This document shows positions 1 through 64,000 of a stretch of 64,000 bases of DNA, one piece after another. The stretch comes from Desulfomicrobium macestii (lineage in GTDB: Bacteria; Desulfobacterota; Desulfovibrionia; Desulfovibrionales; Desulfomicrobiaceae), in NCBI RefSeq assembly GCF_014873765.1, contig NZ_JADBGG010000023.1, positions 1-64,000 of the forward strand, read 5' to 3'. The first letter of the stretch is position 1, and the number at the start of each line of letters is the position of its first letter. Position numbers and translations under genes: made by a program. The notes under the pieces were generated by a model, which saw nothing but the letters and a program-made list of their open reading frames with translations, searched no databases and had not been told where the DNA came from.

Positions 1-107
1 ATTCTTTTGAATACTTGGCTGATCTTCCCATGTGTGTCTCCTCATGAGCGGAAGATAACCTCTCAAGCCGTGTCCGTCATCCTTAAGGCAGTCCACTCCA
101 CACACAC

Positions 108-142
108 TTCCACACACCATTCCACACACCATTCCACACACC
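108..142. repeat. Short tandem repeat, about three 12-bp units
   Basis: Three consecutive units of ttccacacacca, the last lacking its final base. The rest of 1-263 is AT-rich and I see no gene in it. Confidence 0.7.
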
Positions 143-263
143 GAAGGCAAAAATAAACAATAAAGAATCAAAAGCAATCAAAAAGTTTAACTACCTATAT
201 GGTCAAAATTATGTAATAAATATTAATGTTTGGAAAAGATTAATAATATCCATCAGTAAAAAT

Positions 264-314
264 TGATAGCCTCCGGAGCTAAAGGCCGCAAGTTCGATTC
301 TTGCATGCGCACCA
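264..314 (+). tRNA. Degenerate 3' half of tRNA-Arg(CCG)
   Basis: The stretch contains an anticodon arm (TAGC, loop CTCCGGA, GCTA) with anticodon CCG, a T arm (GCAAG, TTCGATT, CTTGC) and a 3' end ATGCGCACCA. The D arm and 5' acceptor strand are absent, and the acceptor 3' strand is one base short of seven. It is therefore not a working tRNA. Integrases commonly target the 3' half of tRNA genes, so this may be an attachment-site copy left by an element lying to the left of the window. No integrase gene is visible here. Confidence 0.6.
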
Positions 315-359
315 AATAAATCAAAGGCTTATGAGTTAATGACTCGTAAGCCCTCTTTC

Positions 360-606
360 CTTTTCCAGCACCATTTCCCGCACACAAATCCGCGACCCGA
401 TGACATAGGGGGAAATCGCCTGCAGCCCATACCTTGTCTGCCTGGATACGGATGTGACCGCTTTCCACCAGCAAGCCGGAAATTGCCGCATCGCCCACAA
501 GACGTAGCCCGGCGCTCACGGGATCGAGATATTTTGCGGTGAAGCCGAGCGTGCTCAGGAGTCTGATGCCGTCCACGATGCCAGGTAATCCGACCAGAAT
601 CGCCAA
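360..606 (-). pseudogene. Possible fragment of an FAD/NAD(P) disulfide oxidoreductase
   Basis: The frame contains AGLRLVGDAAISGLLVESGH followed by ADKVWAAGDF. This resembles the stretch of pyridine-nucleotide disulfide oxidoreductases that ends in the conserved 'hyAAGD' FAD-binding motif. Only about 80 codons are present, both ends of the family are missing, and the open frame runs on through the tRNA remnant, giving an artificial tail. The assignment rests on this one motif and could be wrong. Confidence 0.3.
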
Positions 607-779
607 AAAGTCGCCGTCAGGGGCGGAGCGGCAAAACCGGCCGCCACCACTGCGTGCAATCTTGGATCAGGGTGGAGAGCTGGCGAAGTCTTGGAACGAC
701 CGGGCAAAGGCGGCCTTGGGCGTTTTCAAGGTTTAGTGGGGAAATGCATTCGTCCGGCCAGGCAGGGTATAGAACCCTT

Positions 780-824
780 TTCGAACCGCCCTCCGGGACT
801 GCCGGTCAGGGAGGGCGGTTCGAA
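780..824. repeat. Perfect 15-bp inverted repeat (hairpin), copy A
   Basis: TTCGAACCGCCCTCC at 780-794 pairs perfectly with GGAGGGCGGTTCGAA at 810-824 around a 15-nt loop. The counterpart at 18649-18693 differs on both arms by changes that keep pairing. A second hairpin (GTCCTCCCCC / GGGGGAGGAC) follows near 890-915. The 3' arm plus the next ~30 bp also occurs as a partial copy at about 18553-18600, so this behaves like an interspersed intergenic element. Confidence 0.75.
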
Positions 825-833
825 GCAGGTTGA

Positions 834-1046
834 TCATGGCGTTTTCAGGGCTTGCTGCTGGATTTGATGTCCGGACCTCCCTCTCACGCGTCCTCCCCCT
901 GCTCCGGGGGAGGACTGGCGCATATTGAGGAGTTTGGAGGTAGCGAGTGAAATTTTATTGTTCCGGCACTCCGGGATAAGCTTCTGCAGCACCTTGTCGT
1001 GTTTGGGTCCGAGATTTGTTGGTGTAGACTTGACGATGTCAGTCAC
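834..1046 (-). pseudogene. Broken copy of the 73-aa small protein gene
   Basis: The first 23 residues (MTDIVKSTPTNLGPKHDKVL and on) match the intact gene at 18824-19045. A deletion of about 130 bp then removes the middle and shifts the frame, so the rest translates into non-homologous sequence from the hairpin region. The intact paralogue shows what was lost. Confidence 0.6.
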
Positions 1047-1199
1047 TTTTCGATTTCACCGGTTGAAGTTTTGCCTTTGATGTCTGGGCCTTTACGAATC
1101 TGTCCGGAATGGCTCCGGAAATTAAACCTTATTCGGTATGCACCGGGGAGGCCCGACCTGGGCCCGGGCCCTTCCCCCGGCGTCCGTGAGTCCAGTATT

Positions 1200-2026
<827 letters not shown>

Positions 2027-2033
2027 TGATCAC

Positions 2034-2066
2034 GCGCCCCGTCGGACCGCGTCCAACGGGGCGTTC
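2034..2066 (+). terminator. Intrinsic terminator-like hairpin after flavodoxin A
   Basis: CGCCCCGT and ACGGGGCG form an 8-bp stem 8 nt after the flavodoxin stop, followed by TTCT. The same hairpin with altered loop follows copy B. The weak U tract allows some read-through into the Cys-rich gene. Confidence 0.5.
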
Positions 2067-2100
2067 TAGGCCGTGCCCTTGAGTGCGGCGAGGAGGACGT

Positions 2101-2403
2101 ATGTGTTTCAAGCTTGATAACGGATCCGAGCTGTTTTCGGTGCAGGACATGCAAAAACTGAAGAAATCCGCCAGCGGGCGCATGGGGTCTAAGCATTGGG
2201 TCGACGTCAAGGCATCGTCGCCGGTCGCAAGGGATGGCAAGGAAGAAGGGCACGGTTGCGGGTGCGACGAAAATTGCGGGTGCAACGGGAAATGCGTGAC
2301 GTGTAAATGCGCCGAAAAGCATGAATGGCAGGGCTTCGAGCACGATGCTGGCAAAAATCGTGGCCAGTGCGTTGTATGGGCCGACATGAGGACCGGCAGG
2401 TAG
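2101..2403 (+). CDS. Small Cys-rich protein, 3' end replaced (copy A)
   Basis: The protein begins MCFKLDNGSELFSVQDMQKL and carries a cluster of cysteines (GCGCDENCGCNGKCVTCKC) suited to binding a metal ion or thiol ligand. I do not recognise a named family. Up to 2316 it matches the protein at 20099-20347, except for six extra residues (ENCGCN) that look like a tandem duplication of the Cys motif. After AEK the frame runs antisense through a truncated permease gene, so the last ~28 residues are probably not native. GGAGGACGT precedes the ATG. It is a likely partner of the flavodoxin 75 bp upstream, judging only by their co-duplication. Confidence 0.55.
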   Translation: MCFKLDNGSELFSVQDMQKLKKSASGRMGSKHWVDVKASSPVARDGKEEGHGCGCDENCGCNGKCVTCKCAEKHEWQGFEHDAGKNRGQCVVWADMRTGR

Positions 2404-2514
2404 AACGAGGATCATGGTCAGCACGATGCCTACGGAGAAAAGCGTGCCTATGGTTCCCTGTCCGGAGATGACCGGTTTTGAAACGGTTGGAGGAGATGAT
2501 GCTGTGTTCGACAT
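2318..2514 (-). pseudogene. N-terminal fragment of a YraQ/UPF0718-like permease
   Basis: The reading MSNTASSPPTVSKPVISGQG, then a hydrophobic helix (LFSVGIVLTMILVLP) and ATIFASIVLEALPFMLFGAF, resembles the start of the two-domain permeases of the YraQ family, which have a conserved LEALPF..G element. It stops at the repeat junction near 2317, where the strand becomes the antisense of the Cys-rich gene. About 65 codons of a family of usually 300 or more remain. Confidence 0.5.
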
Positions 2515-2754
2515 TGTGGGGAACTGTCATGCACGATCGCAGTGGTCAAGGCCTTGTTACGGTACGCATTTCTCGTTTTTTCAGGCGGATTTAACGACAG
2601 AGTGCGTGTTCCTTTTTGGAAGGAATTCGGCCCTCGTCAAGAAGCTCAAGCCCTCCGCGCGAAAAAATCACATGGCTAGCGAGAGGTGGCCATCGACTAC
2701 GCGGGTCAGATTCTTCCCTCCAAGGGCCGTCCAGCGGAGAGGTTTGTGAGCCCG

Positions 2755-3149
2755 GGTTTTTTGATGTGCCGGGCCGTGCACAGGGCGCGCAGATCGTCGT
2801 TCAGGATGACGGCCTGGGCCGAGGCCCTGGCAAGGTCGCCGTCGTGGGCCATGCAGATGCCGAGGTCCGCGCTGATCAGGGCCGGGGCGTCGTTGACCCC
2901 ATCGCCGACCACGGCCACGTTGTATCCTTCTGCTTTTAGTTGGCAGACCACGCGTGCCTTGTCCTCGGGCGTCAGTTCCCTGCGTACGCCAATCACGCCG
3001 AGCAGGGAGCCCAGGTGCGCTTCCAGATAATCGAAGTCAAGCAACCCGTGACGCAGCACCCCGCCCTTGAGCCGGATACGGCGCGGCAGTTTATGAACCA
3101 CGCGCGGGTGCTGTTTGCGGATGGCGGGCACGCCAGGAGAGGTGATCAT
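2755..3149 (-). pseudogene. Gutted heavy-metal (P1B) ATPase: N-terminal and phosphorylation-domain ends fused
   Basis: Reading from 3149, the N-terminal part (HPRVVHKLPRRIRLKGG, YLEAHLGSLLGVIGVR) resembles the N-terminal domain of P1B metal ATPases. After about residue 77 of the open frame it jumps to the C-terminal hydrolase part (ELTPEDKARVV, AVVGDGVNDAPALISADLGI), with the hallmark GDGVNDAPAL motif. The transmembrane helices, CPC-type metal site, TGES and DKTG motifs are all missing. An internal deletion of roughly 500 codons that kept the frame explains this. It cannot transport. Confidence 0.75.
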
Positions 3150-3390
3150 GATGCTCCCGGGTGCCGTGTTTCGCGAAAGAGGGAGGTGGTCAGTGTTTGG
3201 GGCCGCCACGTGTCTACTCCGTGTTCACGATTTCTTTGCATTTGGGAAAACCGGCATTTCCCCGGAATTTTCTGGCGTTCGGCGCTTCTGTAAGGCTTTT
3301 CCGCAAGACCTTGCCGGTGCTTCATTTTGGGCGGCCCCGATGCGCCGCGTTATCTTTTCCGGAAATGATTTATCCTTGTTTGGCCTGGGG

Positions 3391-3855
3391 TCAGTCCCGG
3401 CGGGCGGAGTTTTGTTTCATGATATCAAGGCATCTGTTCACATCCTCGGCCAGTTCCTGGAAGGCGTCACCCTTGCGGAAGCGCACGGGCTGAGCGGGGA
3501 AGTTTCCTTGCGCGGCGTCTTGCAGAGTCCTACGGATCTTGCAGACCGGGCCCGCGATGGAATGGGTGCGTGCAACGGTCCAGATGACGACGCCGGCCAG
3601 CATGAAGGCCGCGATGATTCCCGCCTTGGTCCAGAACATGCTGTCGGTATCCGCCCACAGGCGGTCGTTCAGGAAATAGATGTAGAACCAGCTGGTGGCC
3701 ATGGCGGTGACCAGCATGCAGACCAGGGCCATGAGCAGCATGTTTCCAGCCATGGTCAATTGGAACTTCTTGTCGATGAAGAGCTGCCGCCGCAGGATGC
3801 GTTTTACGAGGCAGCGGCAGTTCGTGTCGCACGTCTGTTCAAGAGTGGAATTCAT
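3391..3855 (-). CDS. Membrane HAMP-domain protein, last gene of pseudopilus operon
   Basis: Inner-membrane protein of 154 residues: a short N-terminal Cys-containing segment (CDTNCRC), two transmembrane helices (about 30-55 and 75-97) and a HAMP-like linker after the second helix (SIAGPVCKIRRTLQDAAQGN). There is no kinase, methyl-acceptor or GGDEF output domain. Start 3855 is preferred over ATG 3867 because GGAGTACCCC directly precedes it. It is 24 bp from the GspG-like gene, so probably co-transcribed. A role in signalling or in anchoring the assembly platform is inference; proteins of this layout occur as stand-alone sensors without output modules. Confidence 0.75.
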   Translation of the reverse strand: MNSTLEQTCDTNCRCLVKRILRRQLFIDKKFQLTMAGNMLLMALVCMLVTAMATSWFYIYFLNDRLWADTDSMFWTKAGIIAAFMLAGVVIWTVARTHSIAGPVCKIRRTLQDAAQGNFPAQPVRFRKGDAFQELAEDVNRCLDIMKQNSARRD

Positions 3856-3879
3856 GGGGTACTCCATTGCGCAACAGAT

Positions 3880-4260
3880 TCAGGGTCCCGTGATGCGCAG
3901 GTCGTCAAGAGTGTTGGGAAGGCCATCGGGTCCGGCGCTTGAGAGCATGAAACGTTTGCGGTCCTCGCTTGAGGTGTAAATCAACAGAGTGTTCCAATGA
4001 TCGTACCCCAGCTTGTCGGTTGGGCTTTCCTTGAAATTGGCCTTCATCCAGCTCATGAAGTCGTCCTGCTCTGGATAGCGGCCCGTCTTCATGAGCTGGT
4101 AGTCGAGCATGGTGCCAATGCTGCGTAGGTCGGCGGCGGTGGCCAAATGGCGCGCGCTCTCAACGGTTTCGTCGTAGAATCTGGTGAATTCGTCAGCATT
4201 TCCGCCGATGACGCCAATGGCAAGGCCCGCCACGAGGAGCCGCCTGATGATATCAACCAT
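3880..4260 (-). CDS. GspG-like protein lacking a prepilin leader
   Basis: A protein of 126 residues with one N-terminal hydrophobic segment (LLVAGLAIGVIGG). Its C-terminal end, YDHWNTLLIYTS ... FMLSSAGPDGLPNTLDDL, matches the C-terminal fold of GspG major pseudopilins, where a similar D/N-rich loop binds calcium. The usual G-F-T-L-x-E leader and methylation site are absent, so it cannot be processed by a prepilin peptidase in the normal way. It may be a periplasmic, membrane-anchored partner of the pseudopilus. ATG 4260 is 29 bp downstream of the preceding gene's stop. Confidence 0.7.
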   Translation of the reverse strand: MVDIIRRLLVAGLAIGVIGGNADEFTRFYDETVESARHLATAADLRSIGTMLDYQLMKTGRYPEQDDFMSWMKANFKESPTDKLGYDHWNTLLIYTSSEDRKRFMLSSAGPDGLPNTLDDLRITGP

Positions 4261-4289
4261 GAATGGGCCTCATCGAGTCTTATGGGTGT

Positions 4290-4853
4290 TTACGCATTGC
4301 TCGTTGCTTGCGCCTGACGGACGGCTCTTGCCTGAGCCTTGCGTTCCTCCCGTTTCACATGCCACAGGGCCACCGGCGACAGGCAGGACAGCACTCCGAG
4401 GATGATGGCGATGCGTTTCCAGCTTGTTTCCCAATAGTATCTGGTCTTGGTCACATAGGTATAGATATCAACAGGTTCGCCGCCGTCCTTCGGCTGGTGC
4501 CGCCAGATTCCTCCGGCGCCGCGCTGGATGCGCATGCTGTCCTCGAAGGATTTGTTGCCCTTCTTGTCCAGGGTGATGAAGCGGACCAGGGCCGTATCGC
4601 CTTCCTGTTCAACGGCAACGAATTCCTTGACCACGAAGCGGTTCTCGGTGGCAGGGGTGTTGTCGCTGTAAAGGAGGCGGTGCACGTAGGACTCGACGAA
4701 ATAGGCCACGTCGTCGATGGCGGGGCGGTCTTCCTTCAGTTCAACCTTGACCCGGTCCGCCGTGCTGTGCGCAAGGGCCTGTCCTGCAGTCAGGATCACG
4801 GTGCACGCGACTATCCATAAAATCATGTTTGTCTTAGCCGTGCTTGTGGTCAT
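4290..4853 (-). CDS. Unknown exported protein with C-terminal membrane helix
   Basis: A 187-residue protein with an N-terminal signal sequence (MILWIVACTVILTAGQALA), a predicted periplasmic domain of about 110 residues (contains YFVESYVHRLLY and FEDSMRIQRG) and a transmembrane helix near 150-168 followed by a basic cytoplasmic tail (KREERKAQARAVRQAQ). I do not recognise a family. Its start overlaps the end of the parvulin gene by 20 nt, which suggests translational coupling and a role in the same pseudopilus complex. Confidence 0.75.
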   Translation of the reverse strand: MTTSTAKTNMILWIVACTVILTAGQALAHSTADRVKVELKEDRPAIDDVAYFVESYVHRLLYSDNTPATENRFVVKEFVAVEQEGDTALVRFITLDKKGNKSFEDSMRIQRGAGGIWRHQPKDGGEPVDIYTYVTKTRYYWETSWKRIAIILGVLSCLSPVALWHVKREERKAQARAVRQAQATSNA

Positions 4854-5712
4854 GACCGTCCTCCGGGTTCAAGAAATGCTGCAGTTTGTGCTCGTCGACC
4901 TTGAGCTTGTGCTCACTCTTGAGTTGCGTATAGACCTGCTCCCAGGCTTCGCGGTACTTGGAATAGAGCAGGTCGTTGCGGACATAGGCCTTCTTTTCCT
5001 CGAAGTCCGGGGCTTCGAAGGAGGTCTTGTCCGTGACCTGGAACAGGTACCAGTCGTTCTTGATGCGCACGGGTTCGGATATCGAGTTGATTTCCAGATT
5101 CTCGATGGCCGCGCGCCAGTCAGGGCGGTAGCTGGTGATGGCCCGCTTGCCTGCGTAGCCTCCGTCCTCGCGTGTGGAGTTGTGGGTTGACAACTCCTGG
5201 GCCGCTGTCTCGAAGCTCTCCTCGCCAGCCAGGATACGTTCCCGCACAGTTTTGAGCACGTTCTTGTCGGGATTCTCGATGACACGCACGCCGTATTGGG
5301 TCGGTGGGATGTAGCTGGCGATGTTGGCGTCGAAATAGGCCCGAACTTCCTCTTCAGTCAGGGAATCGCGGTCGAGCTGGGGTACCAGGTGGTCCTGCAT
5401 GACCTTCAGGAAAAGATCGGACATGAACTCATGAATTTCGGCCCGGATGCGCGGATCCTGATGCAGCTTCTCCTTTAGGGCCTTGGCGATGATCATCTCC
5501 ATGTTCACGGCGTGTTCGTAGACGAACTCCGGGGTGATCCTGTCGGGGTCCTTGTTGAACCGGGAACTCTTCTTCATGATGGCCTGATGAGCCTTGAGAT
5601 CCTCCAGGGTCAGGCTGCCGCCGTCAAAGGTGACCACGGCGTTGTCGTTCTTGGTCTGGTTGCAGCCTGCCAGGAAAAGCAGGCACAATATCACGAGCGC
5701 TAGATTCTTCAT
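4834..5712 (-). CDS. Lipoprotein peptidyl-prolyl isomerase (SurA/PrsA parvulin type)
   Basis: A 292-residue protein with a lipoprotein signal (LAGC, Cys 17), a helical SurA-N-like segment (about 30-135), and a parvulin domain around 140-235 with YGVRVIENPDKN, GEESFETAAQELS, EDGGYAGKRA and the closing SEPVRIKNDWYLFQVTDKT. It ends in an acidic/His tail (GHDHKHG). These enzymes assist folding of exported proteins. A dedicated one inside a pseudopilus operon suggests that a pseudopilin, the secretin or an exported substrate needs help in the periplasm. GGAGAGAAAC precedes the ATG. Confidence 0.9.
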   Translation of the reverse strand: MKNLALVILCLLFLAGCNQTKNDNAVVTFDGGSLTLEDLKAHQAIMKKSSRFNKDPDRITPEFVYEHAVNMEMIIAKALKEKLHQDPRIRAEIHEFMSDLFLKVMQDHLVPQLDRDSLTEEEVRAYFDANIASYIPPTQYGVRVIENPDKNVLKTVRERILAGEESFETAAQELSTHNSTREDGGYAGKRAITSYRPDWRAAIENLEINSISEPVRIKNDWYLFQVTDKTSFEAPDFEEKKAYVRNDLLYSKYREAWEQVYTQLKSEHKLKVDEHKLQHFLNPEDGHDHKHG

Positions 5713-5747
5713 GTTTCTCTCCGTTATGGTTGCGGGAATCGTCCCCG

Positions 5748-6956
5748 TTAATTTGCACCGTACATGGCCAGCATTCCGGCCACGAGTCCCCAGGCCACGT
5801 AGCCGACCACCCCGCCCAGGACGATGATGAGCATGGGCTCGATCATGGCCGTCATGCGCGAGATCTTGTCCTGCAGGATCTTTTCGTGCAGCTGTCCCAC
5901 GGTGTGCATGGCCTGGTCCATGAGCCCCGAGTGCTCGCCGATCTTGACCATGGCCTTGACCATGGGCGTGAAAAAACGGTCGCTTGCAAAAGCCGAGGAC
6001 AGGGTTTCACCGGCCACGACCTTGTTGTTCATGTGCTGGATCTGCGCCCGCGCCGCTTCGTTGGTCACGGTTTCGGACGCGGCCCGCAGGGCGTCGACCA
6101 GGGTGATGCCGCTCTCGAGCAGCGCGGCCAGGGTCTTGGAGAACTGCACGATGACCCCGAAGCGGAAAATTGGGCCCAGGACCGGGATATGGATTTTGTA
6201 CCTGTCATAGATCAGTCGCGAGGCGGGGATGGTCAGCATGAGCGCGAAGCCCAGGGCAGCTGCGGCCGTGGTGGCGATGATGGTCATGGCGTTTTTGGTC
6301 AGGAAGTCGGCCGTGTCGAGCAGGAACTGGGTGTTGGCGGGCAGCTTGGCTCCGCCCAGCAGGATGGCGAACTTTGGGATGACGAAAACCACCAGGAACA
6401 CGACTACGACCACAGAGACGACGACCACCACCGCCGGGTAGATCATGCTGATGATCATCTTGGAGCGCAGGGCCGCCCTGGCCTCCAGGTATTCGGAGAT
6501 GCGCTCCAGGACCACGTCGAGGATGCCGCCGAGTTCACCGGCGCGGATCATGTTCACGGCCACGATGGGAAAAACACGGGGGTGCTCTGCCATGGCCGAA
6601 CTCAAGGGCTCACCGCCTTCGATTTTCCGGCGCACCTTCTCCAGCACGCTTTTGAGTTTTCTGTTTTCGGTCTGCTCGTGGAGGATTTCGATGGATTCGG
6701 TCACCGTCACCTGGGAGGCCATCAGCGCCGAAAACATGCGGAAGAAGAGTACGATGTCCTTGGTGCCCACCCGGCCGAGCATGGCCAGCGCGTCCCCGGC
6801 GCTGGGAGAACCGCCCGCCTGGGTCTCGGCCACGTCCGTGATCATGATCCCCTGGGCGCGCAGGCGTTCGGCGGCGGCGCCCAGGTCCGAGGCCTGCACC
6901 ACTCCCCTGGCCCTGTCGCCCTTGGCGTTAAATCCGCTGTATTTGAATTGTGGCAT
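5748..6956 (-). CDS. gspF: GspF/PilC-type inner-membrane platform protein
   Basis: A 402-residue protein with the normal length and plan for GspF/PilC: two homologous T2SSF cytoplasmic helical domains (about 70-195 and 272-395), each starting FFRMFSALMASQVT / FSKTLAALLESGIT, and three membrane helices (about 170-190, 220-240, 375-397). It forms the base on which the pseudopilus is assembled, next to the GspE ATPase. It lies 10 bp downstream of gspE in the same operon. Confidence 0.95.
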   Translation of the reverse strand: MPQFKYSGFNAKGDRARGVVQASDLGAAAERLRAQGIMITDVAETQAGGSPSAGDALAMLGRVGTKDIVLFFRMFSALMASQVTVTESIEILHEQTENRKLKSVLEKVRRKIEGGEPLSSAMAEHPRVFPIVAVNMIRAGELGGILDVVLERISEYLEARAALRSKMIISMIYPAVVVVVSVVVVVFLVVFVIPKFAILLGGAKLPANTQFLLDTADFLTKNAMTIIATTAAAALGFALMLTIPASRLIYDRYKIHIPVLGPIFRFGVIVQFSKTLAALLESGITLVDALRAASETVTNEAARAQIQHMNNKVVAGETLSSAFASDRFFTPMVKAMVKIGEHSGLMDQAMHTVGQLHEKILQDKISRMTAMIEPMLIIVLGGVVGYVAWGLVAGMLAMYGAN

Positions 6957-6966
6957 GATCCCTTTC

Positions 6967-8613
6967 CTACTCGATGGTCACGCGCATGATTTCTTCGGGG
7001 GTGGTCAGTCCGGCGCGGAGCTTGGCGATGCCGTCCTCGCGCAGGGTGCGGAAGCCTTTGCGCTCGATGGCCGCATCGCGCAGGGTCTCGGGCGTGGCCG
7101 CGGCCATGATGTGATCTTTGAGACTCGTGTCCACCTCCAGCAGTTCGTAGATGCCCATGCGCCCCCGGTAGCCGAGGTGGCAATGCGCGCAGCCCGTGCC
7201 GCGCCGGATGGGAAAAGGCTCGCCGTCAAGGCCGAGCATGCGCATCTCGGCCGAAGTGATCATGACCTCCTCCCCGCATTCCTTGCAGACCTTGCGCACC
7301 AGGCGCTGGGCCAGCACGGCCCGTACCGAGGCCGCCACCAGGAAGGGCTCGGCGCCCATGTCGATCATGCGGCTGAAGGCGCTCGGCGCGTCGTTGGTGT
7401 GCAGTGTGGAGAGGACCAGATGGCCCGTGACGGCGGCGCGCAGGGCGATGCGCAAGGTCTCGCTGTCGCGGATCTCGCCGACCATGATGATGTCCGGGTC
7501 CTGGCGCAGGATGGCGCGCAGGGCGTCGGCGAAGGACAGCTTTTCCCCGGCGTCGACCTGGGTCTGGTTGACCCCGCGTACGGTAAGTTCCACAGGGTCT
7601 TCGATGGTGGTGATGTTGGTGGTCTCCGAGCGCAGCAGCTGCAGGGAGCCGTACAGGGTGGTGGATTTGCCGGAGCCCGTGGGGCCGGTGACCAGCACGA
7701 TGCCGTAGGGCGTGCGCAGGAGTTTTTTGAAAAGGTCGAGCATCTCGGGTTCCATGCCCAGCCCATCCAGATCGATGATCTCGTCGTGGGGCGGGAGCAG
7801 GCGCAGCACTCCCTTTTCCCCGTTGACCACGGGTAGAATGTTGGCGCGTACATTCACTCCGTCGATGGTCAGGTCCAGACTTTGGGGGGTGAAGGCAAAG
7901 GAGCCGTCCTGGGGCTTGCGCCGCTCAGCGATGTCCATGCCGCCCATGACCTTGATGCGCGAAATGAGCCTGTTTGCCAGGTCATAGGGGAGTTCCTCGG
8001 TCCTCAGCAGCATTCCGTCCACACGGAAGCGCACGATGAGGGCGTCCCTCTCCGGCTCAATATGAATGTCCGAGGCACCCATGTTGATGGCCCGGACCAT
8101 AAGCTTTTCCAGCATCTCGATGACAAAACCCGAGTCGTCGATCTCCACCCTGGTGTTCAGCTTGATGGAGGTGTCGAAGTCGCGGCTGAAGAACATGTTC
8201 TGCATCTTGCGCAGCCGGTTGGGCGAGGTCAGGACCAACCGGATCTGACGCTTGGCCAGGCGTGAGATGGTCTGTAGCATGGCTTGGGGCAGAGGTCCGC
8301 TGCAGGCCAGGAGCAGTTCGCCACCCGGGCCGGAGCCTACGGGCAGCACGCCAGCCTTGAGGGAGAGCTGCTTGGGAATGGCCAGGGTCACGCCCTTTTC
8401 GATGGTGTCCACGGAACTTTTGAACAGGGGGATGCCCAGGAACTCGCCCAGATATTCGGTCAACTGGTCGTCACTGAGGAGCCCTTCGCGTACGGCTATG
8501 GTGCCGATCTTTTCCCTGACCATGCGCTGTGCCGCAAGGAGTCGGGTCAGGTCATCGCGTCGGATTGCTCCCTTTTCGATCAGAAATTCGCCGAAGCGTT
8601 CGAGTCGGGTCAT
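6967..8613 (-). CDS. gspE: GspE/PilB-type assembly ATPase
   Basis: Start 8613 gives a 548-residue protein with a GspE-N domain (MTRLERFGEFLIEKG to about 70), a middle domain, Walker A GPTGSGKSTT at 310-319, an Asp box and Walker B (QDPDIIMVGEIRDSET), a His box and a tetracysteine zinc site (CKEC ... CAHC). These are hallmarks of extension ATPases. The ATG overlaps the stop of the PilT-like gene (ATGA), so the longer upstream frame is not used. It powers addition of pseudopilin subunits. Confidence 0.95.
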   Translation of the reverse strand: MTRLERFGEFLIEKGAIRRDDLTRLLAAQRMVREKIGTIAVREGLLSDDQLTEYLGEFLGIPLFKSSVDTIEKGVTLAIPKQLSLKAGVLPVGSGPGGELLLACSGPLPQAMLQTISRLAKRQIRLVLTSPNRLRKMQNMFFSRDFDTSIKLNTRVEIDDSGFVIEMLEKLMVRAINMGASDIHIEPERDALIVRFRVDGMLLRTEELPYDLANRLISRIKVMGGMDIAERRKPQDGSFAFTPQSLDLTIDGVNVRANILPVVNGEKGVLRLLPPHDEIIDLDGLGMEPEMLDLFKKLLRTPYGIVLVTGPTGSGKSTTLYGSLQLLRSETTNITTIEDPVELTVRGVNQTQVDAGEKLSFADALRAILRQDPDIIMVGEIRDSETLRIALRAAVTGHLVLSTLHTNDAPSAFSRMIDMGAEPFLVAASVRAVLAQRLVRKVCKECGEEVMITSAEMRMLGLDGEPFPIRRGTGCAHCHLGYRGRMGIYELLEVDTSLKDHIMAAATPETLRDAAIERKGFRTLREDGIAKLRAGLTTPEEIMRVTIE

Positions 8614-9767
8614 CTCGAAAAACACCTCTTGTACTCGGGAGCCTTCACGGGTTCCGGTCCGGCGGCCAGACGGCGGGCCGAGAGGCGCTGACGGAGCAGG
8701 TTTTCGTTGCGGGCAGCGGACAGCCCTGTCTCCATGCCGATCTTGCCTTCGGTTATAAGCCGGATCAGGCACTGCTCCATGGTCTGCATGCCGAGCTGCA
8801 TGCCCGTTTCGATGGAGGAGTAGATCATGTCGTCCTTGCCCTGACGGATGAGGTTGGAGATGCCGGGGGTGGAGACCATGATCTCCACGGCCGGAATGCG
8901 TCCCGTGCCCGAGGCGTTGGGCAGCAGACGTTGCGAGATCACGGCTTTGAGCGTCGAGGAAAGCTGCTGGCGGATCTGGGCCTGCTCGCCCGCCGGGAAC
9001 GCGCCGACCAGACGGTTGATGGTCGAGACGCAGTCGCGGGAGTGCAGGGTGGAGAAGACCAGGTGCCCGGTCTCGGCGGCCATGATGGCCGTGCGCATGG
9101 TCTCCAGGTCCCGCATTTCGCCCACCAGCAGGACGTCCGGGTCGGCGCGAAGGGCGTCGCGCAGGGCGTCGGCGAAGGTCGGCACGTCGGAGTGCAGTTC
9201 GCGCTGGTGGATGATGCTCAGGTTGTTCTGGTAGACGTACTCGATGGGGTCCTCGATGGTGATGATGTTGCGCCGTGAGGTGGCGTTGATGTCATCTAGG
9301 ACTGTAGCCAGGGTGGTGGACTTGCCCGAGCCGGTTACACCCGTGACCAGGATCAGTCCGTCGCGCAGTCTCGTCAGTTCGGCGATGGCTCCGGGCAGGC
9401 CGAGGCTCTCGAAGGATGGGATCCCCGCATGCAGGAGGCGGGCGGCTACGCTCATGGCGCCGCGCTGGTAGTACACGGCGATTCGGAAGCGGCCTTCGCT
9501 GGCGCTGACCGCAAAATCCACGGAACGCTTGTCTTTCAAGACCTGGGCGTGCCGGGCGGTGAGCATTTGGCCCACCAGAATCTCGATGTCAGCTGGACTG
9601 TACGGATCGCAGCCAGCCCGTTGCAGTTCCCCCTTGATGCGGAAAATGGGCGGCATGTTGGCCGTGATGTGCAGATCAGAGGCCTTGCGGCGCACGGTTT
9701 CGCGGAACAGCGCCGTCATGTCGCAGGGCCTCTGCTCGGTCACGGGAGGGATGGGGCACAGGGTCAT
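8610..9767 (-). CDS. pilT: PilT-like retraction ATPase
   Basis: A 385-residue protein with Walker A GVTGSGKSTT, Walker B (DPDVLLVGEMRDLET), His box GHLVFSTLHS, and SNLIRQGKDDMIYSSIETG, close to the AIRNLIREGK signature that marks PilT retraction motors. There is no zinc tetracysteine, also as in PilT. Its ATG overlaps the secretin stop (ATGA), and its own stop overlaps the gspE start in the same way. Ordinary type II secretion systems lack a PilT, so its presence suggests that this pseudopilus can retract. Confidence 0.93.
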   Translation of the reverse strand: MTLCPIPPVTEQRPCDMTALFRETVRRKASDLHITANMPPIFRIKGELQRAGCDPYSPADIEILVGQMLTARHAQVLKDKRSVDFAVSASEGRFRIAVYYQRGAMSVAARLLHAGIPSFESLGLPGAIAELTRLRDGLILVTGVTGSGKSTTLATVLDDINATSRRNIITIEDPIEYVYQNNLSIIHQRELHSDVPTFADALRDALRADPDVLLVGEMRDLETMRTAIMAAETGHLVFSTLHSRDCVSTINRLVGAFPAGEQAQIRQQLSSTLKAVISQRLLPNASGTGRIPAVEIMVSTPGISNLIRQGKDDMIYSSIETGMQLGMQTMEQCLIRLITEGKIGMETGLSAARNENLLRQRLSARRLAAGPEPVKAPEYKRCFSR

Positions 9768-11575
9768 GGCTGGCCTGTCTTGCTGGTTTCTGGTTCGAGG
9801 ATGTTCTCCTTGCCCTCGGTGATCTGCTCGTGGGAGCTCTTGCGGCGCATGAATTCTCTGGATACGGCCTCGGCCTGGGCCGGGTGCATGATGACGTGCG
9901 GAGTGAGCAGGATCACGGTTTCGGTCTTCTTCTTGGTGTTCTTGATTTCGCTGAACAGCAGGCCCAGGCCCGGGACATCCCCCAGGCCCGGCACCTTGTT
10001 GGTGTTGTAGTCCAGGGACTCGCGGATGATGCCGCCGATGGCGATGGTCTGCCCGGACCTGGCCGAGAGGATGGATTTGAGTTCGCTCTTGCTCTTGCCG
10101 TCCAGTGGGAACTCCAGCACCTCACCGCTTTTCTCGTTGACCACGGAGATGCTGCTGTAGTTGAGGATGGGCGCGGAGATTTCGGCCTCGAACTCCATGG
10201 TCACGGTGCTGTCGGCGTTGATGAAAGTGGTCATCTCCACGTCCGTGCCGAGCTCCTCGCGGATGATGTTGACCTGAAAGGTGGTGATGGTGTCGCCCTG
10301 GTCGCCCACGGCCACGGTCTTGGTGGTCACGTCGTCGCGCAGGGGCGTCTCCTCGCCGACGAAGAATTCGACCTTGCTGTTGTTGGCCGTCATCAGGAAT
10401 GGTGTGGAGATGATCTCGGCTCGGCCCGCGTTCTCATACAGAGCCAGACGCGCGTATAATTTTTCAGAGTTGAATAAAAAGTTCAGAGTGTTGGAACCCA
10501 TGGACGTGCTGCCACCTAGGCCCAGAGTCGCGGCATAATCGCCCATGATGCCGCTGCCCGAGATTACATCCCAGTTCACGTCGAAGAAGCTTTCGAACCC
10601 GTCGCCTAGCGTCAGTTGCAAAATCCTGATTTCCAAAAGCACCTGGCTGGTGGGCGTGTCCAGGGCCTCGATGATGCGGCCCATCTCGTTCAGGAGCCCC
10701 CCGTCCAGGGAGCGGGCCACGATGCAGTTGTTGCGCTTGAAGACCGTCAGGATGGCCATGGTCGGCTTGGCGCCAGCCGATCCGCTTCCTCCCATTCTGG
10801 CTCCGGTGGTGGCCGGTTCGAGCAGGGGTACGTCCTGTCCGTCACCTTTGCCCGCGTCCACGGACAGGGTCGGGGAGCCGCCGCTGTTCTGGTTGATCAC
10901 GGCCGCTTTTTCGGGGTCGATGTGGCCGTAGATCTTCTCGTCCTCGATCACCGCCAAGTGTACTTCCTCGCCCATGGATGCCTTGATCAGCTTGGCCATG
11001 TCCGCCGCATTGGTGTAGCGCACGTAGAAGGCCCGGGTCTGGTCGCTCTGTCGGGCCTGGATGTCCTGCACGTATTCCTCGCGGGTCATGAGGGTGATGA
11101 TGCCCTGGCCTTCACGGTACCACAGGTTGTTCAGGCGGCAGATGGCGTTCAGGGCCTCGCGCAGGCTGATGTTCTGCAGAAAGATGTTGACGGGACTTGC
11201 GGCCACGGTGTTGGTGGCCACCACGTTGTAGCCGCAGATGTCGGTCAGCAGTTCGGCGATGGCCCTTACGTGCACGCCGCGAAGCATGAGGGATCCGATA
11301 TGGGCGTCCATGCCTCCGCGCAGGGGAGCGTTGGCCTGGGCCGTCATGTCGCGCAGGGTCGTCTCCACATCATCAACGGGTTGCCCCTTGATGACGCGCA
11401 CGATGGGGCCGGAATCCTCCAGCAGGGGCAGCGCCTCGGCGGAGAGGAAGCCCTGGTTCCCGGCGGTTTTGAAGGTGGGGCCGCCCTTTGGGGCGATTTT
11501 TTCCTTCATTCCGGCGCATCCGGCGAGCAGCAGCATTGTCGCGCACAGAATCGCAAGTCGCACGGAGCTGCTCAT
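9764..11575 (-). CDS. gspD: Secretin (GspD/PilQ/MshL-like) outer-membrane lipoprotein
   Basis: A 603-residue protein with lipobox LLAGC (Cys 20), so it can reach the outer membrane as a self-lipidated secretin without a separate pilotin. Then come an STN/N0-like domain (about 85-170, ISLREALNAICRLNNLWY), an N1-like region, a Gly/Ser linker (SGGSPTL ... GARMGGSGSAGAKP, about 235-280) and the secretin core (about 310-570) with VPGLGDVPGLGLLF and the ending TVILLTPHVI. It forms the outer-membrane gate. It starts 4 nt inside the PilP-like gene. Confidence 0.95.
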   Translation of the reverse strand: MSSSVRLAILCATMLLLAGCAGMKEKIAPKGGPTFKTAGNQGFLSAEALPLLEDSGPIVRVIKGQPVDDVETTLRDMTAQANAPLRGGMDAHIGSLMLRGVHVRAIAELLTDICGYNVVATNTVAASPVNIFLQNISLREALNAICRLNNLWYREGQGIITLMTREEYVQDIQARQSDQTRAFYVRYTNAADMAKLIKASMGEEVHLAVIEDEKIYGHIDPEKAAVINQNSGGSPTLSVDAGKGDGQDVPLLEPATTGARMGGSGSAGAKPTMAILTVFKRNNCIVARSLDGGLLNEMGRIIEALDTPTSQVLLEIRILQLTLGDGFESFFDVNWDVISGSGIMGDYAATLGLGGSTSMGSNTLNFLFNSEKLYARLALYENAGRAEIISTPFLMTANNSKVEFFVGEETPLRDDVTTKTVAVGDQGDTITTFQVNIIREELGTDVEMTTFINADSTVTMEFEAEISAPILNYSSISVVNEKSGEVLEFPLDGKSKSELKSILSARSGQTIAIGGIIRESLDYNTNKVPGLGDVPGLGLLFSEIKNTKKKTETVILLTPHVIMHPAQAEAVSREFMRRKSSHEQITEGKENILEPETSKTGQP

Positions 11576-11955
11576 AGCAGGAAGACCTCATAGGAGAAGG
11601 TCTCGGGATCTTCACCTTTTTTGGAGTGTTTTGGCCCGGCCTCGAAGCTAATGCTGCGGGGGGTGACCTTCATGATCTTGAACTCGTGGGGCAAACCCTG
11701 GAAGTTCACGGCGATGGTGTCCCCGCCCTTGAACACCGCCAGTTCATCGTAGCCGTTTATCTGGACGATGACCCGTTCAACCTTGCCCGCCATGACGATG
11801 CCCATGACCACCACTTGCTGAATGGCCTGGGCATACTGGTAGGGATTGGTGATGGCCTCGGTTTGCCTGAACGGGTCGCGCTGGGCGTTATCCGCCCTGG
11901 CCGGAGCCGATTGGAGCAGAAGTGCCAGGAGCAGGGCCGCGATTATCTTGTGCAT
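11572..11955 (-). CDS. pilP: PilP/GspC-like periplasmic linker
   Basis: A 127-residue exported protein: signal peptide (MHKIIAALLLALLLQSAPARA), a conserved RDPFRQ motif just after it (as in PilP and GspC-type proteins) and a small beta domain (about 50-125). PilP links the inner-membrane PilNO complex to the secretin. Start 11955 is preferred to ATG 11970 because AGAGG lies 6 nt upstream. Confidence 0.8.
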   Translation of the reverse strand: MHKIIAALLLALLLQSAPARADNAQRDPFRQTEAITNPYQYAQAIQQVVVMGIVMAGKVERVIVQINGYDELAVFKGGDTIAVNFQGLPHEFKIMKVTPRSISFEAGPKHSKKGEDPETFSYEVFLL

Positions 11956-11972
11956 GTAAAACCTCTGCATGT

Positions 11973-12515
11973 TCAGATCATGAGATTGAAGGTGATTTCC
12001 AGAAATTCGCCGTTACCGGCCGTAAGTGCTACCTCGTCGACCCTGATGGCGTCGGGCATGTTTCGCAGCGACTCCAGCAACTGCAGAAAGCCGTGAAAGG
12101 AGCCGGACAGGCTGAGCTGGAAGAGGTTCCATTCCAGTTGCAGCAGGGTGTCCGATTTGCGCCCTCCCGGAGTTAGGGACACTACCTTCAGTCCGCTTGC
12201 CGCCACATGCTCGTTGATCTGACGCAGCATGTGGGTGACCTCCCTGGCCTCTCCGGTGTGCATGAGGGTGCCCTTGAGCCTTTTGTTCACTTCCTCAAGG
12301 TCCTTCTTGGCGTTTTCCAGTTCATGTTTGACCTGGATCAGGGGCGGGATTTGCTTCAGCCCGTTGACCTCTCCGACGACCTTGTTCAGGGCCGCCACGG
12401 TCTTTTTGAACTCCTTTTCCTGGGGTTCGTAGACCTTCTTCATGTAGAAGAAGGTACAGGCGATGATGATGGCGGCCATGATGCCGTACTTTTCGAACTG
12501 GGACAGTTTCTTCAT
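11973..12515 (-). CDS. pilO: PilO/GspM-like inner-membrane alignment protein
   Basis: A 180-residue protein: short cytoplasmic N-terminus (MKKLSQFEKYG), one membrane helix (IMAAIIIACTFFYM), a coiled coil (about 35-95, EKEFKKTVAALNKVV, LENAKKDLEEVNKRL) and a ferredoxin-like domain with LSLSGSFHGFLQLLESL. It pairs with PilN. The start is taken at MKKL, 12 bp after the PilMN stop, rather than in the upstream extension that overlaps PilMN. Confidence 0.88.
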   Translation of the reverse strand: MKKLSQFEKYGIMAAIIIACTFFYMKKVYEPQEKEFKKTVAALNKVVGEVNGLKQIPPLIQVKHELENAKKDLEEVNKRLKGTLMHTGEAREVTHMLRQINEHVAASGLKVVSLTPGGRKSDTLLQLEWNLFQLSLSGSFHGFLQLLESLRNMPDAIRVDEVALTAGNGEFLEITFNLMI

Positions 12516-12526
12516 GCTCACGGCAT

Positions 12527-14089
12527 TCACCCCTTGATGTTGACGGTCATCTCGAATTCCAGCCGTCCGACCCCGGCCGTGATTTTGTCGATCACGGCCG
12601 AGTCGCACCAGCCCCGCTCCTGTAATTTGGCAGCGTAGGATCCCAGCGCCTCCAGATCAAAAGCGCTGCCCGTGAGCTTGAAGGCGCTTTTATCCGCCTG
12701 GGCAAAGGATTTGAGGACAATGTGTTCGGGCATGTCCTGCCCCATGTCCCGGAAGAATTCGATGAATCTGTTCATTTCCTGATCGGCCTGGGTTTCCATG
12801 TAGTGCAGCCGTTTTCCGGCTTGCTCCACTTCCTTGCCCAGCTTGTCCTTCTCGGCGAGGAGCCCCTCGTAGGTGGCTATCTCGGCCTTTCTCTTTTTGA
12901 GGTCGGTTTCGTAGATGGCGATTTGCGCCTTGTAGTCCTGTTCCTGGTATCTCATGAAGGCGTAGTGCCCGGTCAGGCTCAGGACCAAAATGCCTGTGAT
13001 GGCCACGGGCACGAGGTAGGCGCTCTGTCGGATACGCACGGAGAGGGGCACGCTGTCGTCGATGCCGGCTTGACGCGCGCCCGCGCCATGCAATTCGCGC
13101 ATGGCCGCGCCGACCACAGTGCCGTATACGGCGTGGGAGGGGTCTCCCTTGGCGTCAGCCAGTCCGGCCGAGCGAGGCAGATCCAGGGGCATCGCGCCAT
13201 TGGGGCAGAATTCGGAGATGAAGTCGACGATGTCCCTGTCCGTGGCTCCCAGACCCGAAAGAATCAGGGGTTCGGGCTGGGGCACCTGCCGCACCGTGAA
13301 GCGCATGGTGTCGACCAGGTCCTGGGAAACGAGCTCTCCTGAAACATGGGCAGCAATGGACTCCTGGCTGAGGCTCAGCGTGTTGATCTGCTGGGGGATG
13401 CCGCCGCTCAGGACCGCGAAATTCGAATAGTCCTGTCCTACCTCCAGCACGGCCCGAGGGGTGTCGCGGCCGTCCATGTGCAGGACGTAGTAGAAGCAGG
13501 CTTCGGGCGGATAGATGCGCGTCAGGCGAAAGCCCGCCACCTTGAAGCGCTCCCGCACGGCCCGGTACACGTTGCGTTCGATGGCGGCCACGTTCACCGT
13601 GGTCTGGTCGTCGTCCTCGTAGACGATGTCGCCGGGCTTGGCTTTGAGTTCGGGTTTTCGTTCCACGGCGATGAGGGCCGTGACGCCGTTTATGCCCGTG
13701 TACGGCTCCACTTCCCACTTCACGGCCTCGCGCAACTGGTAGGCTTTCATGCCCCTGATCTTGGCCCGGTCCATGAGCAGTTCGAAGGCCCGGGCCAGGG
13801 GCGAGACGAGAATGGCCGCACCGCCGCTCACGCCCAGGCGTTCGGCCAGGGCCTTGAGGCTGGCCACGTCGGGCAGGTCTTCGTGGGTGTCGGGGCGCTT
13901 CAGGGACGCGTAGTCGATGATTTCGAAGCCCCGGCCCTGGCGGCGGACCACGGCGGCGCGGATGTCGTCGCCGGCCATCTCCACGGCCAGGATGCGCCTG
14001 CCGGGCGAGGGAAGACGAAAACCGCCGCTGCTTGATCCTTTCTTGGAGGAACTCGCCCGCCACGGGCGCGGCATCTTGGGAAAACGCAT
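12527..14089 (-). CDS. PilM-PilN fusion (GspL-like)
   Basis: A 520-residue protein. Residues 30-330 are an actin-like PilM domain (ILAVEMAGDDIRAAVV, YSNFAVLSGG, LILSGLGA). A membrane helix near 340-360 (LVPVAITGILVLSLTG), a coiled coil (DLKKRKAEIATYEGLLAEK) and a PilN-like periplasmic fold follow. In type IV pili these are two proteins; in type II secretion GspL has this joined layout. The Ser/Lys-rich N-terminus (SSSKKGSSSGG) before the PilM core is unusual. Confidence 0.9.
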   Translation of the reverse strand: MRFPKMPRPWRASSSKKGSSSGGFRLPSPGRRILAVEMAGDDIRAAVVRRQGRGFEIIDYASLKRPDTHEDLPDVASLKALAERLGVSGGAAILVSPLARAFELLMDRAKIRGMKAYQLREAVKWEVEPYTGINGVTALIAVERKPELKAKPGDIVYEDDDQTTVNVAAIERNVYRAVRERFKVAGFRLTRIYPPEACFYYVLHMDGRDTPRAVLEVGQDYSNFAVLSGGIPQQINTLSLSQESIAAHVSGELVSQDLVDTMRFTVRQVPQPEPLILSGLGATDRDIVDFISEFCPNGAMPLDLPRSAGLADAKGDPSHAVYGTVVGAAMRELHGAGARQAGIDDSVPLSVRIRQSAYLVPVAITGILVLSLTGHYAFMRYQEQDYKAQIAIYETDLKKRKAEIATYEGLLAEKDKLGKEVEQAGKRLHYMETQADQEMNRFIEFFRDMGQDMPEHIVLKSFAQADKSAFKLTGSAFDLEALGSYAAKLQERGWCDSAVIDKITAGVGRLEFEMTVNIKG

Positions 14090-14101
14090 CAGTTCATATC
14101 C

Positions 14102-16117
14102 TTAAGGCAAGAGGCCAAAGTCGTCGGTGTCCACGGTCAGGGCCGTTTTTTGCCCACTGCCGGGAGCGGCCGTGACGGGGAAGAGTAGGATAGTTCCGCT
14201 CTCGCTCGCCTCGGGTTCGTCGTCTCCGTCGGTGTCGTTCCAGAAGATCAGGCAACGCCCGCCGGTGGTGGCATTGGTTGCCGAAAAATCGGAGTAGGCG
14301 AAGACAGGCGGGCTGGTGGCGTTGCCTGCGGCCCAGTCGCCAGCGATGGCAGCTTCAAGGATGTCCACACCGGCCACGGGAGCCTGGGTGGAGGCGAGAA
14401 AGCGGGCTTTGGTCGTGGTATCGGCATTGATGACTGTGAAGCGTTGCAGTTCGAAAAAGCCCTGCCGCCACTGTGTGCCGCTCACGATGAGGTGGCGGTT
14501 GTCCTTGTTATCGTTGAGCAAGGCATCGTAGTCATCCACGTCAAAGGCTTCCGTGAGAATCGTAGGGTCGGTGCCGTTGTTGCTGCCGAAGTCGAACTGT
14601 CCGTCGAACCCGCGTGACAGGACCAGCATGGCGTCGTTGGTGTCATCCTTGAAAAAGAGGAATTCCCGGCCCCAAGCGTCGCGCAGCACGTTGTCCGCGC
14701 CTGCCTTAAAGGGAGCTCCGATATAGGGGTGCCGCCAGCCAAGTCCAAAGCGGGTGGCGTTAAGGTCATCGTCGGCCAAGCCCGGTTTGTCGGTCCACAG
14801 GCCGCGTGGTTGGCCCGTGGTGTAGGGGGTGTCCGAGTCGTCGGCGTTGTTCCAGAAATCGTCGGAAGGATCGGTTGCCGTGTCTTTGTCGTCCCAGCGG
14901 AAAAGCTCCGGCCAGGCGGTCATGTCGCCGGTGTAGCCGGTGTTGAGCCCAAGCAGGCCTTCGCCGATCAGGGCGCGGCGGATGCGGTCCAACAGTTCTT
15001 CGGTCTCCCTGGTTTTGCGGGAGTCTTCGGCGTCAAAGATGGCTTTCCAGTCGCGGGAGTGGAGCTTCATGACGATGTTGTCGCGGTTCTTGGGGTGGTC
15101 CGGGTCATAGGCTTTGGACATGATGTCGTCGGCGTTTATGGTCCAGTGAAAGGACGAGCATTCGCCTTTGGTCGGGTAGAAACCCTCTCTGTCCGGGCCT
15201 TCGGACAGAATCCAGAAAAGGGTGTGCCCGGGGCTGTCGGGATCGGCGGTGATGAAGAAGCGCAAGGCCCGGTCCCAGCCGTCGGCCAGGCGGTCGGCCG
15301 TCTGCAGGAGGCGGAACGATTCCTTGTCATCATAGAATTCTCCCAGTTCACCGTCTGAGGGTGTGTAGTCACCGTCTTCCCAGGTCGCGTTGGTGACTTC
15401 CCAGCGTGGCTGAAGATTGGCGTACATGTCGTCGTCCGTGGCCCAGTGGTCGGAGTCGGCGGGTTTTCCTTCCTGGGGCGGGGTCAGGTACGGCCCTTTC
15501 CAACCGTCGCCGAGCACTTCGCCGGGCGCGGGGTGTCCGGGGTGTTCGGGAAGGTCGACAGGAAGATCTTCGACATACCGGGTCCATAGACCACGCGGTT
15601 GGCCTTCGTTTTCCGTTTCCGGGCCGCCGATGTGGTCGTCGTATTTGTCTTTGTCGTCGATGAGCTTGCGGTAGGGCTGGTTCCAGACCCATCGATCACC
15701 AGCGAAACGACCCGAAGGACGATAGAATACCAGAGTCGGGTCCATCCGGTATTCAGGGCCCTGGCCCACGTTTTTGCCGGACAGGGTGGCCGGGACGGAC
15801 CAGTCGACACCCAGAACATTGGGCTTGATCTCGGCCCGCGCTTCCCACAGGTCCGGCCACTCCCGCATGTCGCCCACGTAGCCGCCGATGATGGGGCGGC
15901 CCTGCTCGTCGAAGCGGCCCTCGGGGCCAAGGATGGCGTCGCGGATCTGGTCCATGCGCTCGCGGGTGCGGCGCTCGCGTTCCATGTCGTCGAGCATGCC
16001 CACGGCCGGGACCATCATGGCCGCCAGGAAGCCGAGGATTGTCAGCACCACCAGCACTTCCAGTAGGGTGAAGCCGCGTGGGGCAGTGAAAAAAAGATGT
16101 ATGGCCGGGCGGCGCAT
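14102..16117 (-). CDS. Giant pseudopilin with two tandem GspG-like modules
   Basis: A 671-residue protein. The class III leader is cut after Gly15: G-FTLLEVLVVLTILGFLA, with Glu at +5. Two similar modules follow. Module 1 has RMDQIRDAILG, YVGDMREWPDLW, QPRGLW and GDGWKGPYL; module 2 has LLDRIRRALIG, YTGDMTAWPELF, QPRGLW and GLGWRHPYIG, then a GspG-like DAWGREFLFF. The C-terminal part is rich in Asp, Thr and Gly. Normal pseudopilins have 130-300 residues, so this is far larger and may be the tip or adhesive subunit. Its ATG overlaps the preceding gene's stop. Confidence 0.88.
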   Translation of the reverse strand: MRRPAIHLFFTAPRGFTLLEVLVVLTILGFLAAMMVPAVGMLDDMERERRTRERMDQIRDAILGPEGRFDEQGRPIIGGYVGDMREWPDLWEARAEIKPNVLGVDWSVPATLSGKNVGQGPEYRMDPTLVFYRPSGRFAGDRWVWNQPYRKLIDDKDKYDDHIGGPETENEGQPRGLWTRYVEDLPVDLPEHPGHPAPGEVLGDGWKGPYLTPPQEGKPADSDHWATDDDMYANLQPRWEVTNATWEDGDYTPSDGELGEFYDDKESFRLLQTADRLADGWDRALRFFITADPDSPGHTLFWILSEGPDREGFYPTKGECSSFHWTINADDIMSKAYDPDHPKNRDNIVMKLHSRDWKAIFDAEDSRKTRETEELLDRIRRALIGEGLLGLNTGYTGDMTAWPELFRWDDKDTATDPSDDFWNNADDSDTPYTTGQPRGLWTDKPGLADDDLNATRFGLGWRHPYIGAPFKAGADNVLRDAWGREFLFFKDDTNDAMLVLSRGFDGQFDFGSNNGTDPTILTEAFDVDDYDALLNDNKDNRHLIVSGTQWRQGFFELQRFTVINADTTTKARFLASTQAPVAGVDILEAAIAGDWAAGNATSPPVFAYSDFSATNATTGGRCLIFWNDTDGDDEPEASESGTILLFPVTAAPGSGQKTALTVDTDDFGLLP

Positions 16118-17082
16118 CAGTTGATGTCTCCGTCGGCGTTGAAGTCGATACCCCAGCCGGTCATGTCCACGGAGGGGTGAATGAGGCCCTCACTGTCCAG
16201 AATGGCGAAAAAGGCCGGGTGCTGAGCCTCGTAGGCGTCCAGGGTGCGGCGAGCCGCCGTGGTCAGTGCTGCACCAGGCAAAACGCCTTCGGCGGCGTAG
16301 GCTGTAATGGTGCCATTGGAGCTTGTGCCCAGGGGATTGTCGAGGCGTAGCCGCTGTGCCGTGGCCTTGAGTCGGGGCAGGAGCAGGCTGTACCATTTCC
16401 ACTCGTAGTTGATGGGGTCCTGGCCGCTTTCCGGGCAAGTGGGCGCGCCGTGGACCTGTCCGTTCTTGATCAGGGAGGTTTCCGAACCCAGCCCGAAGAC
16501 CATGCGAAAAAGGGTTTCAGGGTGATCGCGATCTTGCTCAGTCAAATCGGCGGTAATGCTGCCCGTGGCGTTGTCCCCGCCTCCGGTCATGAGCACGGCC
16601 ACATTGGCAGCCACGGGTTGCATGTTGGGAGAGCGGGTGGCCACGTCGCGGTCATAAGGAGAATTATAGTTGTAGACGTGCAGTACGCCCCTGCCGCGCA
16701 GTTCTAAGGCTTCAGCCTCGCTCAGATGATGGATGTGCAGACGGTGGCGTTGGTCCATCCTGTGACCGAGGACTTCGTATCCGGTTTCCGGGTCCTGGTC
16801 CGAGACCATGGGCTTGTGGTAGGCCCCCGTATTTTTATCTACGGAAACGATATTGATCATGCCCGTTGGGTATTTGCCGTTTTTTTGAAGATCCGCAGTG
16901 ACCAGTCCGATGAGGGCTGCCATGTTGGTGCGGGTGACTGTGGCCAGGGCCTCGCTCCCGATCCCGGCCAGGCGCGGGGCGACCATTGCGATGACAAAGC
17001 CCAGAATGACCAGCACTACCAGCAGCTCCATGAGGGTGAAGCCGCGCTGGCGGAAATAATGTGGCTGGGGTGATCTGGACAT
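16117..17082 (-). CDS. Large pseudopilin (type II secretion/type IV pilin N-terminus)
   Basis: A 321-residue protein with leader cut after Gly14 (QRG-FTLMELLVVLVILGFVI, Glu at +5) and a conserved APRLAGIGSEALATVTRTNM helix. The body has no family I know. It shares the layout of the next pseudopilin upstream: LSEAEALELRGRGVLHVYNY here versus LNAREAAELKTLGIVSVLNL there, RMVFGLGSETSLI versus RIVLGFGPENGLV, LLLPRLKATAQRL versus IVLPRLEATAERI, and a WGIDF ending versus WGIDI. The two are paralogues. Confidence 0.88.
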   Translation of the reverse strand: MSRSPQPHYFRQRGFTLMELLVVLVILGFVIAMVAPRLAGIGSEALATVTRTNMAALIGLVTADLQKNGKYPTGMINIVSVDKNTGAYHKPMVSDQDPETGYEVLGHRMDQRHRLHIHHLSEAEALELRGRGVLHVYNYNSPYDRDVATRSPNMQPVAANVAVLMTGGGDNATGSITADLTEQDRDHPETLFRMVFGLGSETSLIKNGQVHGAPTCPESGQDPINYEWKWYSLLLPRLKATAQRLRLDNPLGTSSNGTITAYAAEGVLPGAALTTAARRTLDAYEAQHPAFFAILDSEGLIHPSVDMTGWGIDFNADGDIN

Positions 17083-17176
17083 GAATGCGCGGGTCCTTGA
17101 AAAGAATGACGGGTGAAGAAAAAGGGCGGGGAGAGGATCTCCCCGCCGGATGTCAACCAGAGGTCAGATAAGATGT

Positions 17177-18253
17177 TTAGTCGATGTTTCCAACAGTACC
17201 AGCGATGTCGATGCCCCAGAATTCTTCGTCGTCAGCCGGGAACATGTGGCCTTCCGGGCACTGGGTGGCGTACTGCCATTTGGGCTGTGCCGTGGTGATG
17301 TCGAAGGTACGAACTTTCAGGTTGTCGCCGTTGGTGGCGATAACGTAATCCGCTGCAGGCTCGTCATCATATGCAACAGCGACCAACTTGCTGGGAGTAG
17401 CCGTAAAGTCGGTTAATGTGCCGGTTTCGATCCTTTCAGCAGTTGCCTCCAAGCGCGGAAGTACGATGTTGTAGTCGTTGTAAGTCACGTTGTCGGTGTT
17501 CTGGATACCGCCGGGGCAATGAGCTGCATTGGCGACAATGCCGGAGGTGACCAATCCGTTTTCTGGTCCAAATCCCAGGACGATGCGCCCGAACCAGTCA
17601 GGCTCGCCCCAATTGCGTTCGTCTGTATGAACGTCGAAAGTCGGATCGTCGGCATTATCTTCAGCCCCCATGCCAACCATGGCCACGGCGATGCCGCTGT
17701 CAATCAGGACGGAATCCATACTTGCATTACGAGCATTAGCGGCTACGTATGTATAGCCCAAGTCATCAGCCTGGGTGAAGCCAGATTTAACAGCACCGTT
17801 GTCGTCGTCCATGGCATCATATGCGTTCAGATTAAGAACGCTGACGATTCCCAAGGTTTTCAGTTCCGCAGCTTCACGAGCATTGAGGTAGTGCATGCGA
17901 AAATGATTGCGGTCCATAAATTCAGATGCCAAAGTTTCAGGCCCATTATCTGGATCGTCATCAGAAACGGCTGGAAGCTGGTAGGTGTTGGCACCGATTT
18001 CTTCCACCAAGTTGGTCAGCTTATTGGGAAAGCGACTAGTCTTCTCAAAATATCCGCTCATCATAGACACCATGCGGTTCTGGTTGCTATCGCAAACCGT
18101 ATCTACCGCGTCACCCGAAATACCCGCCAACCGCGGCGCGACCATGGCAATCAAAAAGCCCATGATGGTCAGGACGACCAGGATTTCGAGCAGCGTGAAG
18201 CCTGCTTGCCGTTTCATTTTTTTGGCCAATTTCTTGGCGATGCTTGCGTGCAT
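17177..18253 (-). CDS. Large pseudopilin, first gene of the operon
   Basis: A 358-residue protein with leader cut after Gly18 (KRQAG-FTLLEILVVLTIMGFL, Glu at +5) and APRLAGISGDAVDTVC. The acidic body (DDDPDNGPET, MGAEDNADDPTFD) ends in GIDIAGTVGNID. Start 18253 is chosen for GGGAGA upstream and a normal-length leader; longer upstream frames would run into the riboswitch. Being first behind the leader it is probably the most strongly expressed subunit. It is paralogous to the next gene. Confidence 0.88.
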   Translation of the reverse strand: MHASIAKKLAKKMKRQAGFTLLEILVVLTIMGFLIAMVAPRLAGISGDAVDTVCDSNQNRMVSMMSGYFEKTSRFPNKLTNLVEEIGANTYQLPAVSDDDPDNGPETLASEFMDRNHFRMHYLNAREAAELKTLGIVSVLNLNAYDAMDDDNGAVKSGFTQADDLGYTYVAANARNASMDSVLIDSGIAVAMVGMGAEDNADDPTFDVHTDERNWGEPDWFGRIVLGFGPENGLVTSGIVANAAHCPGGIQNTDNVTYNDYNIVLPRLEATAERIETGTLTDFTATPSKLVAVAYDDEPAADYVIATNGDNLKVRTFDITTAQPKWQYATQCPEGHMFPADDEEFWGIDIAGTVGNID

Positions 18254-18347
18254 GAAAAAAATCTCCCTTGAACTGTTTTCCGTTTCGTGCGCACAACCCC
18301 GCCGCAGGGTCTGTCCCGCCTGATGCATGTACCTCTGTGCCATGTAT

Positions 18348-18438
18348 TTCCGGCGGCCCAGCCATCCCCAGCACCCGCCTGGGGATCCGTGACTTTCCGT
18401 CCTCCGGTTGCCCGGAGTTTGGCTATGGTGCGGAAATT
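18348..18438 (-). ncRNA. GEMM-I type riboswitch (cyclic di-GMP / cGAMP family)
   Basis: On the minus strand a conserved 5' strand with AGCCAAAC runs into a helix capped by a GNRA loop (CTCCGG-GCAA-CCGGAG, 18402-18417). The conserved ACGGAAAGTCACGG joint and a second helix ATCCCCAG/CTGGGGAT (18364-18371 with 18379-18386) follow, closing with GGCTGGGCCGCCG. This order, including the GCAA tetraloop and the GGAAAG joint, is the GEMM-I architecture. It lies ~95 nt upstream of the first pseudopilin start. The base at the ligand-selecting position reads as G by the simplest alignment, which favours cyclic di-GMP, but a one-nucleotide shift would make it A, as in cGAMP sensors. I see no clear terminator between it and the gene, only a T7 run just before the ATG, so the control mechanism is unclear. 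Confidence 0.8.
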
Positions 18439-18552
18439 CCATCCTTCAGGCTCCTCGCCATGACAGAATGATATGTGCGCGTGTCTTTGATTCACCTCCT
18501 TATAGTCTCTTGCCCCAAAGGACCTTTTTCAGATCGCTCACCGCAAGCTCCA

Positions 18553-18600
18553 GGCAGGGGAGGGCGGTTCGAAACAGGTTGATCGTGGCATTTTCAAGGT
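18553..18600 (+). repeat. Partial third copy of the hairpin-associated repeat
   Basis: GGGAGGGCGGTTCGAA, then 'aacaggttgatcgtgg' and 'cattttcaaggttg', match the 3' arm and following bases of the elements at 810-855 and 18679-18725. The 5' arm is missing, so this copy cannot fold by itself. It sits just before copy B of the direct repeat. Confidence 0.6.
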
Positions 18601-18648
18601 TGTTGTGGTCAAATTTTTTAAATCGAATGTATTGATTTAGAACCCTTT

Positions 18649-18693
18649 TCGAACCGCCTTCCGGGACTGCCGGTCAGGGAAGGCGGTTCGAAG
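18649..18693. repeat. Perfect 15-bp inverted repeat (hairpin), copy B
   Basis: TTCGAACCGCCTTCC pairs with GGAAGGCGGTTCGAA around a 15-nt loop. Compared with copy A, one C-G pair has become T-A, so pairing is kept. Confidence 0.75.
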
Positions 18694-18823
18694 CAGGTTG
18701 ATCATGGTACGTTCAAGGCTTGCTGTCGGATTTCAAATCCGGTCCTTATTCTCAAGTCCTCCCCCTGCCCCGAGGGGGAGGACTGCCGCGTTTTGAGGAG
18801 TGTGGAGGTAGCGAGTGAAAATT

Positions 18824-19045
18824 TTACTGCTCGAGCACTCCTGGATAGTTGATTACGAACCGGTACTCCTTGCCGCAATTGATGAGCACTTCCTTCTGGC
18901 CTTTTTTGAGGAAACGCATCTCCAGATGCAGGGTTCCGTAACCGTCGTGCCGGAACAGGTCGCGATAGACGGTGAAAAGTTTCTGCAGAACCTTGTCGTG
19001 TTCGGGTCCGAGATTCGATGGTATGAACTTGTCAATGTCAGTCAC
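18824..19045 (-). CDS. Small conserved-looking protein, 73 aa
   Basis: Begins MTDIDKFIPSNLGPEHDKVL (GTG start) and continues with LFTVYRDLFRHDGYGTLHLEMRFL and EVLINCGKEYRFVINYP. The composition is that of a soluble, folded small protein and the frame is fully open, whereas the copy at 834-1046 is broken. I do not recognise a family. It is divergent from the flavodoxin gene, with about 540 bp between them. Confidence 0.55.
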   Translation of the reverse strand: MTDIDKFIPSNLGPEHDKVLQKLFTVYRDLFRHDGYGTLHLEMRFLKKGQKEVLINCGKEYRFVINYPGVLEQ

Positions 19046-19197
19046 TTTTTGATTTCACCGTATATAGTTATTATTAAGATTCACGGCCTTTTGGGAGCTG
19101 TTCTGTATATTGCTGAAAAATTGAATTTTTTCGGTATACACCGGGGCGGCCCGTCTTGGGCTCGGGCCTTTTCCCCGGCGTCCGTGAGTTCAGTATT

Positions 19198-20024
<827 letters not shown>

Positions 20025-20032
20025 TCAATCAC

Positions 20033-20066
20033 GCGCCCCGCCGGAATGATCCCGACGGGGCGCTCT
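20033..20066 (+). terminator. Terminator-like hairpin after flavodoxin B
   Basis: GCGCCCCG and CGGGGCGC pair around a loop that differs from copy A (ccggaatgatcccga). It is followed by TCT, so it is a weak terminator. Confidence 0.45.
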
Positions 20067-20098
20067 GGACCGTGCCTTCGAGCGCGGCGGGAGGACGT

Positions 20099-20347
20099 AT
20101 GTGTTTCAAGCTTGATAACGGATCCGAACTGTTTTCGGTGCAGGACATGCAGAAACTGAAGAAATCCGCCAGCGGGCGCATGGGGTCTAAGCATTGGGTC
20201 GACGTCAAGGCATCGTCGCCGGTCGCAAGGGATGGCAAGGAAGAAGGGCACGGTTGCGGGTGCGACGGGAAGTGCGTGACGTGCAAATGCGCCGAACGTC
20301 GTGCCCGTCAGGGCCATGAAGCGGAGCGTCTGCGCGAGGTTTCCTGA
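20099..20347 (+). CDS. Small Cys-rich protein (copy B)
   Basis: An 82-residue protein, MCFKLDNGSELFSVQDMQKL ... EEGHGCGCDGKCVTCKCAE, with a basic tail. The four-to-five cysteine cluster suggests metal or redox chemistry. It matches the copy at 2101 up to the AE before the tail; the tail after 20296 is unique to this copy. GGAGGACGT precedes the ATG. It may be co-expressed with the flavodoxin 75 bp upstream. No family name can be given. Confidence 0.6.
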   Translation: MCFKLDNGSELFSVQDMQKLKKSASGRMGSKHWVDVKASSPVARDGKEEGHGCGCDGKCVTCKCAERRARQGHEAERLREVS

Positions 20348-20464
20348 CGGACAGCAAGGTCCGCCCGGCGGACGATTCTTGCGGAGCGCTCTTGGATTGC
20401 GCGGATCAGGGAGAGATCGTGACAGCAGTATTGTGTGAAATTGGCAGAGGTCTGAGATTTCAAC

Positions 20465-20806
20465 ATGACCCACTGCCAGGAGACCGGGGACCAGATCCGG
20501 GCCTTCCTGGGCAAGGTCATTTTGTTTTCGGTGCGTGAATCCGTGGACATCCCTTTTCGCTTCGGCCGCGACGTGTTCGGCGTTGTCTGTGGCATCGGGT
20601 ACACCTTCTGCATGTTGGCCTGCGAGCGGATCCGCCAGCGCTTCGCGGCGGACTACGCATGCGGCTGCACGGTCTCCATCGGACTTACCACCAGGAGCCT
20701 GGAAGTGGGCTCCGATCAGGCCGGCCTCCTGTCCGCCTGCGAGCGGGCTCTGTACCAGGCCAAGAGCCTGGGTTGCAACAGGGTGTGGGCGACGCCGATT
20801 CTTTGA
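20465..20806 (+). pseudogene. GGDEF-domain remnant with degenerate active site
   Basis: About 113 codons match the second half of a diguanylate cyclase domain: CQETGDQIRAF, then FRFGRDVFGVVC where an active enzyme has F-G-G-D-E-F, then CERIRQRFAADY, CTVSIGLTTRS and ACERALYQAKSLGCNRVW. The active-site Gly and Glu are replaced (R and V), and the first half with the start of the domain is absent or out of frame. It is most likely a decayed, non-catalytic fragment; a short receptor-like remnant is less likely. Confidence 0.65.
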
Positions 20807-20904
20807 CCCTGCAGAGAACCTTTCCGGCAATATTCCCGCCCCCATTACAGCTTTTTCAGAAGCGCTCGTAGCGATAGCCAAGAGCTTTTTTGGCAAGCTA
20901 TCCG

Positions 20905-21585
20905 CTAAAGTCCCTTGGAACCGCCCGTAATCCGGCCTTCCATTAGATGGATGCGCCGTGTGGTCAGCGCGTCGAGGAAGCGTTCGTCGTGGGAAACAAC
21001 CAGCAGAGTCAGACCGCTTCGCGGCAGATAGTCCTCCAAGACGGCGCGGCCTTTGGCGTCGAGGTCATTGGTGGGTTCATCGAGGATGAGTAGTCGTGGT
21101 CGCATGGCCAAAGCCGTGGCCAGGGCCACCATGCGTTTTTGCCCTCCCGAGAGGGTGTGCGTCATGCGCTCGGCCAGGACGGCGACGCCCAGTGACTCCA
21201 GGATTTCCAGAGCCCTTTGCCGGGCTGCGGGAGGGGTGAGACCGATGTTCAGAGGCCCGAAAGCCACATCTTCCAGCACAGTGGGGGAAAAAAGCTGGTC
21301 TTCGGCATGTTGGAACACAATGCCTGCCTCCTTGCGCAAGGTGAAGAGCGCCCGCGTGTCTGCCACCGTCCGCCCATGATGGAGAAGCCGCCCTGAGCGC
21401 AGGGGGCGCAGCCCGATGAGCGCCAGCAACAGGGTGGTCTTGCCGCTGCCGTTGTCTCCGGTCAAACACACTCGCTCGCCGGAATGCAGGGCAACATCCA
21501 CGCCGTCCAGGGCTGGGGAGGGGCTGGAAGGGTAATGCACGGTGGCATTTTCCAGAGCCAGCAGGGGGCTTTCTTTCATATCCAT
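20905..21585 (-). CDS. cbiO: Cobalt/nickel ECF transporter ATPase CbiO
   Basis: A 226-residue ABC ATPase with Walker A GDNGSGKTTL, the CbiO-typical Q-loop region VFQHAEDQLFSPTV, signature LSGGQKRM and Walker B RLLILDEPTNDLD. It energises cobalt import with CbiM and CbiQ. It overlaps the end of cbiQ by 10 nt and is the last gene of the riboswitch-controlled operon. Confidence 0.93.
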   Translation of the reverse strand: MDMKESPLLALENATVHYPSSPSPALDGVDVALHSGERVCLTGDNGSGKTTLLLALIGLRPLRSGRLLHHGRTVADTRALFTLRKEAGIVFQHAEDQLFSPTVLEDVAFGPLNIGLTPPAARQRALEILESLGVAVLAERMTHTLSGGQKRMVALATALAMRPRLLILDEPTNDLDAKGRAVLEDYLPRSGLTLLVVSHDERFLDALTTRRIHLMEGRITGGSKGL

Positions 21586-22328
21586 TTCTGGTCCAGAGCC
21601 AGCAGTACTACCCCGCAGAGCAGGGCGGTCAGGGCCAGGCCAACGGTCTCCGTCCGCTTCCCGCTGGGCTCCTGCAGCACATGGAACACTCCGTCAAAGC
21701 AGCGCGCCCGCATGGCGTCACGGATACGCTCCGCCCGGTCCAGGCTGCCCAGCAGCGTCTGGCCGAAAAGGATGGCGATGGTGCGCCATGTGTGCAGGGA
21801 CATGCGTGGCGTGAAGCAGCGCGCGGCCAGAGCCTGTCTGCGGCGTTCCCATTCATCGGCGGTGACGAAAATCTGGCGGTAGGAGAAGGCCAGCAGCAGG
21901 ACCAGCTTTTCGGGCAGTCCAAGGCCACGCAACCCGTGGGCCATGGCCGCCACGCTGCTCGTGCGCGACAGGGCCAGGAGCAGACACAGGGCGGCGTTGC
22001 TTTTGATGGCGATGCGCAGGCCCAGGACCGCGCCCTCCACGCGTACCATGGGCCATGGCTCCCACGCTGTACCGGGGTAGGTCAGGGCCAGGGATGCCGC
22101 GAGCATCAGGAGCAGGCCATTGGCCGGAGCCAGCCGTCGAGCTGCTTCCGCCGGTGAGACGCGGGCCAGGGTCAGGGCGGAGAGACCCACGCCCAGCGCG
22201 GCCAAGGAGCCCTGCGTCGTGTGCAGGAGGGACGCAACGCAGACAAGCCCGCCGGTTGCGATCAGCTTGATGCGGACATCCACCCGGTGCAGCATGGTCT
22301 GGCCCGGTCGATAGGGTTCGCTGATCAT
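21576..22328 (-). CDS. cbiQ: Cobalt/nickel ECF transporter membrane protein CbiQ
   Basis: A 250-residue integral membrane protein with about five helices. Coupling-helix motifs of the ECF T-component occur near residues 160-210 (AARCFTPRMSLHTWRTI and AERIRDAMRARCFDG, the A-R-G-type motifs that contact CbiO). Its ATG overlaps the stop of cbiM (ATGA). Confidence 0.92.
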   Translation of the reverse strand: MISEPYRPGQTMLHRVDVRIKLIATGGLVCVASLLHTTQGSLAALGVGLSALTLARVSPAEAARRLAPANGLLLMLAASLALTYPGTAWEPWPMVRVEGAVLGLRIAIKSNAALCLLLALSRTSSVAAMAHGLRGLGLPEKLVLLLAFSYRQIFVTADEWERRRQALAARCFTPRMSLHTWRTIAILFGQTLLGSLDRAERIRDAMRARCFDGVFHVLQEPSGKRTETVGLALTALLCGVVLLALDQKWI

Positions 22329-23599
22329 GCCTGGGGCGGGCGCGATGCGCCTCGACTCGGCCTGCGCACCAGCACGGCCACTCCGGCCAATCCCAGAATC
22401 CAGCCGATGCCGCCCACGATGTCGGCCACGCTCGGACCCTGTTTCTGCAAGGCCCGCAGCTCGCGTCGCAGGGGCTGCAGCTGTTCCTGCACCACGGCGC
22501 CGACTTCCTGGCGCACCAATTGTTCCAGGAGGTCGGCATCCATGCGGGAGTCCCCTGCGTCGTCCAGCCGGATTTTATCATGGGGCGTCGTCGCGCCAGG
22601 CTTCGTGGAGGCTGAATTTGGCAGTGTGAATTCGTCCGCCGGGACCGAGCAGGTCGCCATATGGCCCTGGCCCCCGTCTGCTGTGACCTGAAGATCATTT
22701 TCGGCCTTACGCACCGTCTTGGTAAGCGGCAGGCTCAGCATGCCGTCCTTGTCCGCCACGCCCTGCATCAATACCTGGCCTGAGGCCAGATCCTTCACCG
22801 TGACTTCGGCTCCGGCACCGGTGCTTCCGTCGCCAAAGGCGGATTCCACCAGCAGCACATCGCCTTCGGTCCAGGCGGTCACCAGGAATTTGTGGGCCTC
22901 GGCCGCGCTCGGCAGAGCCAGACAGCAGGCCAGCAGCAGGAGCGAACGGACCGGCATGCCTGACCCGGAAGGTGACACGGGCTGTTTTGCCGGAATGTCC
23001 GCTTGGATGCCCAGCAACTCTGGGCGGGTGCGGATAAGAAAGGTCACGGCGAACATGGTGATGATACCTTCGATCAGCATGACGGGCAGGTGGGCCAGGA
23101 CCACGATCTTGGCGGTTGGCAGGAAGCCTTCGTCGCTCAGACCAAGGCAGATGGCCACCATCAGCGCGGTCCCCAGAACGGCTCCGGCTCCGCTCATAAA
23201 GCCGCTTATGGCGGCGTATCGGCCACCCTTGCTCATGAAGCCCCGCAGGAAGAGGTGGCAGAGCACGGCGGGCAGGGCCACATTGAGGGTGTTCACCCCC
23301 AATACGGTCAGGCCCCCGAACTGGAACAGTACGGACTGGAGGATGAGCGCCACCAATATGCAGGGGAAAGCAGCCCAGCCGAGCACCAAGCCTGCCAGAC
23401 CGTTCAGCAGCAGGTGCACGCTGCTGGGGCCCAGGGGCACATGGATGAGGGATCCGACGAAGAAAACGGAAGTGAGTACGGCCGTGGTAATCATGTTGTC
23501 GAGGTCAAGGCGGCGCAACCCCATCCAGACACCTGCCAGGGTCAGACAGGCACCTCCGACGAGTACGGGCGCGGCCAGGGCGCCATCAGATATGTGCAT
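22325..23599 (-). CDS. cbiM: Cobalt ECF substrate-binding component CbiM fused to a NikL-like domain
   Basis: A 424-residue protein. The N-terminal ~215 residues are CbiM, starting MHISDGALAAPVL, whose His2 and N-terminal amine form the metal site, with FGGLTVLGVNTLNVALPA. After a linker comes a signal-like helix (LLLLACCLALPSAAEAHKFLV), a beta domain (GDVLLVESAFGDGSTGAGAE) and a C-terminal helix (IGWILGLAGVAVLV), the layout of NikL. Start 23599 is chosen for GGAGAACACC upstream and because the MHIS N-terminus is essential. It overlaps cbiK by 14 nt. Cobalt rather than nickel is inferred from the B12 riboswitch and cbiK. Confidence 0.9.
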   Translation of the reverse strand: MHISDGALAAPVLVGGACLTLAGVWMGLRRLDLDNMITTAVLTSVFFVGSLIHVPLGPSSVHLLLNGLAGLVLGWAAFPCILVALILQSVLFQFGGLTVLGVNTLNVALPAVLCHLFLRGFMSKGGRYAAISGFMSGAGAVLGTALMVAICLGLSDEGFLPTAKIVVLAHLPVMLIEGIITMFAVTFLIRTRPELLGIQADIPAKQPVSPSGSGMPVRSLLLLACCLALPSAAEAHKFLVTAWTEGDVLLVESAFGDGSTGAGAEVTVKDLASGQVLMQGVADKDGMLSLPLTKTVRKAENDLQVTADGGQGHMATCSVPADEFTLPNSASTKPGATTPHDKIRLDDAGDSRMDADLLEQLVRQEVGAVVQEQLQPLRRELRALQKQGPSVADIVGGIGWILGLAGVAVLVRRPSRGASRPPQA

Positions 23600-24599
23600 G
23601 GTGTTCTCCGTGTCCGTGGTTGGAAGCCGCCTTGTTTTCCAGATGGAGCGAGGCAAAGGCATGGCGCAGGTGATCCATCCACAGCGCCCGGAACGGGCAG
23701 TGCTCCAGCGTGCCCGTGGGTTCTGACAGAACCTCGATGCCCGCCGCCTGCAGTCTGTGCTTCCAGGAACGGGGGGATTCGCCCAGGATGTCCACCAGCA
23801 CATGGTGACCGGGTACGCTCATGAAGGGCAGCAGCCTGCAACGGCTGATGTTGGCCTCTTGCAAGCGTGAGATGATTGACGAGACGCCCAGGGTTTCCCC
23901 GGAACGGCTCATCAGGGCCCCGAGGAATACGTGTGGGTCGCGAAGTCGTACGCGGGCCTCGAAGTCAAGGTAACGCTGCTGTCCTTGATGATAGGTGCCA
24001 TGTCCCACCAGGACCACGGCTTCATCCGGCAGGCGCTCGGCGGGAATGTAGCTTTGCAAGGCTAGAGCGGCGCGATCAAGGTCCTTCTCGGAGGTCAGCA
24101 GCGGCGCACCGAGCGCGATCTCCCGGAATCCCTTGCGGGGATGCACGAAGGCCATGGCCTGGGAGTGGGTCCAGTGGTACTCGACCCCGGGCACGGTGTG
24201 CAGGGACTGTACAGCAAGGTGCGTCACGCCGTCGTCATGCAGGCGCGAAAGTGCCACGGCCACGGAATCGTGTCCCTGGCCCATGGCTGCCAGTTTCTTG
24301 CGCACCTTGTGGGCCGTGTAGGCCCAAGCCACGGGGATGCCGGGAAACTGTTCCCGGACCTCGGCTTCCATCTGTTCGTAGCCCCTGCGAGCTTGGGCCA
24401 TGGCGACTCCGAAGGCGGCCAGGAGAATGCCCGGTCGAACGGGCTTGGGGCGGACATGGTCGTGACCGTGATCATGATGGTGGTCATGGTCGTCGTTACG
24501 GTCGTGATGGTGGTTATGGTCGTGATCGTGATGGTCATGGCCGTGGTCATGCCCGCTCCCGTCATGGTTGTGGGGGTGGCAGTGCAAGGGTGTGTTCAT
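23586..24599 (-). CDS. cbiK: Sirohydrochlorin cobaltochelatase CbiK with His-rich N-terminus
   Basis: A 337-residue protein. The anaerobic cobaltochelatase core has GILLAAFGVAMAQARRGYEQ, LHTVPGVEYHW and VVLVGHGTYHQGQQRY, which supply the metal-binding histidines. It inserts Co2+ into the precorrin-2-derived tetrapyrrole, an early step of anaerobic B12 synthesis. Residues 7-48 are an almost uninterrupted run of His, Asp and Asn, with further His at the C-terminus (HGHGEHHAHI), fit for binding or storing metal. It is the first gene behind a cobalamin riboswitch. Confidence 0.93.
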   Translation of the reverse strand: MNTPLHCHPHNHDGSGHDHGHDHHDHDHNHHHDRNDDHDHHHDHGHDHVRPKPVRPGILLAAFGVAMAQARRGYEQMEAEVREQFPGIPVAWAYTAHKVRKKLAAMGQGHDSVAVALSRLHDDGVTHLAVQSLHTVPGVEYHWTHSQAMAFVHPRKGFREIALGAPLLTSEKDLDRAALALQSYIPAERLPDEAVVLVGHGTYHQGQQRYLDFEARVRLRDPHVFLGALMSRSGETLGVSSIISRLQEANISRCRLLPFMSVPGHHVLVDILGESPRSWKHRLQAAGIEVLSEPTGTLEHCPFRALWMDHLRHAFASLHLENKAASNHGHGEHHAHI

Positions 24600-24784
24600 G
24601 GGTTGGTGTCCGTTTTGAGATCATCAGATGTCCACGTCATTGCGGGACATATAGAACTCCCAGCAAATTTTTGGTTGCAGGGAAACGGGACAAGCCGGAT
24701 TGAAGAGGAGGAAGGACACGCGCAAGGATGAGGGGCGGGGCCGTCTTCCCCGTGTCGGCAAAGACCCGTTGCCTAGGGAAAAGT

Positions 24785-24960
24785 GTCTGGCAGGTCTTCT
24801 GGCTCCCTCGGACTTGGCCTCGCCTTCCCGTCCGCGAAGGACAGTGGCGTAAATGAGGCGTTGTGCTTCCCTGCGTGTGCAGGACCGAGGTTACAGCGGC
24901 GGGTCCGCTCCGGATTCACACCGGATTCCCTATTATGCTCCTGTTCGGAGCACCAGATCT
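24785..24960 (-). ncRNA. Cobalamin riboswitch controlling cbiK-cbiMQO
   Basis: On the minus strand the conserved blocks occur in order: GGGAATCCGGTG, AATCCGGAGCGGACCCGCC, GCCACTG, GGGAAGGCG and the B12 box GAGCCAGAAGACCTGCC (24790-24806). This is the standard adenosylcobalamin aptamer. About 190 nt separate it from the cbiK start. B12 should reduce expression of cobalt uptake and chelation. Confidence 0.95.
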
Positions 24961-25034
24961 TGATTCGTTATCTTACGGTGATACGGGATGTCAAATCGTC
25001 AGTGGCGACGGATGCGGAGCCGGTAGGGGAAAAT

Positions 25035-25066
25035 CCGGCAAGCGGAAAGTGTTTTCCGCTTGCCGG
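25035..25066 (-). terminator. Intrinsic terminator after metE
   Basis: A perfect 14-bp stem (CCGGCAAGCGGAAA / TTTCCGCTTGCCGG) with a 4-nt loop, followed on the minus strand by ATTTTCCCC. It lies 45 nt after the metE stop and separates metE from the cobalamin riboswitch of the next operon. The rest of 24600-25110 holds only that riboswitch. Confidence 0.85.
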
Positions 25067-25110
25067 CAGGGTCGCCTATGGATGCAGGCAGTGAAGTGCT
25101 GAGTGGTCCA

Positions 25111-27366
25111 TCAGCTCAGGCTGGCGCGCACTCTCCGGGCCGCCTCCACCATGTTGCGCAGGGAGGCCAGGGTTTCGGGCCAGTCCCTGGTCTTGAGCCC
25201 GCAGTCCGGGTTGACCCACAGCCGCTCCTTGGGGATGAACTCCAGAGCCCGGCCCAACAGATTCTCCATTTCCTCCACCGACGGTACTCTGGGACTATGG
25301 ATGTCGTAGATTCCGGGGCCTATCTCGTTGGGATAGGAATATTCCCGGAAGGCCTCCAGCAGTTCCATGCCACTACGGCTGGACTCGATGCTGATCACGT
25401 CGGCGTCCATGGCTGCGATGGATTGCACGATATCGTTGAATTCGCTGTAGCACATGTGGGAATGGATCTGGGTCGAATCGGCCACACCGGAAGTCGCCAG
25501 GCGGAAGTTCTCCACTGCCCATTCCAGGTATGCGCCCTTGTCTCTGGACTTGATGGGCATGCCCTCGCTGAAGGCGGCTTCGTCGATTTGGATGATGCGA
25601 ATCCCGGCCTTTTCCAGGTCCGTGACCTCCTGGCGGATGGCCAGGGCCAGCTGGCGGCAGACTTCGGCTCGTTCCATGTCGTCGCGCACGAAGCTCCAGC
25701 ACATGATGGTCACGGGTCCCGTCAGCATTCCTTTCATGGTTTTTTTTGTCAGGGATTGTGCGTAGGTGATCCACTTCACGGTCATGGGCATGGGCCGGTC
25801 GATGTCGCCGTGGATGATCGGCGGCTTCACGCACCGGCTGCCGTAGCTCTGGACCCAGCCGTTGGCCGTAAAGCAGAAGCCGTCCAGTTGCTGGCCGAAG
25901 TATTCCACCATGTCGTTGCGTTCGGCCTCGCCGTGTACGAGTACATCTAGACCGAGGTCTTCCTGGATGCCTACCACTTTGTTGATTTCGTCGCGCATGG
26001 ATGCTTCATAATCCTGGGTTGTGATGTCCCCGTTTCTGAAGAGGCTGCGCTGTTTCCTGATTTCGGGAGTCTGGGGGAAGGAGCCGATGGTCGTGGTCGG
26101 CAACAGGGGCAGACCGAGCCAGGATTGGGCATTTTTTCGCGCGGGGTACGGGGCGTTGCGTCGGGTCATTTTCTCGTCAACCCGGGCGCACCGTTCGCGT
26201 ACCGCCGCGATGGTCACCTGGGGACTTTGCCTGCGAGAGCGCATGGAGATGGCGTTGGCTTCAAGCTCGGCCGCGCAGTCCTCGCCGTTCATGGCCCGGG
26301 CCAGCAGACGCAGTTCCGCGCATTTCTGGACGGCGAAAGCCATCCAGCCTTTCAGCTCCTTGGGCAGGGCCGTCTCGAGTTCCAGGTCCACCGGGGTGTG
26401 CAACAGGGAGCAGCTGGAAGCGAGCATGATCCGATCCGCACCCAGACCGGCGTGCACGATGTCGAGTGTGCGCAATGCGCGGTCGAGATCGGTTTTCCAG
26501 ATGTTTCTGCCATCGACGATGCCTACGGACAGGGTCATTTCGCGTGGCAACCCCTTCAGGATGGAGTCCAGGGCCCTTGCTCCCCGGGTCAGATCCGTGT
26601 GCAGACCTGCACATCCCGAAGTCAGGGCCAAATCCATGTTGTCATCAAGGGCATCGAAGTAGGTGGTCAGGAGCAGTTTCGCTCCGGCCTGATTCAGGAT
26701 TTTGTAGGCATGGGGGAAGGCGGCCCGCGCAGCCGGGCTCATGTCCGCGCACAAAATGGGCTCATCGATCTGGATCCAGGAGCACAGGGGCCGAAGTTTA
26801 TCCAGGACGTGAGTGTAGCGGTTCAATACCTCGTCCAATTTGTTCCATGGATCAAAGCCTTTCACGCCCTTGGCCAGAGACAGGTAGGTGATGGGTCCGA
26901 GCAGCACGGGCTTGGCCGAGCAGCCAAGATCCAGAGCCTGAAGGGTGTCCCGGACAATGGTTTGCGAACCAGATTTCAGCGGAGCGGCTGAGATCTCCGG
27001 GACCATGTAGTGATAGTTGGTGTTGAACCATTTGGTCATGTCCAGGGCCGGAACATTGCGCTCGGCATCGCCGCGCGCCATACAAAAGTAGGTGTCCAGG
27101 TCCGGTTGGTCCGTGGTCAGGAATCGCTCGGGGATCGCACCAAGCATGAGAGAGGTGTCGAGAACGTGGTCGTAGAGGGAAAAATCACCCGTGGTGACGT
27201 GGGTCAGACCGGCCTTGGCCTGGATCGTCCAGTGGCGTCGGCGTAGTTCCTGGCCCATGTCCAGAAGGTCTTGCCGGGTGGCCTGCCCTCGCCAGTAGGC
27301 CTCCAGAAGGCGCTTGTGTTCCCTGTTGGCTCCGATTCGCGGGAAGCCGAGAATGTGGGTTTGCAT
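25111..27366 (-). CDS. metE: Cobalamin-independent methionine synthase MetE
   Basis: A 751-residue enzyme of normal length. It transfers methyl from methyltetrahydrofolate polyglutamate to homocysteine without B12. The N-terminal domain starts MQTHILGFPRIGANREHK; the catalytic C-terminal barrel has GSFPQTPEIR, VLVHGEAERNDMVEYF, the zinc-site histidine in SHMCYSEFND and the zinc cysteine in VNPDCGLKTR. The start is chosen at MQTH because GGAG lies 8 nt upstream. It stands alone between a cobalamin riboswitch and a terminator. Confidence 0.97.
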   Translation of the reverse strand: MQTHILGFPRIGANREHKRLLEAYWRGQATRQDLLDMGQELRRRHWTIQAKAGLTHVTTGDFSLYDHVLDTSLMLGAIPERFLTTDQPDLDTYFCMARGDAERNVPALDMTKWFNTNYHYMVPEISAAPLKSGSQTIVRDTLQALDLGCSAKPVLLGPITYLSLAKGVKGFDPWNKLDEVLNRYTHVLDKLRPLCSWIQIDEPILCADMSPAARAAFPHAYKILNQAGAKLLLTTYFDALDDNMDLALTSGCAGLHTDLTRGARALDSILKGLPREMTLSVGIVDGRNIWKTDLDRALRTLDIVHAGLGADRIMLASSCSLLHTPVDLELETALPKELKGWMAFAVQKCAELRLLARAMNGEDCAAELEANAISMRSRRQSPQVTIAAVRERCARVDEKMTRRNAPYPARKNAQSWLGLPLLPTTTIGSFPQTPEIRKQRSLFRNGDITTQDYEASMRDEINKVVGIQEDLGLDVLVHGEAERNDMVEYFGQQLDGFCFTANGWVQSYGSRCVKPPIIHGDIDRPMPMTVKWITYAQSLTKKTMKGMLTGPVTIMCWSFVRDDMERAEVCRQLALAIRQEVTDLEKAGIRIIQIDEAAFSEGMPIKSRDKGAYLEWAVENFRLATSGVADSTQIHSHMCYSEFNDIVQSIAAMDADVISIESSRSGMELLEAFREYSYPNEIGPGIYDIHSPRVPSVEEMENLLGRALEFIPKERLWVNPDCGLKTRDWPETLASLRNMVEAARRVRASLS

Positions 27367-27514
27367 CCGTGTAACTCCTTTTATTGAGGTGGAATAAAAG
27401 GAGCACAAACACTCGAAATGAAGACAACGCAAAAAGACGGCCCATCCCAGGGACGTAACGGCCGGTTTTCGCAGGATGCCTGTCTTATCGCGAGACAGTC
27501 GTGCTCCATGCGTT

Positions 27515-27665
27515 CAGGGCGTCTCCTGGCTTCCGGTCCGTTTGTGCCCTGGCCTTCCCGCTTTCGCAGTGACCATGGCCGGATTTTGTTCCGGTTACAG
27601 TGGCGCGTCCGCGACGGATTTTCACCGTCTTCCGTGTCCTGAACGCTTGTACAGAGCGCGCCAAT
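27515..27665 (-). ncRNA. Cobalamin riboswitch controlling metE
   Basis: Minus-strand blocks: ACGGTGAAAATCCGTCGCGGACGCGCCACTGTAA, GGGAAGGCCAGGGC and B12 box GAAGCCAGGAGACGCC. A putative expression platform lies between the box and the metE start about 150 nt downstream. The logic is clear: when B12 is plentiful the B12-independent enzyme is switched off. Confidence 0.92.
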
Positions 27666-27723
27666 AGCCCGGCGTGCCCGGGATGGCAAGGCGGGTTCGA
27701 GGGCGCGCGGCGGGGCCAATCAG

Positions 27724-27828
27724 AGCGGGTTGGTTCTGGAAGGCCGCCTTTTCTTTTTGGGTGTGTCCAGACAATTCAAGTCCTCCGGCGGATTCATGGA
27801 CAATCAGGGCGATGGGTGCGGTAGCCAG
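27724..27828 (+). pseudogene. Scrap of a TonB-dependent receptor gene
   Basis: Translation gives VLEGRLFFLG and RQFKSSGGFMDNQGDG. This matches VLEDRLFLGAAGQFKSSDGF and MDNQADG in the receptor at 43170-45251. The match also holds at nucleotide level against the complement of about 44605-44693 ('acaattcaagtcctccg', 'ttcatggacaatcagg'). Only ~100 bp remain. The rest of 27829-28056 shows no gene. Confidence 0.75.
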
Positions 27829-28056
27829 CGCTTGAGTTCGACTTACCGCTGGTACGTCTTTTTCGACATTGTTGAACGTGCGCCATCCAGCGAGTCGCGC
27901 GATTCTGTGCTAACTGGGATTTCATGAAGCCTTTCTTGAATTGGATGCCCGTTATTGCACATGAAAAATTAATGGATGGATGGATACGGATCGATGAGCG
28001 CTTAAGTTGAAGTGGATCAAGGCCGGACTCGCTCGGGGATAGCGGGATGCGAAAGA

Positions 28057-28078
28057 CCTCCGGACAGAAGTCCGGAGG
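28057..28078 (-). terminator. Intrinsic terminator of the TonB2-like operon
   Basis: CCTCCGGAC and GTCCGGAGG form a perfect 9-bp stem with a 4-nt loop, followed on the minus strand by TCTTTC, 38 nt after the stop of the binding-protein gene. Confidence 0.75.
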
Positions 28079-28115
28079 CCGCTGTTAGGGATGATCGAAT
28101 CTGAATCTCATGACG

Positions 28116-29117
28116 TCACTCACTCAGGGCGTCGGCCCAGAGAAAGAGTGCTTCTGGATACTCCAGAACCCCGGAATCAACATACTGGGGCAGCACGTAT
28201 ACGGCGTGATTCCTGATGGCCGGGATTTCGGCCAGGGCCGGGTTCTGGCGCACGGCTGCGGCCAGGGCCTTCTGAACGGCATAGGCGTTGCCGAAAACGG
28301 CGATGACGTCGGGCGCGTTGGAGAGCATGGGCTCAAGATGCACCCCGTGTTTGCGTTTGGGGGCGGTGAAGTATCCCTTGCTGGCCGTGGCGTTGTTAAC
28401 GGCGAAGGCGTCGCCGACATTGGTTGCGTCCATTTTGGACAGAATGAAGCGATCTGTGTAACCGCCGGGGGCTTCAATCTGGACCGTGATCTTGCCCGTG
28501 CTTTTCTGCTGGATGCCGCTCAACATGAGCACTTTCTTGCCGGGTTTGACAGCCTTGGCTTTGTCTTTCGACGTGGCCAGGGCCGAGGCGTATCCGTCGA
28601 GCACCGCGCCGACCCTGTCTTCTCGGCCAAGTAGCTTCGCGGTTTGCCGCACGGCGGAATCAAGGCCCTGGTTGAAATCGACGAATTCAACGCTCAGTCC
28701 CTTGCCTTCAAGCAGAGGAACTGCCTTTTCCGGACTGACAGAAGGCATGTACGTGCAGAAATTGGCGTTCTTTTCTATGATGACCCTGGTTATGCCCAGG
28801 CGTTTGGCCGCCTCGGGCACGGTTTCGGGTTTTTTGATCGCCCGACTAGGGCAGCCCAGGATCTCGGAGCCGCCTCGAAATGTTTCGGTCAGGGGCCATA
28901 ATGTGGCGCGTACGGCCATGGCCTTGGGCAGCACGCCCAGATTGTAGGCCACGTCCACCAGCCGGTCGCCGATCATGATGACCTCGGCGTGATCAGGGGC
29001 CGGGTTTCTTTCGGCCATGACAACATCTGCCTGGAGAACGCTCAGCCCCAGGAATATCGAGGCCACTGCAAGAATTCTATTAAAGGTCTGGACTGATCTG
29101 TATTTCAACATGGGCAT
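28116..29117 (-). CDS. Periplasmic substrate-binding protein (Fe-siderophore/cobalamin type)
   Basis: A 333-residue protein with an N-terminal signal (ILAVASIFLGLSVLQADVVMA) and a class III periplasmic-binding fold: DHAEVIMIGDRLVDVAYNLG, an inter-lobe helix near 165-190, KVLMLSGIQ, MDATNVGDAFA and APDVIAVFGNAYAVQKAL. The family delivers iron chelates, heme or corrinoids to BtuCD-type permeases. No such permease or ATPase is adjacent, so its partner is elsewhere or it works with the receptor only. It is last in the TonB operon, 16 bp after the receptor gene. Confidence 0.8.
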   Translation of the reverse strand: MPMLKYRSVQTFNRILAVASIFLGLSVLQADVVMAERNPAPDHAEVIMIGDRLVDVAYNLGVLPKAMAVRATLWPLTETFRGGSEILGCPSRAIKKPETVPEAAKRLGITRVIIEKNANFCTYMPSVSPEKAVPLLEGKGLSVEFVDFNQGLDSAVRQTAKLLGREDRVGAVLDGYASALATSKDKAKAVKPGKKVLMLSGIQQKSTGKITVQIEAPGGYTDRFILSKMDATNVGDAFAVNNATASKGYFTAPKRKHGVHLEPMLSNAPDVIAVFGNAYAVQKALAAAVRQNPALAEIPAIRNHAVYVLPQYVDSGVLEYPEALFLWADALSE

Positions 29118-29133
29118 TTCTCCTGATAGTTGC

Positions 29134-31026
29134 TTAGAATTTCATGGTCAGACCGGCGTACACCGTGACCGGTTCAATCTGCTCTACGTCGTTGCGATTG
29201 AGACGGGTGCCGAAGATGTTTTCGGCGCCGGTGAAAATCTCGAAGTTGTCATTGATGTCTTTGGCCAGATAAACACCGCAGATTGTGTACGATTCCTTGT
29301 CGCCTTCGGCATAGGTCATCTGGTCCACAAAAGAGGCATGGAAGTTTGCGCGAAGACGATACTCGGGCAGGGTGTAGCCGAGTTTGGCGAAGGCCTTGAA
29401 TTCGGGTTGACCGCCAACATCCTCGCCGGACTTGTTGTCCGCGTCCAGCCAGATGGCGTTTCCGTCCAGGGAGAAGCCCAAGGGCAGCTTGACGCCAGCC
29501 TGAACCTCCACGCCCTGCAAGGTTGCCTCGGCGATGTTTTCGTAGATGTAAAAATCCTTTTTGTTCTTGCCGGTACCTTCGGAGCGATCGAAGACCGACT
29601 CGATCAGGTTGTCCACCTCGGTCCGAAAGAGGGTGACACCGCCGTACATGTCGCCGTATTCGCCTTCGACTCCCACCTCGTAACTGGTGGATTCCTCTTC
29701 CTTGAGGTCTTCGTTGGCCTCGTAGACCAGTTTGCCCTTCTGGCGCAGGGATTTGACATACAGTTCCGACAGGGACGGAGCCCTGAAGCCCTGGCCGAAG
29801 GAGCCCTTCAGGCGTAGCCCTTCCAGAATGGTGTAGACTACGGAGGCGCGCGGAGACCAGTGCTCGCCGAATTCGGAGTGGCTGTCGTAACGCAGGGACA
29901 GGGTCAGGGTCAGAGGATCGAGGATCTGGAATTCGTCCTGGAAAAAGAGGCTGTAATTATCCGTGTGCTCGTTGGTGCCCATGTCGTTCTGGGTGTCATC
30001 CAGGCCTTCGCGACGAACTTCACCGCCAGCGGTAAGCAGGTGGTTGCCCAGGAAGAGGCCTGAATAGCGAGCTTCGAGCTGGTTGGTGTACTGCTCCGTG
30101 ACGCGCTCTCCGGAAGCGGCAAAAGGAGTGAATCCGAGTTCGTTGTCGAATTCCGAGCGGTTCAGACGGACCATGACGTTGTGCACGTCCATAAACGCGG
30201 CGTCGTATTGCAGGAAGTATCCCTGGCGACTTTCGTCGGCGGTGCGTGTGCGGTCCGATCCTTCATAGAACTGGAGCCCGTCGTAGGTGTTCTGCATGTA
30301 CTCCGCACCCGCGCTCAGGGACTGACCGTCGGTCAGATCCCAAGCCAGACGTCCGGCCAGAAAAGCGGGTTCCTGCGAGAAACCGTCGTCCGGGGCGGCG
30401 CCATTCCTGTCCCATCCGTTTTCATGCCCGGCCTCCATGGCCAGCAGCGTTCGCACCTGATCCGTGCCCCCACCGAGATACCCGCCGAAATTGAAGCGAT
30501 CATTTTCGCCGTCAATCTGCCTTCCGTATTGGCCACTGGCCTTGGCCGTCACTTCACGTGACGCCTTTTTGGTTATGATGTTGACCACGCCGCCAAGGGC
30601 GTCGCTGCCGTAGAGGGAGGAAGCCGGGCCGCGAACGATTTCAATGCGTTCGACCATGGTGGTGGGGATCTGGCGCAGGTCGACCATGTCGTTGAACCCG
30701 TAAGCCAGACGGCGACCGTCGAGCAGAATCAAGGTGTGCTTGGCGCGTGCGCCACGGATGGAAGGCACTTTGACCCGTCCGGATTCGTTGCTGACGATCA
30801 GGCCCGTTGCTGACTCCAGGGCCTGGGCCACTGTCTGGGCGTTCAGTTCGGTTATGTCCTGGGCCGATATGACTTCGATGCTGCCCGGAGCGTCTGCGAT
30901 GCGTTTTTCGGTCATGGTCGCGGTGACAACCATTTTATCCATGTTCTGATCGGTTCCTGCATGTGCGGCCGCAGTGGCGAAGAGCAGGGCGCCGAGCAGG
31001 GCCAGCCGAAAGAGGTGCCTTGGCAT
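29134..31026 (-). CDS. TonB-dependent outer-membrane receptor (BtuB/CirA type)
   Basis: A 630-residue receptor: signal peptide (LALLGALLFATAAAHA), TonB box DKMVVTATM near residue 30, plug domain (about 45-150) with IVRGPASSLYGSDALGGVVNIIT, and a 22-strand barrel ending in aromatic F (VYAGLTMKF). The barrel resembles the CirA/BtuB group. The substrate is not evident; a corrinoid or iron chelate fits the neighbours. It is preceded by genes for its own TonB energiser. Confidence 0.92.
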   Translation of the reverse strand: MPRHLFRLALLGALLFATAAAHAGTDQNMDKMVVTATMTEKRIADAPGSIEVISAQDITELNAQTVAQALESATGLIVSNESGRVKVPSIRGARAKHTLILLDGRRLAYGFNDMVDLRQIPTTMVERIEIVRGPASSLYGSDALGGVVNIITKKASREVTAKASGQYGRQIDGENDRFNFGGYLGGGTDQVRTLLAMEAGHENGWDRNGAAPDDGFSQEPAFLAGRLAWDLTDGQSLSAGAEYMQNTYDGLQFYEGSDRTRTADESRQGYFLQYDAAFMDVHNVMVRLNRSEFDNELGFTPFAASGERVTEQYTNQLEARYSGLFLGNHLLTAGGEVRREGLDDTQNDMGTNEHTDNYSLFFQDEFQILDPLTLTLSLRYDSHSEFGEHWSPRASVVYTILEGLRLKGSFGQGFRAPSLSELYVKSLRQKGKLVYEANEDLKEEESTSYEVGVEGEYGDMYGGVTLFRTEVDNLIESVFDRSEGTGKNKKDFYIYENIAEATLQGVEVQAGVKLPLGFSLDGNAIWLDADNKSGEDVGGQPEFKAFAKLGYTLPEYRLRANFHASFVDQMTYAEGDKESYTICGVYLAKDINDNFEIFTGAENIFGTRLNRNDVEQIEPVTVYAGLTMKF

Positions 31027-31098
31027 GTCTTGATTTCCTTTGTTTTTGGCCGTTCGCCGGTCCGGCGGCGCTGCGACACGTTGATGATATCCGGACGC

Positions 31099-32274
31099 TT
31101 AGAGGGTTGCGGCGACCTTGAGCAGCGCTGCCGCCTGGGCGCGGGTGTTGGGAAAATGCTGGGCCCGCTCCAGGGCGGTAAGGGCCATGTCGCGGTTTTT
31201 GATGCGCAGGGCGCAGTAGCCGCGCATGAGGTGGGGATGGCCGTCGCCGGGATTTAACTGGGCGCTGTGCGCAAAGGCGTCGGCGGCCTGGTCGTATTCG
31301 CCCAGTTCGAACAGTGCGCGCCCCATGGCCTGCCACAGGGCTCCCGATGGCCGTTTGTTGATGGCTGTCTTTGCACTTTCCACGACCTTGGCCGGATTGC
31401 GTGCCGCCAGATGGGCGTTGACCATTTTTTCGCGCAGTTTGGGGCAATCCTTGCGCACCAATGCGTGTTCGTAGCTTTCTGCGGCCTTGGCCGGGACACC
31501 GATGGCTGCGTACAGGTCGCCCATTAAAACCAGTTCCTCGGGCGTGGGTTGGTGCATGCTGGTGTATATTTCCCAGGCGGCCAGACTTTTCCGGTATTCG
31601 TTCTGTCGGGCCTGGATCTGCGCCAGGAGCTTCCAGAGTGCGGCATTGTTCCCGTCATTCGCCAGCATGCCGTCCAGGATCCGGGCCGCCTTTTTTTCCT
31701 GTCCCAGATCCAGATAGACCTTGAGCAGGGCTTCCAGCCACGGAGTCTTGGGGTGTCCGGCCTTGCCCGAGGTCAGGTGTTCCAGGCCGGACAGGGCCTT
31801 CTTGGCTTCGCCACCCAGGATATGGGCCGCGCAGGCGTGGAAGAGCAGATCATGGTCCTTTTTTCCGCCCAGTTCATAGGTGCGGGTCAGGGCTCGGCCG
31901 GCCAAGGGATGATCGCCCAGATCCAGGGCGGTTTTGCCCAGGTTTTGCCAGCCCGGAGCGTAGTCAGGCTCAAGCTCGGTGCAGCGCTGGTAATGGGGTA
32001 GCGCATCCTTGGGTTTGTTTTGCATGGACAGGGCGTTACCCAAGGTGAATTCGACCAGATGGTGAGGAGTATCGGCATGGGCTTGCCGAAATTGGCGTAA
32101 AATCTGGGTGGCCTTGGCGTGGCTGCCATTTTCCATGGCCTGTCCGGCCTCGTACAGGGTCTTTTGCACAACCGGGGGCAGTTCCGAAGCCTGGAGCACG
32201 GTAGCCATGGACAGCAGAATCAGAACGGTCAGGACCACCGGTCCTCTGTTCGCGGAAAAGAAATACGTAGTCAT
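31099..32274 (-). CDS. TPR-repeat protein of the TonB2-like operon
   Basis: A 391-residue protein with a signal/anchor helix (VVLTVLILLSMATVLQA) and serial tetratricopeptide repeats across about 45-380 (LPHYQRCTELEPDYAPGWQNLG, AWEIYTSMHQPTPEELVLMGDLYAAIG, DAFAHSAQLNPGDGHPHLMRGYCALR). TPR proteins accompany TonB2/TtpC systems in Vibrio and Shewanella, where they are thought to help receptor-TonB contacts. It begins 3 nt after the tonB stop. Confidence 0.85.
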   Translation of the reverse strand: MTTYFFSANRGPVVLTVLILLSMATVLQASELPPVVQKTLYEAGQAMENGSHAKATQILRQFRQAHADTPHHLVEFTLGNALSMQNKPKDALPHYQRCTELEPDYAPGWQNLGKTALDLGDHPLAGRALTRTYELGGKKDHDLLFHACAAHILGGEAKKALSGLEHLTSGKAGHPKTPWLEALLKVYLDLGQEKKAARILDGMLANDGNNAALWKLLAQIQARQNEYRKSLAAWEIYTSMHQPTPEELVLMGDLYAAIGVPAKAAESYEHALVRKDCPKLREKMVNAHLAARNPAKVVESAKTAINKRPSGALWQAMGRALFELGEYDQAADAFAHSAQLNPGDGHPHLMRGYCALRIKNRDMALTALERAQHFPNTRAQAAALLKVAATL

Positions 32275-32277
32275 TGC

Positions 32278-32949
32278 TCAACCCTCGAATTTGAATTCAA
32301 TGGTAGTCACGAACCATGTGCGCACGGCGGTTCCGGACTTTTGGCCCGGCGTGAATTTCCAGCCGGACAGGGCCCTGCGCACGCTTTCGTCGAAAACGCC
32401 CTCGGGTCTGGCCGAGATGATCTCGACATTGTGGACCGCTCCGGTTTCATCCACCAGGAAACGGACATCCACAGCTCCATTCAGGCGCATGCGCTTGGCT
32501 CGCTGGGGATAGATGGGCTTGATCTGACTCAAAGGTATCGGAATCTGGTCGACCTCGCCCATGGCGTAATCCTGGCCGAAGGCGGCAACAGGAGCGGACG
32601 AACGGCCAACCGGTGCGGCCACTGGGGCACCCGTGGCCAGTTTGGTGTTGAGCTCGAAGTTCAGGCTGGGCAGGACCAGGTCCATTTTGGGAATGTCGGG
32701 GCGCGTGCTGGGCATGGACATGGGCGGCAGCTCCTTGGGCGGTTCCCGGGGCGGTTCCTCCTTGGGTGGAGAGTCCTCTTGCGGTGGGGGCGTTTCGCGA
32801 CGGAGTTCCACCATGTTGACGACGTTCAGACTTTCCAGGTCCATTTTGGTCACGGGTTTACCCACCGTTGCCGGAAGCAGGGCAAACAGGAGCAGGTTGA
32901 CCGCCAGGGCCCCGGCCAGAGCCGCGTAGATACGGAAACGAGCGGTCAT
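32278..32949 (-). CDS. tonB: TonB energy-transducing protein
   Basis: A 223-residue protein: N-terminal membrane anchor (IYAALAGALAVNLLLFALLP), a Pro/Glu-rich spacer (PPPQEDSPPKEEPPREPPKE) and a C-terminal TonB domain with YPQRAKRMRLNGAVDVRFLV and ALSGWKFTPGQ. It couples the proton motive force via ExbBD to outer-membrane receptors. Start 32949 follows the exbD stop by one base; the upstream extension overlaps exbD and is rejected. Confidence 0.94.
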   Translation of the reverse strand: MTARFRIYAALAGALAVNLLLFALLPATVGKPVTKMDLESLNVVNMVELRRETPPPQEDSPPKEEPPREPPKELPPMSMPSTRPDIPKMDLVLPSLNFELNTKLATGAPVAAPVGRSSAPVAAFGQDYAMGEVDQIPIPLSQIKPIYPQRAKRMRLNGAVDVRFLVDETGAVHNVEIISARPEGVFDESVRRALSGWKFTPGQKSGTAVRTWFVTTIEFKFEG

Positions 32950-32950
32950 C

Positions 32951-33373
32951 TCAGCTTTCCCCGTCGGTCCGGGAGGCGGCAATGCTCACGTTTTCGGCAC
33001 CGGCCAGGCGGCATTGGTCCATGACCTGGATGACCACACCGGTGTTGCTCTCTTTGTCGGCGACAATGACCACCGCGCCTTCGGGATTCTCGGCCAGGGA
33101 GCGCTCCACGTGGGCGCGCACGCTGCGCACGTCTATTTCCTTGGATTCCAGGAAAATCTTTCCTTCGGAGGACACACCGACGAGAATGTTGCCGGCCTCC
33201 TTGAGGGTGGCCGTGGAGGCCTGGGGGCGCTGAACGTCAACGCCGGTTTCCTTGACGAAGCTCGTGGTCACCATGAAAAAGATGAGCAGCAGGAAAACCA
33301 GGTCGATGAGCGGAGCCATGTTGACTTCGGCGGTCTTGCCCCTGCCGCGTAGGTTATGTCGGGCGTTGATCAC
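32951..33373 (-). CDS. exbD: ExbD biopolymer transport protein
   Basis: A protein of about 140 residues with one membrane helix holding the proton-path aspartate (MAPLIDLVFLLLIFFMVT) and a periplasmic domain (GVVIQVMDQCRLAGAENVSI). GTG 33373 is preferred: AGAGG lies 5 nt upstream, while GTG 33379 has none at a proper distance. It overlaps the exbB stop by 4 nt. Confidence 0.93.
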   Translation of the reverse strand: MINARHNLRGRGKTAEVNMAPLIDLVFLLLIFFMVTTSFVKETGVDVQRPQASTATLKEAGNILVGVSSEGKIFLESKEIDVRSVRAHVERSLAENPEGAVVIVADKESNTGVVIQVMDQCRLAGAENVSIAASRTDGES

Positions 33374-33960
33374 AGGCACCTCTTAAGGACAGATACGGTT
33401 TCATCGAGTCGGCCTTCGAGGCGCGTGGCCCGGCGATGGAGGAAGACACTCATGAACAGGCCCGGAATGGCGGCCAAGAGTCCGCTCTGGGTAGTGATGA
33501 GCGCCTCGGAAATGCCGCCAGCCATGGCCTTGGCGTTGCCGGTTCCAAACAGGGATATGACGTCGAAGGTCGTAATCATGCCAGTCACGGTGCCGAGCAG
33601 GCCGAAAAGAGGGGCCACGGCGGCCAGGGTGGTGATGATCGCCAGGGAGCCCCGGATGAGGGGTCTGGCGCGCATGGCATGACGCTCCAGGATGCGACGG
33701 TCGATGTCCCGGCGGCCGGTGCGTTCATCGAGGAACTGTCTGACCAGATCGGCGCGTAGTCCCCGACACTCTGTTGGCAGGATACGATCCTTCAGGGCGT
33801 CCATGGCCTGGCGGAGGCTGATGTCCCGGCGGGCCTGATCGGCGAACCAGATCCCGCGCTCGATGATCAGTACCCACATCCAGCAGGATGCCCCGATGAG
33901 CGGAATCATGATCAATCCCCCGGGACGGAGGTAGTCGAAGGTGGTGCTGAACATGTCCAT
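33370..33960 (-). CDS. exbB: ExbB (TolQ/MotA family)
   Basis: A 196-residue protein with three membrane helices: about 12-33, 108-130 (TLAAVAPLFGLLGTVTGMITTF, the family signature) and 148-172. With ExbD it forms the proton channel that powers TonB. It follows the larger TtpC-like paralogue by 5 bp. Confidence 0.93.
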   Translation of the reverse strand: MDMFSTTFDYLRPGGLIMIPLIGASCWMWVLIIERGIWFADQARRDISLRQAMDALKDRILPTECRGLRADLVRQFLDERTGRRDIDRRILERHAMRARPLIRGSLAIITTLAAVAPLFGLLGTVTGMITTFDVISLFGTGNAKAMAGGISEALITTQSGLLAAIPGLFMSVFLHRRATRLEGRLDETVSVLKRCL

Positions 33961-33965
33961 GGCTG

Positions 33966-35384
33966 TCAGTTGCAGGCTGATTCGCGATAGATGATATTGG
34001 TCAGGGCCACGGCCTTTTCCTCCATGTCACCGACGATGTGGTCCACCTGGCGGTTCAAGAAGGTGTGTGCGAGCATGATTGGAATGGCCACAGCCAGGCC
34101 GAGCATGGTCGTGACCAGGGCCTCGGAAATGCCGCCGGACATCATTCGCGGATCTCCCGTGCCGTACAAGGTGATGACATGGAAGGTGCTGATCATGCCG
34201 GTCACGGTGCCGAGCAGGCCCAGCAGAGGTGCTACGGCCCCGAGCATGTTCAGCATGGGCAAAAAACGCTCCAGGCGCGGCAGTTCCTTGAGGATGGCCT
34301 CTTGCAGGATGCTTTCGAGAGTCTCGCGGTTCTCGCCGCGCGCGGTCAGGCCGGCCTTGAGCACGTTGTAGACCGGACGGTCTTTTTTCTCCCGAACCAT
34401 GTCGTCGCATTCGGTCCAGCGGGCTTGCAGGGCCAGAGTGTTGACCTTGCCCATGACCCGGTCGGCGTTGTCGTGGACGCGTTTCAGAAAGATGGTCCGC
34501 TCCACGCTCATGAGCAAAGCCAGCACGGCGATGGCCAAAATGGGCCAGACGAGCAGTCCGCCGTTCTTGATCTGGTCGATGAGGGAATTTGTGTGCATGA
34601 TTTGTCGCAGTGCCGCGCCGCCGGTGATGTCCAGGGGCATGGTCTCGGACTTTCCGTCGAAATAGAGGTCCAGGGTCCGGCGCATGAACCAGTCCGGCAG
34701 GGCCGAGAGAGCGAAGAACTGACCCGTTTCCTCTGAATAGCGCAGGAATCCGGTCTCCGTGCCGGTGCGGTAGGCGGCGGTGAAGGGGCCGACGACCAGG
34801 ACGTCGCCGTCCACGGTCTGACCGTCGCGGCCGACAAACGCGTGTTTGCGCAGGGATACTCCGGCCGTATGCTCCATTTCCCCGAACATGAGCTCGCCCA
34901 TGCGGGCTGCGTCGGCAAGGCTTGGAAAGCGGTCCTTGTCTATCATGGGGGCCAGGATTTCGCGGCGATCGGGGAGCAGGGCCGTGGTGGGGGATTGGTT
35001 CAGGGCTGCATCCAGATCGCGGGCGACCACGCGAAGAGTTCCGATCAGTTCGCGCTGGCCCAGTTCGCTGTCCGCACGCTGGAGTTCCAATTCCTGTTTC
35101 TGTCCGACAAGTTCCGTGATCTCTTTGTTGAGGGACTCCAGTTCGTCCGCGAGCCTGCGGACATCTCGCTCCAATCCGCCAACTTCCCCTTCCAGGGCAT
35201 TTCGGTCGTTGAGGATGCGTTGTCGGGCTTCCTTGGCCTGGATGCCCGCAGCTTCGTACTCGCTCTTGGCCTTGCGGGCCGCCGCGCGCATGTCTTCGGC
35301 CCCGGCAGGCAGGACCAGGCTCAAGCCGAGGGCGAGAGCGCAGGCAGCTATAATGATGTGGTGCATGGTGAATATGATTTTCAT
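33966..35384 (-). CDS. TtpC-like ExbB paralogue with periplasmic coiled coil
   Basis: A 472-residue protein: signal peptide (ALALGLSLVLPAGA), a long coiled coil (about 30-120, AAARKAKSEYEAAG, RRLADELESLNKEITELVGQ), a domain of about 130 residues, then an ExbB/TolQ core from about residue 270 with LGAVAPLLGLLGTVTGMIST. In Vibrio, TtpC has this design and is required for TonB2-dependent uptake. The ATG overlaps the DUF3450 stop (ATGA). Confidence 0.92.
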   Translation of the reverse strand: MKIIFTMHHIIIAACALALGLSLVLPAGAEDMRAAARKAKSEYEAAGIQAKEARQRILNDRNALEGEVGGLERDVRRLADELESLNKEITELVGQKQELELQRADSELGQRELIGTLRVVARDLDAALNQSPTTALLPDRREILAPMIDKDRFPSLADAARMGELMFGEMEHTAGVSLRKHAFVGRDGQTVDGDVLVVGPFTAAYRTGTETGFLRYSEETGQFFALSALPDWFMRRTLDLYFDGKSETMPLDITGGAALRQIMHTNSLIDQIKNGGLLVWPILAIAVLALLMSVERTIFLKRVHDNADRVMGKVNTLALQARWTECDDMVREKKDRPVYNVLKAGLTARGENRETLESILQEAILKELPRLERFLPMLNMLGAVAPLLGLLGTVTGMISTFHVITLYGTGDPRMMSGGISEALVTTMLGLAVAIPIMLAHTFLNRQVDHIVGDMEEKAVALTNIIYRESACN

Positions 35385-36181
35385 TGCGGTTCGATCCTTC
35401 CGATGGGGAGTTCAAGCAGTTCGGCCGTGCGTTCCCGCCGGGCTACCTCCATGGCTTTGGTCACCTGGTCGAGGCTGTCTTTGGGCAGGGGTGTGAATTG
35501 CCGCGTGACAGGGTCGAAATGTCCAGCCAGGAGGCCGTCGGGAGTGCGCCAGAACAGGCTGATCCGACCCAGACGCAGAATGTCGACCAACAGCGGGACG
35601 CCATCCACGGACACAGTGTCCTGATAGACCTCGACACTGCGGCCGTAATCGGCTTCGATCTGCAGTGCCTCCATGATGCGGCGCAGTTTTTCGGCGGCCG
35701 AGGCGTCAGGCCTGATCAGGATCTCGTGCAACTCGGCCAGACGCTGGGAGCGTTCCTGGGGCAGGAAAGGCAGATCGCGGGCAATGGCCTCCTCCAGACG
35801 GGTCAGGGTTTTTTCCAAAAATGGCATGAGGTCACGCTCGAACTCCGTCGCCCCCTCGATGCTCCTGCGGGTCTCGGCAACCATTTTGGCCTCGAGATCA
35901 CGCCGCTCCATAGCCAGCGTGCGTCCGGCCTGGAGGCGTTCCTTTTCCGCAAGCAAATACTCGTGTCTGGCTTGCAGTTCCTGTTTGCGGCCGGACCATT
36001 CGTCGGTTTGCTTTTGTGTCTGCTGGTGGATTTCGATGGCCTGCTCCATGGTTCGCTGCACCTGGACAGGGTCGTCGGCCAGGGCTGGGCAGGCTGTTCC
36101 CAAAGTCAGGCATAGGGCCAGGCTGGCCAAGCTGTTGCGAACGAAAAGACAGGCTTTCGGTTTGGTTGTGAACTGTCTCAT
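35381..36181 (-). CDS. DUF3450 family periplasmic protein
   Basis: A 266-residue protein with a signal sequence (NSLASLALCLTLGTACPALA), a long coiled coil (about 35-110, QQTQKQTDEWSGRKQELQAR) and the DUF3450 C-terminal part (EIHLIRP-like segment EILIRPDASAAEKLRRIMEAL, DGVPLLVDILRLGRISLFWRT). It is the usual first gene of TonB2/TtpC operons; its function is unknown. Two in-frame upstream ATGs exist; 36181 is chosen since it gives a normal basic signal N-region. Confidence 0.85.
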   Translation of the reverse strand: MRQFTTKPKACLFVRNSLASLALCLTLGTACPALADDPVQVQRTMEQAIEIHQQTQKQTDEWSGRKQELQARHEYLLAEKERLQAGRTLAMERRDLEAKMVAETRRSIEGATEFERDLMPFLEKTLTRLEEAIARDLPFLPQERSQRLAELHEILIRPDASAAEKLRRIMEALQIEADYGRSVEVYQDTVSVDGVPLLVDILRLGRISLFWRTPDGLLAGHFDPVTRQFTPLPKDSLDQVTKAMEVARRERTAELLELPIGRIEPQ

Positions 36182-36507
36182 TTTTCTCGCCTTTGGTGTG
36201 ATTGCGCGTGTGCTTTGATGTGGCTGGATTGTTACTGGCATCGTATTTTTAATCCCGACTTTTTTTGTAAGAAATTGTTTCAAATAAATATGTTAAACAT
36301 GAAAGCGACTACTTTTCCTACATGTAAATTTAGTTTTGTCTAACGCATGCGGCCAGGAATTACCGGTGGAAGCCAAAGGCTGCTGTATCTTAAACAGGAA
36401 GGCGATTGCCTTTCCTACATGCAAATTTAGTTTTGGCTAACGCGTGCGGCCAGGGATTGCCGGTGGAAGCCCACAATCCCTGGTGCGTCCAGATGGATCG
36501 AAACTGG
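36182..36507 (-). promoter_or_regulatory. Intergenic region upstream of the TonB2-like operon
   Basis: About 326 bp without a gene. The part next to the DUF3450 gene is AT-rich (TTTGAAACAATTTC and TTAAAAATACG on the minus strand) and probably holds the promoter. No clear Fur box is seen. The distal part carries the 70-bp direct repeats listed separately. Confidence 0.4.
36305..36471. repeat. Two 70-bp direct repeats, 97 bp apart
   Basis: 36305-36374 and 36402-36471 share 'tttcctacatg', 'aaatttagttttg', 'ctaacgc', 'tgcggccagg' and 'ggtggaagcc' with about ten substitutions and no gaps. Their function is unknown; they could be regulator sites or a small mobile repeat. Confidence 0.8.
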
Positions 36508-38931
36508 TCAGGAGGACGGAGAGTCCGCCGGGTGTTGGCCTTGGGCGTGAACCGGCCCTGATCGGTTTGATGATATCGCAGCTCGGTTTCTTGTCGTTTC
36601 CGGTCCAAAGGGGCGCAGACGGTTCAAAAGAACGGGGGTCACGAAATAGTCCGCGCCCAGAGCAGCCAGTATACCTGCGGCGACGAGGAAGGACATGTTG
36701 ACAAAGACCTTGGCAGCCGAAGCTGCGTAGGCCGAGAAGCACAGGATGAGGACCAGGGAGGTCAGGAGCAGGGCAGATCCTACGGATTCGAAAACTCGGC
36801 GTACGCTTTCCCGGTAATTGCCGGTGCGTTCGAATTCGAGCTGGCAGTGGTTGATGAAATGAATGGTGTCATCAACGGCCAGACCGAGGAGCATGGGGAT
36901 GATGGTCACGGTCATCATGTCCAAGGGGATACCGGCCAGGCCCATGATGCCGCCCACGACCATGGCCGGAGCCAAATTGGGGACCATTGCCACGAGGCCC
37001 AGGGGCAGACTGCCGAAGACCAGGGACATGAGTATGGCGATGACGGTCAGGGCGATGAAGAAGGATTTGATCTGGCCCCAGGTCACGTAGTCCTGCATGA
37101 CCGTGAACTGCGAGATGGAGCCAATGAGCAAGACCTTGGCGTCGGGAAAGAGTTCGCGGCCACGCTCCTGGATGAGGCGCAGTTCCCGCACGGCTTCGCC
37201 GGAATTGTAGTCGTCGATCTCGACCATGAGCCGCAATCGCTGGTATTCATAGTCAATCCACTTTTCCGCCTCGGATCCCCCTGCGTTTTCATAGAGTAGC
37301 AGCACCTGGGCCACGGCGTTTCGATCTTCGGGAATGGTGTGAAAGTCGGGGTCGCCATTGTTCAGAACCTGGTGCGTATCCTTGATGATATCGATCAGTG
37401 ATGTGGTCTTTTTGGTCAGGGGCAGTGTGTTGATCTCTGAGATGAGCTGGTCGAATTTCTTCAGATTTTCCGGTTCCTTGGCCTCTCCGGGTTGGCCGAA
37501 TTCCAGGGCGACACCGTAGGAGTAGAGGGAACCGACCCTGGTGTGACCGATGTAGTCCAGACGTTCCACGTAGGGCACATCCATGCCGAAGGTGCGGCGG
37601 ATGTCGAAGGACACTTCGAACCGGGCGATGCCCAGCAGGCAGACCACGGTGATCAGGCCAAGGGCGGTCATGGTCAGTCCGGGACGGTTCAGGACGCGGG
37701 TTCCGAGGATTTCCATCACCCGGTCCAGACCCGCCAGTACCCCGGCTCTTTGCTGCGTCTGTGGTACCTTGTCCCGGCCGAAGCTGAGCAGGGATGGCAG
37801 CAGCACTATGACCAGGATGTACGTCACGCCGACCAGGCAGGCCCCGGTCAGGCCGACCCAACGGATTGGCCGCAGCGGGATGAACATGAAGGAGCACAGG
37901 GCGGCCATGGTCGTCAGGGCGCTGAACAAGAGCGGCCAGCCTGTCTCGGCAACGGCGTGGATCAGGGCAGGCCGTCTTCGTCCCTCGGTCGCCAGTCCGT
38001 GCTTGAAGGCGTTGAAGACATGGATGGAGTAGCCGATGGCCTGGGCCAGGCTCAGGAATACGGGAAGGAAGATCATGGATGGGTCGTTGCGGATGTCGAG
38101 GAAGCCCTGGGCTCCGAAGACGATGACGTTGGTGCTGATGGCGGTGAGCAAGGGAAAGGCAACCCCGCGCACGCTGCGCAGGGACACGGCCAGGACGGCC
38201 ATGGTCAGCAGGAGGGAAATGCCCAGCAGGCGCGGAGTTTCCTTGGCGAAGAAATTCCGCTTGTCCACGTTGATGACTGGTAGGCCCGTGGCCTTGGGCT
38301 GGAGAAAGGCATATTTTTCCTGGGAAATGATCTCGGTGACGATGCGTCCCACCGACAGGTCCGGATTTTCCGTGGAGTCCTTTTCCCAGTCGTCTGGAAT
38401 AGGCTTCATGCGCAGCATGATCCAACTTTGTCGGGCGTCCTCGGACACGATGCGATTTTTGAACAGCGGCTTGGCCATGGCCAGATCGCGGATGCGGGCC
38501 AGTTCCCCCGGATCGCTTGGGATGGTCGCGGGCACAAGGTCGATGATTTCCATACCGTCCTCGGTCCCCAGGGTGAACTCGAAGTCGGTCAAGGAGACTA
38601 TGTCGTCGGCGTAGGGGACTTTGGTCGTCAACTCCCTGCCCATCTCGCGGATGGCCCCGAGCACCTCTGGCGTGTAGACATTGTCGGCCTCGACCAGGAT
38701 GGCACAGAAGTCCTCATTGCCGAAGATGTCCTCGAAGTGTTGTTCGGTGATCCGTAGTTCGTCGTCTTCCAGGAACCAGTTGTCCTGGTCGATGTCGCTT
38801 TCCAGTCGGGTCAGGCCGACTCCGGCGGCGAGCAGGACGCCAAGAAACAGGATGATGTTCAACCAACGGTATTTAATTATGATTTCGGCGACTGCCCGGA
38901 ACCGGGAATTGATCTTCTGAATGTTGAGCAT
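36508..38931 (-). CDS. RND/MMPL-family transporter, module 1
   Basis: An 807-residue inner-membrane protein with the RND plan: helix 1 near 20-38 (WLNIILFLGVLLAAGVGL), a large periplasmic loop, a bundle of helices (about 240-400), a second loop and a second bundle (about 600-780) with GLAVDDTIHFINHCQLEF, the RND proton-relay region. MMPL-type members export lipids or hydrophobic ligands. GGAGGTGCTC precedes the ATG. The porin-like and LolA-like genes just upstream probably belong to the same exporter. Confidence 0.9.
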   Translation of the reverse strand: MLNIQKINSRFRAVAEIIIKYRWLNIILFLGVLLAAGVGLTRLESDIDQDNWFLEDDELRITEQHFEDIFGNEDFCAILVEADNVYTPEVLGAIREMGRELTTKVPYADDIVSLTDFEFTLGTEDGMEIIDLVPATIPSDPGELARIRDLAMAKPLFKNRIVSEDARQSWIMLRMKPIPDDWEKDSTENPDLSVGRIVTEIISQEKYAFLQPKATGLPVINVDKRNFFAKETPRLLGISLLLTMAVLAVSLRSVRGVAFPLLTAISTNVIVFGAQGFLDIRNDPSMIFLPVFLSLAQAIGYSIHVFNAFKHGLATEGRRRPALIHAVAETGWPLLFSALTTMAALCSFMFIPLRPIRWVGLTGACLVGVTYILVIVLLPSLLSFGRDKVPQTQQRAGVLAGLDRVMEILGTRVLNRPGLTMTALGLITVVCLLGIARFEVSFDIRRTFGMDVPYVERLDYIGHTRVGSLYSYGVALEFGQPGEAKEPENLKKFDQLISEINTLPLTKKTTSLIDIIKDTHQVLNNGDPDFHTIPEDRNAVAQVLLLYENAGGSEAEKWIDYEYQRLRLMVEIDDYNSGEAVRELRLIQERGRELFPDAKVLLIGSISQFTVMQDYVTWGQIKSFFIALTVIAILMSLVFGSLPLGLVAMVPNLAPAMVVGGIMGLAGIPLDMMTVTIIPMLLGLAVDDTIHFINHCQLEFERTGNYRESVRRVFESVGSALLLTSLVLILCFSAYAASAAKVFVNMSFLVAAGILAALGADYFVTPVLLNRLRPFGPETTRNRAAISSNRSGPVHAQGQHPADSPSS

Positions 38932-38950
38932 GAGCACCTCCGTGCGGATG

Positions 38951-40204
38951 TCAGAAACTGTATTTGAGTCGGACCCAGACCTGGGAATTGTCTTTGTAAC
39001 GTCCGAACTGACCGTCATCGCCGCAGAAATAATCTGCTCCGACCAACAAATGGATGCCGTCGCGGATCTCGTAGTCGGCCTTGACGCGGTCAAAGATTTC
39101 GCCGTCGTTCAGATCGCAATAGAGCATGTTGGACAGGGTCAGGATCTGGCGCATCAGTTTTTTGGAAATATTGAGGGTGACCATCGAGGAGAAGGGCTCA
39201 TCGCTGAGGTCGGACTCATGGTCCAGGATGTGCGTGCCGATCATTTGCGCGGTCACGGTCCAGTCGTCGCCGGGCGTCCAGTCCAGTCCGGTCAGCCATT
39301 TCAGGCCGTCCTTTTTGCGCGGATTGACGAACACCGAGTCCGTGTTCCTGTACTGGCCGAGCGTGTAGGCCGCCTCCCCCCGGAATACGAAATCGGACCA
39401 GGGCCGTGAGCATTCCAGCCCTAACACGGTCAGACGATGGTGTTCGGGCCTGTAGTCCACGTGCAGGATGTTCCCCTCGGTCCAGGCCGTGCGATGCATG
39501 GTCGCGAAGTCGTCCCAGGTATGAAAGACCGAAGCGGCTACGTCGAAGCCAGGCAGGTAGGCCGAAACCTTTACCGCAAGTTCGCTGTTCTCCAGGCTTG
39601 TGGCCGGTTCATCGGTTGAACGCTGGTTGATTCGCATGGAATCCGACACGGATTGTTCCACGGCCCACGGATTGTCGCCCTCTGGCAGGACCGCCGCCCT
39701 GAAGACCGGAATCCAGACGAGTTCCGTGTCGAACCACGTGCCCAGCAGGCGCAGTTTCATGGCGTCCACGGGCATGCGGATCTCGTCCAGGTCGCGGGAC
39801 ATGGATTCGGTGTAGTCCGGCGGCGAGATGAGATCCGTGATCTGCACCCCATCGGCCTTGCCCCAGATGACGATTTGACGGCCCAGACGCACGTCCCAAC
39901 CTTCTCCAACATATTCGAGCCATGCCTCGTGCAGGTCAGCCCCGGTTTCCGAGTCGATGGTCCAGTTTTTTTCCGCGTCGGCCGAGGTAAAGAGATAGAG
40001 CCGGTCCAACTCGGCCTCGGCTTCCAAGCGTAGCTTGGCCCTGGCTGTTACCTGGTCGTGGGGGGCGCGGATCCGCAGGGACTGCATGGTCTCGGCCCAA
40101 CCGGAGATGTGCAGCCAGTCCGGCAATTTCTCTTCCGCCCGGAGCGGGCTCGCTCCCAGCAGGGCAAACAACAGAGCCAGGATGGCCACGACGCGCATGG
40201 CCAA
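38951..40204 (-). CDS. DUF1302-like outer-membrane beta-barrel protein, module 1
   Basis: A 417-residue protein with signal peptide (AILALLFALLGASPLRA). Alternating strands typical of a barrel follow (DVRLGRQIVIWGKADGVQITDL, DWTVTAQMIGTHIL) and it ends in a C-terminal Phe (VWVRLKYSF) for Bam insertion. The GRQ-x-x-x-WG motif is shared with the paralogue at 48199. It is a probable outer-membrane channel for the RND/LolA-like module. It lies 19 bp upstream of the RND gene. Confidence 0.82.
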   Translation of the reverse strand: MAMRVVAILALLFALLGASPLRAEEKLPDWLHISGWAETMQSLRIRAPHDQVTARAKLRLEAEAELDRLYLFTSADAEKNWTIDSETGADLHEAWLEYVGEGWDVRLGRQIVIWGKADGVQITDLISPPDYTESMSRDLDEIRMPVDAMKLRLLGTWFDTELVWIPVFRAAVLPEGDNPWAVEQSVSDSMRINQRSTDEPATSLENSELAVKVSAYLPGFDVAASVFHTWDDFATMHRTAWTEGNILHVDYRPEHHRLTVLGLECSRPWSDFVFRGEAAYTLGQYRNTDSVFVNPRKKDGLKWLTGLDWTPGDDWTVTAQMIGTHILDHESDLSDEPFSSMVTLNISKKLMRQILTLSNMLYCDLNDGEIFDRVKADYEIRDGIHLLVGADYFCGDDGQFGRYKDNSQVWVRLKYSF

Positions 40205-40999
40205 TTACCGGATGCGTCCGCGTTCGATGGCGGAAACCTGAAACATGTCGTCGGCCAGCCCCGCATCGTAGCTGATGGAGCCGATTTCCATGATGGTTTT
40301 GTGATCGCGGGAAACGTTGTCCATTTCCGAGCGCAGCACTGTCCAGAAGCCACCCTGTTCCTGGAATTCCAGGACATTGTAGATTTTAACCAGCCCGTCC
40401 TTGTCGAAGTATTCAGCCTTGAGGGTCACGTGGGCGGTCTTGCTGACCCAGAACATCCGACGGGTGTACAGATCATTCGGGTCCACGGGCACGGATTCAA
40501 CCTTCCAGCAGTCATGGTCCATGACAGTTTCGCTTCCGATCAGGGTGTGCGCGTCCTTGGCCACGGAGCGCCTGCCCATGTCGTCGTAGGTGAAGTCGGT
40601 GCCCATGAAGTATTCGTTGCGAGAGGAACCGCTGATGCGGCGAACTTTTTTCATGGCTGGCATGTACAGCCATTTGTCGTCATCCTTGCCGATTTCCTCG
40701 TAATCCCAGGCCAGGTAGGCCGTGCCCCGGACATCGGCCGGTTCCCGGAAAACCATGACCGATTTGCGGTCCGGACCGTAGTCCTTGGACCAGCTCTCCA
40801 CCTTGCGCACGCGCTGACTGCCGCGCTTGTTGATGAGGGTCATGGTCAGGATCGATGTCCGATCCTCTCCGTCGGCGCGGTTGTAAGCCAGGGTCATGAT
40901 TTTTCGCCCGTCGGGCTCGTCCGCGAGGACCGGGGCGGCGGCCAGACAGAAGCTCGCCAGGCAGATCCAGCAGGCCAGAGTGTGGATAAGGTGATGCAT
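40205..40999 (-). CDS. LolA-like outer-membrane lipoprotein-sorting family protein, module 1
   Basis: A 264-residue periplasmic protein with signal peptide (LACWICLASFCLAAAPVLA) and the extended LolA-like sheet: VRKVESWSKDYGPDRKSVMVF, DDDKWLYMPAMKKVRRI, GTDFTYDDMG, WKVESVPVDP. Members associated with RND transporters are thought to carry a lipid-like substrate across the periplasm. Its stop abuts the start of the barrel gene. Confidence 0.85.
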   Translation of the reverse strand: MHHLIHTLACWICLASFCLAAAPVLADEPDGRKIMTLAYNRADGEDRTSILTMTLINKRGSQRVRKVESWSKDYGPDRKSVMVFREPADVRGTAYLAWDYEEIGKDDDKWLYMPAMKKVRRISGSSRNEYFMGTDFTYDDMGRRSVAKDAHTLIGSETVMDHDCWKVESVPVDPNDLYTRRMFWVSKTAHVTLKAEYFDKDGLVKIYNVLEFQEQGGFWTVLRSEMDNVSRDHKTIMEIGSISYDAGLADDMFQVSAIERGRIR

Positions 41000-41021
41000 G
41001 CACAGTTCTCCGTGAGTTTTG

Positions 41022-42044
41022 TTAGCCTTTGCGGGCGATATCGAGGTCCATGTCGCCCATGGGGGTCGATACGGTGCGCGAGCGCACGGACTTGAAACCG
41101 CGGCGCAGCATGCAGTCGGCGATTTCGCCCTGATCGAAGTAGAAGGCCTGGCCGGCGGCTAGCGCCGAACCCAGATGTCCCAGAAGTTGGTCCGGACGAG
41201 TTCGCTCATGGGTCAGCCCGTCCTGGAAGGCCATGAAAACTCCGCCGGGGTTCAGGGCCGTGTGGATTTTTGAGAGCAGCCGGTCCAGGTCGTGGCGGGC
41301 GAAGTTGAGGGTGGCGCAGGCCCAGATAAGATCGTAGCCCCCTCCGATGTCGTCCTGCAGGTAATCGCCGCCGCGTGTAACGACGCGTTCCCCGAGTCCA
41401 GCCGCCCCAATGAATTCGTCGGCCACGGCGGTTACGGCCGGCTGGTCAAAGATCACGGCCGTCATCTTTGGATGGGCGGTCACGAAGGCCTGGGCGAACA
41501 TGCCGTGGCCGCCACCAAGGTCGAGCATGGTCCTGAAGGTTGGAAACTCCGGCAGGGCGGTCAGATGACCGGTCATGATCGCGCCCACCCCGCCCGTGAC
41601 CCAGGCCGCGCTGGTCCTGGCCGATTCGGCCCACAGGTCTTCCGAGGAAAAGTGGGCGTCGGCGGGATTGGGGTTGGGGCCCTTTTGGACCAGTTCGGTC
41701 AGGTTCTGGAGGGGATCAAGGCACATGGCGTTGATCAGGCGCAGCAGTCCTCCCAGGAAGGCCGGACCGTCCGTACGCAAGTAGACCGAAGCCTCGGGCT
41801 CGTTGCGGTAGACGCCGTTTGTCTTGGAGAGGAGACCGATGCAGGTCAGGGCGTCGAGAAACATGCCCGTGTTGCCGGGGTGGGTCCTCAGCAGTTCTGC
41901 CATTTCCACGGCCGTGCGCGGGGTTTTCAGATGGTCGAAGACCCCCAGTTCAAGGCCGGACAGAAGAAGCCTGGAATGGATGGGAGCGGTGATCATGTCG
42001 TACAGGCGGCCGTAACCGGGCGCGGCAATGGTGGATGGGTTCAT
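41022..42044 (-). CDS. SAM-dependent O-methyltransferase-like protein
   Basis: A 340-residue protein: N-terminal winged-helix dimerisation domain (about 10-100, LLLSGLELGVFDHLKTPRTA) and a Rossmann methyltransferase domain with SAM loop MLDLGGGHGMFAQAF and a later WACATLNF. It belongs to the O-methyltransferase (acetylserotonin-type) group. The substrate is unknown. GAGGATCTC precedes the ATG. It heads the LolA-like/barrel/RND row, so it may modify the exported compound. Confidence 0.85.
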   Translation of the reverse strand: MNPSTIAAPGYGRLYDMITAPIHSRLLLSGLELGVFDHLKTPRTAVEMAELLRTHPGNTGMFLDALTCIGLLSKTNGVYRNEPEASVYLRTDGPAFLGGLLRLINAMCLDPLQNLTELVQKGPNPNPADAHFSSEDLWAESARTSAAWVTGGVGAIMTGHLTALPEFPTFRTMLDLGGGHGMFAQAFVTAHPKMTAVIFDQPAVTAVADEFIGAAGLGERVVTRGGDYLQDDIGGGYDLIWACATLNFARHDLDRLLSKIHTALNPGGVFMAFQDGLTHERTRPDQLLGHLGSALAAGQAFYFDQGEIADCMLRRGFKSVRSRTVSTPMGDMDLDIARKG

Positions 42045-42084
42045 GAGATCCTCGCAAAAGAAATGAAGTGTTGTGGAACGTCGC

Positions 42085-42173
42085 CAGTTCTGTGCGCGTC
42101 GCGCCGGGAAACGTCTCCCCTGGCCGGGAGAAAAGGTGCCCCGAGCGGGAAAATGCGGATGCGGCGAGAACTG
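42085..42173 (+). ncRNA. Structured RNA resembling a molybdenum/tungsten cofactor riboswitch, orphaned
   Basis: Nested helices are visible on the plus strand. An outer stem CAGTTCT/AGAACTG (42085-42091 with 42167-42173) encloses GCGCC/GGTGC (42101-42105 with 42135-42139), which encloses a CTCCC/GGGAG hairpin. The order GCGCC, GAAACG-TCTCCC, GGGAG, AAAAGGTGCC is like the MOCO RNA motif as I remember it. No cofactor or molybdoenzyme gene follows on this strand, only the gene scrap and hairpin at 42233-42340. If it instead acts on the minus strand it would lead the methyltransferase gene at 42044. Confidence 0.4.
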
Positions 42174-42232
42174 TTTCGGCTTTCCGAGTGGTCGCTCCTG
42201 CCGACCTTACGCCAGGGCGTTGGAAAAGATAG

Positions 42233-42268
42233 GCCCGGCCAGGCCGCTTGGGTGCGGTCCGGCCGGGC
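42233..42268 (-). terminator. Terminator-like hairpin at the end of the DUF4198 scrap
   Basis: GCCCGGCC and GGCCGGGC pair around a loop of about 20 nt. It stands where a terminator follows the intact DUF4198 gene at 53748-53777, so it probably ended the lost operon. Confidence 0.5.
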
Positions 42269-42340
42269 TGTTTGGAGGGGCTATTTGACGGTGAAGGTCA
42301 GGCTGGCGCCGTGGTAGACTTGATCGGCCTTGCTTACGAG
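42263..42340 (-). pseudogene. 3' end scrap of a second DUF4198 gene
   Basis: 78 bp match 53774-53851 with only two differences. The match covers the stop codon and last ~20 codons of the DUF4198 gene (DQVYHGASLTFTVK in the intact copy) plus downstream bases. The rest of this paralogue is gone. 42045-42398 holds otherwise only the structured RNA. Confidence 0.85.
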
Positions 42341-42398
42341 GTCCTTGTTTGCGAAGCTCGGTCTGTCCGGCGGATTAGGGTCCTTTGTGTTCTGGCAG

Positions 42399-43130
42399 TC
42401 AGGAACCGCTCACAGCCACGGGCCGATTCAGCGGGGATGTCGGGGCCACGGACTTCAATATGCTTTTCGAGCCGGACAACGTGGTCGGAGTGCTCAACGT
42501 CTTTTCTCCGATACTGCCAACAGATGAATTGCTTCGGGCTTCGTGCATGGCATCAAGTAGGGCTCCGATGCGCAGGCCGTTGTGGTTGGCGATTGCGGCA
42601 AGGGAGTCGTTGGTGGAATTGACCGACAGACCATTTTTTTTCAGCATGGCCAGGCACAGTTCTTCTTTCCATCCCATGAATCTGATCACTTCCCGCAGTT
42701 CCGCCTGTTCGGTAAAACCGTAGGGGGGCACGCCGTAGTCACGCACATGCATGCCTTTGATAAGCCTAAGTCCATCTACGAACTGACGCATGGGCGGCAG
42801 ACCGGCCAGGCTTCCGGCGCAGATGTAGGCGGTAAGCACGGCGGCCGCCACGACGGGCCAACGGAATGGCGTCGCGCTGTCTTTCCGGCTGAGATAGGCC
42901 CGGACCGGGTTCCAGTTGAGCCAGGCATGGACGAGGCTGGCCAGGACGAAGAGCAGTCCGCTCATGATATGCACGAGATTCCATTGGCATCGGCCGAGTC
43001 CGATCATGCGCCAAGGAGAAAAATGTCCCACGTGGGTTGGGGGCGCGACTAACAATATGATGCTGCTGATCAGGAGTACGATGCCGGAAAAGAGCAGGAC
43101 AAGGGACGTGGTTGCTCGTAGTTTTTTCAT
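42399..43130 (-). CDS. DUF4405-like membrane protein
   Basis: A 243-residue protein with four predicted helices (about 7-30, 48-70, 88-108 and a weaker one). Paired histidines (NLVHIMSGLLFVLASLVHAWLNW) resemble the cytochrome-b-like DUF4405 family. A soluble domain follows (GFTEQAELREVIRFMGWKEEL, LAAIANHNGLRIGALLDAM, a helix-hairpin type segment). The last ~40 residues are Ser/Thr/Pro-rich and run to the edge of the DUF4198 scrap, so the true C-terminus may have been altered. It follows the receptor gene by 39 bp. Confidence 0.65.
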   Translation of the reverse strand: MKKLRATTSLVLLFSGIVLLISSIILLVAPPTHVGHFSPWRMIGLGRCQWNLVHIMSGLLFVLASLVHAWLNWNPVRAYLSRKDSATPFRWPVVAAAVLTAYICAGSLAGLPPMRQFVDGLRLIKGMHVRDYGVPPYGFTEQAELREVIRFMGWKEELCLAMLKKNGLSVNSTNDSLAAIANHNGLRIGALLDAMHEARSNSSVGSIGEKTLSTPTTLSGSKSILKSVAPTSPLNRPVAVSGS

Positions 43131-43169
43131 GTCTTTGATTCACCTTGCTGTGGGTTGTGGTGTGAAGCG

Positions 43170-45251
43170 TCAAAAATTCCAGATCAGTGTGACGCCGACG
43201 GTGCGTGGTTCACCGTCCAGGCAGACTGTCGTGTCCTCGAACGGGGAGATGAAAGTGCAGTATTCCTCGTCGAAAATGTTTTTCCCCCATAGGTACAAGC
43301 TCCAATTGTCCAGTTCGTAGCCCAAGCGCAGGTTGACGGTGCGGTAGGCCTCTTGGGTAGTCAGGTTCTCCTCATCGCCATGGAAGCGTCCGGAACCAAG
43401 CAAATCGGCGCGGGCAAAAAGGCCGTTTTCGGACCGGTATTGTGCGCCGAGACTGTAGGTGTAGCGAGGCGCGTTGGGCAGGAAATTGTCCGAATAGTCC
43501 TTTTCGATCAGGGCGGTCTGGGTCTGGTTCCACTGCGTGGCGGTGAAGTCGTCGAAACGCGATTCGTTGTAGCCGGCGCTTCCGAAGAAATCCCAGCCCG
43601 GAGCCGGTTTAGCCTGAAGTTGTACCTCCACGCCCTGGGAATGGGCCTTGGCCGCGTTGGTGATGGTTTTGGACAGGGTGCTGCGGTCATACTCCATGAC
43701 CTGCTTGTCGGTAATGTCGATGTAGAAAAGGGCTGCGTTGGCCAGCAATCGGCCGCCAAGCCACTGCGTTTTCAGACCCAGTTCGTAATTCCAGGAATAC
43801 TCGGGATCAAAGGTCAGGGTATCCGGTTTGGGTGTCATGGCGAAGTTGTAGCCACCCGTCATGTAGCCTTTGGACACTGACAGATAGGTCATGGCCTCGG
43901 GCGTGACATCATAGGCTATGACGGCCTTGGGCAGGATTTCATTATAGGTGAGGTCGTCCGAGCAGGTCGTGGCCTTGGTGAAATCCTCCACAGTTCCATC
44001 CATTTGCTGGTGATCCAGACGCAGACCGGCAGTCAGGTGCAATTTGTCCACGGGTGTCCAGGTCGCCTGTCCGAAGAGGGCCAATCCATAGACGTCGATG
44101 TCCGCGACCGGATTCATGAGTGTTTTGCCTGTGACTGCATTGATGAAGGAAAAATCGGTTTTCGTGTTGTCGGCAAATCCGTGCAGGCCGACCAGCCATT
44201 GCAGCGCGCCGTCTTTGTCTGAGGAGACGCGGATTTCCTGACTGTACTGGCGGGTGGAAAGATTCATTTTGTTGTAGCGCCGTCGGGCCTGGGCTGCGGT
44301 CATGTCCGCGTCGTTCAGTTTGTCAAAATGCTTGGCCATCAGGGTGGAGATGGAGACAACTTCGTATCCGTGGCCTTTATGCCTGGCCCGAAGGACTTGG
44401 GAATTGCCGTATTCCGTATAGGCTTGGTTCTCGTCGCTGGAGAAATCCAGGAAATCTGTTGCCTGGGGTCCGTCCAGAACCCGGTGTCCCCCTGAATGGT
44501 CGTCCAGGCACATGCCTTCTGCGATGAGGGAAATGTCCCAACGGGAAGTCGGGGTCCATCGCAGGGTACCTCGTCCGTTTAAATGCTGCTGGTCGGGCTC
44601 GGATCCGTCGGCCTGATTGTCCATGAAACCGTCGGAGGACTTGAATTGTCCGGCCGCACCAAGAAAGAGGCGGTCTTCCAGAACCGGACCGCTCACACTA
44701 GCCCCGGTTCGCACGGTGTTGAAGCTGGAATACTCGGTCAGAACCTTGGCCCGGATTTCGTCATCGGGTTGCCTGGTGACGATGTTGACCACCCCGGATT
44801 CGGTGTTGCGGCCGTATAGCGTGCCTTGCGGTCCCTTGAGGACTTCGGCCCGCTCGATGTCGTAAAGATCCAGATTGGGCATGAACTGGGACGGATAGCA
44901 GATGTCATCCACATAGAATCCGGCCGGGGAATAGAGCGATGCCTGGGAGGTGGAAATGCCCCGTATGACGATCAGATTCTGAAACGCGTTGTGCCGGTGC
45001 AGATGCAGGTTTGATGCGAATCCGGTCAGGGCCATGGCATTGTCGATGCCCGCGTCCTGGAGCTGGTATTCGGAAAAGGCGTCCATGCTGATGGGCACGG
45101 ATTGCGGGTTTTCCTCCTTTTTTTGAGCGGTCACGGTGATTGTGCCCAAGTGGTTCGCTTGGCCGGTGGAGTTTTGTTCGCAGAATGCCTCACCTCCCAG
45201 AAAAAGCCAGAGTACGCATAATAAAAGGGCCATGGCTGAGTTGTTGCGCAT
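43170..45251 (-). CDS. TonB-dependent receptor, FyuA/yersiniabactin-receptor type
   Basis: A 693-residue receptor: signal peptide (ALLLCVLWLFLGGEAFC), TonB box ITVTAQKKEE, plug with SLYSPAGFYVDDICYPSQ and VLKGPQGTLYGRNTESGVVN, and a barrel with YLSVSKGYMTGGYNF, TNAAKAHSQGVEVQLQ and terminal aromatic F. The plug and the SKGYxxGGYN and KAxSQGVE elements resemble FyuA, so uptake of a metallophore such as a ferric phenolate or thiazoline siderophore is likely. GGAGGATC precedes the ATG. Confidence 0.92.
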   Translation of the reverse strand: MRNNSAMALLLCVLWLFLGGEAFCEQNSTGQANHLGTITVTAQKKEENPQSVPISMDAFSEYQLQDAGIDNAMALTGFASNLHLHRHNAFQNLIVIRGISTSQASLYSPAGFYVDDICYPSQFMPNLDLYDIERAEVLKGPQGTLYGRNTESGVVNIVTRQPDDEIRAKVLTEYSSFNTVRTGASVSGPVLEDRLFLGAAGQFKSSDGFMDNQADGSEPDQQHLNGRGTLRWTPTSRWDISLIAEGMCLDDHSGGHRVLDGPQATDFLDFSSDENQAYTEYGNSQVLRARHKGHGYEVVSISTLMAKHFDKLNDADMTAAQARRRYNKMNLSTRQYSQEIRVSSDKDGALQWLVGLHGFADNTKTDFSFINAVTGKTLMNPVADIDVYGLALFGQATWTPVDKLHLTAGLRLDHQQMDGTVEDFTKATTCSDDLTYNEILPKAVIAYDVTPEAMTYLSVSKGYMTGGYNFAMTPKPDTLTFDPEYSWNYELGLKTQWLGGRLLANAALFYIDITDKQVMEYDRSTLSKTITNAAKAHSQGVEVQLQAKPAPGWDFFGSAGYNESRFDDFTATQWNQTQTALIEKDYSDNFLPNAPRYTYSLGAQYRSENGLFARADLLGSGRFHGDEENLTTQEAYRTVNLRLGYELDNWSLYLWGKNIFDEEYCTFISPFEDTTVCLDGEPRTVGVTLIWNF

Positions 45252-45314
45252 CTGTTTGATCCTCCAAATTTTTAAATTTGTTTTGCGCGGTTATAATTGT
45301 TATAAATATTTGAA

Positions 45315-45330
45315 AATAATAAATATTATT
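45315..45330. promoter_or_regulatory. AT-rich inverted repeat in the receptor promoter region
   Basis: AATAATA-AA-TATTATT is a 7-2-7 inverted repeat within a very AT-rich stretch (45265-45355) between the AraC gene end and the receptor start. It could bind Fur or the neighbouring AraC protein, or simply be part of a strong promoter. It does not match the classical Fur box closely. Confidence 0.35.
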
Positions 45331-45489
45331 AATATTTGTTGAATAATTAAATATGCAGCCTCAAACTCTTGGGGTCCTTTTATGCACGGAGCAAAGGAAT
45401 GTATTTTGCGGCCCGCACGTTTTTTGTTGCGGGCCGCAGGACATGATTGCGTCGAAACGCCAGGGGCCTGATGGCGGCTGCGCCAGCGT

Positions 45490-46446
45490 TTAACGGGCGG
45501 AGGGGATTGGATGGACCGCTTTTTGGCGGCGGATTGTGGCCGGAGTGTGGCCAAAGCGGCGGCGGTAGGCTGTGGTGAAGTTGGCCTGACTGTTATAGCC
45601 CACGGCCAGGGCTATTTCGCTCAGATTAGTTTCGGTTTTTCGGAGCAGGTCTCGGGCCCTGCAGAGCCGCGCGTCACGCAACAGGGCGAAGGCCGTGGCA
45701 CCGTAAATTTCTTTGAAACCTTGGTTGAGCTTGTTGCGGTTCAGTCCGGTTGTGCGGGCCAGATCCTCCAGGCCGGGCGGGTTCTCCAAACGCGCAAGAA
45801 GCAGGGCATGGGCCGCGCGTATCATCTCCTGTTCCCGGAGGGAAAGTGCTGCTTCGGCTGTGGGGTGCGGCCCCAGTTCGGCTAGAAGTATGGTGAATAG
45901 CTCAAGGGCCTTGGCTTCAAGATATACGCGCCGCATGGCATCGCGAAAAGGGCAGGACAGGATGTGTTCCATGACCAGTCGTGATTGCGCGGTCATGGCG
46001 GTCTGCCGGAGCAGGCCGCAACGGCTGACGGAGCAGTCTGGGACGTGGGTGTCAACAAAGGCCGGGTTCGTCGTCCCAAAGAGCTCTCGAAACGCGGGCA
46101 GGGAAAAATGCACGGACACTCCGCGAATGGGACCGGGGGCAATTTCCGTCACTCCGCGCGTCTCGGGGAGCCAGGACAAGAGACCATGGCCGGGCGGGCG
46201 TTCAAGCACCGTGCGGACGGGGCCGTGATTCAGGGTGAGGCGCTGGCGCTGGGTCAGATTGCAGCAAAGGCTGACGGGTGCGCATTCAATTTCAAAGGGG
46301 ATGTGTACGGCGGTCTGACATTCGCCGGACATCAGCAGCATGGCCAGACCGGGACGAAGTTGGATAATTTCCGGCGTGCATTGAGCCGCAGGATCGTCCA
46401 TACGCACGGACGTAGTGTGCGCGGCGCAGTTCAGGCGTCTGGTCAT
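45490..46446 (-). CDS. AraC-family transcription regulator (PchR/YbtA-like)
   Basis: A 318-residue protein with a ligand domain (about 1-200) and a C-terminal double helix-turn-helix: LEDLARTTGLNRNKLNQGFKEIYG and LSEIALAVGYNSQANFTTAYRRRFGHTP, the AraC signature. In iron systems PchR/YbtA regulators of this kind activate the FyuA/FptA receptor gene when siderophore is bound; the receptor is the next gene downstream. The ATG overlaps the methyltransferase stop (ATGA). Confidence 0.9.
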   Translation of the reverse strand: MTRRLNCAAHTTSVRMDDPAAQCTPEIIQLRPGLAMLLMSGECQTAVHIPFEIECAPVSLCCNLTQRQRLTLNHGPVRTVLERPPGHGLLSWLPETRGVTEIAPGPIRGVSVHFSLPAFRELFGTTNPAFVDTHVPDCSVSRCGLLRQTAMTAQSRLVMEHILSCPFRDAMRRVYLEAKALELFTILLAELGPHPTAEAALSLREQEMIRAAHALLLARLENPPGLEDLARTTGLNRNKLNQGFKEIYGATAFALLRDARLCRARDLLRKTETNLSEIALAVGYNSQANFTTAYRRRFGHTPATIRRQKAVHPIPSAR

Positions 46447-47024
46447 GGCGTCGCCGCCGCGAGGAGCAGAAGCCACGACCCGTCCAGTTCCATCAATTCC
46501 AAGCGGGAAAAGCCATGACTTTCGGCTGCGGTCGTGAACCATTCCGGCGTGAGGCGTCGGGCCGGATGCCCTTCGGGCAGTTGGACATGCCCGGCGTGTT
46601 CCAGGATGCCCAGCCGCCCGCCGGGTTTGAGTACGCGCCGGACCTCGTCCAGCATGAGGCCCAGATGGGTCGTGCGGCCGGGCATGTGCAGGACCATGGC
46701 CAGCAGGCAGGCATCCACGCGTTGCGCCGCCACGGGCAGGGAGGCGGCGATGTCCGCGCGCACAGGCAGGATGGTGGTCAGGTTTGCCCGCCTGGCGTCC
46801 GCATGCAGTTCGCCAAGGACGCGCTTCCAGGTATCCAGGGCCAGCACCGCCCCGTGTGGGCCAACCCGTTTCGCCGCATCAAGGGCGTAATCGCCCGGCC
46901 CACAGCCCAGATCGACGAAAACATCGCCAGCCTTCAGGCCAAGAGCGTTCCAAACATCTGGGGCGATGCCGGGCTGGTAACTGCTGGGACCGGACCTGCG
47001 TCGGCCGGGCGGTTCAGGCGTCAT
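46443..47024 (-). CDS. Class I SAM-dependent methyltransferase
   Basis: A 193-residue protein with SAM loop VFVDLGCGPGDYALDAAKRVG, acidic loop VLALDTW, VDACLLAMVLHM and VLKPGGRLGILEH, as in UbiE/Methyltransf_11 proteins. Start 47024 gives an N-terminus MTPEPPGRRRSGPSSYQPG and overlaps the TrmO-like gene by 11 nt. The substrate is unknown; many proteins of this type next to arsenic or metal genes act on small molecules. Confidence 0.83.
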   Translation of the reverse strand: MTPEPPGRRRSGPSSYQPGIAPDVWNALGLKAGDVFVDLGCGPGDYALDAAKRVGPHGAVLALDTWKRVLGELHADARRANLTTILPVRADIAASLPVAAQRVDACLLAMVLHMPGRTTHLGLMLDEVRRVLKPGGRLGILEHAGHVQLPEGHPARRLTPEWFTTAAESHGFSRLELMELDGSWLLLLAAATP

Positions 47025-47595
47025 TCCCGTCCCCGGCCACGATTTCGGCTTGAATCCGCTCCATCCATTGCGGCATGCGTACTCCGTCGCGGGGCTGGCG
47101 CTCTGGAACATAGGGCTTGATGTCGATGACCGGGCTGTTGTCGATGGCGTCGAGGCCGGTGACATGCAGGATGTTGCCGCTGCGGGCGGTCAGGCGCACC
47201 GTGGTCATGAGTACGGGATTGGGCCGGGCCGGGCTGCGCGTGCCAAAAATGCCCACGCGCGGGAGTTCCTTGCGGCCCATGGGGTGAACCCGGGTCAGGA
47301 GGCGTCCATGGTCCGGCACCTTGTGCCCCCAGTAGAGGACGATCAGATGCGAATAATCGTCAATGCCGTCCAGAAGTTCCATCAGCTCTTCCCGAATGAC
47401 GATTTCAGAAACAGCGGTTTTGGTTTCGCGGATGTGCCGGTGCATTTCCTCCATGCGCGCATCCATGGAGATGCCCTGGTCGTCGGTCTTGAGTATGGGT
47501 TCCGCGACCGCATTGCGGATGATGCCCACGGCCTGCACGGGCAGGTGCGGAAAATCGGTGCCATCAAAAACGGTGCGAGCCATTGATCCTTCCAT
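47014..47595 (-). CDS. TrmO/TsaA (UPF0066) family protein
   Basis: A 193-residue protein with the UPF0066 core: VQAVGIIRNAV, YSHLIVLYWGH, HPMGRKELPRVGIFGTRSPARPNPV and GLDAIDNSPVIDIKPYVP. E. coli TrmO methylates t6A37 of tRNA-Thr using SAM. This member is shorter and sits among metal-uptake genes, so another small-molecule methylation role is possible. The start at 47595 has AGGAG 6 nt upstream; ATG 47583 is an alternative. Confidence 0.85.
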   Translation of the reverse strand: MEGSMARTVFDGTDFPHLPVQAVGIIRNAVAEPILKTDDQGISMDARMEEMHRHIRETKTAVSEIVIREELMELLDGIDDYSHLIVLYWGHKVPDHGRLLTRVHPMGRKELPRVGIFGTRSPARPNPVLMTTVRLTARSGNILHVTGLDAIDNSPVIDIKPYVPERQPRDGVRMPQWMERIQAEIVAGDGNDA

Positions 47596-47635
47596 CTTTT
47601 TCTCCTTGTTGGCCGCGGCGCGTGCCACGTCGTGT

Positions 47636-48184
47636 TTATTGGCGCCAGGCTTCCAGCGAAGCCAGCAGGCCGGTGACACGGTTTTGGACCTCCAGCACAT
47701 CCTCCGCATGCGGCCGGTACTGGATATTTCCGAGTCGTCCGTATGCGTTTAGGTCTTCTTTGTGTGAAAATTGACCGATAACGTGCCACGAATCAAGAAC
47801 TATGTATCCCAGATGTTCCAGAAAGGAGCGCAGCCACGCGGTCATGGGTTGGGCCTCGCGCTCGCCGATGTGCGGGCCGCCGAACGTACCGAAGCACACG
47901 CCGAACTTTCCGGGAATTATGGGTGAGGCCGGTTTGATCAGTCCCTGGCTGTTGTAGTGCTTCATCCGGGCCATGATGAAGTCCATCATCTTTTTGGTTG
48001 GCAGCCAGTCGATGACCGGTGAGCCGGCAAAGACGAGATCATAATCGAAAAAGTCCAGGTCCAGACTTTTGTCGATCTTGACCAGTTCGGAATCCAGGTC
48101 GTGCTCCAGGGCTGTTCCGTGGATGGCGCGGGCGATTTTTTCCGTGTTGCCGCTCAGGGAATCGTACAAAACAAGTGTTCTCAT
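47636..48184 (-). CDS. Flavodoxin-like protein
   Basis: A 182-residue protein with an FMN phosphate loop YDSLSGNTEKIA, FDYDLVFAGSPVIDWLP and GKFGVCFGTFGG. It belongs to the flavodoxin fold but is distinct from the two short flavodoxins (longer, different loops). It may reduce a ferric or other metal chelate, given its neighbours, which is inference. It lies 14 bp downstream of the barrel gene. Confidence 0.85.
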   Translation of the reverse strand: MRTLVLYDSLSGNTEKIARAIHGTALEHDLDSELVKIDKSLDLDFFDYDLVFAGSPVIDWLPTKKMMDFIMARMKHYNSQGLIKPASPIIPGKFGVCFGTFGGPHIGEREAQPMTAWLRSFLEHLGYIVLDSWHVIGQFSHKEDLNAYGRLGNIQYRPHAEDVLEVQNRVTGLLASLEAWRQ

Positions 48185-48198
48185 GGTGTCTCCGTGAA

Positions 48199-49464
48199 TC
48201 AGAAGCTGTAGCGGACAGCGAGGTAGAGGTTGGTGTTGTTTTCAAATTGACCGAAAAAAGTGGTTCGGCTTTCACCCAGAAAGATGTTGCCCCCGCCTTC
48301 CAGGGTTAGATGATCCGTGCATGTGTATTGGATGGTTGGCCGCAGATAGGCGTCCTGGTCGCTGGGGCAGCAGTACGCGGACAGGGCGAGTTCGAGGTTC
48401 TGGTTCATGAGCAGTTGGACAAGTTGCAGGGTCAGCACATGGCGCAGTTCGTCGCGCGGTGCACCGTCGTGATGATTTTCCCGGTATCCTGCGTAATCCA
48501 GCATCTGCTCGACGTAGTATTGCAGGGTGGCTGTGCATTCTGGAGCGATTTCCCGGCTGTAGCCCACCAAGTAGCGCAGTTCCGAATTGGGGATATTCGG
48601 ATCGTGGCCGTACGTGTCGTCCAGGGATTGGTACCAGGCGAATTCGGTGTTGCCGATGCCCTGACCTACCTGCCCGCGCAGGCTCGCACCCAGGCTGCGC
48701 AAGCGGGAAAAGGTCGCCTGGCCGTCCCGTGTCCGGGCGTTTGGGGTTTTCCAGAAACCATCATATCCGTAGGCCGCCAGTTCATAGCCTGTAAACGTGC
48801 GGGACAGGCGGGCCGCGAACTCGTCATCCTTGAACCAGGCGTTTGGCGTGACTTCGTTTACCACTGCGTCCTGGCCCGCGAGGCGATCACCGTCCCAGTA
48901 TGAGACGTATTCGCCGGTGATAAACCGGTCCGGATCAAAACGCGGCGTGTAGACGAGGTCGATGTCGCAGACGTTCGTGAACAGACCTACCTTGATCGCG
49001 TCCGACGGGGCCTTGAGGTATTCGGCGGCGCGGCCGATGAAGAACGACCGCCAGTCCTTGGGGAAGAGGTCGTTCAGGAAGACGAGATCGCCGGTGCCCC
49101 AGGTCAGGATCTGACGGCCGATCTTCACGTCGAGCATGTCCAGGGGGCGGGCGAAGAACCACAGTTCCCTGGTGTCGTATTCGCCTTGTTCGGACACACC
49201 ATCGGCCCAGGCATCCCCCTTGTACTTGAGGTCGAACCAGTCCGTGGTCTTCAATATTTCCATCTGCAGACGGGTTTCCATGACCGAGGCGTCGGATTCC
49301 TCGGGGTCGTCCTGCAGGCGCGCGCCGTAGCGCAGTTCCGTGTAGCCGTGCACTTCCGTGTCGAGCCGTTCCAGCAGGGAGCGTTCCCCCGCGTGCAGGT
49401 TGGCTGCGTTGGCCCAGATCAGCATGACCCAGGCCAGCGCGGCGAGAGCGGCCTTGTCTTTCAT
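48199..49464 (-). CDS. DUF1302-like outer-membrane beta-barrel protein, module 2
   Basis: A 421-residue barrel protein with signal sequence (ALAALAWVMLIWANAANLHA), DVKIGRQILTWGTGDLVFLNDLFP and a C-terminal Phe (NLYLAVRYSF). It shares the GRQ-x-x-x-WG element and overall length with the product of 38951-40204. It probably forms the outer-membrane part of module 2 with the LolA-like protein and RND transporter. The start overlaps the LolA-like stop by 4 nt. Confidence 0.82.
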   Translation of the reverse strand: MKDKAALAALAWVMLIWANAANLHAGERSLLERLDTEVHGYTELRYGARLQDDPEESDASVMETRLQMEILKTTDWFDLKYKGDAWADGVSEQGEYDTRELWFFARPLDMLDVKIGRQILTWGTGDLVFLNDLFPKDWRSFFIGRAAEYLKAPSDAIKVGLFTNVCDIDLVYTPRFDPDRFITGEYVSYWDGDRLAGQDAVVNEVTPNAWFKDDEFAARLSRTFTGYELAAYGYDGFWKTPNARTRDGQATFSRLRSLGASLRGQVGQGIGNTEFAWYQSLDDTYGHDPNIPNSELRYLVGYSREIAPECTATLQYYVEQMLDYAGYRENHHDGAPRDELRHVLTLQLVQLLMNQNLELALSAYCCPSDQDAYLRPTIQYTCTDHLTLEGGGNIFLGESRTTFFGQFENNTNLYLAVRYSF

Positions 49465-50294
49465 CGCGTGAGTTCTCGTGGAGGTCTGCGCAGATAGCGC
49501 TCGGTGAACAGGTCCGCCTGAAGACCCTGATTGTAGCCAATTCGAGAAAAAGACATGACCGTGGCGCTGCCGGAGTCCAGATTTCTGGCCACGGACTCGG
49601 CCACAGTGGGATAGACGACGGACTGGTCGTTTTCCTTCGCCTGGACGTTTTCGACCCTGGTCACTTCTATGGTTCTGTAAGCCCGGTTTCCTTCCCGGAA
49701 GAATTGCAAGCGCATCGGAAGGAATGTCTTTTTGTCCACATGCACGAAATAGTGGCTGAACTCCACGGATTCCGGAGTCTTGGGGACGTTATCGAGGATA
49801 TATTCCGTATCGGTTTCGCCGATCAGTTCGTGGTTGTCTTCGGTGATGGCGCGTCCGGAGATGTCTTCGTACAGAAAGTCCGAACCCACGAAACTGGTCC
49901 GCTTGTCACTGGCTGCGATGCGTTTCACCAGATCAAGGCTTGGCATGTACAACCAGCGGTCGTCATCCTGTCCGGGTGCGGTGTGTTTGTGGACCATGAA
50001 AACCATTTTGCGCACATCGGCGGGTTCGAGGAAATAGACGTAGTACTGCTGCTCGGCGTCATTGTTTTCGTCCCGGCGCAGCATGGCCATTTCCCGCTTG
50101 CGAACACGGCCTTGGCTGTCCGTGATGGTCAGCTCAATCCGTCCTGTGGCGTCTTGACCCTGATACAGGGACGCGTGATTGGCCTTGCGGACGATGTTGT
50201 CCACGTCCAGGTCCGCGGCCCCGGCGGGCAGGACCGGTGCTGCCAGTACGAGGGCCGTCAGCAGTATGCGTTGAAGCAGTGACTGTGCGTGCAT
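49461..50294 (-). CDS. LolA-like outer-membrane lipoprotein-sorting family protein, module 2
   Basis: A 277-residue periplasmic protein: signal peptide (ILLTALVLAAPVLPAGA), GRIELTITDSQGRVRKREMAML, DDRWLYMPSLDLVKRIAA, VGSDFLYEDISGRA. It is paralogous to the protein at 40205-40999 (the WLYMP and GSDF/GTDF segments align directly). Start 50294 is preferred to 50315 because CGGAGAAACAA precedes it. Confidence 0.86.
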   Translation of the reverse strand: MHAQSLLQRILLTALVLAAPVLPAGAADLDVDNIVRKANHASLYQGQDATGRIELTITDSQGRVRKREMAMLRRDENNDAEQQYYVYFLEPADVRKMVFMVHKHTAPGQDDDRWLYMPSLDLVKRIAASDKRTSFVGSDFLYEDISGRAITEDNHELIGETDTEYILDNVPKTPESVEFSHYFVHVDKKTFLPMRLQFFREGNRAYRTIEVTRVENVQAKENDQSVVYPTVAESVARNLDSGSATVMSFSRIGYNQGLQADLFTERYLRRPPRELTR

Positions 50295-50387
50295 TTGTTT
50301 CTCCGATTGTTTCATTGTTTCTCGATAGGTGCCGCAATCAGGGTGTGAGATGGTAAGAATTTGTTTGCCGTCCCTTCCCTCTGCCTC

Positions 50388-50409
50388 CCCCTTCCTTGGC
50401 AGGAAGGGG
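50388..50409. terminator. Hairpin between RND gene and LolA-like gene
   Basis: CCCCTTCC and GGAAGGGG pair around a 6-nt loop with no U tract on the minus strand. It may stabilise or partly terminate the transcript after the RND gene rather than end it fully. Confidence 0.35.
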
Positions 50410-50442
50410 AATCACAATGCTGCCGTCTCGATCTGCGTGGCC

Positions 50443-53073
50443 TTATCGTGCCCGCGTGGTGCCGAATAACCAGCGTTGGCACACGGTCAGCACGGCTGGC
50501 AGGCCGACAAGCGTCATGACGCCGGAAAAGGCCAGAATGCCGAAGAGCAGTACGGCCGTGGTCTTGTAAGGCACGAGTTGGGCGACCATGAGGGGCAGAA
50601 AGCCCAGGGCTACGATCAGCACGTTGCGGGTGATGGCCAGGGCCGGTTCGCCGAAGACATGGGGCAAGGCCGCTCCCCAAGACCCGGTTTCTCGCTGCAG
50701 TTGGCGGGCCCGCTCCAGGAAATGGATGGCGAAATCCACTGCGATGCCCAGGCTGATGGCACTCAGGACGGCTACAGGCATGTCGTAGTCCTTGCCCACA
50801 AGTCCGGTCACGCCGTAGATGGCCCCGATTGTCAGGGTCAGGGGGAGCATGCACAGGGAGCCCCAGAGTACGGAGCGGAACAGGATGACCATCATAACAA
50901 AGACGATGACGAACGATCCGCCAAAGGAGGCGAGCATTTCCCAGAACATTGTCTCTTGGAAGTGGAGATTGACGTAGTGCAGTCCGGCCCAGCGAACCAG
51001 CAGGTCCGCCGGCGGCTGGTGGGTGGCGATGTAGGCGTTTGCCGCGCGCACGGTCTGTTCGGTCAGGGTGCTGTCGCCTCGCGGAAACTGGAGCATGATG
51101 TTGGCCTGCATGAAATCAGGGGTGACGAAATGCCACAGGTCGTGCGGCCGATGACTTTGCTGGTACTGCATGCAGCATTCGGCCACGCCCTGGATGGTTT
51201 CGGGGACGCGGTGGTTCTGGGGGGTGCCGTCGATCAGTTCCTGATGGACCTTGCGCACTATATCGGCCAGGGACGTGCTTTTGCCGATCAGTCCGGCCCC
51301 ATGCAGATGGGCCTGAAGGCCAGCCATGTATTCTAGTACGTCTGGACGTTTGAAAGGTTTGAGTCGTTCTTTTTCCAGTTCGAGGGCGGTTTTCAGTTCG
51401 TCAAGTACGGCGGATTTTGCTTCCGGGATTTTGGTCCGGCGGTTTTCGATCTGGCGAACGGCCAGATCCAGAAATCCTGCCATGGTTTCGGACTGGTTTG
51501 CCCATGCAGGCAGGCTGTCCGCGATGTCGCGGGCGATTCGAGGTGCGGCCGGATCGTTTTCAAATCCTGCGGCCACCTCCAGAAGGTGCGCCCTGATCCG
51601 GGCGACGTCATGCTCCGTCGGACTGCCCGCTTCCTTGCCCTCAAGCACCATATAGGCGGTATAGGTTCCGGCGAAATGACTGTTCAGGGCTGTGTCCGCC
51701 TGGCGGATGGGGTGACTTGTGCTGAACCGCTTGGCGTAGTTGTCGTTGACGTTGATCTGGGTCATGCCCCAGATGGCGACGCCGATCAGGGCGACCATCG
51801 CGGCCAGGACCAGCTTGGCCTGGTTGTGTGCGAATCGGCCGGTGGCGTGCAGAATGCGCGTCAACCGGGACACTTTCTCTCGCGCCCGGGCCGCCTGGCC
51901 AAAATTGGCCAACACGCGTTCCGGGATGAACATGACATAGGCGGGAATGAGCAGTACCGTGGCTGCCCAGGCGACCATGACTCCCAGAGCGACAAAAACC
52001 CCGAAAACTCTGGCCGGAGGAATGGAGGTGGTCACGAAAGACAGAAAACCGGCGGCCGTGGTCAGGGATGTGTAGAGGATAGGGGTGAACAGGCGACCCA
52101 TCACCTCCCGAATGGTCTGTCCGCGCCCTTTGGCCGGGGTGTAGGTTTCGAAAAAGTCGGACAGGACGTGTACTGAGTCGCAAATGGCGATGGGCATGAG
52201 GAAAATAGGCAGCATGGAGCTTAAGATATGTACCGGATGGCCGAAGGCGATCATCAACCCCAGGGCCGAGACCACGGCCACAGTGGCTACGATCATGGGC
52301 AGGAAGATCAATGCCGGCTTGCGGAAAAAGAAATAAAGGAGTCCGAAAATGACCGCCATGGTCAGTGGGGCGGCCACGGTCATCTGCGTGAACATCTCCA
52401 CGCCGATGGCGCATTCGGCCACCGGCAATCCGGCGATGTGGTACCGCTCTTCTCCGCCAAGTTCCGCTATCTTGCCTTGCAGTGCTTCATAAATCTTGTA
52501 GCTGAGCAGCTTGTCCGTCAACGGCAGATACAGGCACAGGGCCTTCCCGTCCTCGGAGATCATCTGTCCTTTGAGCAGCGGATTGGACAGGGCCTTGTCC
52601 CGGATGGCCAGGGCCTGCTCGCGCGTGGTCGGAGGGCGCGGCATGAGCCACTCAAAACGGATGGAACCCGGTCCGTTCTGGGCCATGTGTTCTGCCACGG
52701 ACGGCGCGATCATGTCCGCCTCGATCACGCCGGAATACAGGCCGGGTTTGTCTGGATTCTCCCAGCGCAGGGACGTGGCGAATTTGGTCAATTCGAACAC
52801 GCGACTCAGTGTCTCCGGGCTGAAAACTCCGTCCGGATGCCCTTCGTTGACGACCCCAATTACGATAGTTTCGCTTAAGGCGAATCGCGTCTTGCTTTCG
52901 TTGTGAAAGGTTCGCACCGGCGCGCTCTGTTCGAGCATGTTTTCCGGGTCGGTATCCATGGTGATCCAGGGAATAAATGCGCCCGTTGACAAAGTGAACA
53001 AGGTGATGGCCACGGCGATCCACCGATACCGGCGGATCGAAAATTCAATGATGCGGGATTTGAGTGTGAACAT
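50443..53073 (-). CDS. RND/MMPL-family transporter, module 2
   Basis: An 876-residue transporter with helix 1 near 15-35 (WIAVAITLFTLSTGAFIPW), two large periplasmic loops and two membrane bundles. The second bundle contains SLGIAVDFAIHFLERARQL, the proton-relay region. Compared with module 1 the second loop is longer and more charged. Start 53073 follows GAGGCTCCC. It lies directly behind the marR gene and its operator, so substrate-inducible expression is likely. Confidence 0.9.
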   Translation of the reverse strand: MFTLKSRIIEFSIRRYRWIAVAITLFTLSTGAFIPWITMDTDPENMLEQSAPVRTFHNESKTRFALSETIVIGVVNEGHPDGVFSPETLSRVFELTKFATSLRWENPDKPGLYSGVIEADMIAPSVAEHMAQNGPGSIRFEWLMPRPPTTREQALAIRDKALSNPLLKGQMISEDGKALCLYLPLTDKLLSYKIYEALQGKIAELGGEERYHIAGLPVAECAIGVEMFTQMTVAAPLTMAVIFGLLYFFFRKPALIFLPMIVATVAVVSALGLMIAFGHPVHILSSMLPIFLMPIAICDSVHVLSDFFETYTPAKGRGQTIREVMGRLFTPILYTSLTTAAGFLSFVTTSIPPARVFGVFVALGVMVAWAATVLLIPAYVMFIPERVLANFGQAARAREKVSRLTRILHATGRFAHNQAKLVLAAMVALIGVAIWGMTQINVNDNYAKRFSTSHPIRQADTALNSHFAGTYTAYMVLEGKEAGSPTEHDVARIRAHLLEVAAGFENDPAAPRIARDIADSLPAWANQSETMAGFLDLAVRQIENRRTKIPEAKSAVLDELKTALELEKERLKPFKRPDVLEYMAGLQAHLHGAGLIGKSTSLADIVRKVHQELIDGTPQNHRVPETIQGVAECCMQYQQSHRPHDLWHFVTPDFMQANIMLQFPRGDSTLTEQTVRAANAYIATHQPPADLLVRWAGLHYVNLHFQETMFWEMLASFGGSFVIVFVMMVILFRSVLWGSLCMLPLTLTIGAIYGVTGLVGKDYDMPVAVLSAISLGIAVDFAIHFLERARQLQRETGSWGAALPHVFGEPALAITRNVLIVALGFLPLMVAQLVPYKTTAVLLFGILAFSGVMTLVGLPAVLTVCQRWLFGTTRAR

Positions 53074-53089
53074 GGGAGCCTCGTTAAAA

Positions 53090-53104
53090 GTTAAGCTGCT
53101 TAAC
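53090..53104. promoter_or_regulatory. Probable MarR operator
   Basis: GTTAAGC-T-GCTTAAC is a perfect 7-1-7 palindrome 17 bp upstream of the RND start codon. A matching half-site GCTTAAC lies at 53610-53616 upstream of the marR start, next to a TTGACA-like -35 (minus strand). Both positions fit repression by the MarR protein. Confidence 0.65.
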
Positions 53105-53127
53105 AATAAGTGCAAAAAAAAATGGAT

Positions 53128-53598
53128 TCAGTCAGATCCTTTCAAACGCTTGTCAATGACATCGTCAATGGCTTCGAGCAGGACGGACAGGGTTGCTACC
53201 TGAGATAGGCTGAACGCACCCAGTCGAGATTTGAGACGGGCCAGATCCTGCCCGTGAAAGCGCTCGTGCGCGGCGAATCCTCTCCAGCCCAGTTCGGTAA
53301 GGGTCAGGATGAATTCCTTGTTGCTGTGCGGAGCCGGACTTTTGTCCACGAAACCTTTCTGCACGAGTCTTGAAACCATCTGCGAGGCCGCGCTCTTGGT
53401 CACTCCGAACCGCTTGGCCAGAGCCGTGACGTTGATTTCCGGCGTGTCGCCGACAGCTTCGATGATATGCGCCTCACGTGTGCTGATTTCCCCGTGCCCT
53501 TCAACCGGAATGGGCAGATTTTCGGCGTCGGCGTACTTGCGGGCCACGCGCACGAACTGGCGGATGGTGGTGAGGATGAATTCGTTCGTGTCGTTCAT
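53128..53598 (-). CDS. MarR-family transcription regulator
   Basis: A 156-residue winged-helix protein: dimerisation helices at both ends and a central DNA-binding part STREAHIIEAVGDTPEINVTAL, AKRFGVTKSAASQMVSRLVQKGFV and the wing SPAPHSNKEFILTLTELG. MarR proteins commonly repress an adjacent efflux pump until a hydrophobic ligand binds. Start 53598 (MNDTNEF) is preferred over the upstream ATG, which would lie over the putative operator. Confidence 0.9.
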   Translation of the reverse strand: MNDTNEFILTTIRQFVRVARKYADAENLPIPVEGHGEISTREAHIIEAVGDTPEINVTALAKRFGVTKSAASQMVSRLVQKGFVDKSPAPHSNKEFILTLTELGWRGFAAHERFHGQDLARLKSRLGAFSLSQVATLSVLLEAIDDVIDKRLKGSD

Positions 53599-53747
53599 GA
53601 AATTTTTGTAAACATGCTTAACTATTTTTGTCAAGCAGCATGCGCCAAAAAAAAATGATTTGTAGCTGAAGAGTCGTGGTGTGAATGGAAACAGTGCAGA
53701 ATGTTAATCGGACTGGGTGTGGACTGCTCGCTAGGTTCGGCGGTGCG

Positions 53748-53777
53748 CCGGTTCGTGCCCGCGTGGACACGAACCGG
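53748..53777 (-). terminator. Terminator-like hairpin after the DUF4198 gene
   Basis: CCGGTTCGTG and CACGAACCGG form a perfect 10-bp stem 15 bp after the DUF4198 stop on the minus strand. There is no strong U tract. Confidence 0.5.
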
Positions 53778-53791
53778 GCTGTTTGGAGGGG

Positions 53792-54673
53792 CTATTTGAC
53801 GGTGAAGGTCAGGCTGGCGCCGTGGTAGACTTGATCGGCCTTGCCTGCGAGATCTTTCATGGGGCCGTCGGCAGTGACGTCATCCTTGTGGTTGACGTTG
53901 ATCATCCACTGGCCGGAGCTTTGCACCCGGAACTGAGCCTTGCCGTTCATGAGATAGGAGAACAGCGTGAATCCATCGCTTTGGCCAAAGCTCTGGGAAT
54001 GGGCCGTGACGAACTCCATGCTTTTGGCCGAGACCGTCAGGGGTTGGCCGTAAAAGAGCACATCCACTTCGACCAGATCGCCGACATGCAGGTTGCTCAA
54101 ATCCGTACGGGGGATGATTTCCAGACCGTGGCCCAAGGGAGCCGGGTTGGTCCATGCACCCACGGTCAGATACGATTTGGCGAAGGCTTGGTATTTGACG
54201 GACATGAGCACCTTGTCGATGTCCTTGATGGCGTCACGCGGCTTCATCTGCAAGCGTTCCTTGCCGTTTTTGTCGATGTACTGGGTGAAGAAGGACGGGG
54301 TGGACACTGCGGACACCTGATAAACGCCCTGGACAGCTTCCTTCTTCAAGGCGATTTTCTGCAGGGCCATGTCAGCGGCGGTTACGTCGAAGCTGTTCGT
54401 GCTGTGCACGGTTTCCGCTGGTTTGGCTTCGGGCATGCGCAGGGCGGTCTTGCCCATGGCCGGATCAATCAGGTCAAACGATTCCAGGGCAATATGGCCG
54501 TCCTTGGAGCTTAAAATGTCATCCATGGGCAGGGCGTGTCCCCAGCCCAGGGAAACCATGGCGTGGTGTGCTCCGTGGGCGTGTGATTCAAAGACGTTGA
54601 CCCAGATGGAGTGGGCCTGGGCCGAAGTGGCCAGCAGGGCCGTGAAGCAAAGGGCGAGTAGTATTTTCTTCAT
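53792..54673 (-). CDS. DUF4198-family periplasmic protein
   Basis: A 293-residue exported protein: signal peptide (ILLALCFTALLATSAQA), then the conserved mature N-terminus AHSIWVNVFESHAHG, with a His exposed right after the cleavage site, and beta-sandwich repeats (LHVGDLVEVDVLFYGQPL, GQWMINVNHKDDV, YHGASLTFTVK). DUF4198 proteins accompany TonB receptors and nickel or cobalt transporters and are thought to bind metal. It is the second gene after the FyuA-like receptor. Confidence 0.88.
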   Translation of the reverse strand: MKKILLALCFTALLATSAQAHSIWVNVFESHAHGAHHAMVSLGWGHALPMDDILSSKDGHIALESFDLIDPAMGKTALRMPEAKPAETVHSTNSFDVTAADMALQKIALKKEAVQGVYQVSAVSTPSFFTQYIDKNGKERLQMKPRDAIKDIDKVLMSVKYQAFAKSYLTVGAWTNPAPLGHGLEIIPRTDLSNLHVGDLVEVDVLFYGQPLTVSAKSMEFVTAHSQSFGQSDGFTLFSYLMNGKAQFRVQSSGQWMINVNHKDDVTADGPMKDLAGKADQVYHGASLTFTVK

Positions 54674-54801
54674 GCCTTGTTTCCTTGGTTTTTATGCGGC
54701 TGATGTTGCCCCCCCCCATTTTAGGAGGGGGAGTGAAAGGGCTCGATCATTCATTCGTCATGCCGGGCTTGAAACGTCTGGCATGTCCGCGGCCGTTTTC
54801 A

Positions 54802-56970
54802 TTAGAAGTAATATGTCGTCCCGATACCGAAAGAGCGTGGGTCGCCGTAGGAGATCAGGCCGACCATGGAGTTGGACATGAACATGCTGACATACTCCTC
54901 GTCGGTCAGGTTACGGCCGTAGACGTAGAAGTCCCAGTCATCGAGCCGGTAACCGATCTTGGCGTCGACCAGGGTATAGCCGTCCTCTTTGGCGAAACCC
55001 TTGTTGGCGTCGTCGTAGAAATACTGCTTGCCGAAATTCCTGACATCGGCGCGGCCGTAGAAGCCGCTCGGATGGGTGTAGGCCACGCCGGCACGCAGGG
55101 AATGGGTGGGAGTCATTTCGATGTTCTTGCCGTCATAGTTGCCGCTGCCGTAATCGTAGTCGTCATATTCGGCCTCGATAAGGCCCAGGGCGGTGCTCAG
55201 TTCCAGTCCGTCCAGAGGCCGGTAGGTCGCTTCAAGTTCAACACCCTGAGAGTGGGCCTTCTTGGCGTTGTCCGTGACGTACATGGTACCGATGGCCTTG
55301 TAGACATGAACGTCTTCGATATCCATGTAGAAGATGGAGGCTGCTACGGAAGCGCGTTCGAATGAGCCCTTTATGCCCCATTCGTAGTTGGAGGAGATTT
55401 GGGGTTCAAAGCTGTTTTCCTCAACGCCGCCAGCCTGGGCAAAATAGTTGAACCCGCCGGGCATATAGCCTTTGGAGTAGGAAACAAAGGTGCTCCAATC
55501 GTCGGCAAACTGCCAGGAGAAGGCCGCCTTGGGCAGGAAGGCGTACCACGCCTTGTCGGCTTTGAAGTCGAACATGGATGGTCCGGACACGCCGACTGGC
55601 AGGTAGTACACGGACATGTCGATTTCCTTTTCGATGCGCTGGTAGCGCCCGCCCAGAGTCAACTCGAACTGTTCGGCAAAGGGGATCATGACCTGCCCGA
55701 AGGCGGCCAGCGTAGTGGCGTCCGTCTCGGATTCGGCATTCATTTCGAAATTGCCGAAGCCCGTCGGAAACTGCATGCCGTATGGGCCCTGGTCGCGGGT
55801 CTCGGTGTCGAAGTAAACGCCGGCCACCCAGCGGAACCCTTCGTCATTGGTGCTGGACAGGCGCAGTTCCTGGCTCCAGTTCTCTACCTCCGTGTCGTCG
55901 AACTGGGTCAGTCCGGTGAAGAGCGGATCGTTGCCGAAGTCCGCGTCATATGTGCCGTCATATTCCAGAAGTTTATGCGTGGTCACCGAATCCAGGTTCA
56001 CGGTACCGAAATCATAGCTCAAGGCCAGGCTCTGGGCATTGTTTTCCGTGATTTGTCTGGTTCGTGCGTCCATGTCGACGTGTTCGGCATCGTCTCTGGA
56101 GAAATCGCTCAGCCTCGGCCCTCCCAGCAGTCCGTAACCGTCGATCCCGTATGTTCTTGTGTATTCGTTGGTCAGTGAGATCCTGGCCGTGAATTTATCC
56201 GTGGGCATCATGGTCAGGTTGAGGTTGACGCGGCGATCGTCTTCCTTGTTGAACTCGTCGTCCCGTTCGGGGTTGTCATTTTCTATCCAGCCGTCGTCCT
56301 GGCTGTACTGACCGTTCAAGCCGAGATAGAGTTTGTCGTCGATCAGGGCTCCATTGGTATTGAAAACGCCACTCATGTGGTTCTCACTGCCGTATTCGGT
56401 ACCGATCTTGCCATGCCAATCGTTGTCCGGCTTCTTGGTCACGATGTTGATGACCGCGCCGATGGCGTCCTTGCCGTACAGGGTGCCCTGGGGGCCGCGC
56501 AGAACCTCGACTCGCTCCGCATTGGCCAGGGAAGCGTCAAATCCTTCGCGTCCGCTGTGCGCCACGCCGTCGATGTAGATGACCACGGGGTTGTTGTTGG
56601 TGAACATGGACGGGTTCAGGCCACGAAAATTGACGGCATTGCCGTGGGCGCTTGAACTGGCCGTCATGTTGGGAATCTCGCGGATGAGATCAGGCACGCT
56701 TTTGATGCCCTTTTCTTCCAGCATGACCTCGTCGATGACGGTGATGCTCTGGGGCACCTTGACCAGATCCTCTTCCATCTTGTTGGCCGTGACCGTGATT
56801 TTTTCTATGGTCACGGGTTCTTTGGCCGCGCTGGAGTTGGTGTCTCCGGCCCAGGCTCCAGAGCAGGTCAGTACCGCAGCCAGGACCAGGGGTAGCAGGC
56901 GTGTGCCCAAGCCGGGCCAGCCGCTTGGCGTCTGGGTCTGCTGGGGATTTATAAACGGGAACTCGAACAT
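54802..56970 (-). CDS. TonB-dependent receptor, FyuA-like (second)
   Basis: A 722-residue receptor: signal sequence (LLPLVLAAVLTCSGAWA), TonB box EKITVTANKMEE, plug with VPQSITVIDEVML, NFRGLNPSMFTNNNPVVIYIDG, VLRGPQGTLYGKDAIGAVIN, a barrel with FVSYSKGYMPGGFNYF and DNAKKAHSQGVELEATYR, and terminal F (GIGTTYYF). It has the same build as the receptor at 43170. Start 56970 follows GGAGGATCACC. It likely imports a metal chelate with the downstream DUF4198 protein and the upstream ABC systems. Confidence 0.92.
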   Translation of the reverse strand: MFEFPFINPQQTQTPSGWPGLGTRLLPLVLAAVLTCSGAWAGDTNSSAAKEPVTIEKITVTANKMEEDLVKVPQSITVIDEVMLEEKGIKSVPDLIREIPNMTASSSAHGNAVNFRGLNPSMFTNNNPVVIYIDGVAHSGREGFDASLANAERVEVLRGPQGTLYGKDAIGAVINIVTKKPDNDWHGKIGTEYGSENHMSGVFNTNGALIDDKLYLGLNGQYSQDDGWIENDNPERDDEFNKEDDRRVNLNLTMMPTDKFTARISLTNEYTRTYGIDGYGLLGGPRLSDFSRDDAEHVDMDARTRQITENNAQSLALSYDFGTVNLDSVTTHKLLEYDGTYDADFGNDPLFTGLTQFDDTEVENWSQELRLSSTNDEGFRWVAGVYFDTETRDQGPYGMQFPTGFGNFEMNAESETDATTLAAFGQVMIPFAEQFELTLGGRYQRIEKEIDMSVYYLPVGVSGPSMFDFKADKAWYAFLPKAAFSWQFADDWSTFVSYSKGYMPGGFNYFAQAGGVEENSFEPQISSNYEWGIKGSFERASVAASIFYMDIEDVHVYKAIGTMYVTDNAKKAHSQGVELEATYRPLDGLELSTALGLIEAEYDDYDYGSGNYDGKNIEMTPTHSLRAGVAYTHPSGFYGRADVRNFGKQYFYDDANKGFAKEDGYTLVDAKIGYRLDDWDFYVYGRNLTDEEYVSMFMSNSMVGLISYGDPRSFGIGTTYYF

Positions 56971-57151
56971 GGTGATCCTCCGTACGGGTGTATTTCGGAA
57001 CTGACATTGTTCAAGTCCTCTAACTTCTCCACCCCAAACGGGAATAATTTTACCCCGGCCGGGAAAGGGTCGTGGTTGACTCTTATCCGCCCTTCGTTTT
57101 GGCGGATTCTCATCTGCCAAGGTCGAGGCTGCGGCGGTGAATGGAAAGAAT

Positions 57152-57187
57152 GCAGTCCCGACCGGAAAAATATTCGGCCGGGACTGC
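57152..57187 (-). terminator. Intrinsic terminator after the ABC-2/M1-like gene
   Basis: GCAGTCCCGGCCG and CGGTCGGGACTGC (minus strand) form a 13-bp stem with one G-U-type pair, followed by ATTCTTTCC, 6 bp after the stop. It separates the ABC operon from the receptor gene. Confidence 0.75.
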
Positions 57188-57192
57188 GGTTT

Positions 57193-60100
57193 TCATCGGG
57201 TACGACCGGACGCCATGTTGTCCTTGGGCTCTCGTTCGTAGGCCGGCCAATCGTCGAGCATGAGGGTGGAAGCGGCCGGGGATGTCGGTACGTCTGTCCA
57301 GACAAGACGGCCGTTCTTCGTGCTGATGCCGCGCGGAACCGGTTTGGCATCCTGAGTCTGCCAACCGCCGCCTTGCCACGTCCAGCGTTCACCTCCGGTC
57401 CCGTCGTCCTGGACATGAAGGTCCACGGCGCTCGGCGGCCCGAGATAGCGCTTGGCGTCGTCTTCTCCAAACATTCCGGCCAGAGATCCGGCAATGTCGC
57501 CGCTTCGGCGCACGGACTCAGCCAACGCCTCGATGTCTTGCGGGGACAGCCTGGATGCCCATTGCATGGCCGCCAGGGAGGCATAGTCGGCACCCCATTT
57601 ATCGTGCACGGCCAGTGCCAGCGGTCCGACCGGGTTTTCGGCTCCGGCCAGGGCTTTGGTGGTGCTCTGGGCCCCGCGTGACAGGAGGGCGAGCAGGGCT
57701 TCGGTGCCATCCGTTTCCGCAACGCACAGAAGACCGATGGCACCGGCCAGCCCATCGCCGATCCAGAGGCCGCCCTCACCTTCGCGCAGATCCGAGGCAT
57801 CGCCGATCGCGCGTCTGGCCAGGGCGGCGGCGATGTCGGCGCGCCGGGCCAGGCGGCCGGTTCCCGTGTCGGCGACATCCCAGTGGGGCTCTTCGGCCAG
57901 CAGGAGCATGGTTCCGGCTACAGCAGCGTCGCCGGAACCTGTAGGCAAGCCTCGCGGCCATTGGGCCACGGTGTCTATGATCGGTGCTCGGCCCAGGCGG
58001 CGGGCGACGCAGACACTCATGGCCGAAAGGTCCTGGGCGATGGCCAGTGCGTCCTGGCCGCGGGCATTGTCGTGAACCAGGGTCACTCCATCCACCTGGG
58101 TTCGTCGGGCATTTGGGAATGTCTGTGCGGCAAAATCGAGCAGACCATCAAGCTGGCCGTGGCGGATGTCGGCTTCGCGTCCTTTGATTTCGACCCGCCA
58201 GATCCACTGCCCGGTCGGCGCGGCAGCGGCATGCGCCAGGGAGGCTCCATAGAACGGCAGTGTGAATTCTTTCGGCAGGCCCAGGCGGGAACGGTCCGCC
58301 GCCGTACGGATGACCCGCTTTGCATCGAACCCCAGGCGGGGCATGACGTCTGCGGCCCGCAGCCAGAACGAATCGCCGACCAGCCAGGACGGCTGCGCCA
58401 GATCGCTGTGGCCGCCCGTGTTCCATCCCGAGGCGGGCAGACGCCAGGAGAGATCAATCGTGCATCCTGTACTCCGGCCATTTGGCAGGGGAAGGGCAAG
58501 ATGGTCGTCGTCCACCGTGGCTGTGACGTTTAGCCCATCGACCTGCGCACCAAGCAGTTCAAAGCCGGTCGGCAGCAGGGCGTGAATTTCCTCTCCGGCG
58601 GCGCTTACGCCTTCCAGCCGCCACTGACCATGCAGTTCCCCCGCCTCCGGCACAATGGTGAGGACGACCTCTCCGCCCTGCACCGAGAAATTCCCCTGGC
58701 GCGACAGCCATCGGGACTCCCAGGTTGCGTCCTTGGCCAGGCGCTGCTCCTCGGTTTCGTAGCCTCCCTCGGTTACGTAGCGTTGGTGCAGCCAGATCGA
58801 GCAGCCAGCCAAGGCGATCATGCCGACAACCACGGCCATTCCGGGCCGTCCAAGCAGACCTGCACGGAATTGACGCATCCTGGGCCGCCATCCTTCGTCG
58901 GTTCCACGTCGGTTGACGGCAGCCGCCAGGGCAATGATCGTGATGATGAGCGCGAGCTTGAAACTGTTGATCGCCAGAATTTTTTCGATCCAGACCGAGA
59001 AACCGGTCAGGCCCGAGAGGGCAATGTCGACGCCGCGACCTATCTGCCAGGGCGGGTAATTGACCAGCCCTACCTCGAAATTGACCACCATGATGAAGGC
59101 GGCCAGGATCGCGGCCGCATGGGCGGTTCCCGGATGGCGGATCACGGCGTGCAGGAGCAGGGTGATGGCGGCCATTTCCAGGATGGCGGGCAGTAGCACC
59201 ATCATCTGATGGAGTACCGGCAGCATGAGCGAGATGCCCTGTGTGGTGAGCAGGCCCGTGATGATCGCGCCAACGGCCGGAATGAGTGAACAGATGACAG
59301 CGATGGCCAGGGAGGCGACGGCGCGTCCGGTCAGTCGCACCGAATCCGGTGCCGGGGCGGCATCGAACATTTCGGACAGTCCTGGCTGTTCGTCGCGGCG
59401 GGCTGCCATGCCGACCATGGCCGCGACCATGAAGACGACGATCAGGTAGAAGGTGCGAAGCAGAACCGGAGACACATATTCGGTCCGCGCGACCATGGGG
59501 CCATAGGCGTGGTGGACGCCGTGGGCGAATCCTGCCGCGACCGCCAGCAGGACAAGAAATCCCATGGCGATCCACAGACCGCGGCTGGCGATGATCTGTC
59601 GGATCTGCCAGCGGGATTCGGCGATCACGGCCCGACACCAAGAGGTCGTAACAGTGGGGCAGGGCTGGGCGTCGGGGATGGCAATGGGGAGGCGGGTACG
59701 ATTGTTCCGGCGCGGGGATGGATGTTGCACGCCTCGCCCAAGTATCAGCGATTCCCTTGTTGTCCGGATGATGGAGATTGCCAGGAACGCCAGAGGTACT
59801 GCTCCCCAGATCAGTCGGTTCCATAGCAGAGCCGGCGTCAGTGCCAGCAAGGCGGTGCTTTTCTGGTGCGGTGTCCATTGGTCCACCACTTGATGCTCGG
59901 CCTCTGCAAAGCCCGAAGGATCAAGGATCGTCACCAGAAAAGGGTCGGCATGCCCTTCTTTGAAGACGATCATGGAGACCATCCAGAAGGCCATGAGCAG
60001 GGCGGCCACTGCAAAGGGCCCGCCGACGCCTCGGGTGCGCAGTGCGGCCACGAAGTACAGGGCACCAGCTCCGGCCGCCAGCGGCAAGGTGAAAACGAGC

Positions 60101-60564
60101 GCGGCCCAGCCGAAGGCCATCCACGGCGCGTTGGCCACGGAGCCGGGCGGCACCGCGCCGATGGCTTCGAGCAGTGGGGCGGCCAGAAAGCCCAGAATCT
60201 GCGAGGTGCCGAGCAGGAGCGCTACTCCGAGGGCGCCTGTGTAGCGTGCGGCCAGCAGGCTGCGCAGAGAGATGGGCGCGGCGAGGACGACTTCATGCAG
60301 TTGCACGTTGCGATCGCGCACGATGGGCTGGGCAAAGATCCAGGCCCAGGCGAAGAACAGGAAGAAGGCGTCGCCCGAGGTCATCAGATAGACCAGTCCC
60401 GGCGCATTGCGCGGGATATCCATCGCGCCCATTTTTTGCAGATTCTCGGCGCTGGTCATGACAATTAGAATGTAGCCGCTCAGCACGAGGTAGACGAGAG
60501 GCAGCACGCCGCCTCTCAGTCCGGCCCGGAATTCGTTCCAGGCCTCACGTAAAAAGAAGTTCAT
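57193..60564 (-). CDS. ABC-2 permease fused to an M1-peptidase-like domain lacking zinc ligands
   Basis: An 1123-residue protein. The first ~550 residues hold two sets of about six membrane helices (ABC-2 type). Residues ~600-1050 resemble the M1 aminopeptidase domain found in 'ABC permease/M1 peptidase' fusions: a beta domain (QGGEVVLTIVPEAGELHGQWRL) and a helical domain. At the place of the HExxH helix the sequence reads IAAALARRAIGD (residues 911-922), and the downstream Glu ligand is IGDGLA. All zinc ligands appear lost, so it is probably a binding or structural domain. The ATPase is encoded next door. Confidence 0.82.
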   Translation of the reverse strand: MNFFLREAWNEFRAGLRGGVLPLVYLVLSGYILIVMTSAENLQKMGAMDIPRNAPGLVYLMTSGDAFFLFFAWAWIFAQPIVRDRNVQLHEVVLAAPISLRSLLAARYTGALGVALLLGTSQILGFLAAPLLEAIGAVPPGSVANAPWMAFGWAALVFTLPLAAGAGALYFVAALRTRGVGGPFAVAALLMAFWMVSMIVFKEGHADPFLVTILDPSGFAEAEHQVVDQWTPHQKSTALLALTPALLWNRLIWGAVPLAFLAISIIRTTRESLILGRGVQHPSPRRNNRTRLPIAIPDAQPCPTVTTSWCRAVIAESRWQIRQIIASRGLWIAMGFLVLLAVAAGFAHGVHHAYGPMVARTEYVSPVLLRTFYLIVVFMVAAMVGMAARRDEQPGLSEMFDAAPAPDSVRLTGRAVASLAIAVICSLIPAVGAIITGLLTTQGISLMLPVLHQMMVLLPAILEMAAITLLLHAVIRHPGTAHAAAILAAFIMVVNFEVGLVNYPPWQIGRGVDIALSGLTGFSVWIEKILAINSFKLALIITIIALAAAVNRRGTDEGWRPRMRQFRAGLLGRPGMAVVVGMIALAGCSIWLHQRYVTEGGYETEEQRLAKDATWESRWLSRQGNFSVQGGEVVLTIVPEAGELHGQWRLEGVSAAGEEIHALLPTGFELLGAQVDGLNVTATVDDDHLALPLPNGRSTGCTIDLSWRLPASGWNTGGHSDLAQPSWLVGDSFWLRAADVMPRLGFDAKRVIRTAADRSRLGLPKEFTLPFYGASLAHAAAAPTGQWIWRVEIKGREADIRHGQLDGLLDFAAQTFPNARRTQVDGVTLVHDNARGQDALAIAQDLSAMSVCVARRLGRAPIIDTVAQWPRGLPTGSGDAAVAGTMLLLAEEPHWDVADTGTGRLARRADIAAALARRAIGDASDLREGEGGLWIGDGLAGAIGLLCVAETDGTEALLALLSRGAQSTTKALAGAENPVGPLALAVHDKWGADYASLAAMQWASRLSPQDIEALAESVRRSGDIAGSLAGMFGEDDAKRYLGPPSAVDLHVQDDGTGGERWTWQGGGWQTQDAKPVPRGISTKNGRLVWTDVPTSPAASTLMLDDWPAYEREPKDNMASGRTR

Positions 60565-61452
60565 CTAAGCCTCCTCGTCGGCCACGCCAGCGTCGGCCAG
60601 GGCCACATGGTAGGCGTCTTCCAAGGTTGCCCGGTGGGGCTCGAAATCCGGACCGGGGCGCTGGTCTTTGAGAACCACGGCCAGGGTTCCGGTGGGAGCG
60701 GCGGTCAGGCGCACCGCGGGTGGAAGGATTTGGCCGCGCGGAACCACGCGCGACCAGAGTTGACCCTGCAACCGGTCGGTAAGTTCGGCCGACGCGCCCT
60801 CGGCGACGATGGTGCCTTTGGCCATTATGGCCAGGCGGCCGCACAGGTTTTCGACGTCCTCGACGATGTGCGTGGAGAGCAGGACGACCGCTTCCGCCGC
60901 GACGTCGGCCAGAACCCGGTGAAACCGGTTGCGTTCGGCCGGGTCGAGTCCTGCCGTCGGTTCGTCAACGATGAGCAGACGCGGAGAGCCGATCAGGGCC
61001 ATGGCAATGCCGAAGCGCCGCAACATGCCGCCTGAATAGGTCGATACCTCGCGGTGGGCCGCGCCGCTGAGGTTGACGCGTTCGAACAGGCTTTCCACTT
61101 CAAACAGGCGTTGCCGTTTATCGGTCCGGCCCTTGAGCCAGGCGAAACGTTCGAGGAGTTTTCGTCCGATGACACCGGGATAGGCGCCGATCTGCTGGGG
61201 CAGATAGCCCAGGCGCTGTCGCAGGTGGCCGGGGTCGGCCAGGACATCGACGCCGTCAAGTCCGATCTGTCCGGTATCGGGAGACTGCAGGGTGGCCAGG
61301 GTGCGCATGAGTGAGCTCTTGCCAGCCCCGTTGGGCCCGAGCAGGCCGTACAGTCCGGGTTCGACATCCAGGTTGATGCCGGCCAGGGCCTTGACCCCGC
61401 CCGCGTAGGTTTTGGTCAGGCCCCGAATGGTCAGGCCGTGGGTTGTGGACAT
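60565..61452 (-). CDS. ABC transporter ATPase (partner of the ABC-2 fusion)
   Basis: A 295-residue ATPase with Walker A GPNGAGKSSL, YLPQQIGAYP, signature YSGGMLRRFG, Walker B RLLIVDEPTAGLDP and a long C-terminal region as in ABC-2 drug-type ATPases. Start 61452 follows GAGGAGACC and overlaps the preceding gene by 22 nt. Its stop abuts the start of the permease. Confidence 0.93.
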   Translation of the reverse strand: MSTTHGLTIRGLTKTYAGGVKALAGINLDVEPGLYGLLGPNGAGKSSLMRTLATLQSPDTGQIGLDGVDVLADPGHLRQRLGYLPQQIGAYPGVIGRKLLERFAWLKGRTDKRQRLFEVESLFERVNLSGAAHREVSTYSGGMLRRFGIAMALIGSPRLLIVDEPTAGLDPAERNRFHRVLADVAAEAVVLLSTHIVEDVENLCGRLAIMAKGTIVAEGASAELTDRLQGQLWSRVVPRGQILPPAVRLTAAPTGTLAVVLKDQRPGPDFEPHRATLEDAYHVALADAGVADEEA

Positions 61453-63269
61453 GCGGTCTCCTCGCGATTGATGGTTTGTGGCAATGCACTGTGCAGATGC
61501 CAGTCCTTGGCCAGGCCCTGGGCGTTCCACATGGCTCGGTAACGGCCGTCGGCTTTCAGCAATTCTCGGTGTTTACCCTGTTCGACCACGCTTCCTGCAT
61601 CCAGGACCAGAATGGTGTCCGCGCCGACAATGGTCGAGAGGCGGTGGGCGATGACGATGACGGTCCTGTCCTGGACCAGGACGTCGATGGCCCGCTGCAC
61701 CGCGACCTCGCTTTCGGTGTCCAGCGCCGCCGTGGGTTCGTCCAGGATGACGATGGGCGCGTTCTTGAGGATGGCTCGGGCGATGCTGATGCGCTGCCGC
61801 TCGCCTCCGGACAGGCAGCCGCCGATGTCGCCGACTCGGGTCTCGTAGCCCTCGGGCAAGCGGGAGATGAATTCGTGGCAGTGGGCGGCCCTGGCCGCGT
61901 CCTCGACTTCGGCGTCGGTGGCGTCGGCGCGGCCCATGCGGATGTTGTTCAGAATGGTGTCGTCGAAGAGGTAGACATCCTGAAAGACCACGGACACGTG
62001 GCGCATGATGGTCTCGGGTTCCATGTCGCGAAGATCCGTGCCGCCAATGCGCACGGTTCCGTTCTGCGGGTCGGCGTAGCGCATGATGAGGCGCGTGATC
62101 GTGGTCTTGCCCGATCCGGACGGGCCGACCAGGGCCGTGAGCGAGCGTTGGGGCAGGGTGAAACTGATGTCGTCCAGAACGGGGTGGCAAGTGTCGGCGT
62201 AGCAGAACCTCACGTTTTCAAAGTGGATGTCAAAGGTTTCGGGCGTCCTGGCCGGAGTCGGCACGGGCAGGGGCGGCACGGCCAGGAGTTGCTCAACCTG
62301 TTCGAAACCGGCTTCCATGTAGTCGAAGGCGTCGGCCAGATTGAAGGTTATGGCCAGGGGTTCGGCGAAACGGGCCACGACCACGAGAAGGGCGGTCAGG
62401 GCGGCGACGTCCAGGCTTCCGGTCAGGATGAACCACACGCCCAGGATCATGGCCAGGATGAGGCCGATTTGAACCACGGACGAGGCCAGAAGACTGCTCT
62501 TCACGTCACGCAGCTGGGCCTTTTCCTGAACCGAGCGCAGATGCTCCAGGGACTCCCGCAGACGCGTGGACCTGGCTCCGGTCTGGCCCGTGGCTCGCAG
62601 GACGGGTAGACCTTGGGCATATTCAATTAGTTCGGCGGAGGTGCGGGCATGGGCCTCGGCCAGAATTCGCATTTTTTGCCCGGCGTTGCCGCGACGACGA
62701 CGATATACCGGCGTGGCCAGGGGTACGAGCACGAGCATGGCCAGTGCCATGCGCCAGTCCACGAAGGCCGTTGCGATCAGGGCCACGGCCGGGGTGATGA
62801 TGGAGGTGATGAATGTCGAGGAGATCATCCCCATGGGCGTGATGACCTCGTCGACATTGCCGGCCAGGACGGCCGAAAGTTCGCCCGTGCGTTTGCGATA
62901 CAGCTCTTCAAGGGGCATGCGCCGCAACTGCTTGCCGAGGCTCACGCGCAGGTCGTGGGTCACGTCGGCCAGGGCGCTGGAATAGTCGAACTCTCGCGCC
63001 TTCCAGCGTAGCACCCCGTCGGCGGCGGTACACAGGCTCAGAAAGGCCAGCCACCAGGCCGCTTGGGACAGGTTGGCGGGTGTGGCCAACATGGCTGCCA
63101 GTAGAGGGTAGAAGGCGGCAAAGGCCAGCCCTTGAACCACGGCCGAGAGTACGGAAAAGAGCATGCTCCGGCGCAGGCACGGAGCCTGTTTTCCGGCTGC
63201 GAGCTGCATGCGCCGCCAGGTTTCGGCCAGAGAGGGAACGGGACGGAGAGTGTCGGTAGTTGTATTCAT
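61431..63269 (-). CDS. ABC exporter-fold transporter, YbtQ/IrtB-like
   Basis: A 612-residue half-transporter: six membrane helices (about 30-320) and an ATPase domain with GPSGSGKTTITRLI, Q loop VSVVFQDVYLFDDT, signature LSGGERQRISIARAI and IVILDEPTAALDTE. With the upstream gene it forms a pair of fused TM-ATPase halves, as in YbtP-YbtQ and IrtA-IrtB, which despite the exporter fold import metal-siderophore complexes. The ATG at 63269 follows AGGAGCAGCCC. Confidence 0.85.
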   Translation of the reverse strand: MNTTTDTLRPVPSLAETWRRMQLAAGKQAPCLRRSMLFSVLSAVVQGLAFAAFYPLLAAMLATPANLSQAAWWLAFLSLCTAADGVLRWKAREFDYSSALADVTHDLRVSLGKQLRRMPLEELYRKRTGELSAVLAGNVDEVITPMGMISSTFITSIITPAVALIATAFVDWRMALAMLVLVPLATPVYRRRRGNAGQKMRILAEAHARTSAELIEYAQGLPVLRATGQTGARSTRLRESLEHLRSVQEKAQLRDVKSSLLASSVVQIGLILAMILGVWFILTGSLDVAALTALLVVVARFAEPLAITFNLADAFDYMEAGFEQVEQLLAVPPLPVPTPARTPETFDIHFENVRFCYADTCHPVLDDISFTLPQRSLTALVGPSGSGKTTITRLIMRYADPQNGTVRIGGTDLRDMEPETIMRHVSVVFQDVYLFDDTILNNIRMGRADATDAEVEDAARAAHCHEFISRLPEGYETRVGDIGGCLSGGERQRISIARAILKNAPIVILDEPTAALDTESEVAVQRAIDVLVQDRTVIVIAHRLSTIVGADTILVLDAGSVVEQGKHRELLKADGRYRAMWNAQGLAKDWHLHSALPQTINREETACPQPTA

Positions 63270-63282
63270 GGGCTGCTCCTGG

Positions 63283-64000
63283 TCAGGCTCGGTTTGTGTC
63301 GTTGCGACCCAGAGTCCAGCCCTGGGCTTGTTCGTAGCTCCGCCACAGCCCGGCATACACGCCGTTCGCGGTGACCAAGTCATCGTGACGCCCCTGTTCG
63401 ACCATTTGGCCCCGGTCCAGAACCACGATCTGGTCGGCGTCGCGGATGGTTGAAAGGCGGTGGGCGATGATGATGACCGTGCGGCCGCGCATGAGATTGG
63501 CCAGGGCCGTGATGATGGCGGCCTCGTTTTCCGGGTCGGCAAAAGCCGTGGCTTCGTCCAGGACCACCACCGGGCAGTTCTGCAGAATGGCCCGGGCAAT
63601 GGTGATGCGCTGGCGCTGCCCCCCGGACAGCCGCACCCCCCGATCTCCGGCCAGGGTATGGTAACCTTGGGGCAGGGCCGCGATGAAGTCATGAGCCTGG
63701 GCCGCCCGCGTCGCGTTTTCGACCTCAGTGTCCGTGGCCTCGGGTCGGCCCATGCGGATATTGGCGGCGATGGTGTCGTTGAAGAGGAAGGTGTCCTGGA
63801 AGACAAAGGACACGTGGCGCATCAAATCCTCGGGCCGGATGTCGCGTACGTCGGCGTCGCCGATCCGCACCGAGCCGTCGGCCACGTCCCAGAAACGCGG
63901 AATGAGTCGGGCTACCGTGGTCTTGCCCGCGCCGCTCGGTCCGACCAGAGCCGTGATGGATCCTGCGGGGACGTGAAAGCTGACACCATCCAGGGCATTG
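63283..64000 (-). CDS. ABC exporter-fold transporter, YbtP/IrtA-like (partial, continues beyond window)
   Basis: The last ~239 residues of a half-transporter are present, all of the ATPase domain: GPSGAGKTTVARLI, VSFVFQDTFLFNDT, RLSGGQRQRITIARAI, VVVLDEATAFADPENE. The membrane part and start lie beyond 64000. In the Walker B-proximal loop it has ATAFADPE rather than PTxALD, as in YbtP/IrtA-type partners. It ends 13 bp before the next half-transporter. Confidence 0.85.
   Translation of the reverse strand, partial: NALDGVSFHVPAGSITALVGPSGAGKTTVARLIPRFWDVADGSVRIGDADVRDIRPEDLMRHVSFVFQDTFLFNDTIAANIRMGRPEATDTEVENATRAAQAHDFIAALPQGYHTLAGDRGVRLSGGQRQRITIARAILQNCPVVVLDEATAFADPENEAAIITALANLMRGRTVIIIAHRLSTIRDADQIVVLDRGQMVEQGRHDDLVTANGVYAGLWRSYEQAQGWTLGRNDTNRA

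Follow-up and report, generated by a model that had tools for sequence, protein, structure and literature searches.

A PilT-containing gene cluster of Desulfomicrobium macestii may encode a distinct retractable type IV filament machine

The described systems closest to the gene cluster reported here come from Geobacter and from a survey of type IV filaments. In Geobacter, mshE and pilT3 are adjacent, placing an assembly ATPase beside a PilT outside the type IVa pilus (T4aP), and Speers et al. suggest that PilT3 may serve a type II secretion system (T2SS) (PMC5065972). The survey of Denise et al. holds 884 'generic' systems with no assigned type, some of which mix T2SS and T4P components, and the T2SS is thought to have descended from a T4aP-type pilus, with PilT often lost (PMC6668835). 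Both are compared with our locus by description only, and for Geobacter that description covers the two-gene arrangement alone. None of the papers found describes the present cluster, these two being the nearest. Because Geobacter MSHA-like loci with an adjacent PilT are already known and the survey leaves so many systems 'generic', the novelty of the cluster is moderate.

The cluster lies in a stretch of 64,000 nucleotides from D. macestii (the window). We propose that it encodes a distinct, self-contained, retractable type IV filament machine with an adhesive or capture use, of a lineage apart from the T2SS, the T4aP and the MSHA pilus, a reading to which we assign a probability of about 0.58. 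The cluster is 15 genes long, counting a 73-residue gene at 18824–19045, and is listed here with its associated elements.

18824–19045, minus strand: conserved 73-aa protein with a GTG start, opening the conserved locus (tblastn and alignment)
18349–18433, minus strand: c-di-GMP-I (GEMM-I class) riboswitch aptamer in the psA leader (Rfam RF01051)
17177–18253, minus strand: psA, pseudopilin of 358 aa with a GFTLLE motif (PF07963 N_methyl, E 4e-8)
16117–17082, minus strand: psB, pseudopilin of 321 aa, a divergent paralogue of psA (36%; PF07963)
14102–16117, minus strand: psC, giant pseudopilin of 671 aa with an internally duplicated GspG-like module (PF07963; hhalign)
12527–14089, minus strand: PilM/PilN fusion (GspL-like), inner membrane, 520 aa (PilN profile; orthologues)
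11973–12530, minus strand: PilO (GspM-like), 185 aa (PF04350, 35 bits, cut-off 22)
11572–11970, minus strand: PilP-like periplasmic protein, 132 aa (position and weak orthology)
9764–11575, minus strand: lipidated secretin, 603 aa (PF00263, 116 bits; LAGC lipobox)
8610–9767, minus strand: PilT-family retraction-type ATPase, 385 aa (TIGR01420, 430 bits, cut-off 319)
6967–8613, minus strand: GspE-like assembly ATPase, 548 aa, with an MshEN domain and a tetracysteine zinc site (T2SSE, 416 bits)
5748–6956, minus strand: GspF/PilC platform protein, 402 aa (PF00482 T2SSF, 190 bits)
4834–5712, minus strand: parvulin-type peptidyl-prolyl isomerase lipoprotein, 292 aa (PF13145 and PF00639)
4290–4853, minus strand: signal-peptide protein, 187 aa, with predicted mature N-terminus HST..R and a C-terminal TM (HST in orthologues)
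3880–4260, minus strand: GspG homologue without a prepilin leader, 126 aa (PF08334, above cut-off)
3391–3867, minus strand: two-TM protein with a HAMP-like tail, 158 aa (HAMP_2 sub-threshold; conserved gene)
770–2269, no strand assigned: flavodoxin-bearing direct repeat bordering the cluster, left copy (match to the right copy)
18638–20267, no strand assigned: the same repeat, right copy, overlapping the 73-aa gene

The 14 genes at 3391–18253 are co-directional and closely spaced, and all of their frames are open and intact. Four junctions overlap by 4 nt (pilMN/pilO, pilP/secretin, secretin/pilT and pilT/gspE), while the remaining intergenic gaps are mostly 35 nt or less, with a maximum of 94. 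The most likely psA start is 18253 (358 aa), preferred because a longer ORF, up to 18442, runs over the riboswitch. The flanking repeat copies, which carry the flavodoxin (PF00258), share 92.6% identity across 1303 nt and 85% across 212 nt. The fifteenth conserved gene, the riboswitch and the flavodoxin-bearing repeat on either side were absent from the initial annotation of this DNA.

Component identities were assigned by Pfam and NCBIfam profile (HMM) searches. The type IV filament superfamily set is present in full: assembly ATPase, platform, secretin and subunits with a prepilin motif. When the products were searched against NCBIfam models for T2SS, T4aP and MSHA components, PilT alone scored above a cut-off (TIGR01420, PilT/PilU), and its Walker A/B and SNLIRQGK-type C-terminal motifs are conserved across aligned relatives. 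The secretin (PF00263, E 1.5e-33) reached 140 bits with GspD (TIGR02517, cut-off 351), 128 bits with PilQ (TIGR02515, cut-off 284) and 104 bits with MshL (TIGR02519, cut-off 250). GspE scored 486 bits with the TIGR02533 equivalog (cut-off 630) and 491 bits with PilB (TIGR02538, cut-off 676), and the platform protein, nearest to GspF models, scored 334 bits with TIGR02120 (cut-off 424). No match to GspC or GspH-K exceeded its cut-off in the cluster. Both ATPases carry the T2SSE domain, and GspE additionally has the tetracysteine site, an MshEN domain above cut-off (PF05157) and a match to the c-di-GMP motif NF053729 (44 bits, cut-off 38). Binding of c-di-GMP by MshEN is judged by two 24-residue motifs, each with a terminal Gln; the second is degenerate here: the window-like copies that were aligned lack its Gln, and two of them have Lys in place of the first Arg. 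The PilM/PilN fusion scored slightly under the PilN cut-off (21.1 against 22.8 bits) and has orthologues of 43–49% identity, and no family passed its cut-off for the PilP-like protein.

N_methyl (PF07963) was matched in all three pseudopilins, with orthologues 56–69% identical for psA and 51–54% for psC. The two halves of psC align to each other (hhalign E 1.3e-8), indicating a duplicated GspG-like module, and psC matched the leaderless GspG profile weakly (E 8e-4, probability just 24%). With the GspG major pseudopilin model TIGR01710 (cut-off 88.85), psA, psB and psC scored 34–42 bits and the leaderless protein 25. The latter nevertheless matched T2SSG (PF08334) at 27.7 bits (cut-off 21), retains the SxGPDG...DD loop and resembles solved GspG structures across the helix and calcium-loop region (PDB 1t92, E 2.8e-4). 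Its orthologues are 50–52% identical, and no prepilin cleavage motif occurs in the N-terminal hydrophobic segment of any that were aligned. An uncleaved GspG-like protein is an unusual component. A modest psA model (pLDDT 60) had no Foldseek match at E <0.001 and showed a weak structural likeness to a type IVb major pilin (Z 3.9); the AlphaFold model of psC was discarded (pLDDT 37).

Homologues of the 73-aa gene were found by tblastn and alignment upstream of psA in five related loci (L036, L037, L039, L040 and L042) and, in a more distant cluster (G111/L135), upstream of the pilins. Between L036 and L040 its codons differ by 8 synonymous and 4 nonsynonymous changes, and family searches matched the protein to no known family. 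The HST protein likewise matched no known family; a histidine is the predicted mature N-terminus in all five orthologues, and our guess is that it may bind metal.

Much of the initial annotation stands. The 14 packed co-directional genes, the lipidated secretin, the PilT-like motor with SNLIRQGK, the three large pseudopilins, the GspG-like protein without a leader and the lipoprotein parvulin (rotamase match, visible LAGC lipobox) were all recovered. As it stated, the window encodes no prepilin peptidase; the single one in the genome is at C3:36764-37087. The 4-nt overlaps it called 'many' are the four above, and its 'HAMP protein' was not upheld, the HAMP similarity being sub-threshold (E 0.017). 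The PilMN fusion does exist, but T2SS GspL shares the PilM and PilN fusion architecture, so the fusion is no evidence against a T2SS and this point of the initial annotation is a matter of naming.

A scan of contigs yielded seven related loci. The MAGs that carry them all bear the label Deltaproteobacteria, Proteobacteria, Desulfobacteraceae or Desulfoluna, and five of the loci hold most of the cluster with its order kept. The gene order is thereby shared with no fewer than five other genomes of Desulfobacterota type (L036, L037, L039/G141, L040 and L042). The shared order is psA, psC, PilMN, PilO, PilP, secretin, PilT, GspE, GspF, parvulin, (small HST protein), leaderless GspG and two-TM protein; the window and L037 each have a second, psA-like pilin, as does the L042 record, further downstream. 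Most products are ~45–70% identical between genomes with the cluster, and PilT is present in every locus whose sequence covers that region. Less similar clusters were found in G301, G024 and G111, that of G301 having no pilins, PilMN or PilO alongside. Within the Desulfomicrobium family sample the cluster occurs in the window's own genome only (1 of 22), and it was not found in the remaining genomes of the genus. PilMN was matched in 3 of 395 genomes of the phylum sample. PilMN relatives were missing from the plasmids and viral contigs searched, which gives no hint that plasmids or phages carry the cluster. An empty-site search through the CbiO neighbour found a relative in one congener only, at 52% identity.

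Phylogenies of four components recovered the same clade. In the GspE tree, the window clade of seven (100/100) excluded 15 Desulfobacterota T2SS GspE and 16 PilB references; this first tree included the PilT row L085_2, which was left out of the second, reduced one. There, the T2SS references formed one group (91/90) and PilB another (100/99), both without the window, and the window clade with G024 (100/99) joined MshE weakly (83/40). The PilT tree placed the window clade (100/99) away from the genome's other PilT and from its PilU. In quick trees of GspF and the secretin, with SH-aLRT support only, the window clade received 100, followed by G024 and then G111 as outgroups (99), and the T2SS secretins formed a separate group (99). 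Two other Desulfobacterota clusters that carry PilT genes, G045 and G083, grouped with MSHA in the GspF and secretin trees (98 and 99), and the window proteins fell away from it (98–99 support), a comparison resting on one named MSHA reference. Since the GspE, PilT, GspF and secretin trees recover the same clade, PilT appears to have been co-inherited with the machine, and the four components appear, from sequence, to share one history within no sampled reference clade. The window machine may be an additional lineage within the filament superfamily, and as a T2SS-like machine retaining a co-evolving PilT it makes the T4aP-to-T2SS step testable. The initial annotation had set the system apart from both the standard T2SS and the T4P, and the separate clade in four trees, outside the sampled T2SS and T4aP, together with the scores below the equivalog cut-offs and the conserved order, supports this. 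The premise that non-T4aP systems lack PilT is too strong, given Geobacter mshE-pilT3 (PMC5065972) and the MSHA-grouping clusters with PilT.

The cluster could instead be a T2SS variant, in which a piston-like pseudopilus exports folded periplasmic proteins via the secretin, the parvulin folds cargo and PilT recycles the pseudopilus. Like a T2SS, it combines in one operon a secretin, GspE, a GspF-like platform, a GspL-like fusion, GspG-type pseudopilins and a GspG homologue. A search of the genome with TIGR02533 found no GspE at the limit used, the role suggested for Geobacter PilT3 is T2SS-like, and a union of the window clade with T2SS GspE was not rejected by the AU test (p-AU 0.18). In contrast to a T2SS, however, it has PilT in all loci covering that region and no recognisable GspC or GspH/I/J/K, GspD/E/F/G scores are all below their equivalog cut-offs, and the T2SS references cluster separately for both GspE and the secretin. 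We regard a T2SS variant as possible but rather unlikely.

Less probable again is a divergent MSHA/T4aP-type adhesion pilus, ordinary and retractable, with unusually large pilins and psA as the major pilin. Here psA is a full pilin with an N-terminal helix, and its weak likeness to a type IVb major pilin, the MshEN-type ATPase, the weak join to MshE and a PilB union that the AU test also retains (p-AU 0.31) are all consistent with such a pilus. MSH loci share a secretin and likewise lack a prepilin peptidase (PMC6668835), and the PilT-family ATPase, PilO/PilP and expected retraction recall the T4aP. Against this, the secretin falls below the MshL and PilQ cut-offs and GspE below that of PilB, MSHA is placed elsewhere in the GspF and secretin trees, PilMN is fused, and the cluster has no small PilA-type major pilin. 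T4aP-type genes also sit separately in the same genome, where a search for paralogues gathered a further PilT and PilU from C24 and, from C1, PilM-Q-like genes. The patchy distribution and the direct repeat at the borders could also suggest a decaying or silent genomic island, but no frame among the 14 is broken, the key motifs are conserved, the order and ~45–70% identity for most products are kept elsewhere and the riboswitch match is full-length; we consider this very improbable.

For the distinct filament machine that we favor, GspE and GspF would polymerize psA and psB on a PilMN-PilO-PilP scaffold, together with psC as a probable tip or minor subunit. The prepilins would be cleaved by the single peptidase encoded elsewhere in the genome, the filament would be driven out via the lipidated secretin, and the co-encoded PilT-family ATPase would depolymerize it. 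The likely use is an adhesive or capture filament that reels surface-bound material to the cell. The initial annotation's term 'retractable' is well founded on the PilT score, the kept motifs and the branching of PilT with the machine, but PilT-like ATPases may have other roles, and retraction itself is something we infer, as are extension, filament length, cargo and any iron role. The short length, large surface domains and contact with minerals or cells that it also proposed are conjectural.

The riboswitch matched RF01051 over its full length (50.9 bits, gathering 35, E 5e-7) and the variant model RF03167 at 51.8 bits, under its gathering score of 59. By sequence, then, the psA leader holds a c-di-GMP-I-class riboswitch whose predicted ligand is c-di-GMP or cGAMP. 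It precedes psA in this strain and was seen in the window alone, none of the seven related loci reaching the gathering score. In Geobacter, riboswitches of the same class that bind cGAMP lie ahead of genes for cytochromes, pilus assembly and polysaccharides that are used on Fe(III) particles (PMC6456294).

An iron context was spotted after the fact. The G141 cluster is flanked, in the same orientation, by feoA-feoA-feoB-AraC on its upstream side and by DtxR-NifX-FeoA(x3) on its downstream side. FeoB, DUF4198 and a Peripla_BP_2 protein lie upstream in L037, and DtxR, DUF3793 and flavodoxin in G301. In the window, the flavodoxin repeats on both sides are followed by CbiM, a Peripla_BP_2 protein and a TonB-dependent receptor. 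FeoB/FeoA, DtxR or flavodoxin thus neighbor four loci, and no iron-related genes were present in the flanks read at L036 and L042. Searches for Fur and DtxR boxes upstream of psA gave nothing above shuffles. In G418 and G419, DtxR is on a contig separate from the cluster. The seven genomes tested have between none and two DtxR genes each, so in a post hoc test two close DtxR neighbors are unlikely by chance. These iron-uptake neighbors in relatives make a metal link plausible and suggest an iron- or mineral-related role. A fuller version, a further type of bacterial type IV filament in the form of a retractable pseudopilus for iron or mineral capture with large GspG-type pilins, an uncleaved GspG-like protein as membrane-bound control subunit and a cyclic-dinucleotide riboswitch switching it in this strain, is speculative and in our estimate unlikely. 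If the iron link is true, filament retraction would be tied to metal acquisition in anaerobes. The G024 cluster is apparently divided between two contigs, on one of which the neighbors, judged by a look at their sequences, resemble exopolysaccharide chain-length and tyrosine-kinase genes.

The psA leaders, upstream of the first pseudopilin gene of the cluster, were found to share the motif AAGGAGGTGA between the window and four loci in other genomes with the same gene order, at the following positions:

window 18501, minus strand
L036 2624
L037 6184
L039 6101
L040 2473

In these leaders the motif is followed by a GGC...GCC-type element and then by GAAGG, and together the shared elements may represent a conserved leader RNA. 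A credible Rfam match was sought for the leaders of L036 and L037, and none was found.

The cluster is bordered on each side by one copy of a flavodoxin-bearing direct repeat:

window 770-2269, left copy
window 18638-20267, right copy

The two copies are 92.6% identical over 1303 nt; in the left one, the 73-aa gene has lost its core. Adjoining the left copy is a fragment with the appearance of a P-type ATPase remnant:

window 2706-3209, HAD domain only

Five additional GspE-like ATPases are encoded in the same genome (C3, C15 and C16; L029-L033), with no obvious pilus genes seen beside them. In two Desulfobacterota genomes (G045, G083), the MSHA-grouping clusters L134 and L136 have GspE adjoined by two PilT-like genes, and a Manganitrophus plasmid carries a mixed cluster:

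L047 889-9089, two prepilin-motif proteins, two GspE-like ATPases, GspF and PilT

Additionally, the window contains two cobalamin riboswitches, one close to a CbiM gene and the other close to a metE-like ORF:

24772-24972, minus strand
27521-27633, minus strand

Follow-up and report, generated by a model that had tools for sequence, protein, structure and literature searches.

Organization of the operon

The stretch of DNA analyzed here (the window) comprises 64,000 nucleotides at the start of contig NZ_JADBGG010000023.1 of Desulfomicrobium macestii and harbors near its end an operon on the minus strand, on which all window features given with coordinates below are located. The genes are arranged in the order AraC regulator, YbtP-like protein, YbtQ-like protein, ATPase, ABC-2/pseudo-M1 fusion, FyuA-like TonB receptor and DUF4198 protein. 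The YbtP-like subunit (63283..64000, running past the window end; contig 63283-65148) has chain A of the YbtPQ structure 6p6i as its best solved relative (E 4.7e-182), and the YbtQ-like subunit (61431..63269), an exporter-fold siderophore importer subunit, has chain B (E 1.1e-164). The ABC ATPase (60565..61452) was identified by homology and by its Walker A (GPNGAGKS), signature (YSGGM) and Walker B (LLIVDE) motifs. Its stop codon is directly followed by the ATG of the fusion gene, whose ribosome site lies within the end of the ATPase gene.

The fusion gene (57193..60564) encodes a protein of 1123 amino acids. The original prediction had placed here an ABC-2 permease with an M1-like domain devoid of HExxH; the open reading frame was found at these coordinates, and in the alignment to intact fusions the motif is replaced by AALAR.

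The fusion is followed by a TonB-dependent siderophore receptor (54802..56970; TIGR01783, 226.2 bits at a cut-off of 223.5). Its best solved relative is the pesticin receptor FyuA (4epa, E 2.7e-40), with the pyochelin receptor 1xkw as a further match. The last gene encodes a periplasmic DUF4198 protein (53792..54673; PF10670, E 4.7e-35), which is recurrent in these operons, with relatives in the loci L105 and L092 and a fragment in L093. In Alteromonas, iron limitation induces DUF4198 genes adjoining receptors (PMC7190382). With a YbtP/YbtQ-like pair, a FyuA/FptA-like TonB receptor and an AraC regulator, the operon contains the components of a putative yersiniabactin/pyochelin-type uptake locus, and the siderophore context of the fusion is well supported. 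Secretion of an own NRPS-derived siderophore was considered as well and rejected for this genome, since no NRPS condensation domain was found in it, which makes such a secretion unlikely there.

Upstream of the operon, on the contig beyond the window (L096:4071-9111), feoB forms an iron-uptake neighborhood with a further DUF4198 gene and a further AraC gene. On the other side, genes for a MarR regulator, an MMPL-type exporter and a LolA-like protein adjoin the operon on the same strand (49461-53634).

Relation of the fusion protein to M1 peptidases

In the membrane part of the fusion (58789..60564), about 12 hydrophobic segments are arranged as two halves, as judged from hydropathy, the positive-inside rule and the alignment to intact fusions. 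A positively charged loop precedes the last segment (residues 574-592), and this would place the C-terminal ~530 residues on the periplasmic side. Using Pfam, a weak match to ABC2_membrane_3 is the sole hit of the protein; PF01433 gave no match at E 1 and the NCBIfam profiles gave none either. The M1 origin of the domain thus lies below Pfam detection. PF01433 also has no match across the window genome (G000), unlike the genomes of the two related loci L001 and L002, which do contain PepN-like M1 proteins.

Real ABC-2/M1 fusions were found by a search of plasmid records, for which a 45-residue motif peptide served as probe. The matched records are mostly annotated as M1 family aminopeptidase, and the full-length fusions among them are adjoined by an ATPase gene; the ABC-2/M1 fusion family is already annotated in public records (PLSDB/RefSeq). 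Comparing the window family (window, L001 and L002) with five of these fusions by hhalign resulted in a probability of 99.8% (E 5e-29) over 907 columns. The C-terminal half alone reached 86% (E 5e-6), while none of 40 column-shuffled controls exceeded 2.3%, and 96% (E 3.7e-9) after addition of three intermediate sequences. Furthermore, tblastn links the window fusion to several ABC-2/M1 fusions (E 1e-13 to 1e-23). A homologous permease and a homologous C-terminal domain are present in one chain, which assigns the window protein to this family. The same holds for the partner gene: a relative of the window ATPase adjoins every full-length fusion examined, and the identity to the ATPases of the other loci, intact and pseudo, is 43-80%.

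A mixed fusion profile searched against the PDB found M1 enzymes with ERAP2 on top (E 4e-14), and in this alignment the profile segment elArqw falls on HELAHQW of ERAP2. Since this profile includes three intact fusions, it backs the family and the register and not the window protein by itself. For the window protein, MAFFT and hhalign (intermediates added) agree on an alignment without gaps in which AALAR falls on HExxH and the third-ligand helix is matched by WIGDGLA, and the distance from the first-histidine position to the third ligand is 24 residues, identical to the intact fusion L059. With three sequences only, the register at the motif came out shifted and gapped in the hhalign comparison of the C-terminal half, and it became ungapped once the intermediates were included. 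This ungapped register confirms the earlier mapping of IAAALARRAIGD to the HELAHxWFGD-like helix and of IGDGLA to the third ligand.

The original prediction had proposed a superposition on M1 enzymes, and for the N-terminal β domain (residues 596-790; 58195..58779) this was successful. It is the best-modelled part of an overall poor AlphaFold model, its strands having a pLDDT of about 52-84, and the top 50 PDB chains retrieved by Foldseek are all M1 metallopeptidases (E 5.6e-7 to 4.9e-5), with matches spanning about 85-110 residues; the model thus displays the N-terminal β domain of M1 enzymes. The C-terminal half was modelled with a mean pLDDT of 36.6 (single sequence) or 40.1 (three-row alignment), so that for the degenerate catalytic-like domain (residues 800-1010; 57535..58167) the superposition did not carry over. 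Here, a thermolysin-like fold is a tentative prediction from the profile alignments.

In searches for close relatives of the window fusion, each covering up to 395 genomes, G048 alone was retrieved, and a scan of viral contigs gave no match. Among 297 genomes of the phylum, PF01433 found soluble M1 enzymes, and none of the 18 long ones inspected is a fusion.

Loss of the active site

In the common register, the histidine, glutamate, histidine, glutamate and tyrosine of the intact fusions correspond to A913, A914, R917, D937 and D993 of the window protein. The stretch AALAR (residues 913-917) lies at 57814..57828, D937 at the position of the third zinc ligand at 57754..57756 and D993 at the position of the catalytic tyrosine at 57586..57588. 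The window protein therefore possesses neither the HExxH-x18-E zinc site nor the catalytic tyrosine of M1 enzymes. A true HExxH elsewhere in the protein, which would have contradicted the original prediction, was ruled out: H[EDQ]xxH is absent from all 1123 residues, and the sole HxxxH (HGVHH at 348) belongs to the permease part.

The close homologues, whose motif state was to be checked as well, have also lost HExxH. At the four zinc and catalytic positions L001 and L002 carry A, A, R, A and the G048 fragment A, A, R, E, and this common loss excludes a sequencing error as well as a single recent mutation. More distant relatives carry E, Q, R, E (the genome G339), R, E, R, E (Zymomonas) and D, A, Q, E (Pseudoalteromonas NC201). 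In total, both zinc histidines and the catalytic tyrosine are replaced in all seven receptor-linked fusions examined, in four different ways. In the other fusions both histidines are kept (8/8 examined) and so is the tyrosine (7/7 of those aligned). Loss of the active site in the M1-derived domain is well supported by these alignments. The assumption of a normally retained M1 site is correct for those plasmid-borne relatives that lie outside siderophore loci; among the siderophore-linked ones seen, loss is the rule.

In the C-terminal tree every pseudo form lies on one side of a branch (97/97). The permease tree, which has low support, disagrees and needs two changes of the motif state.

One could argue that the domain is a decaying remnant of a peptidase without any present role. 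The weak sequence similarity to the intact fusions and the less conserved C-terminal tail (51-62% identity) would fit to this. Against it, dN/dS is about 0.2-0.5 across the whole domain and 0.19-0.32 in the degenerate motif helices, the reading frame has stayed open across four related genomes, and 14 Zymomonas plasmid records carry a homologue. A pseudogene was rejected on the dN/dS values; the pseudo-M1 domain is under selective constraint and not decaying, which leaves decay as a highly improbable explanation.

The GAMEN-type glutamate of M1 enzymes touches the N-terminus of the substrate. This exopeptidase-type glutamate is kept in all seven pseudo fusions (E891 in the window; 57892..57894), and its retention while the catalytic residues are gone fits to binding without cleavage. 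Pseudoenzymes often turn into scaffolds, and the domain might instead be a structural or signaling part which does not bind siderophores and links the transporter, for example, to the receptor, to the DUF4198 protein or to a different periplasmic partner. The drift of the third-ligand position (E, D or A) among close relatives, which leaves this portion of the pocket unconserved, would agree with this. A pure scaffold would not require the kept glutamate, though, and we consider such a role improbable.

Linkage to siderophore receptors

The window receptor, used as tblastn query, has a match in all seven pseudo loci, each at E 1e-19 or better; the eight intact-fusion loci have none. If the loci were independent, this distribution would arise by chance in 1 of 6435 cases, a value to be read with care since the loci represent few and non-independent lineages (four pseudo versus about six intact) and the flanks compared differ in length. 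That the inactivated site goes along with receptor linkage is thus a strong but not a final conclusion. FyuA is the best solved relative of the receptors of the window, NC201 and G339, the Zymomonas receptor has no solved relative at E 1e-10, and a receptor adjoining an intact fusion matched no solved receptor.

The YbtPQ-like genes adjoin the fusion in the window, L001, L002 and Zymomonas. The latter three contain receptor, YbtPQ-like pair, ATPase and fusion in a differing gene order. In L001 and L002 a leucine-carboxyl-methyltransferase-like gene (L001:6197-7012 and L002:402-1220) and an RND efflux set are located near the module, for which siderophore modification or export are possible roles. 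In Zymomonas the pseudo-M1 fusion is found on the 14 plasmid records already mentioned (L094), mostly at 95% identity or more; these copies are annotated merely as ABC transporter permease or hypothetical protein.

For Pseudoalteromonas NC201, the module lies inside a biosynthetic cluster that also encodes NRPS proteins, a salicylate-synthase-like protein and a thioester reductase domain, together with FecBCDE-like genes and a YbtPQ-like pair. G339 contains two sister operons on separate contigs (L092, L105), AraC-YbtP-YbtQ-receptor-DUF4198 and AraC-ATPase-fusion-receptor-DUF4198. This indicates that YbtPQ and the ATPase plus fusion occupy the same place.

Proposed function and direction of transport

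The fusion would represent the permease of a two-component ABC transporter, whose partner would be the ATPase encoded at 60565-61452. In the proposed mechanism, the FyuA-like receptor would deliver the metal-siderophore to the periplasm, where the permease-tethered dead M1 domain would hold this peptide-like compound uncut and present it to the ABC-2 channel. The pseudo-M1 domain would thereby serve as a tethered ligand-binding or gating part, and the transporter would act beside the YbtPQ-like pair, most likely also importing. We give roughly even chances to this reading, in which ATPase and fusion form a second inner-membrane siderophore transporter, likely an importer, with the dead M1 domain holding the ligand. 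The lost active site, the operon of a peptide-like metallophore, the lack of decay and the kept E891 are in line with the original idea of a pseudo-peptidase binding a metallophore; the binding of a siderophore itself, like the identity of the ligand and the direction of transport, we infer.

With respect to direction, the swap of YbtPQ for ATPase plus fusion in G339 favors import. Counting against import, a YbtPQ-type importer is already present and a second one is possibly redundant. ATPase and permease could alternatively return the apo-siderophore outward after import by YbtPQ and removal of the iron, with the dead M1 domain receiving or guiding it, and in siderophore producers they could also secrete it. 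ABC-2-type permeases are better known as exporters, and a YbtPQ-type importer is present in every module-bearing genome that could be checked; both favor an outward recycling, and NC201 even has FecBCDE-like and YbtPQ-like transporters besides the module. The G339 module, on the contrary, has its own receptor operon and stands at the YbtPQ place of the sister operon, suggesting a parallel importer, and the lack of an NRPS condensation domain in the window genome also speaks against the outward route. Recycling, and likewise secretion in producers, thus appears somewhat doubtful.

The fold does not decide on the direction. ABCA proteins and ABC-2 permeases share the type V fold. Among the ABCA proteins, ABCA4 is known as an importer (PMC7932691), and YbtPQ imports despite its exporter fold (PMC10967856).

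Beyond the window, it is conceivable, although to be put forward tentatively, that an ABC-2 permease with a tethered pseudo-peptidase as binding domain constitutes a distinct siderophore importer, for which fused peptidases have been recruited and inactivated to bind thiazoline-type siderophores. If true, peptidases would have been turned into binding domains inside a transporter. The transporters swapped between the sister operons of G339 and the plasmid-borne module of the laboratory organism Zymomonas mobilis make the module directly testable.

Comparison with known systems

According to the current view, siderophores pass the inner membrane via FecCD-type importers with a free binding protein, pairs of the YbtPQ/IrtAB type or single permeases, for example FptX. 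An ATPase and an ABC-2/pseudo-M1 fusion conserved as a module of FyuA/YbtPQ-type loci would extend this list by a further inner-membrane transporter. A literature search, with subscription papers mostly outside its scope and hence weak evidence for novelty, found no description of such fusions, either alone or in connection with siderophores.

The closest known proteins are the annotated ABC-2/M1 aminopeptidase fusions, for example from Granulicella (WP_013572995.1) and Hymenobacter (WP_052345947.1), which have the same architecture and a co-encoded ATPase and are alignable over most of their length. In contrast to these, the window protein lacks the zinc ligands, the catalytic glutamate and the tyrosine, and it is part of a siderophore operon whereas the intact fusions seen here are not. 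The window operon contains close relatives of YbtP, YbtQ and FyuA (6p6i, 4epa), yet to our knowledge no ATPase with an ABC-2/pseudo-M1 partner belongs to the yersiniabactin system in its usual description, and the permease fold of YbtPQ is unrelated to the ABC-2 fold of the fusion.

With M1 metallopeptidases such as the two-domain M1 enzyme of Deinococcus (6ifg), ERAP2 and LTA4H, the window protein shares the fold of the N-terminal β domain, but it is devoid of HExxH and the catalytic tyrosine and is fused to a permease. An M1-derived domain without peptidase activity is known from TAF2, which is a subunit of a eukaryotic transcription factor and not a transporter. ABC importers with a permease-fused binding protein exist, and the window fusion would resemble these if the pseudo-M1 domain binds the substrate, with the difference that its domain does not have the periplasmic-binding-protein fold and that its permease is of the ABC-2 type.
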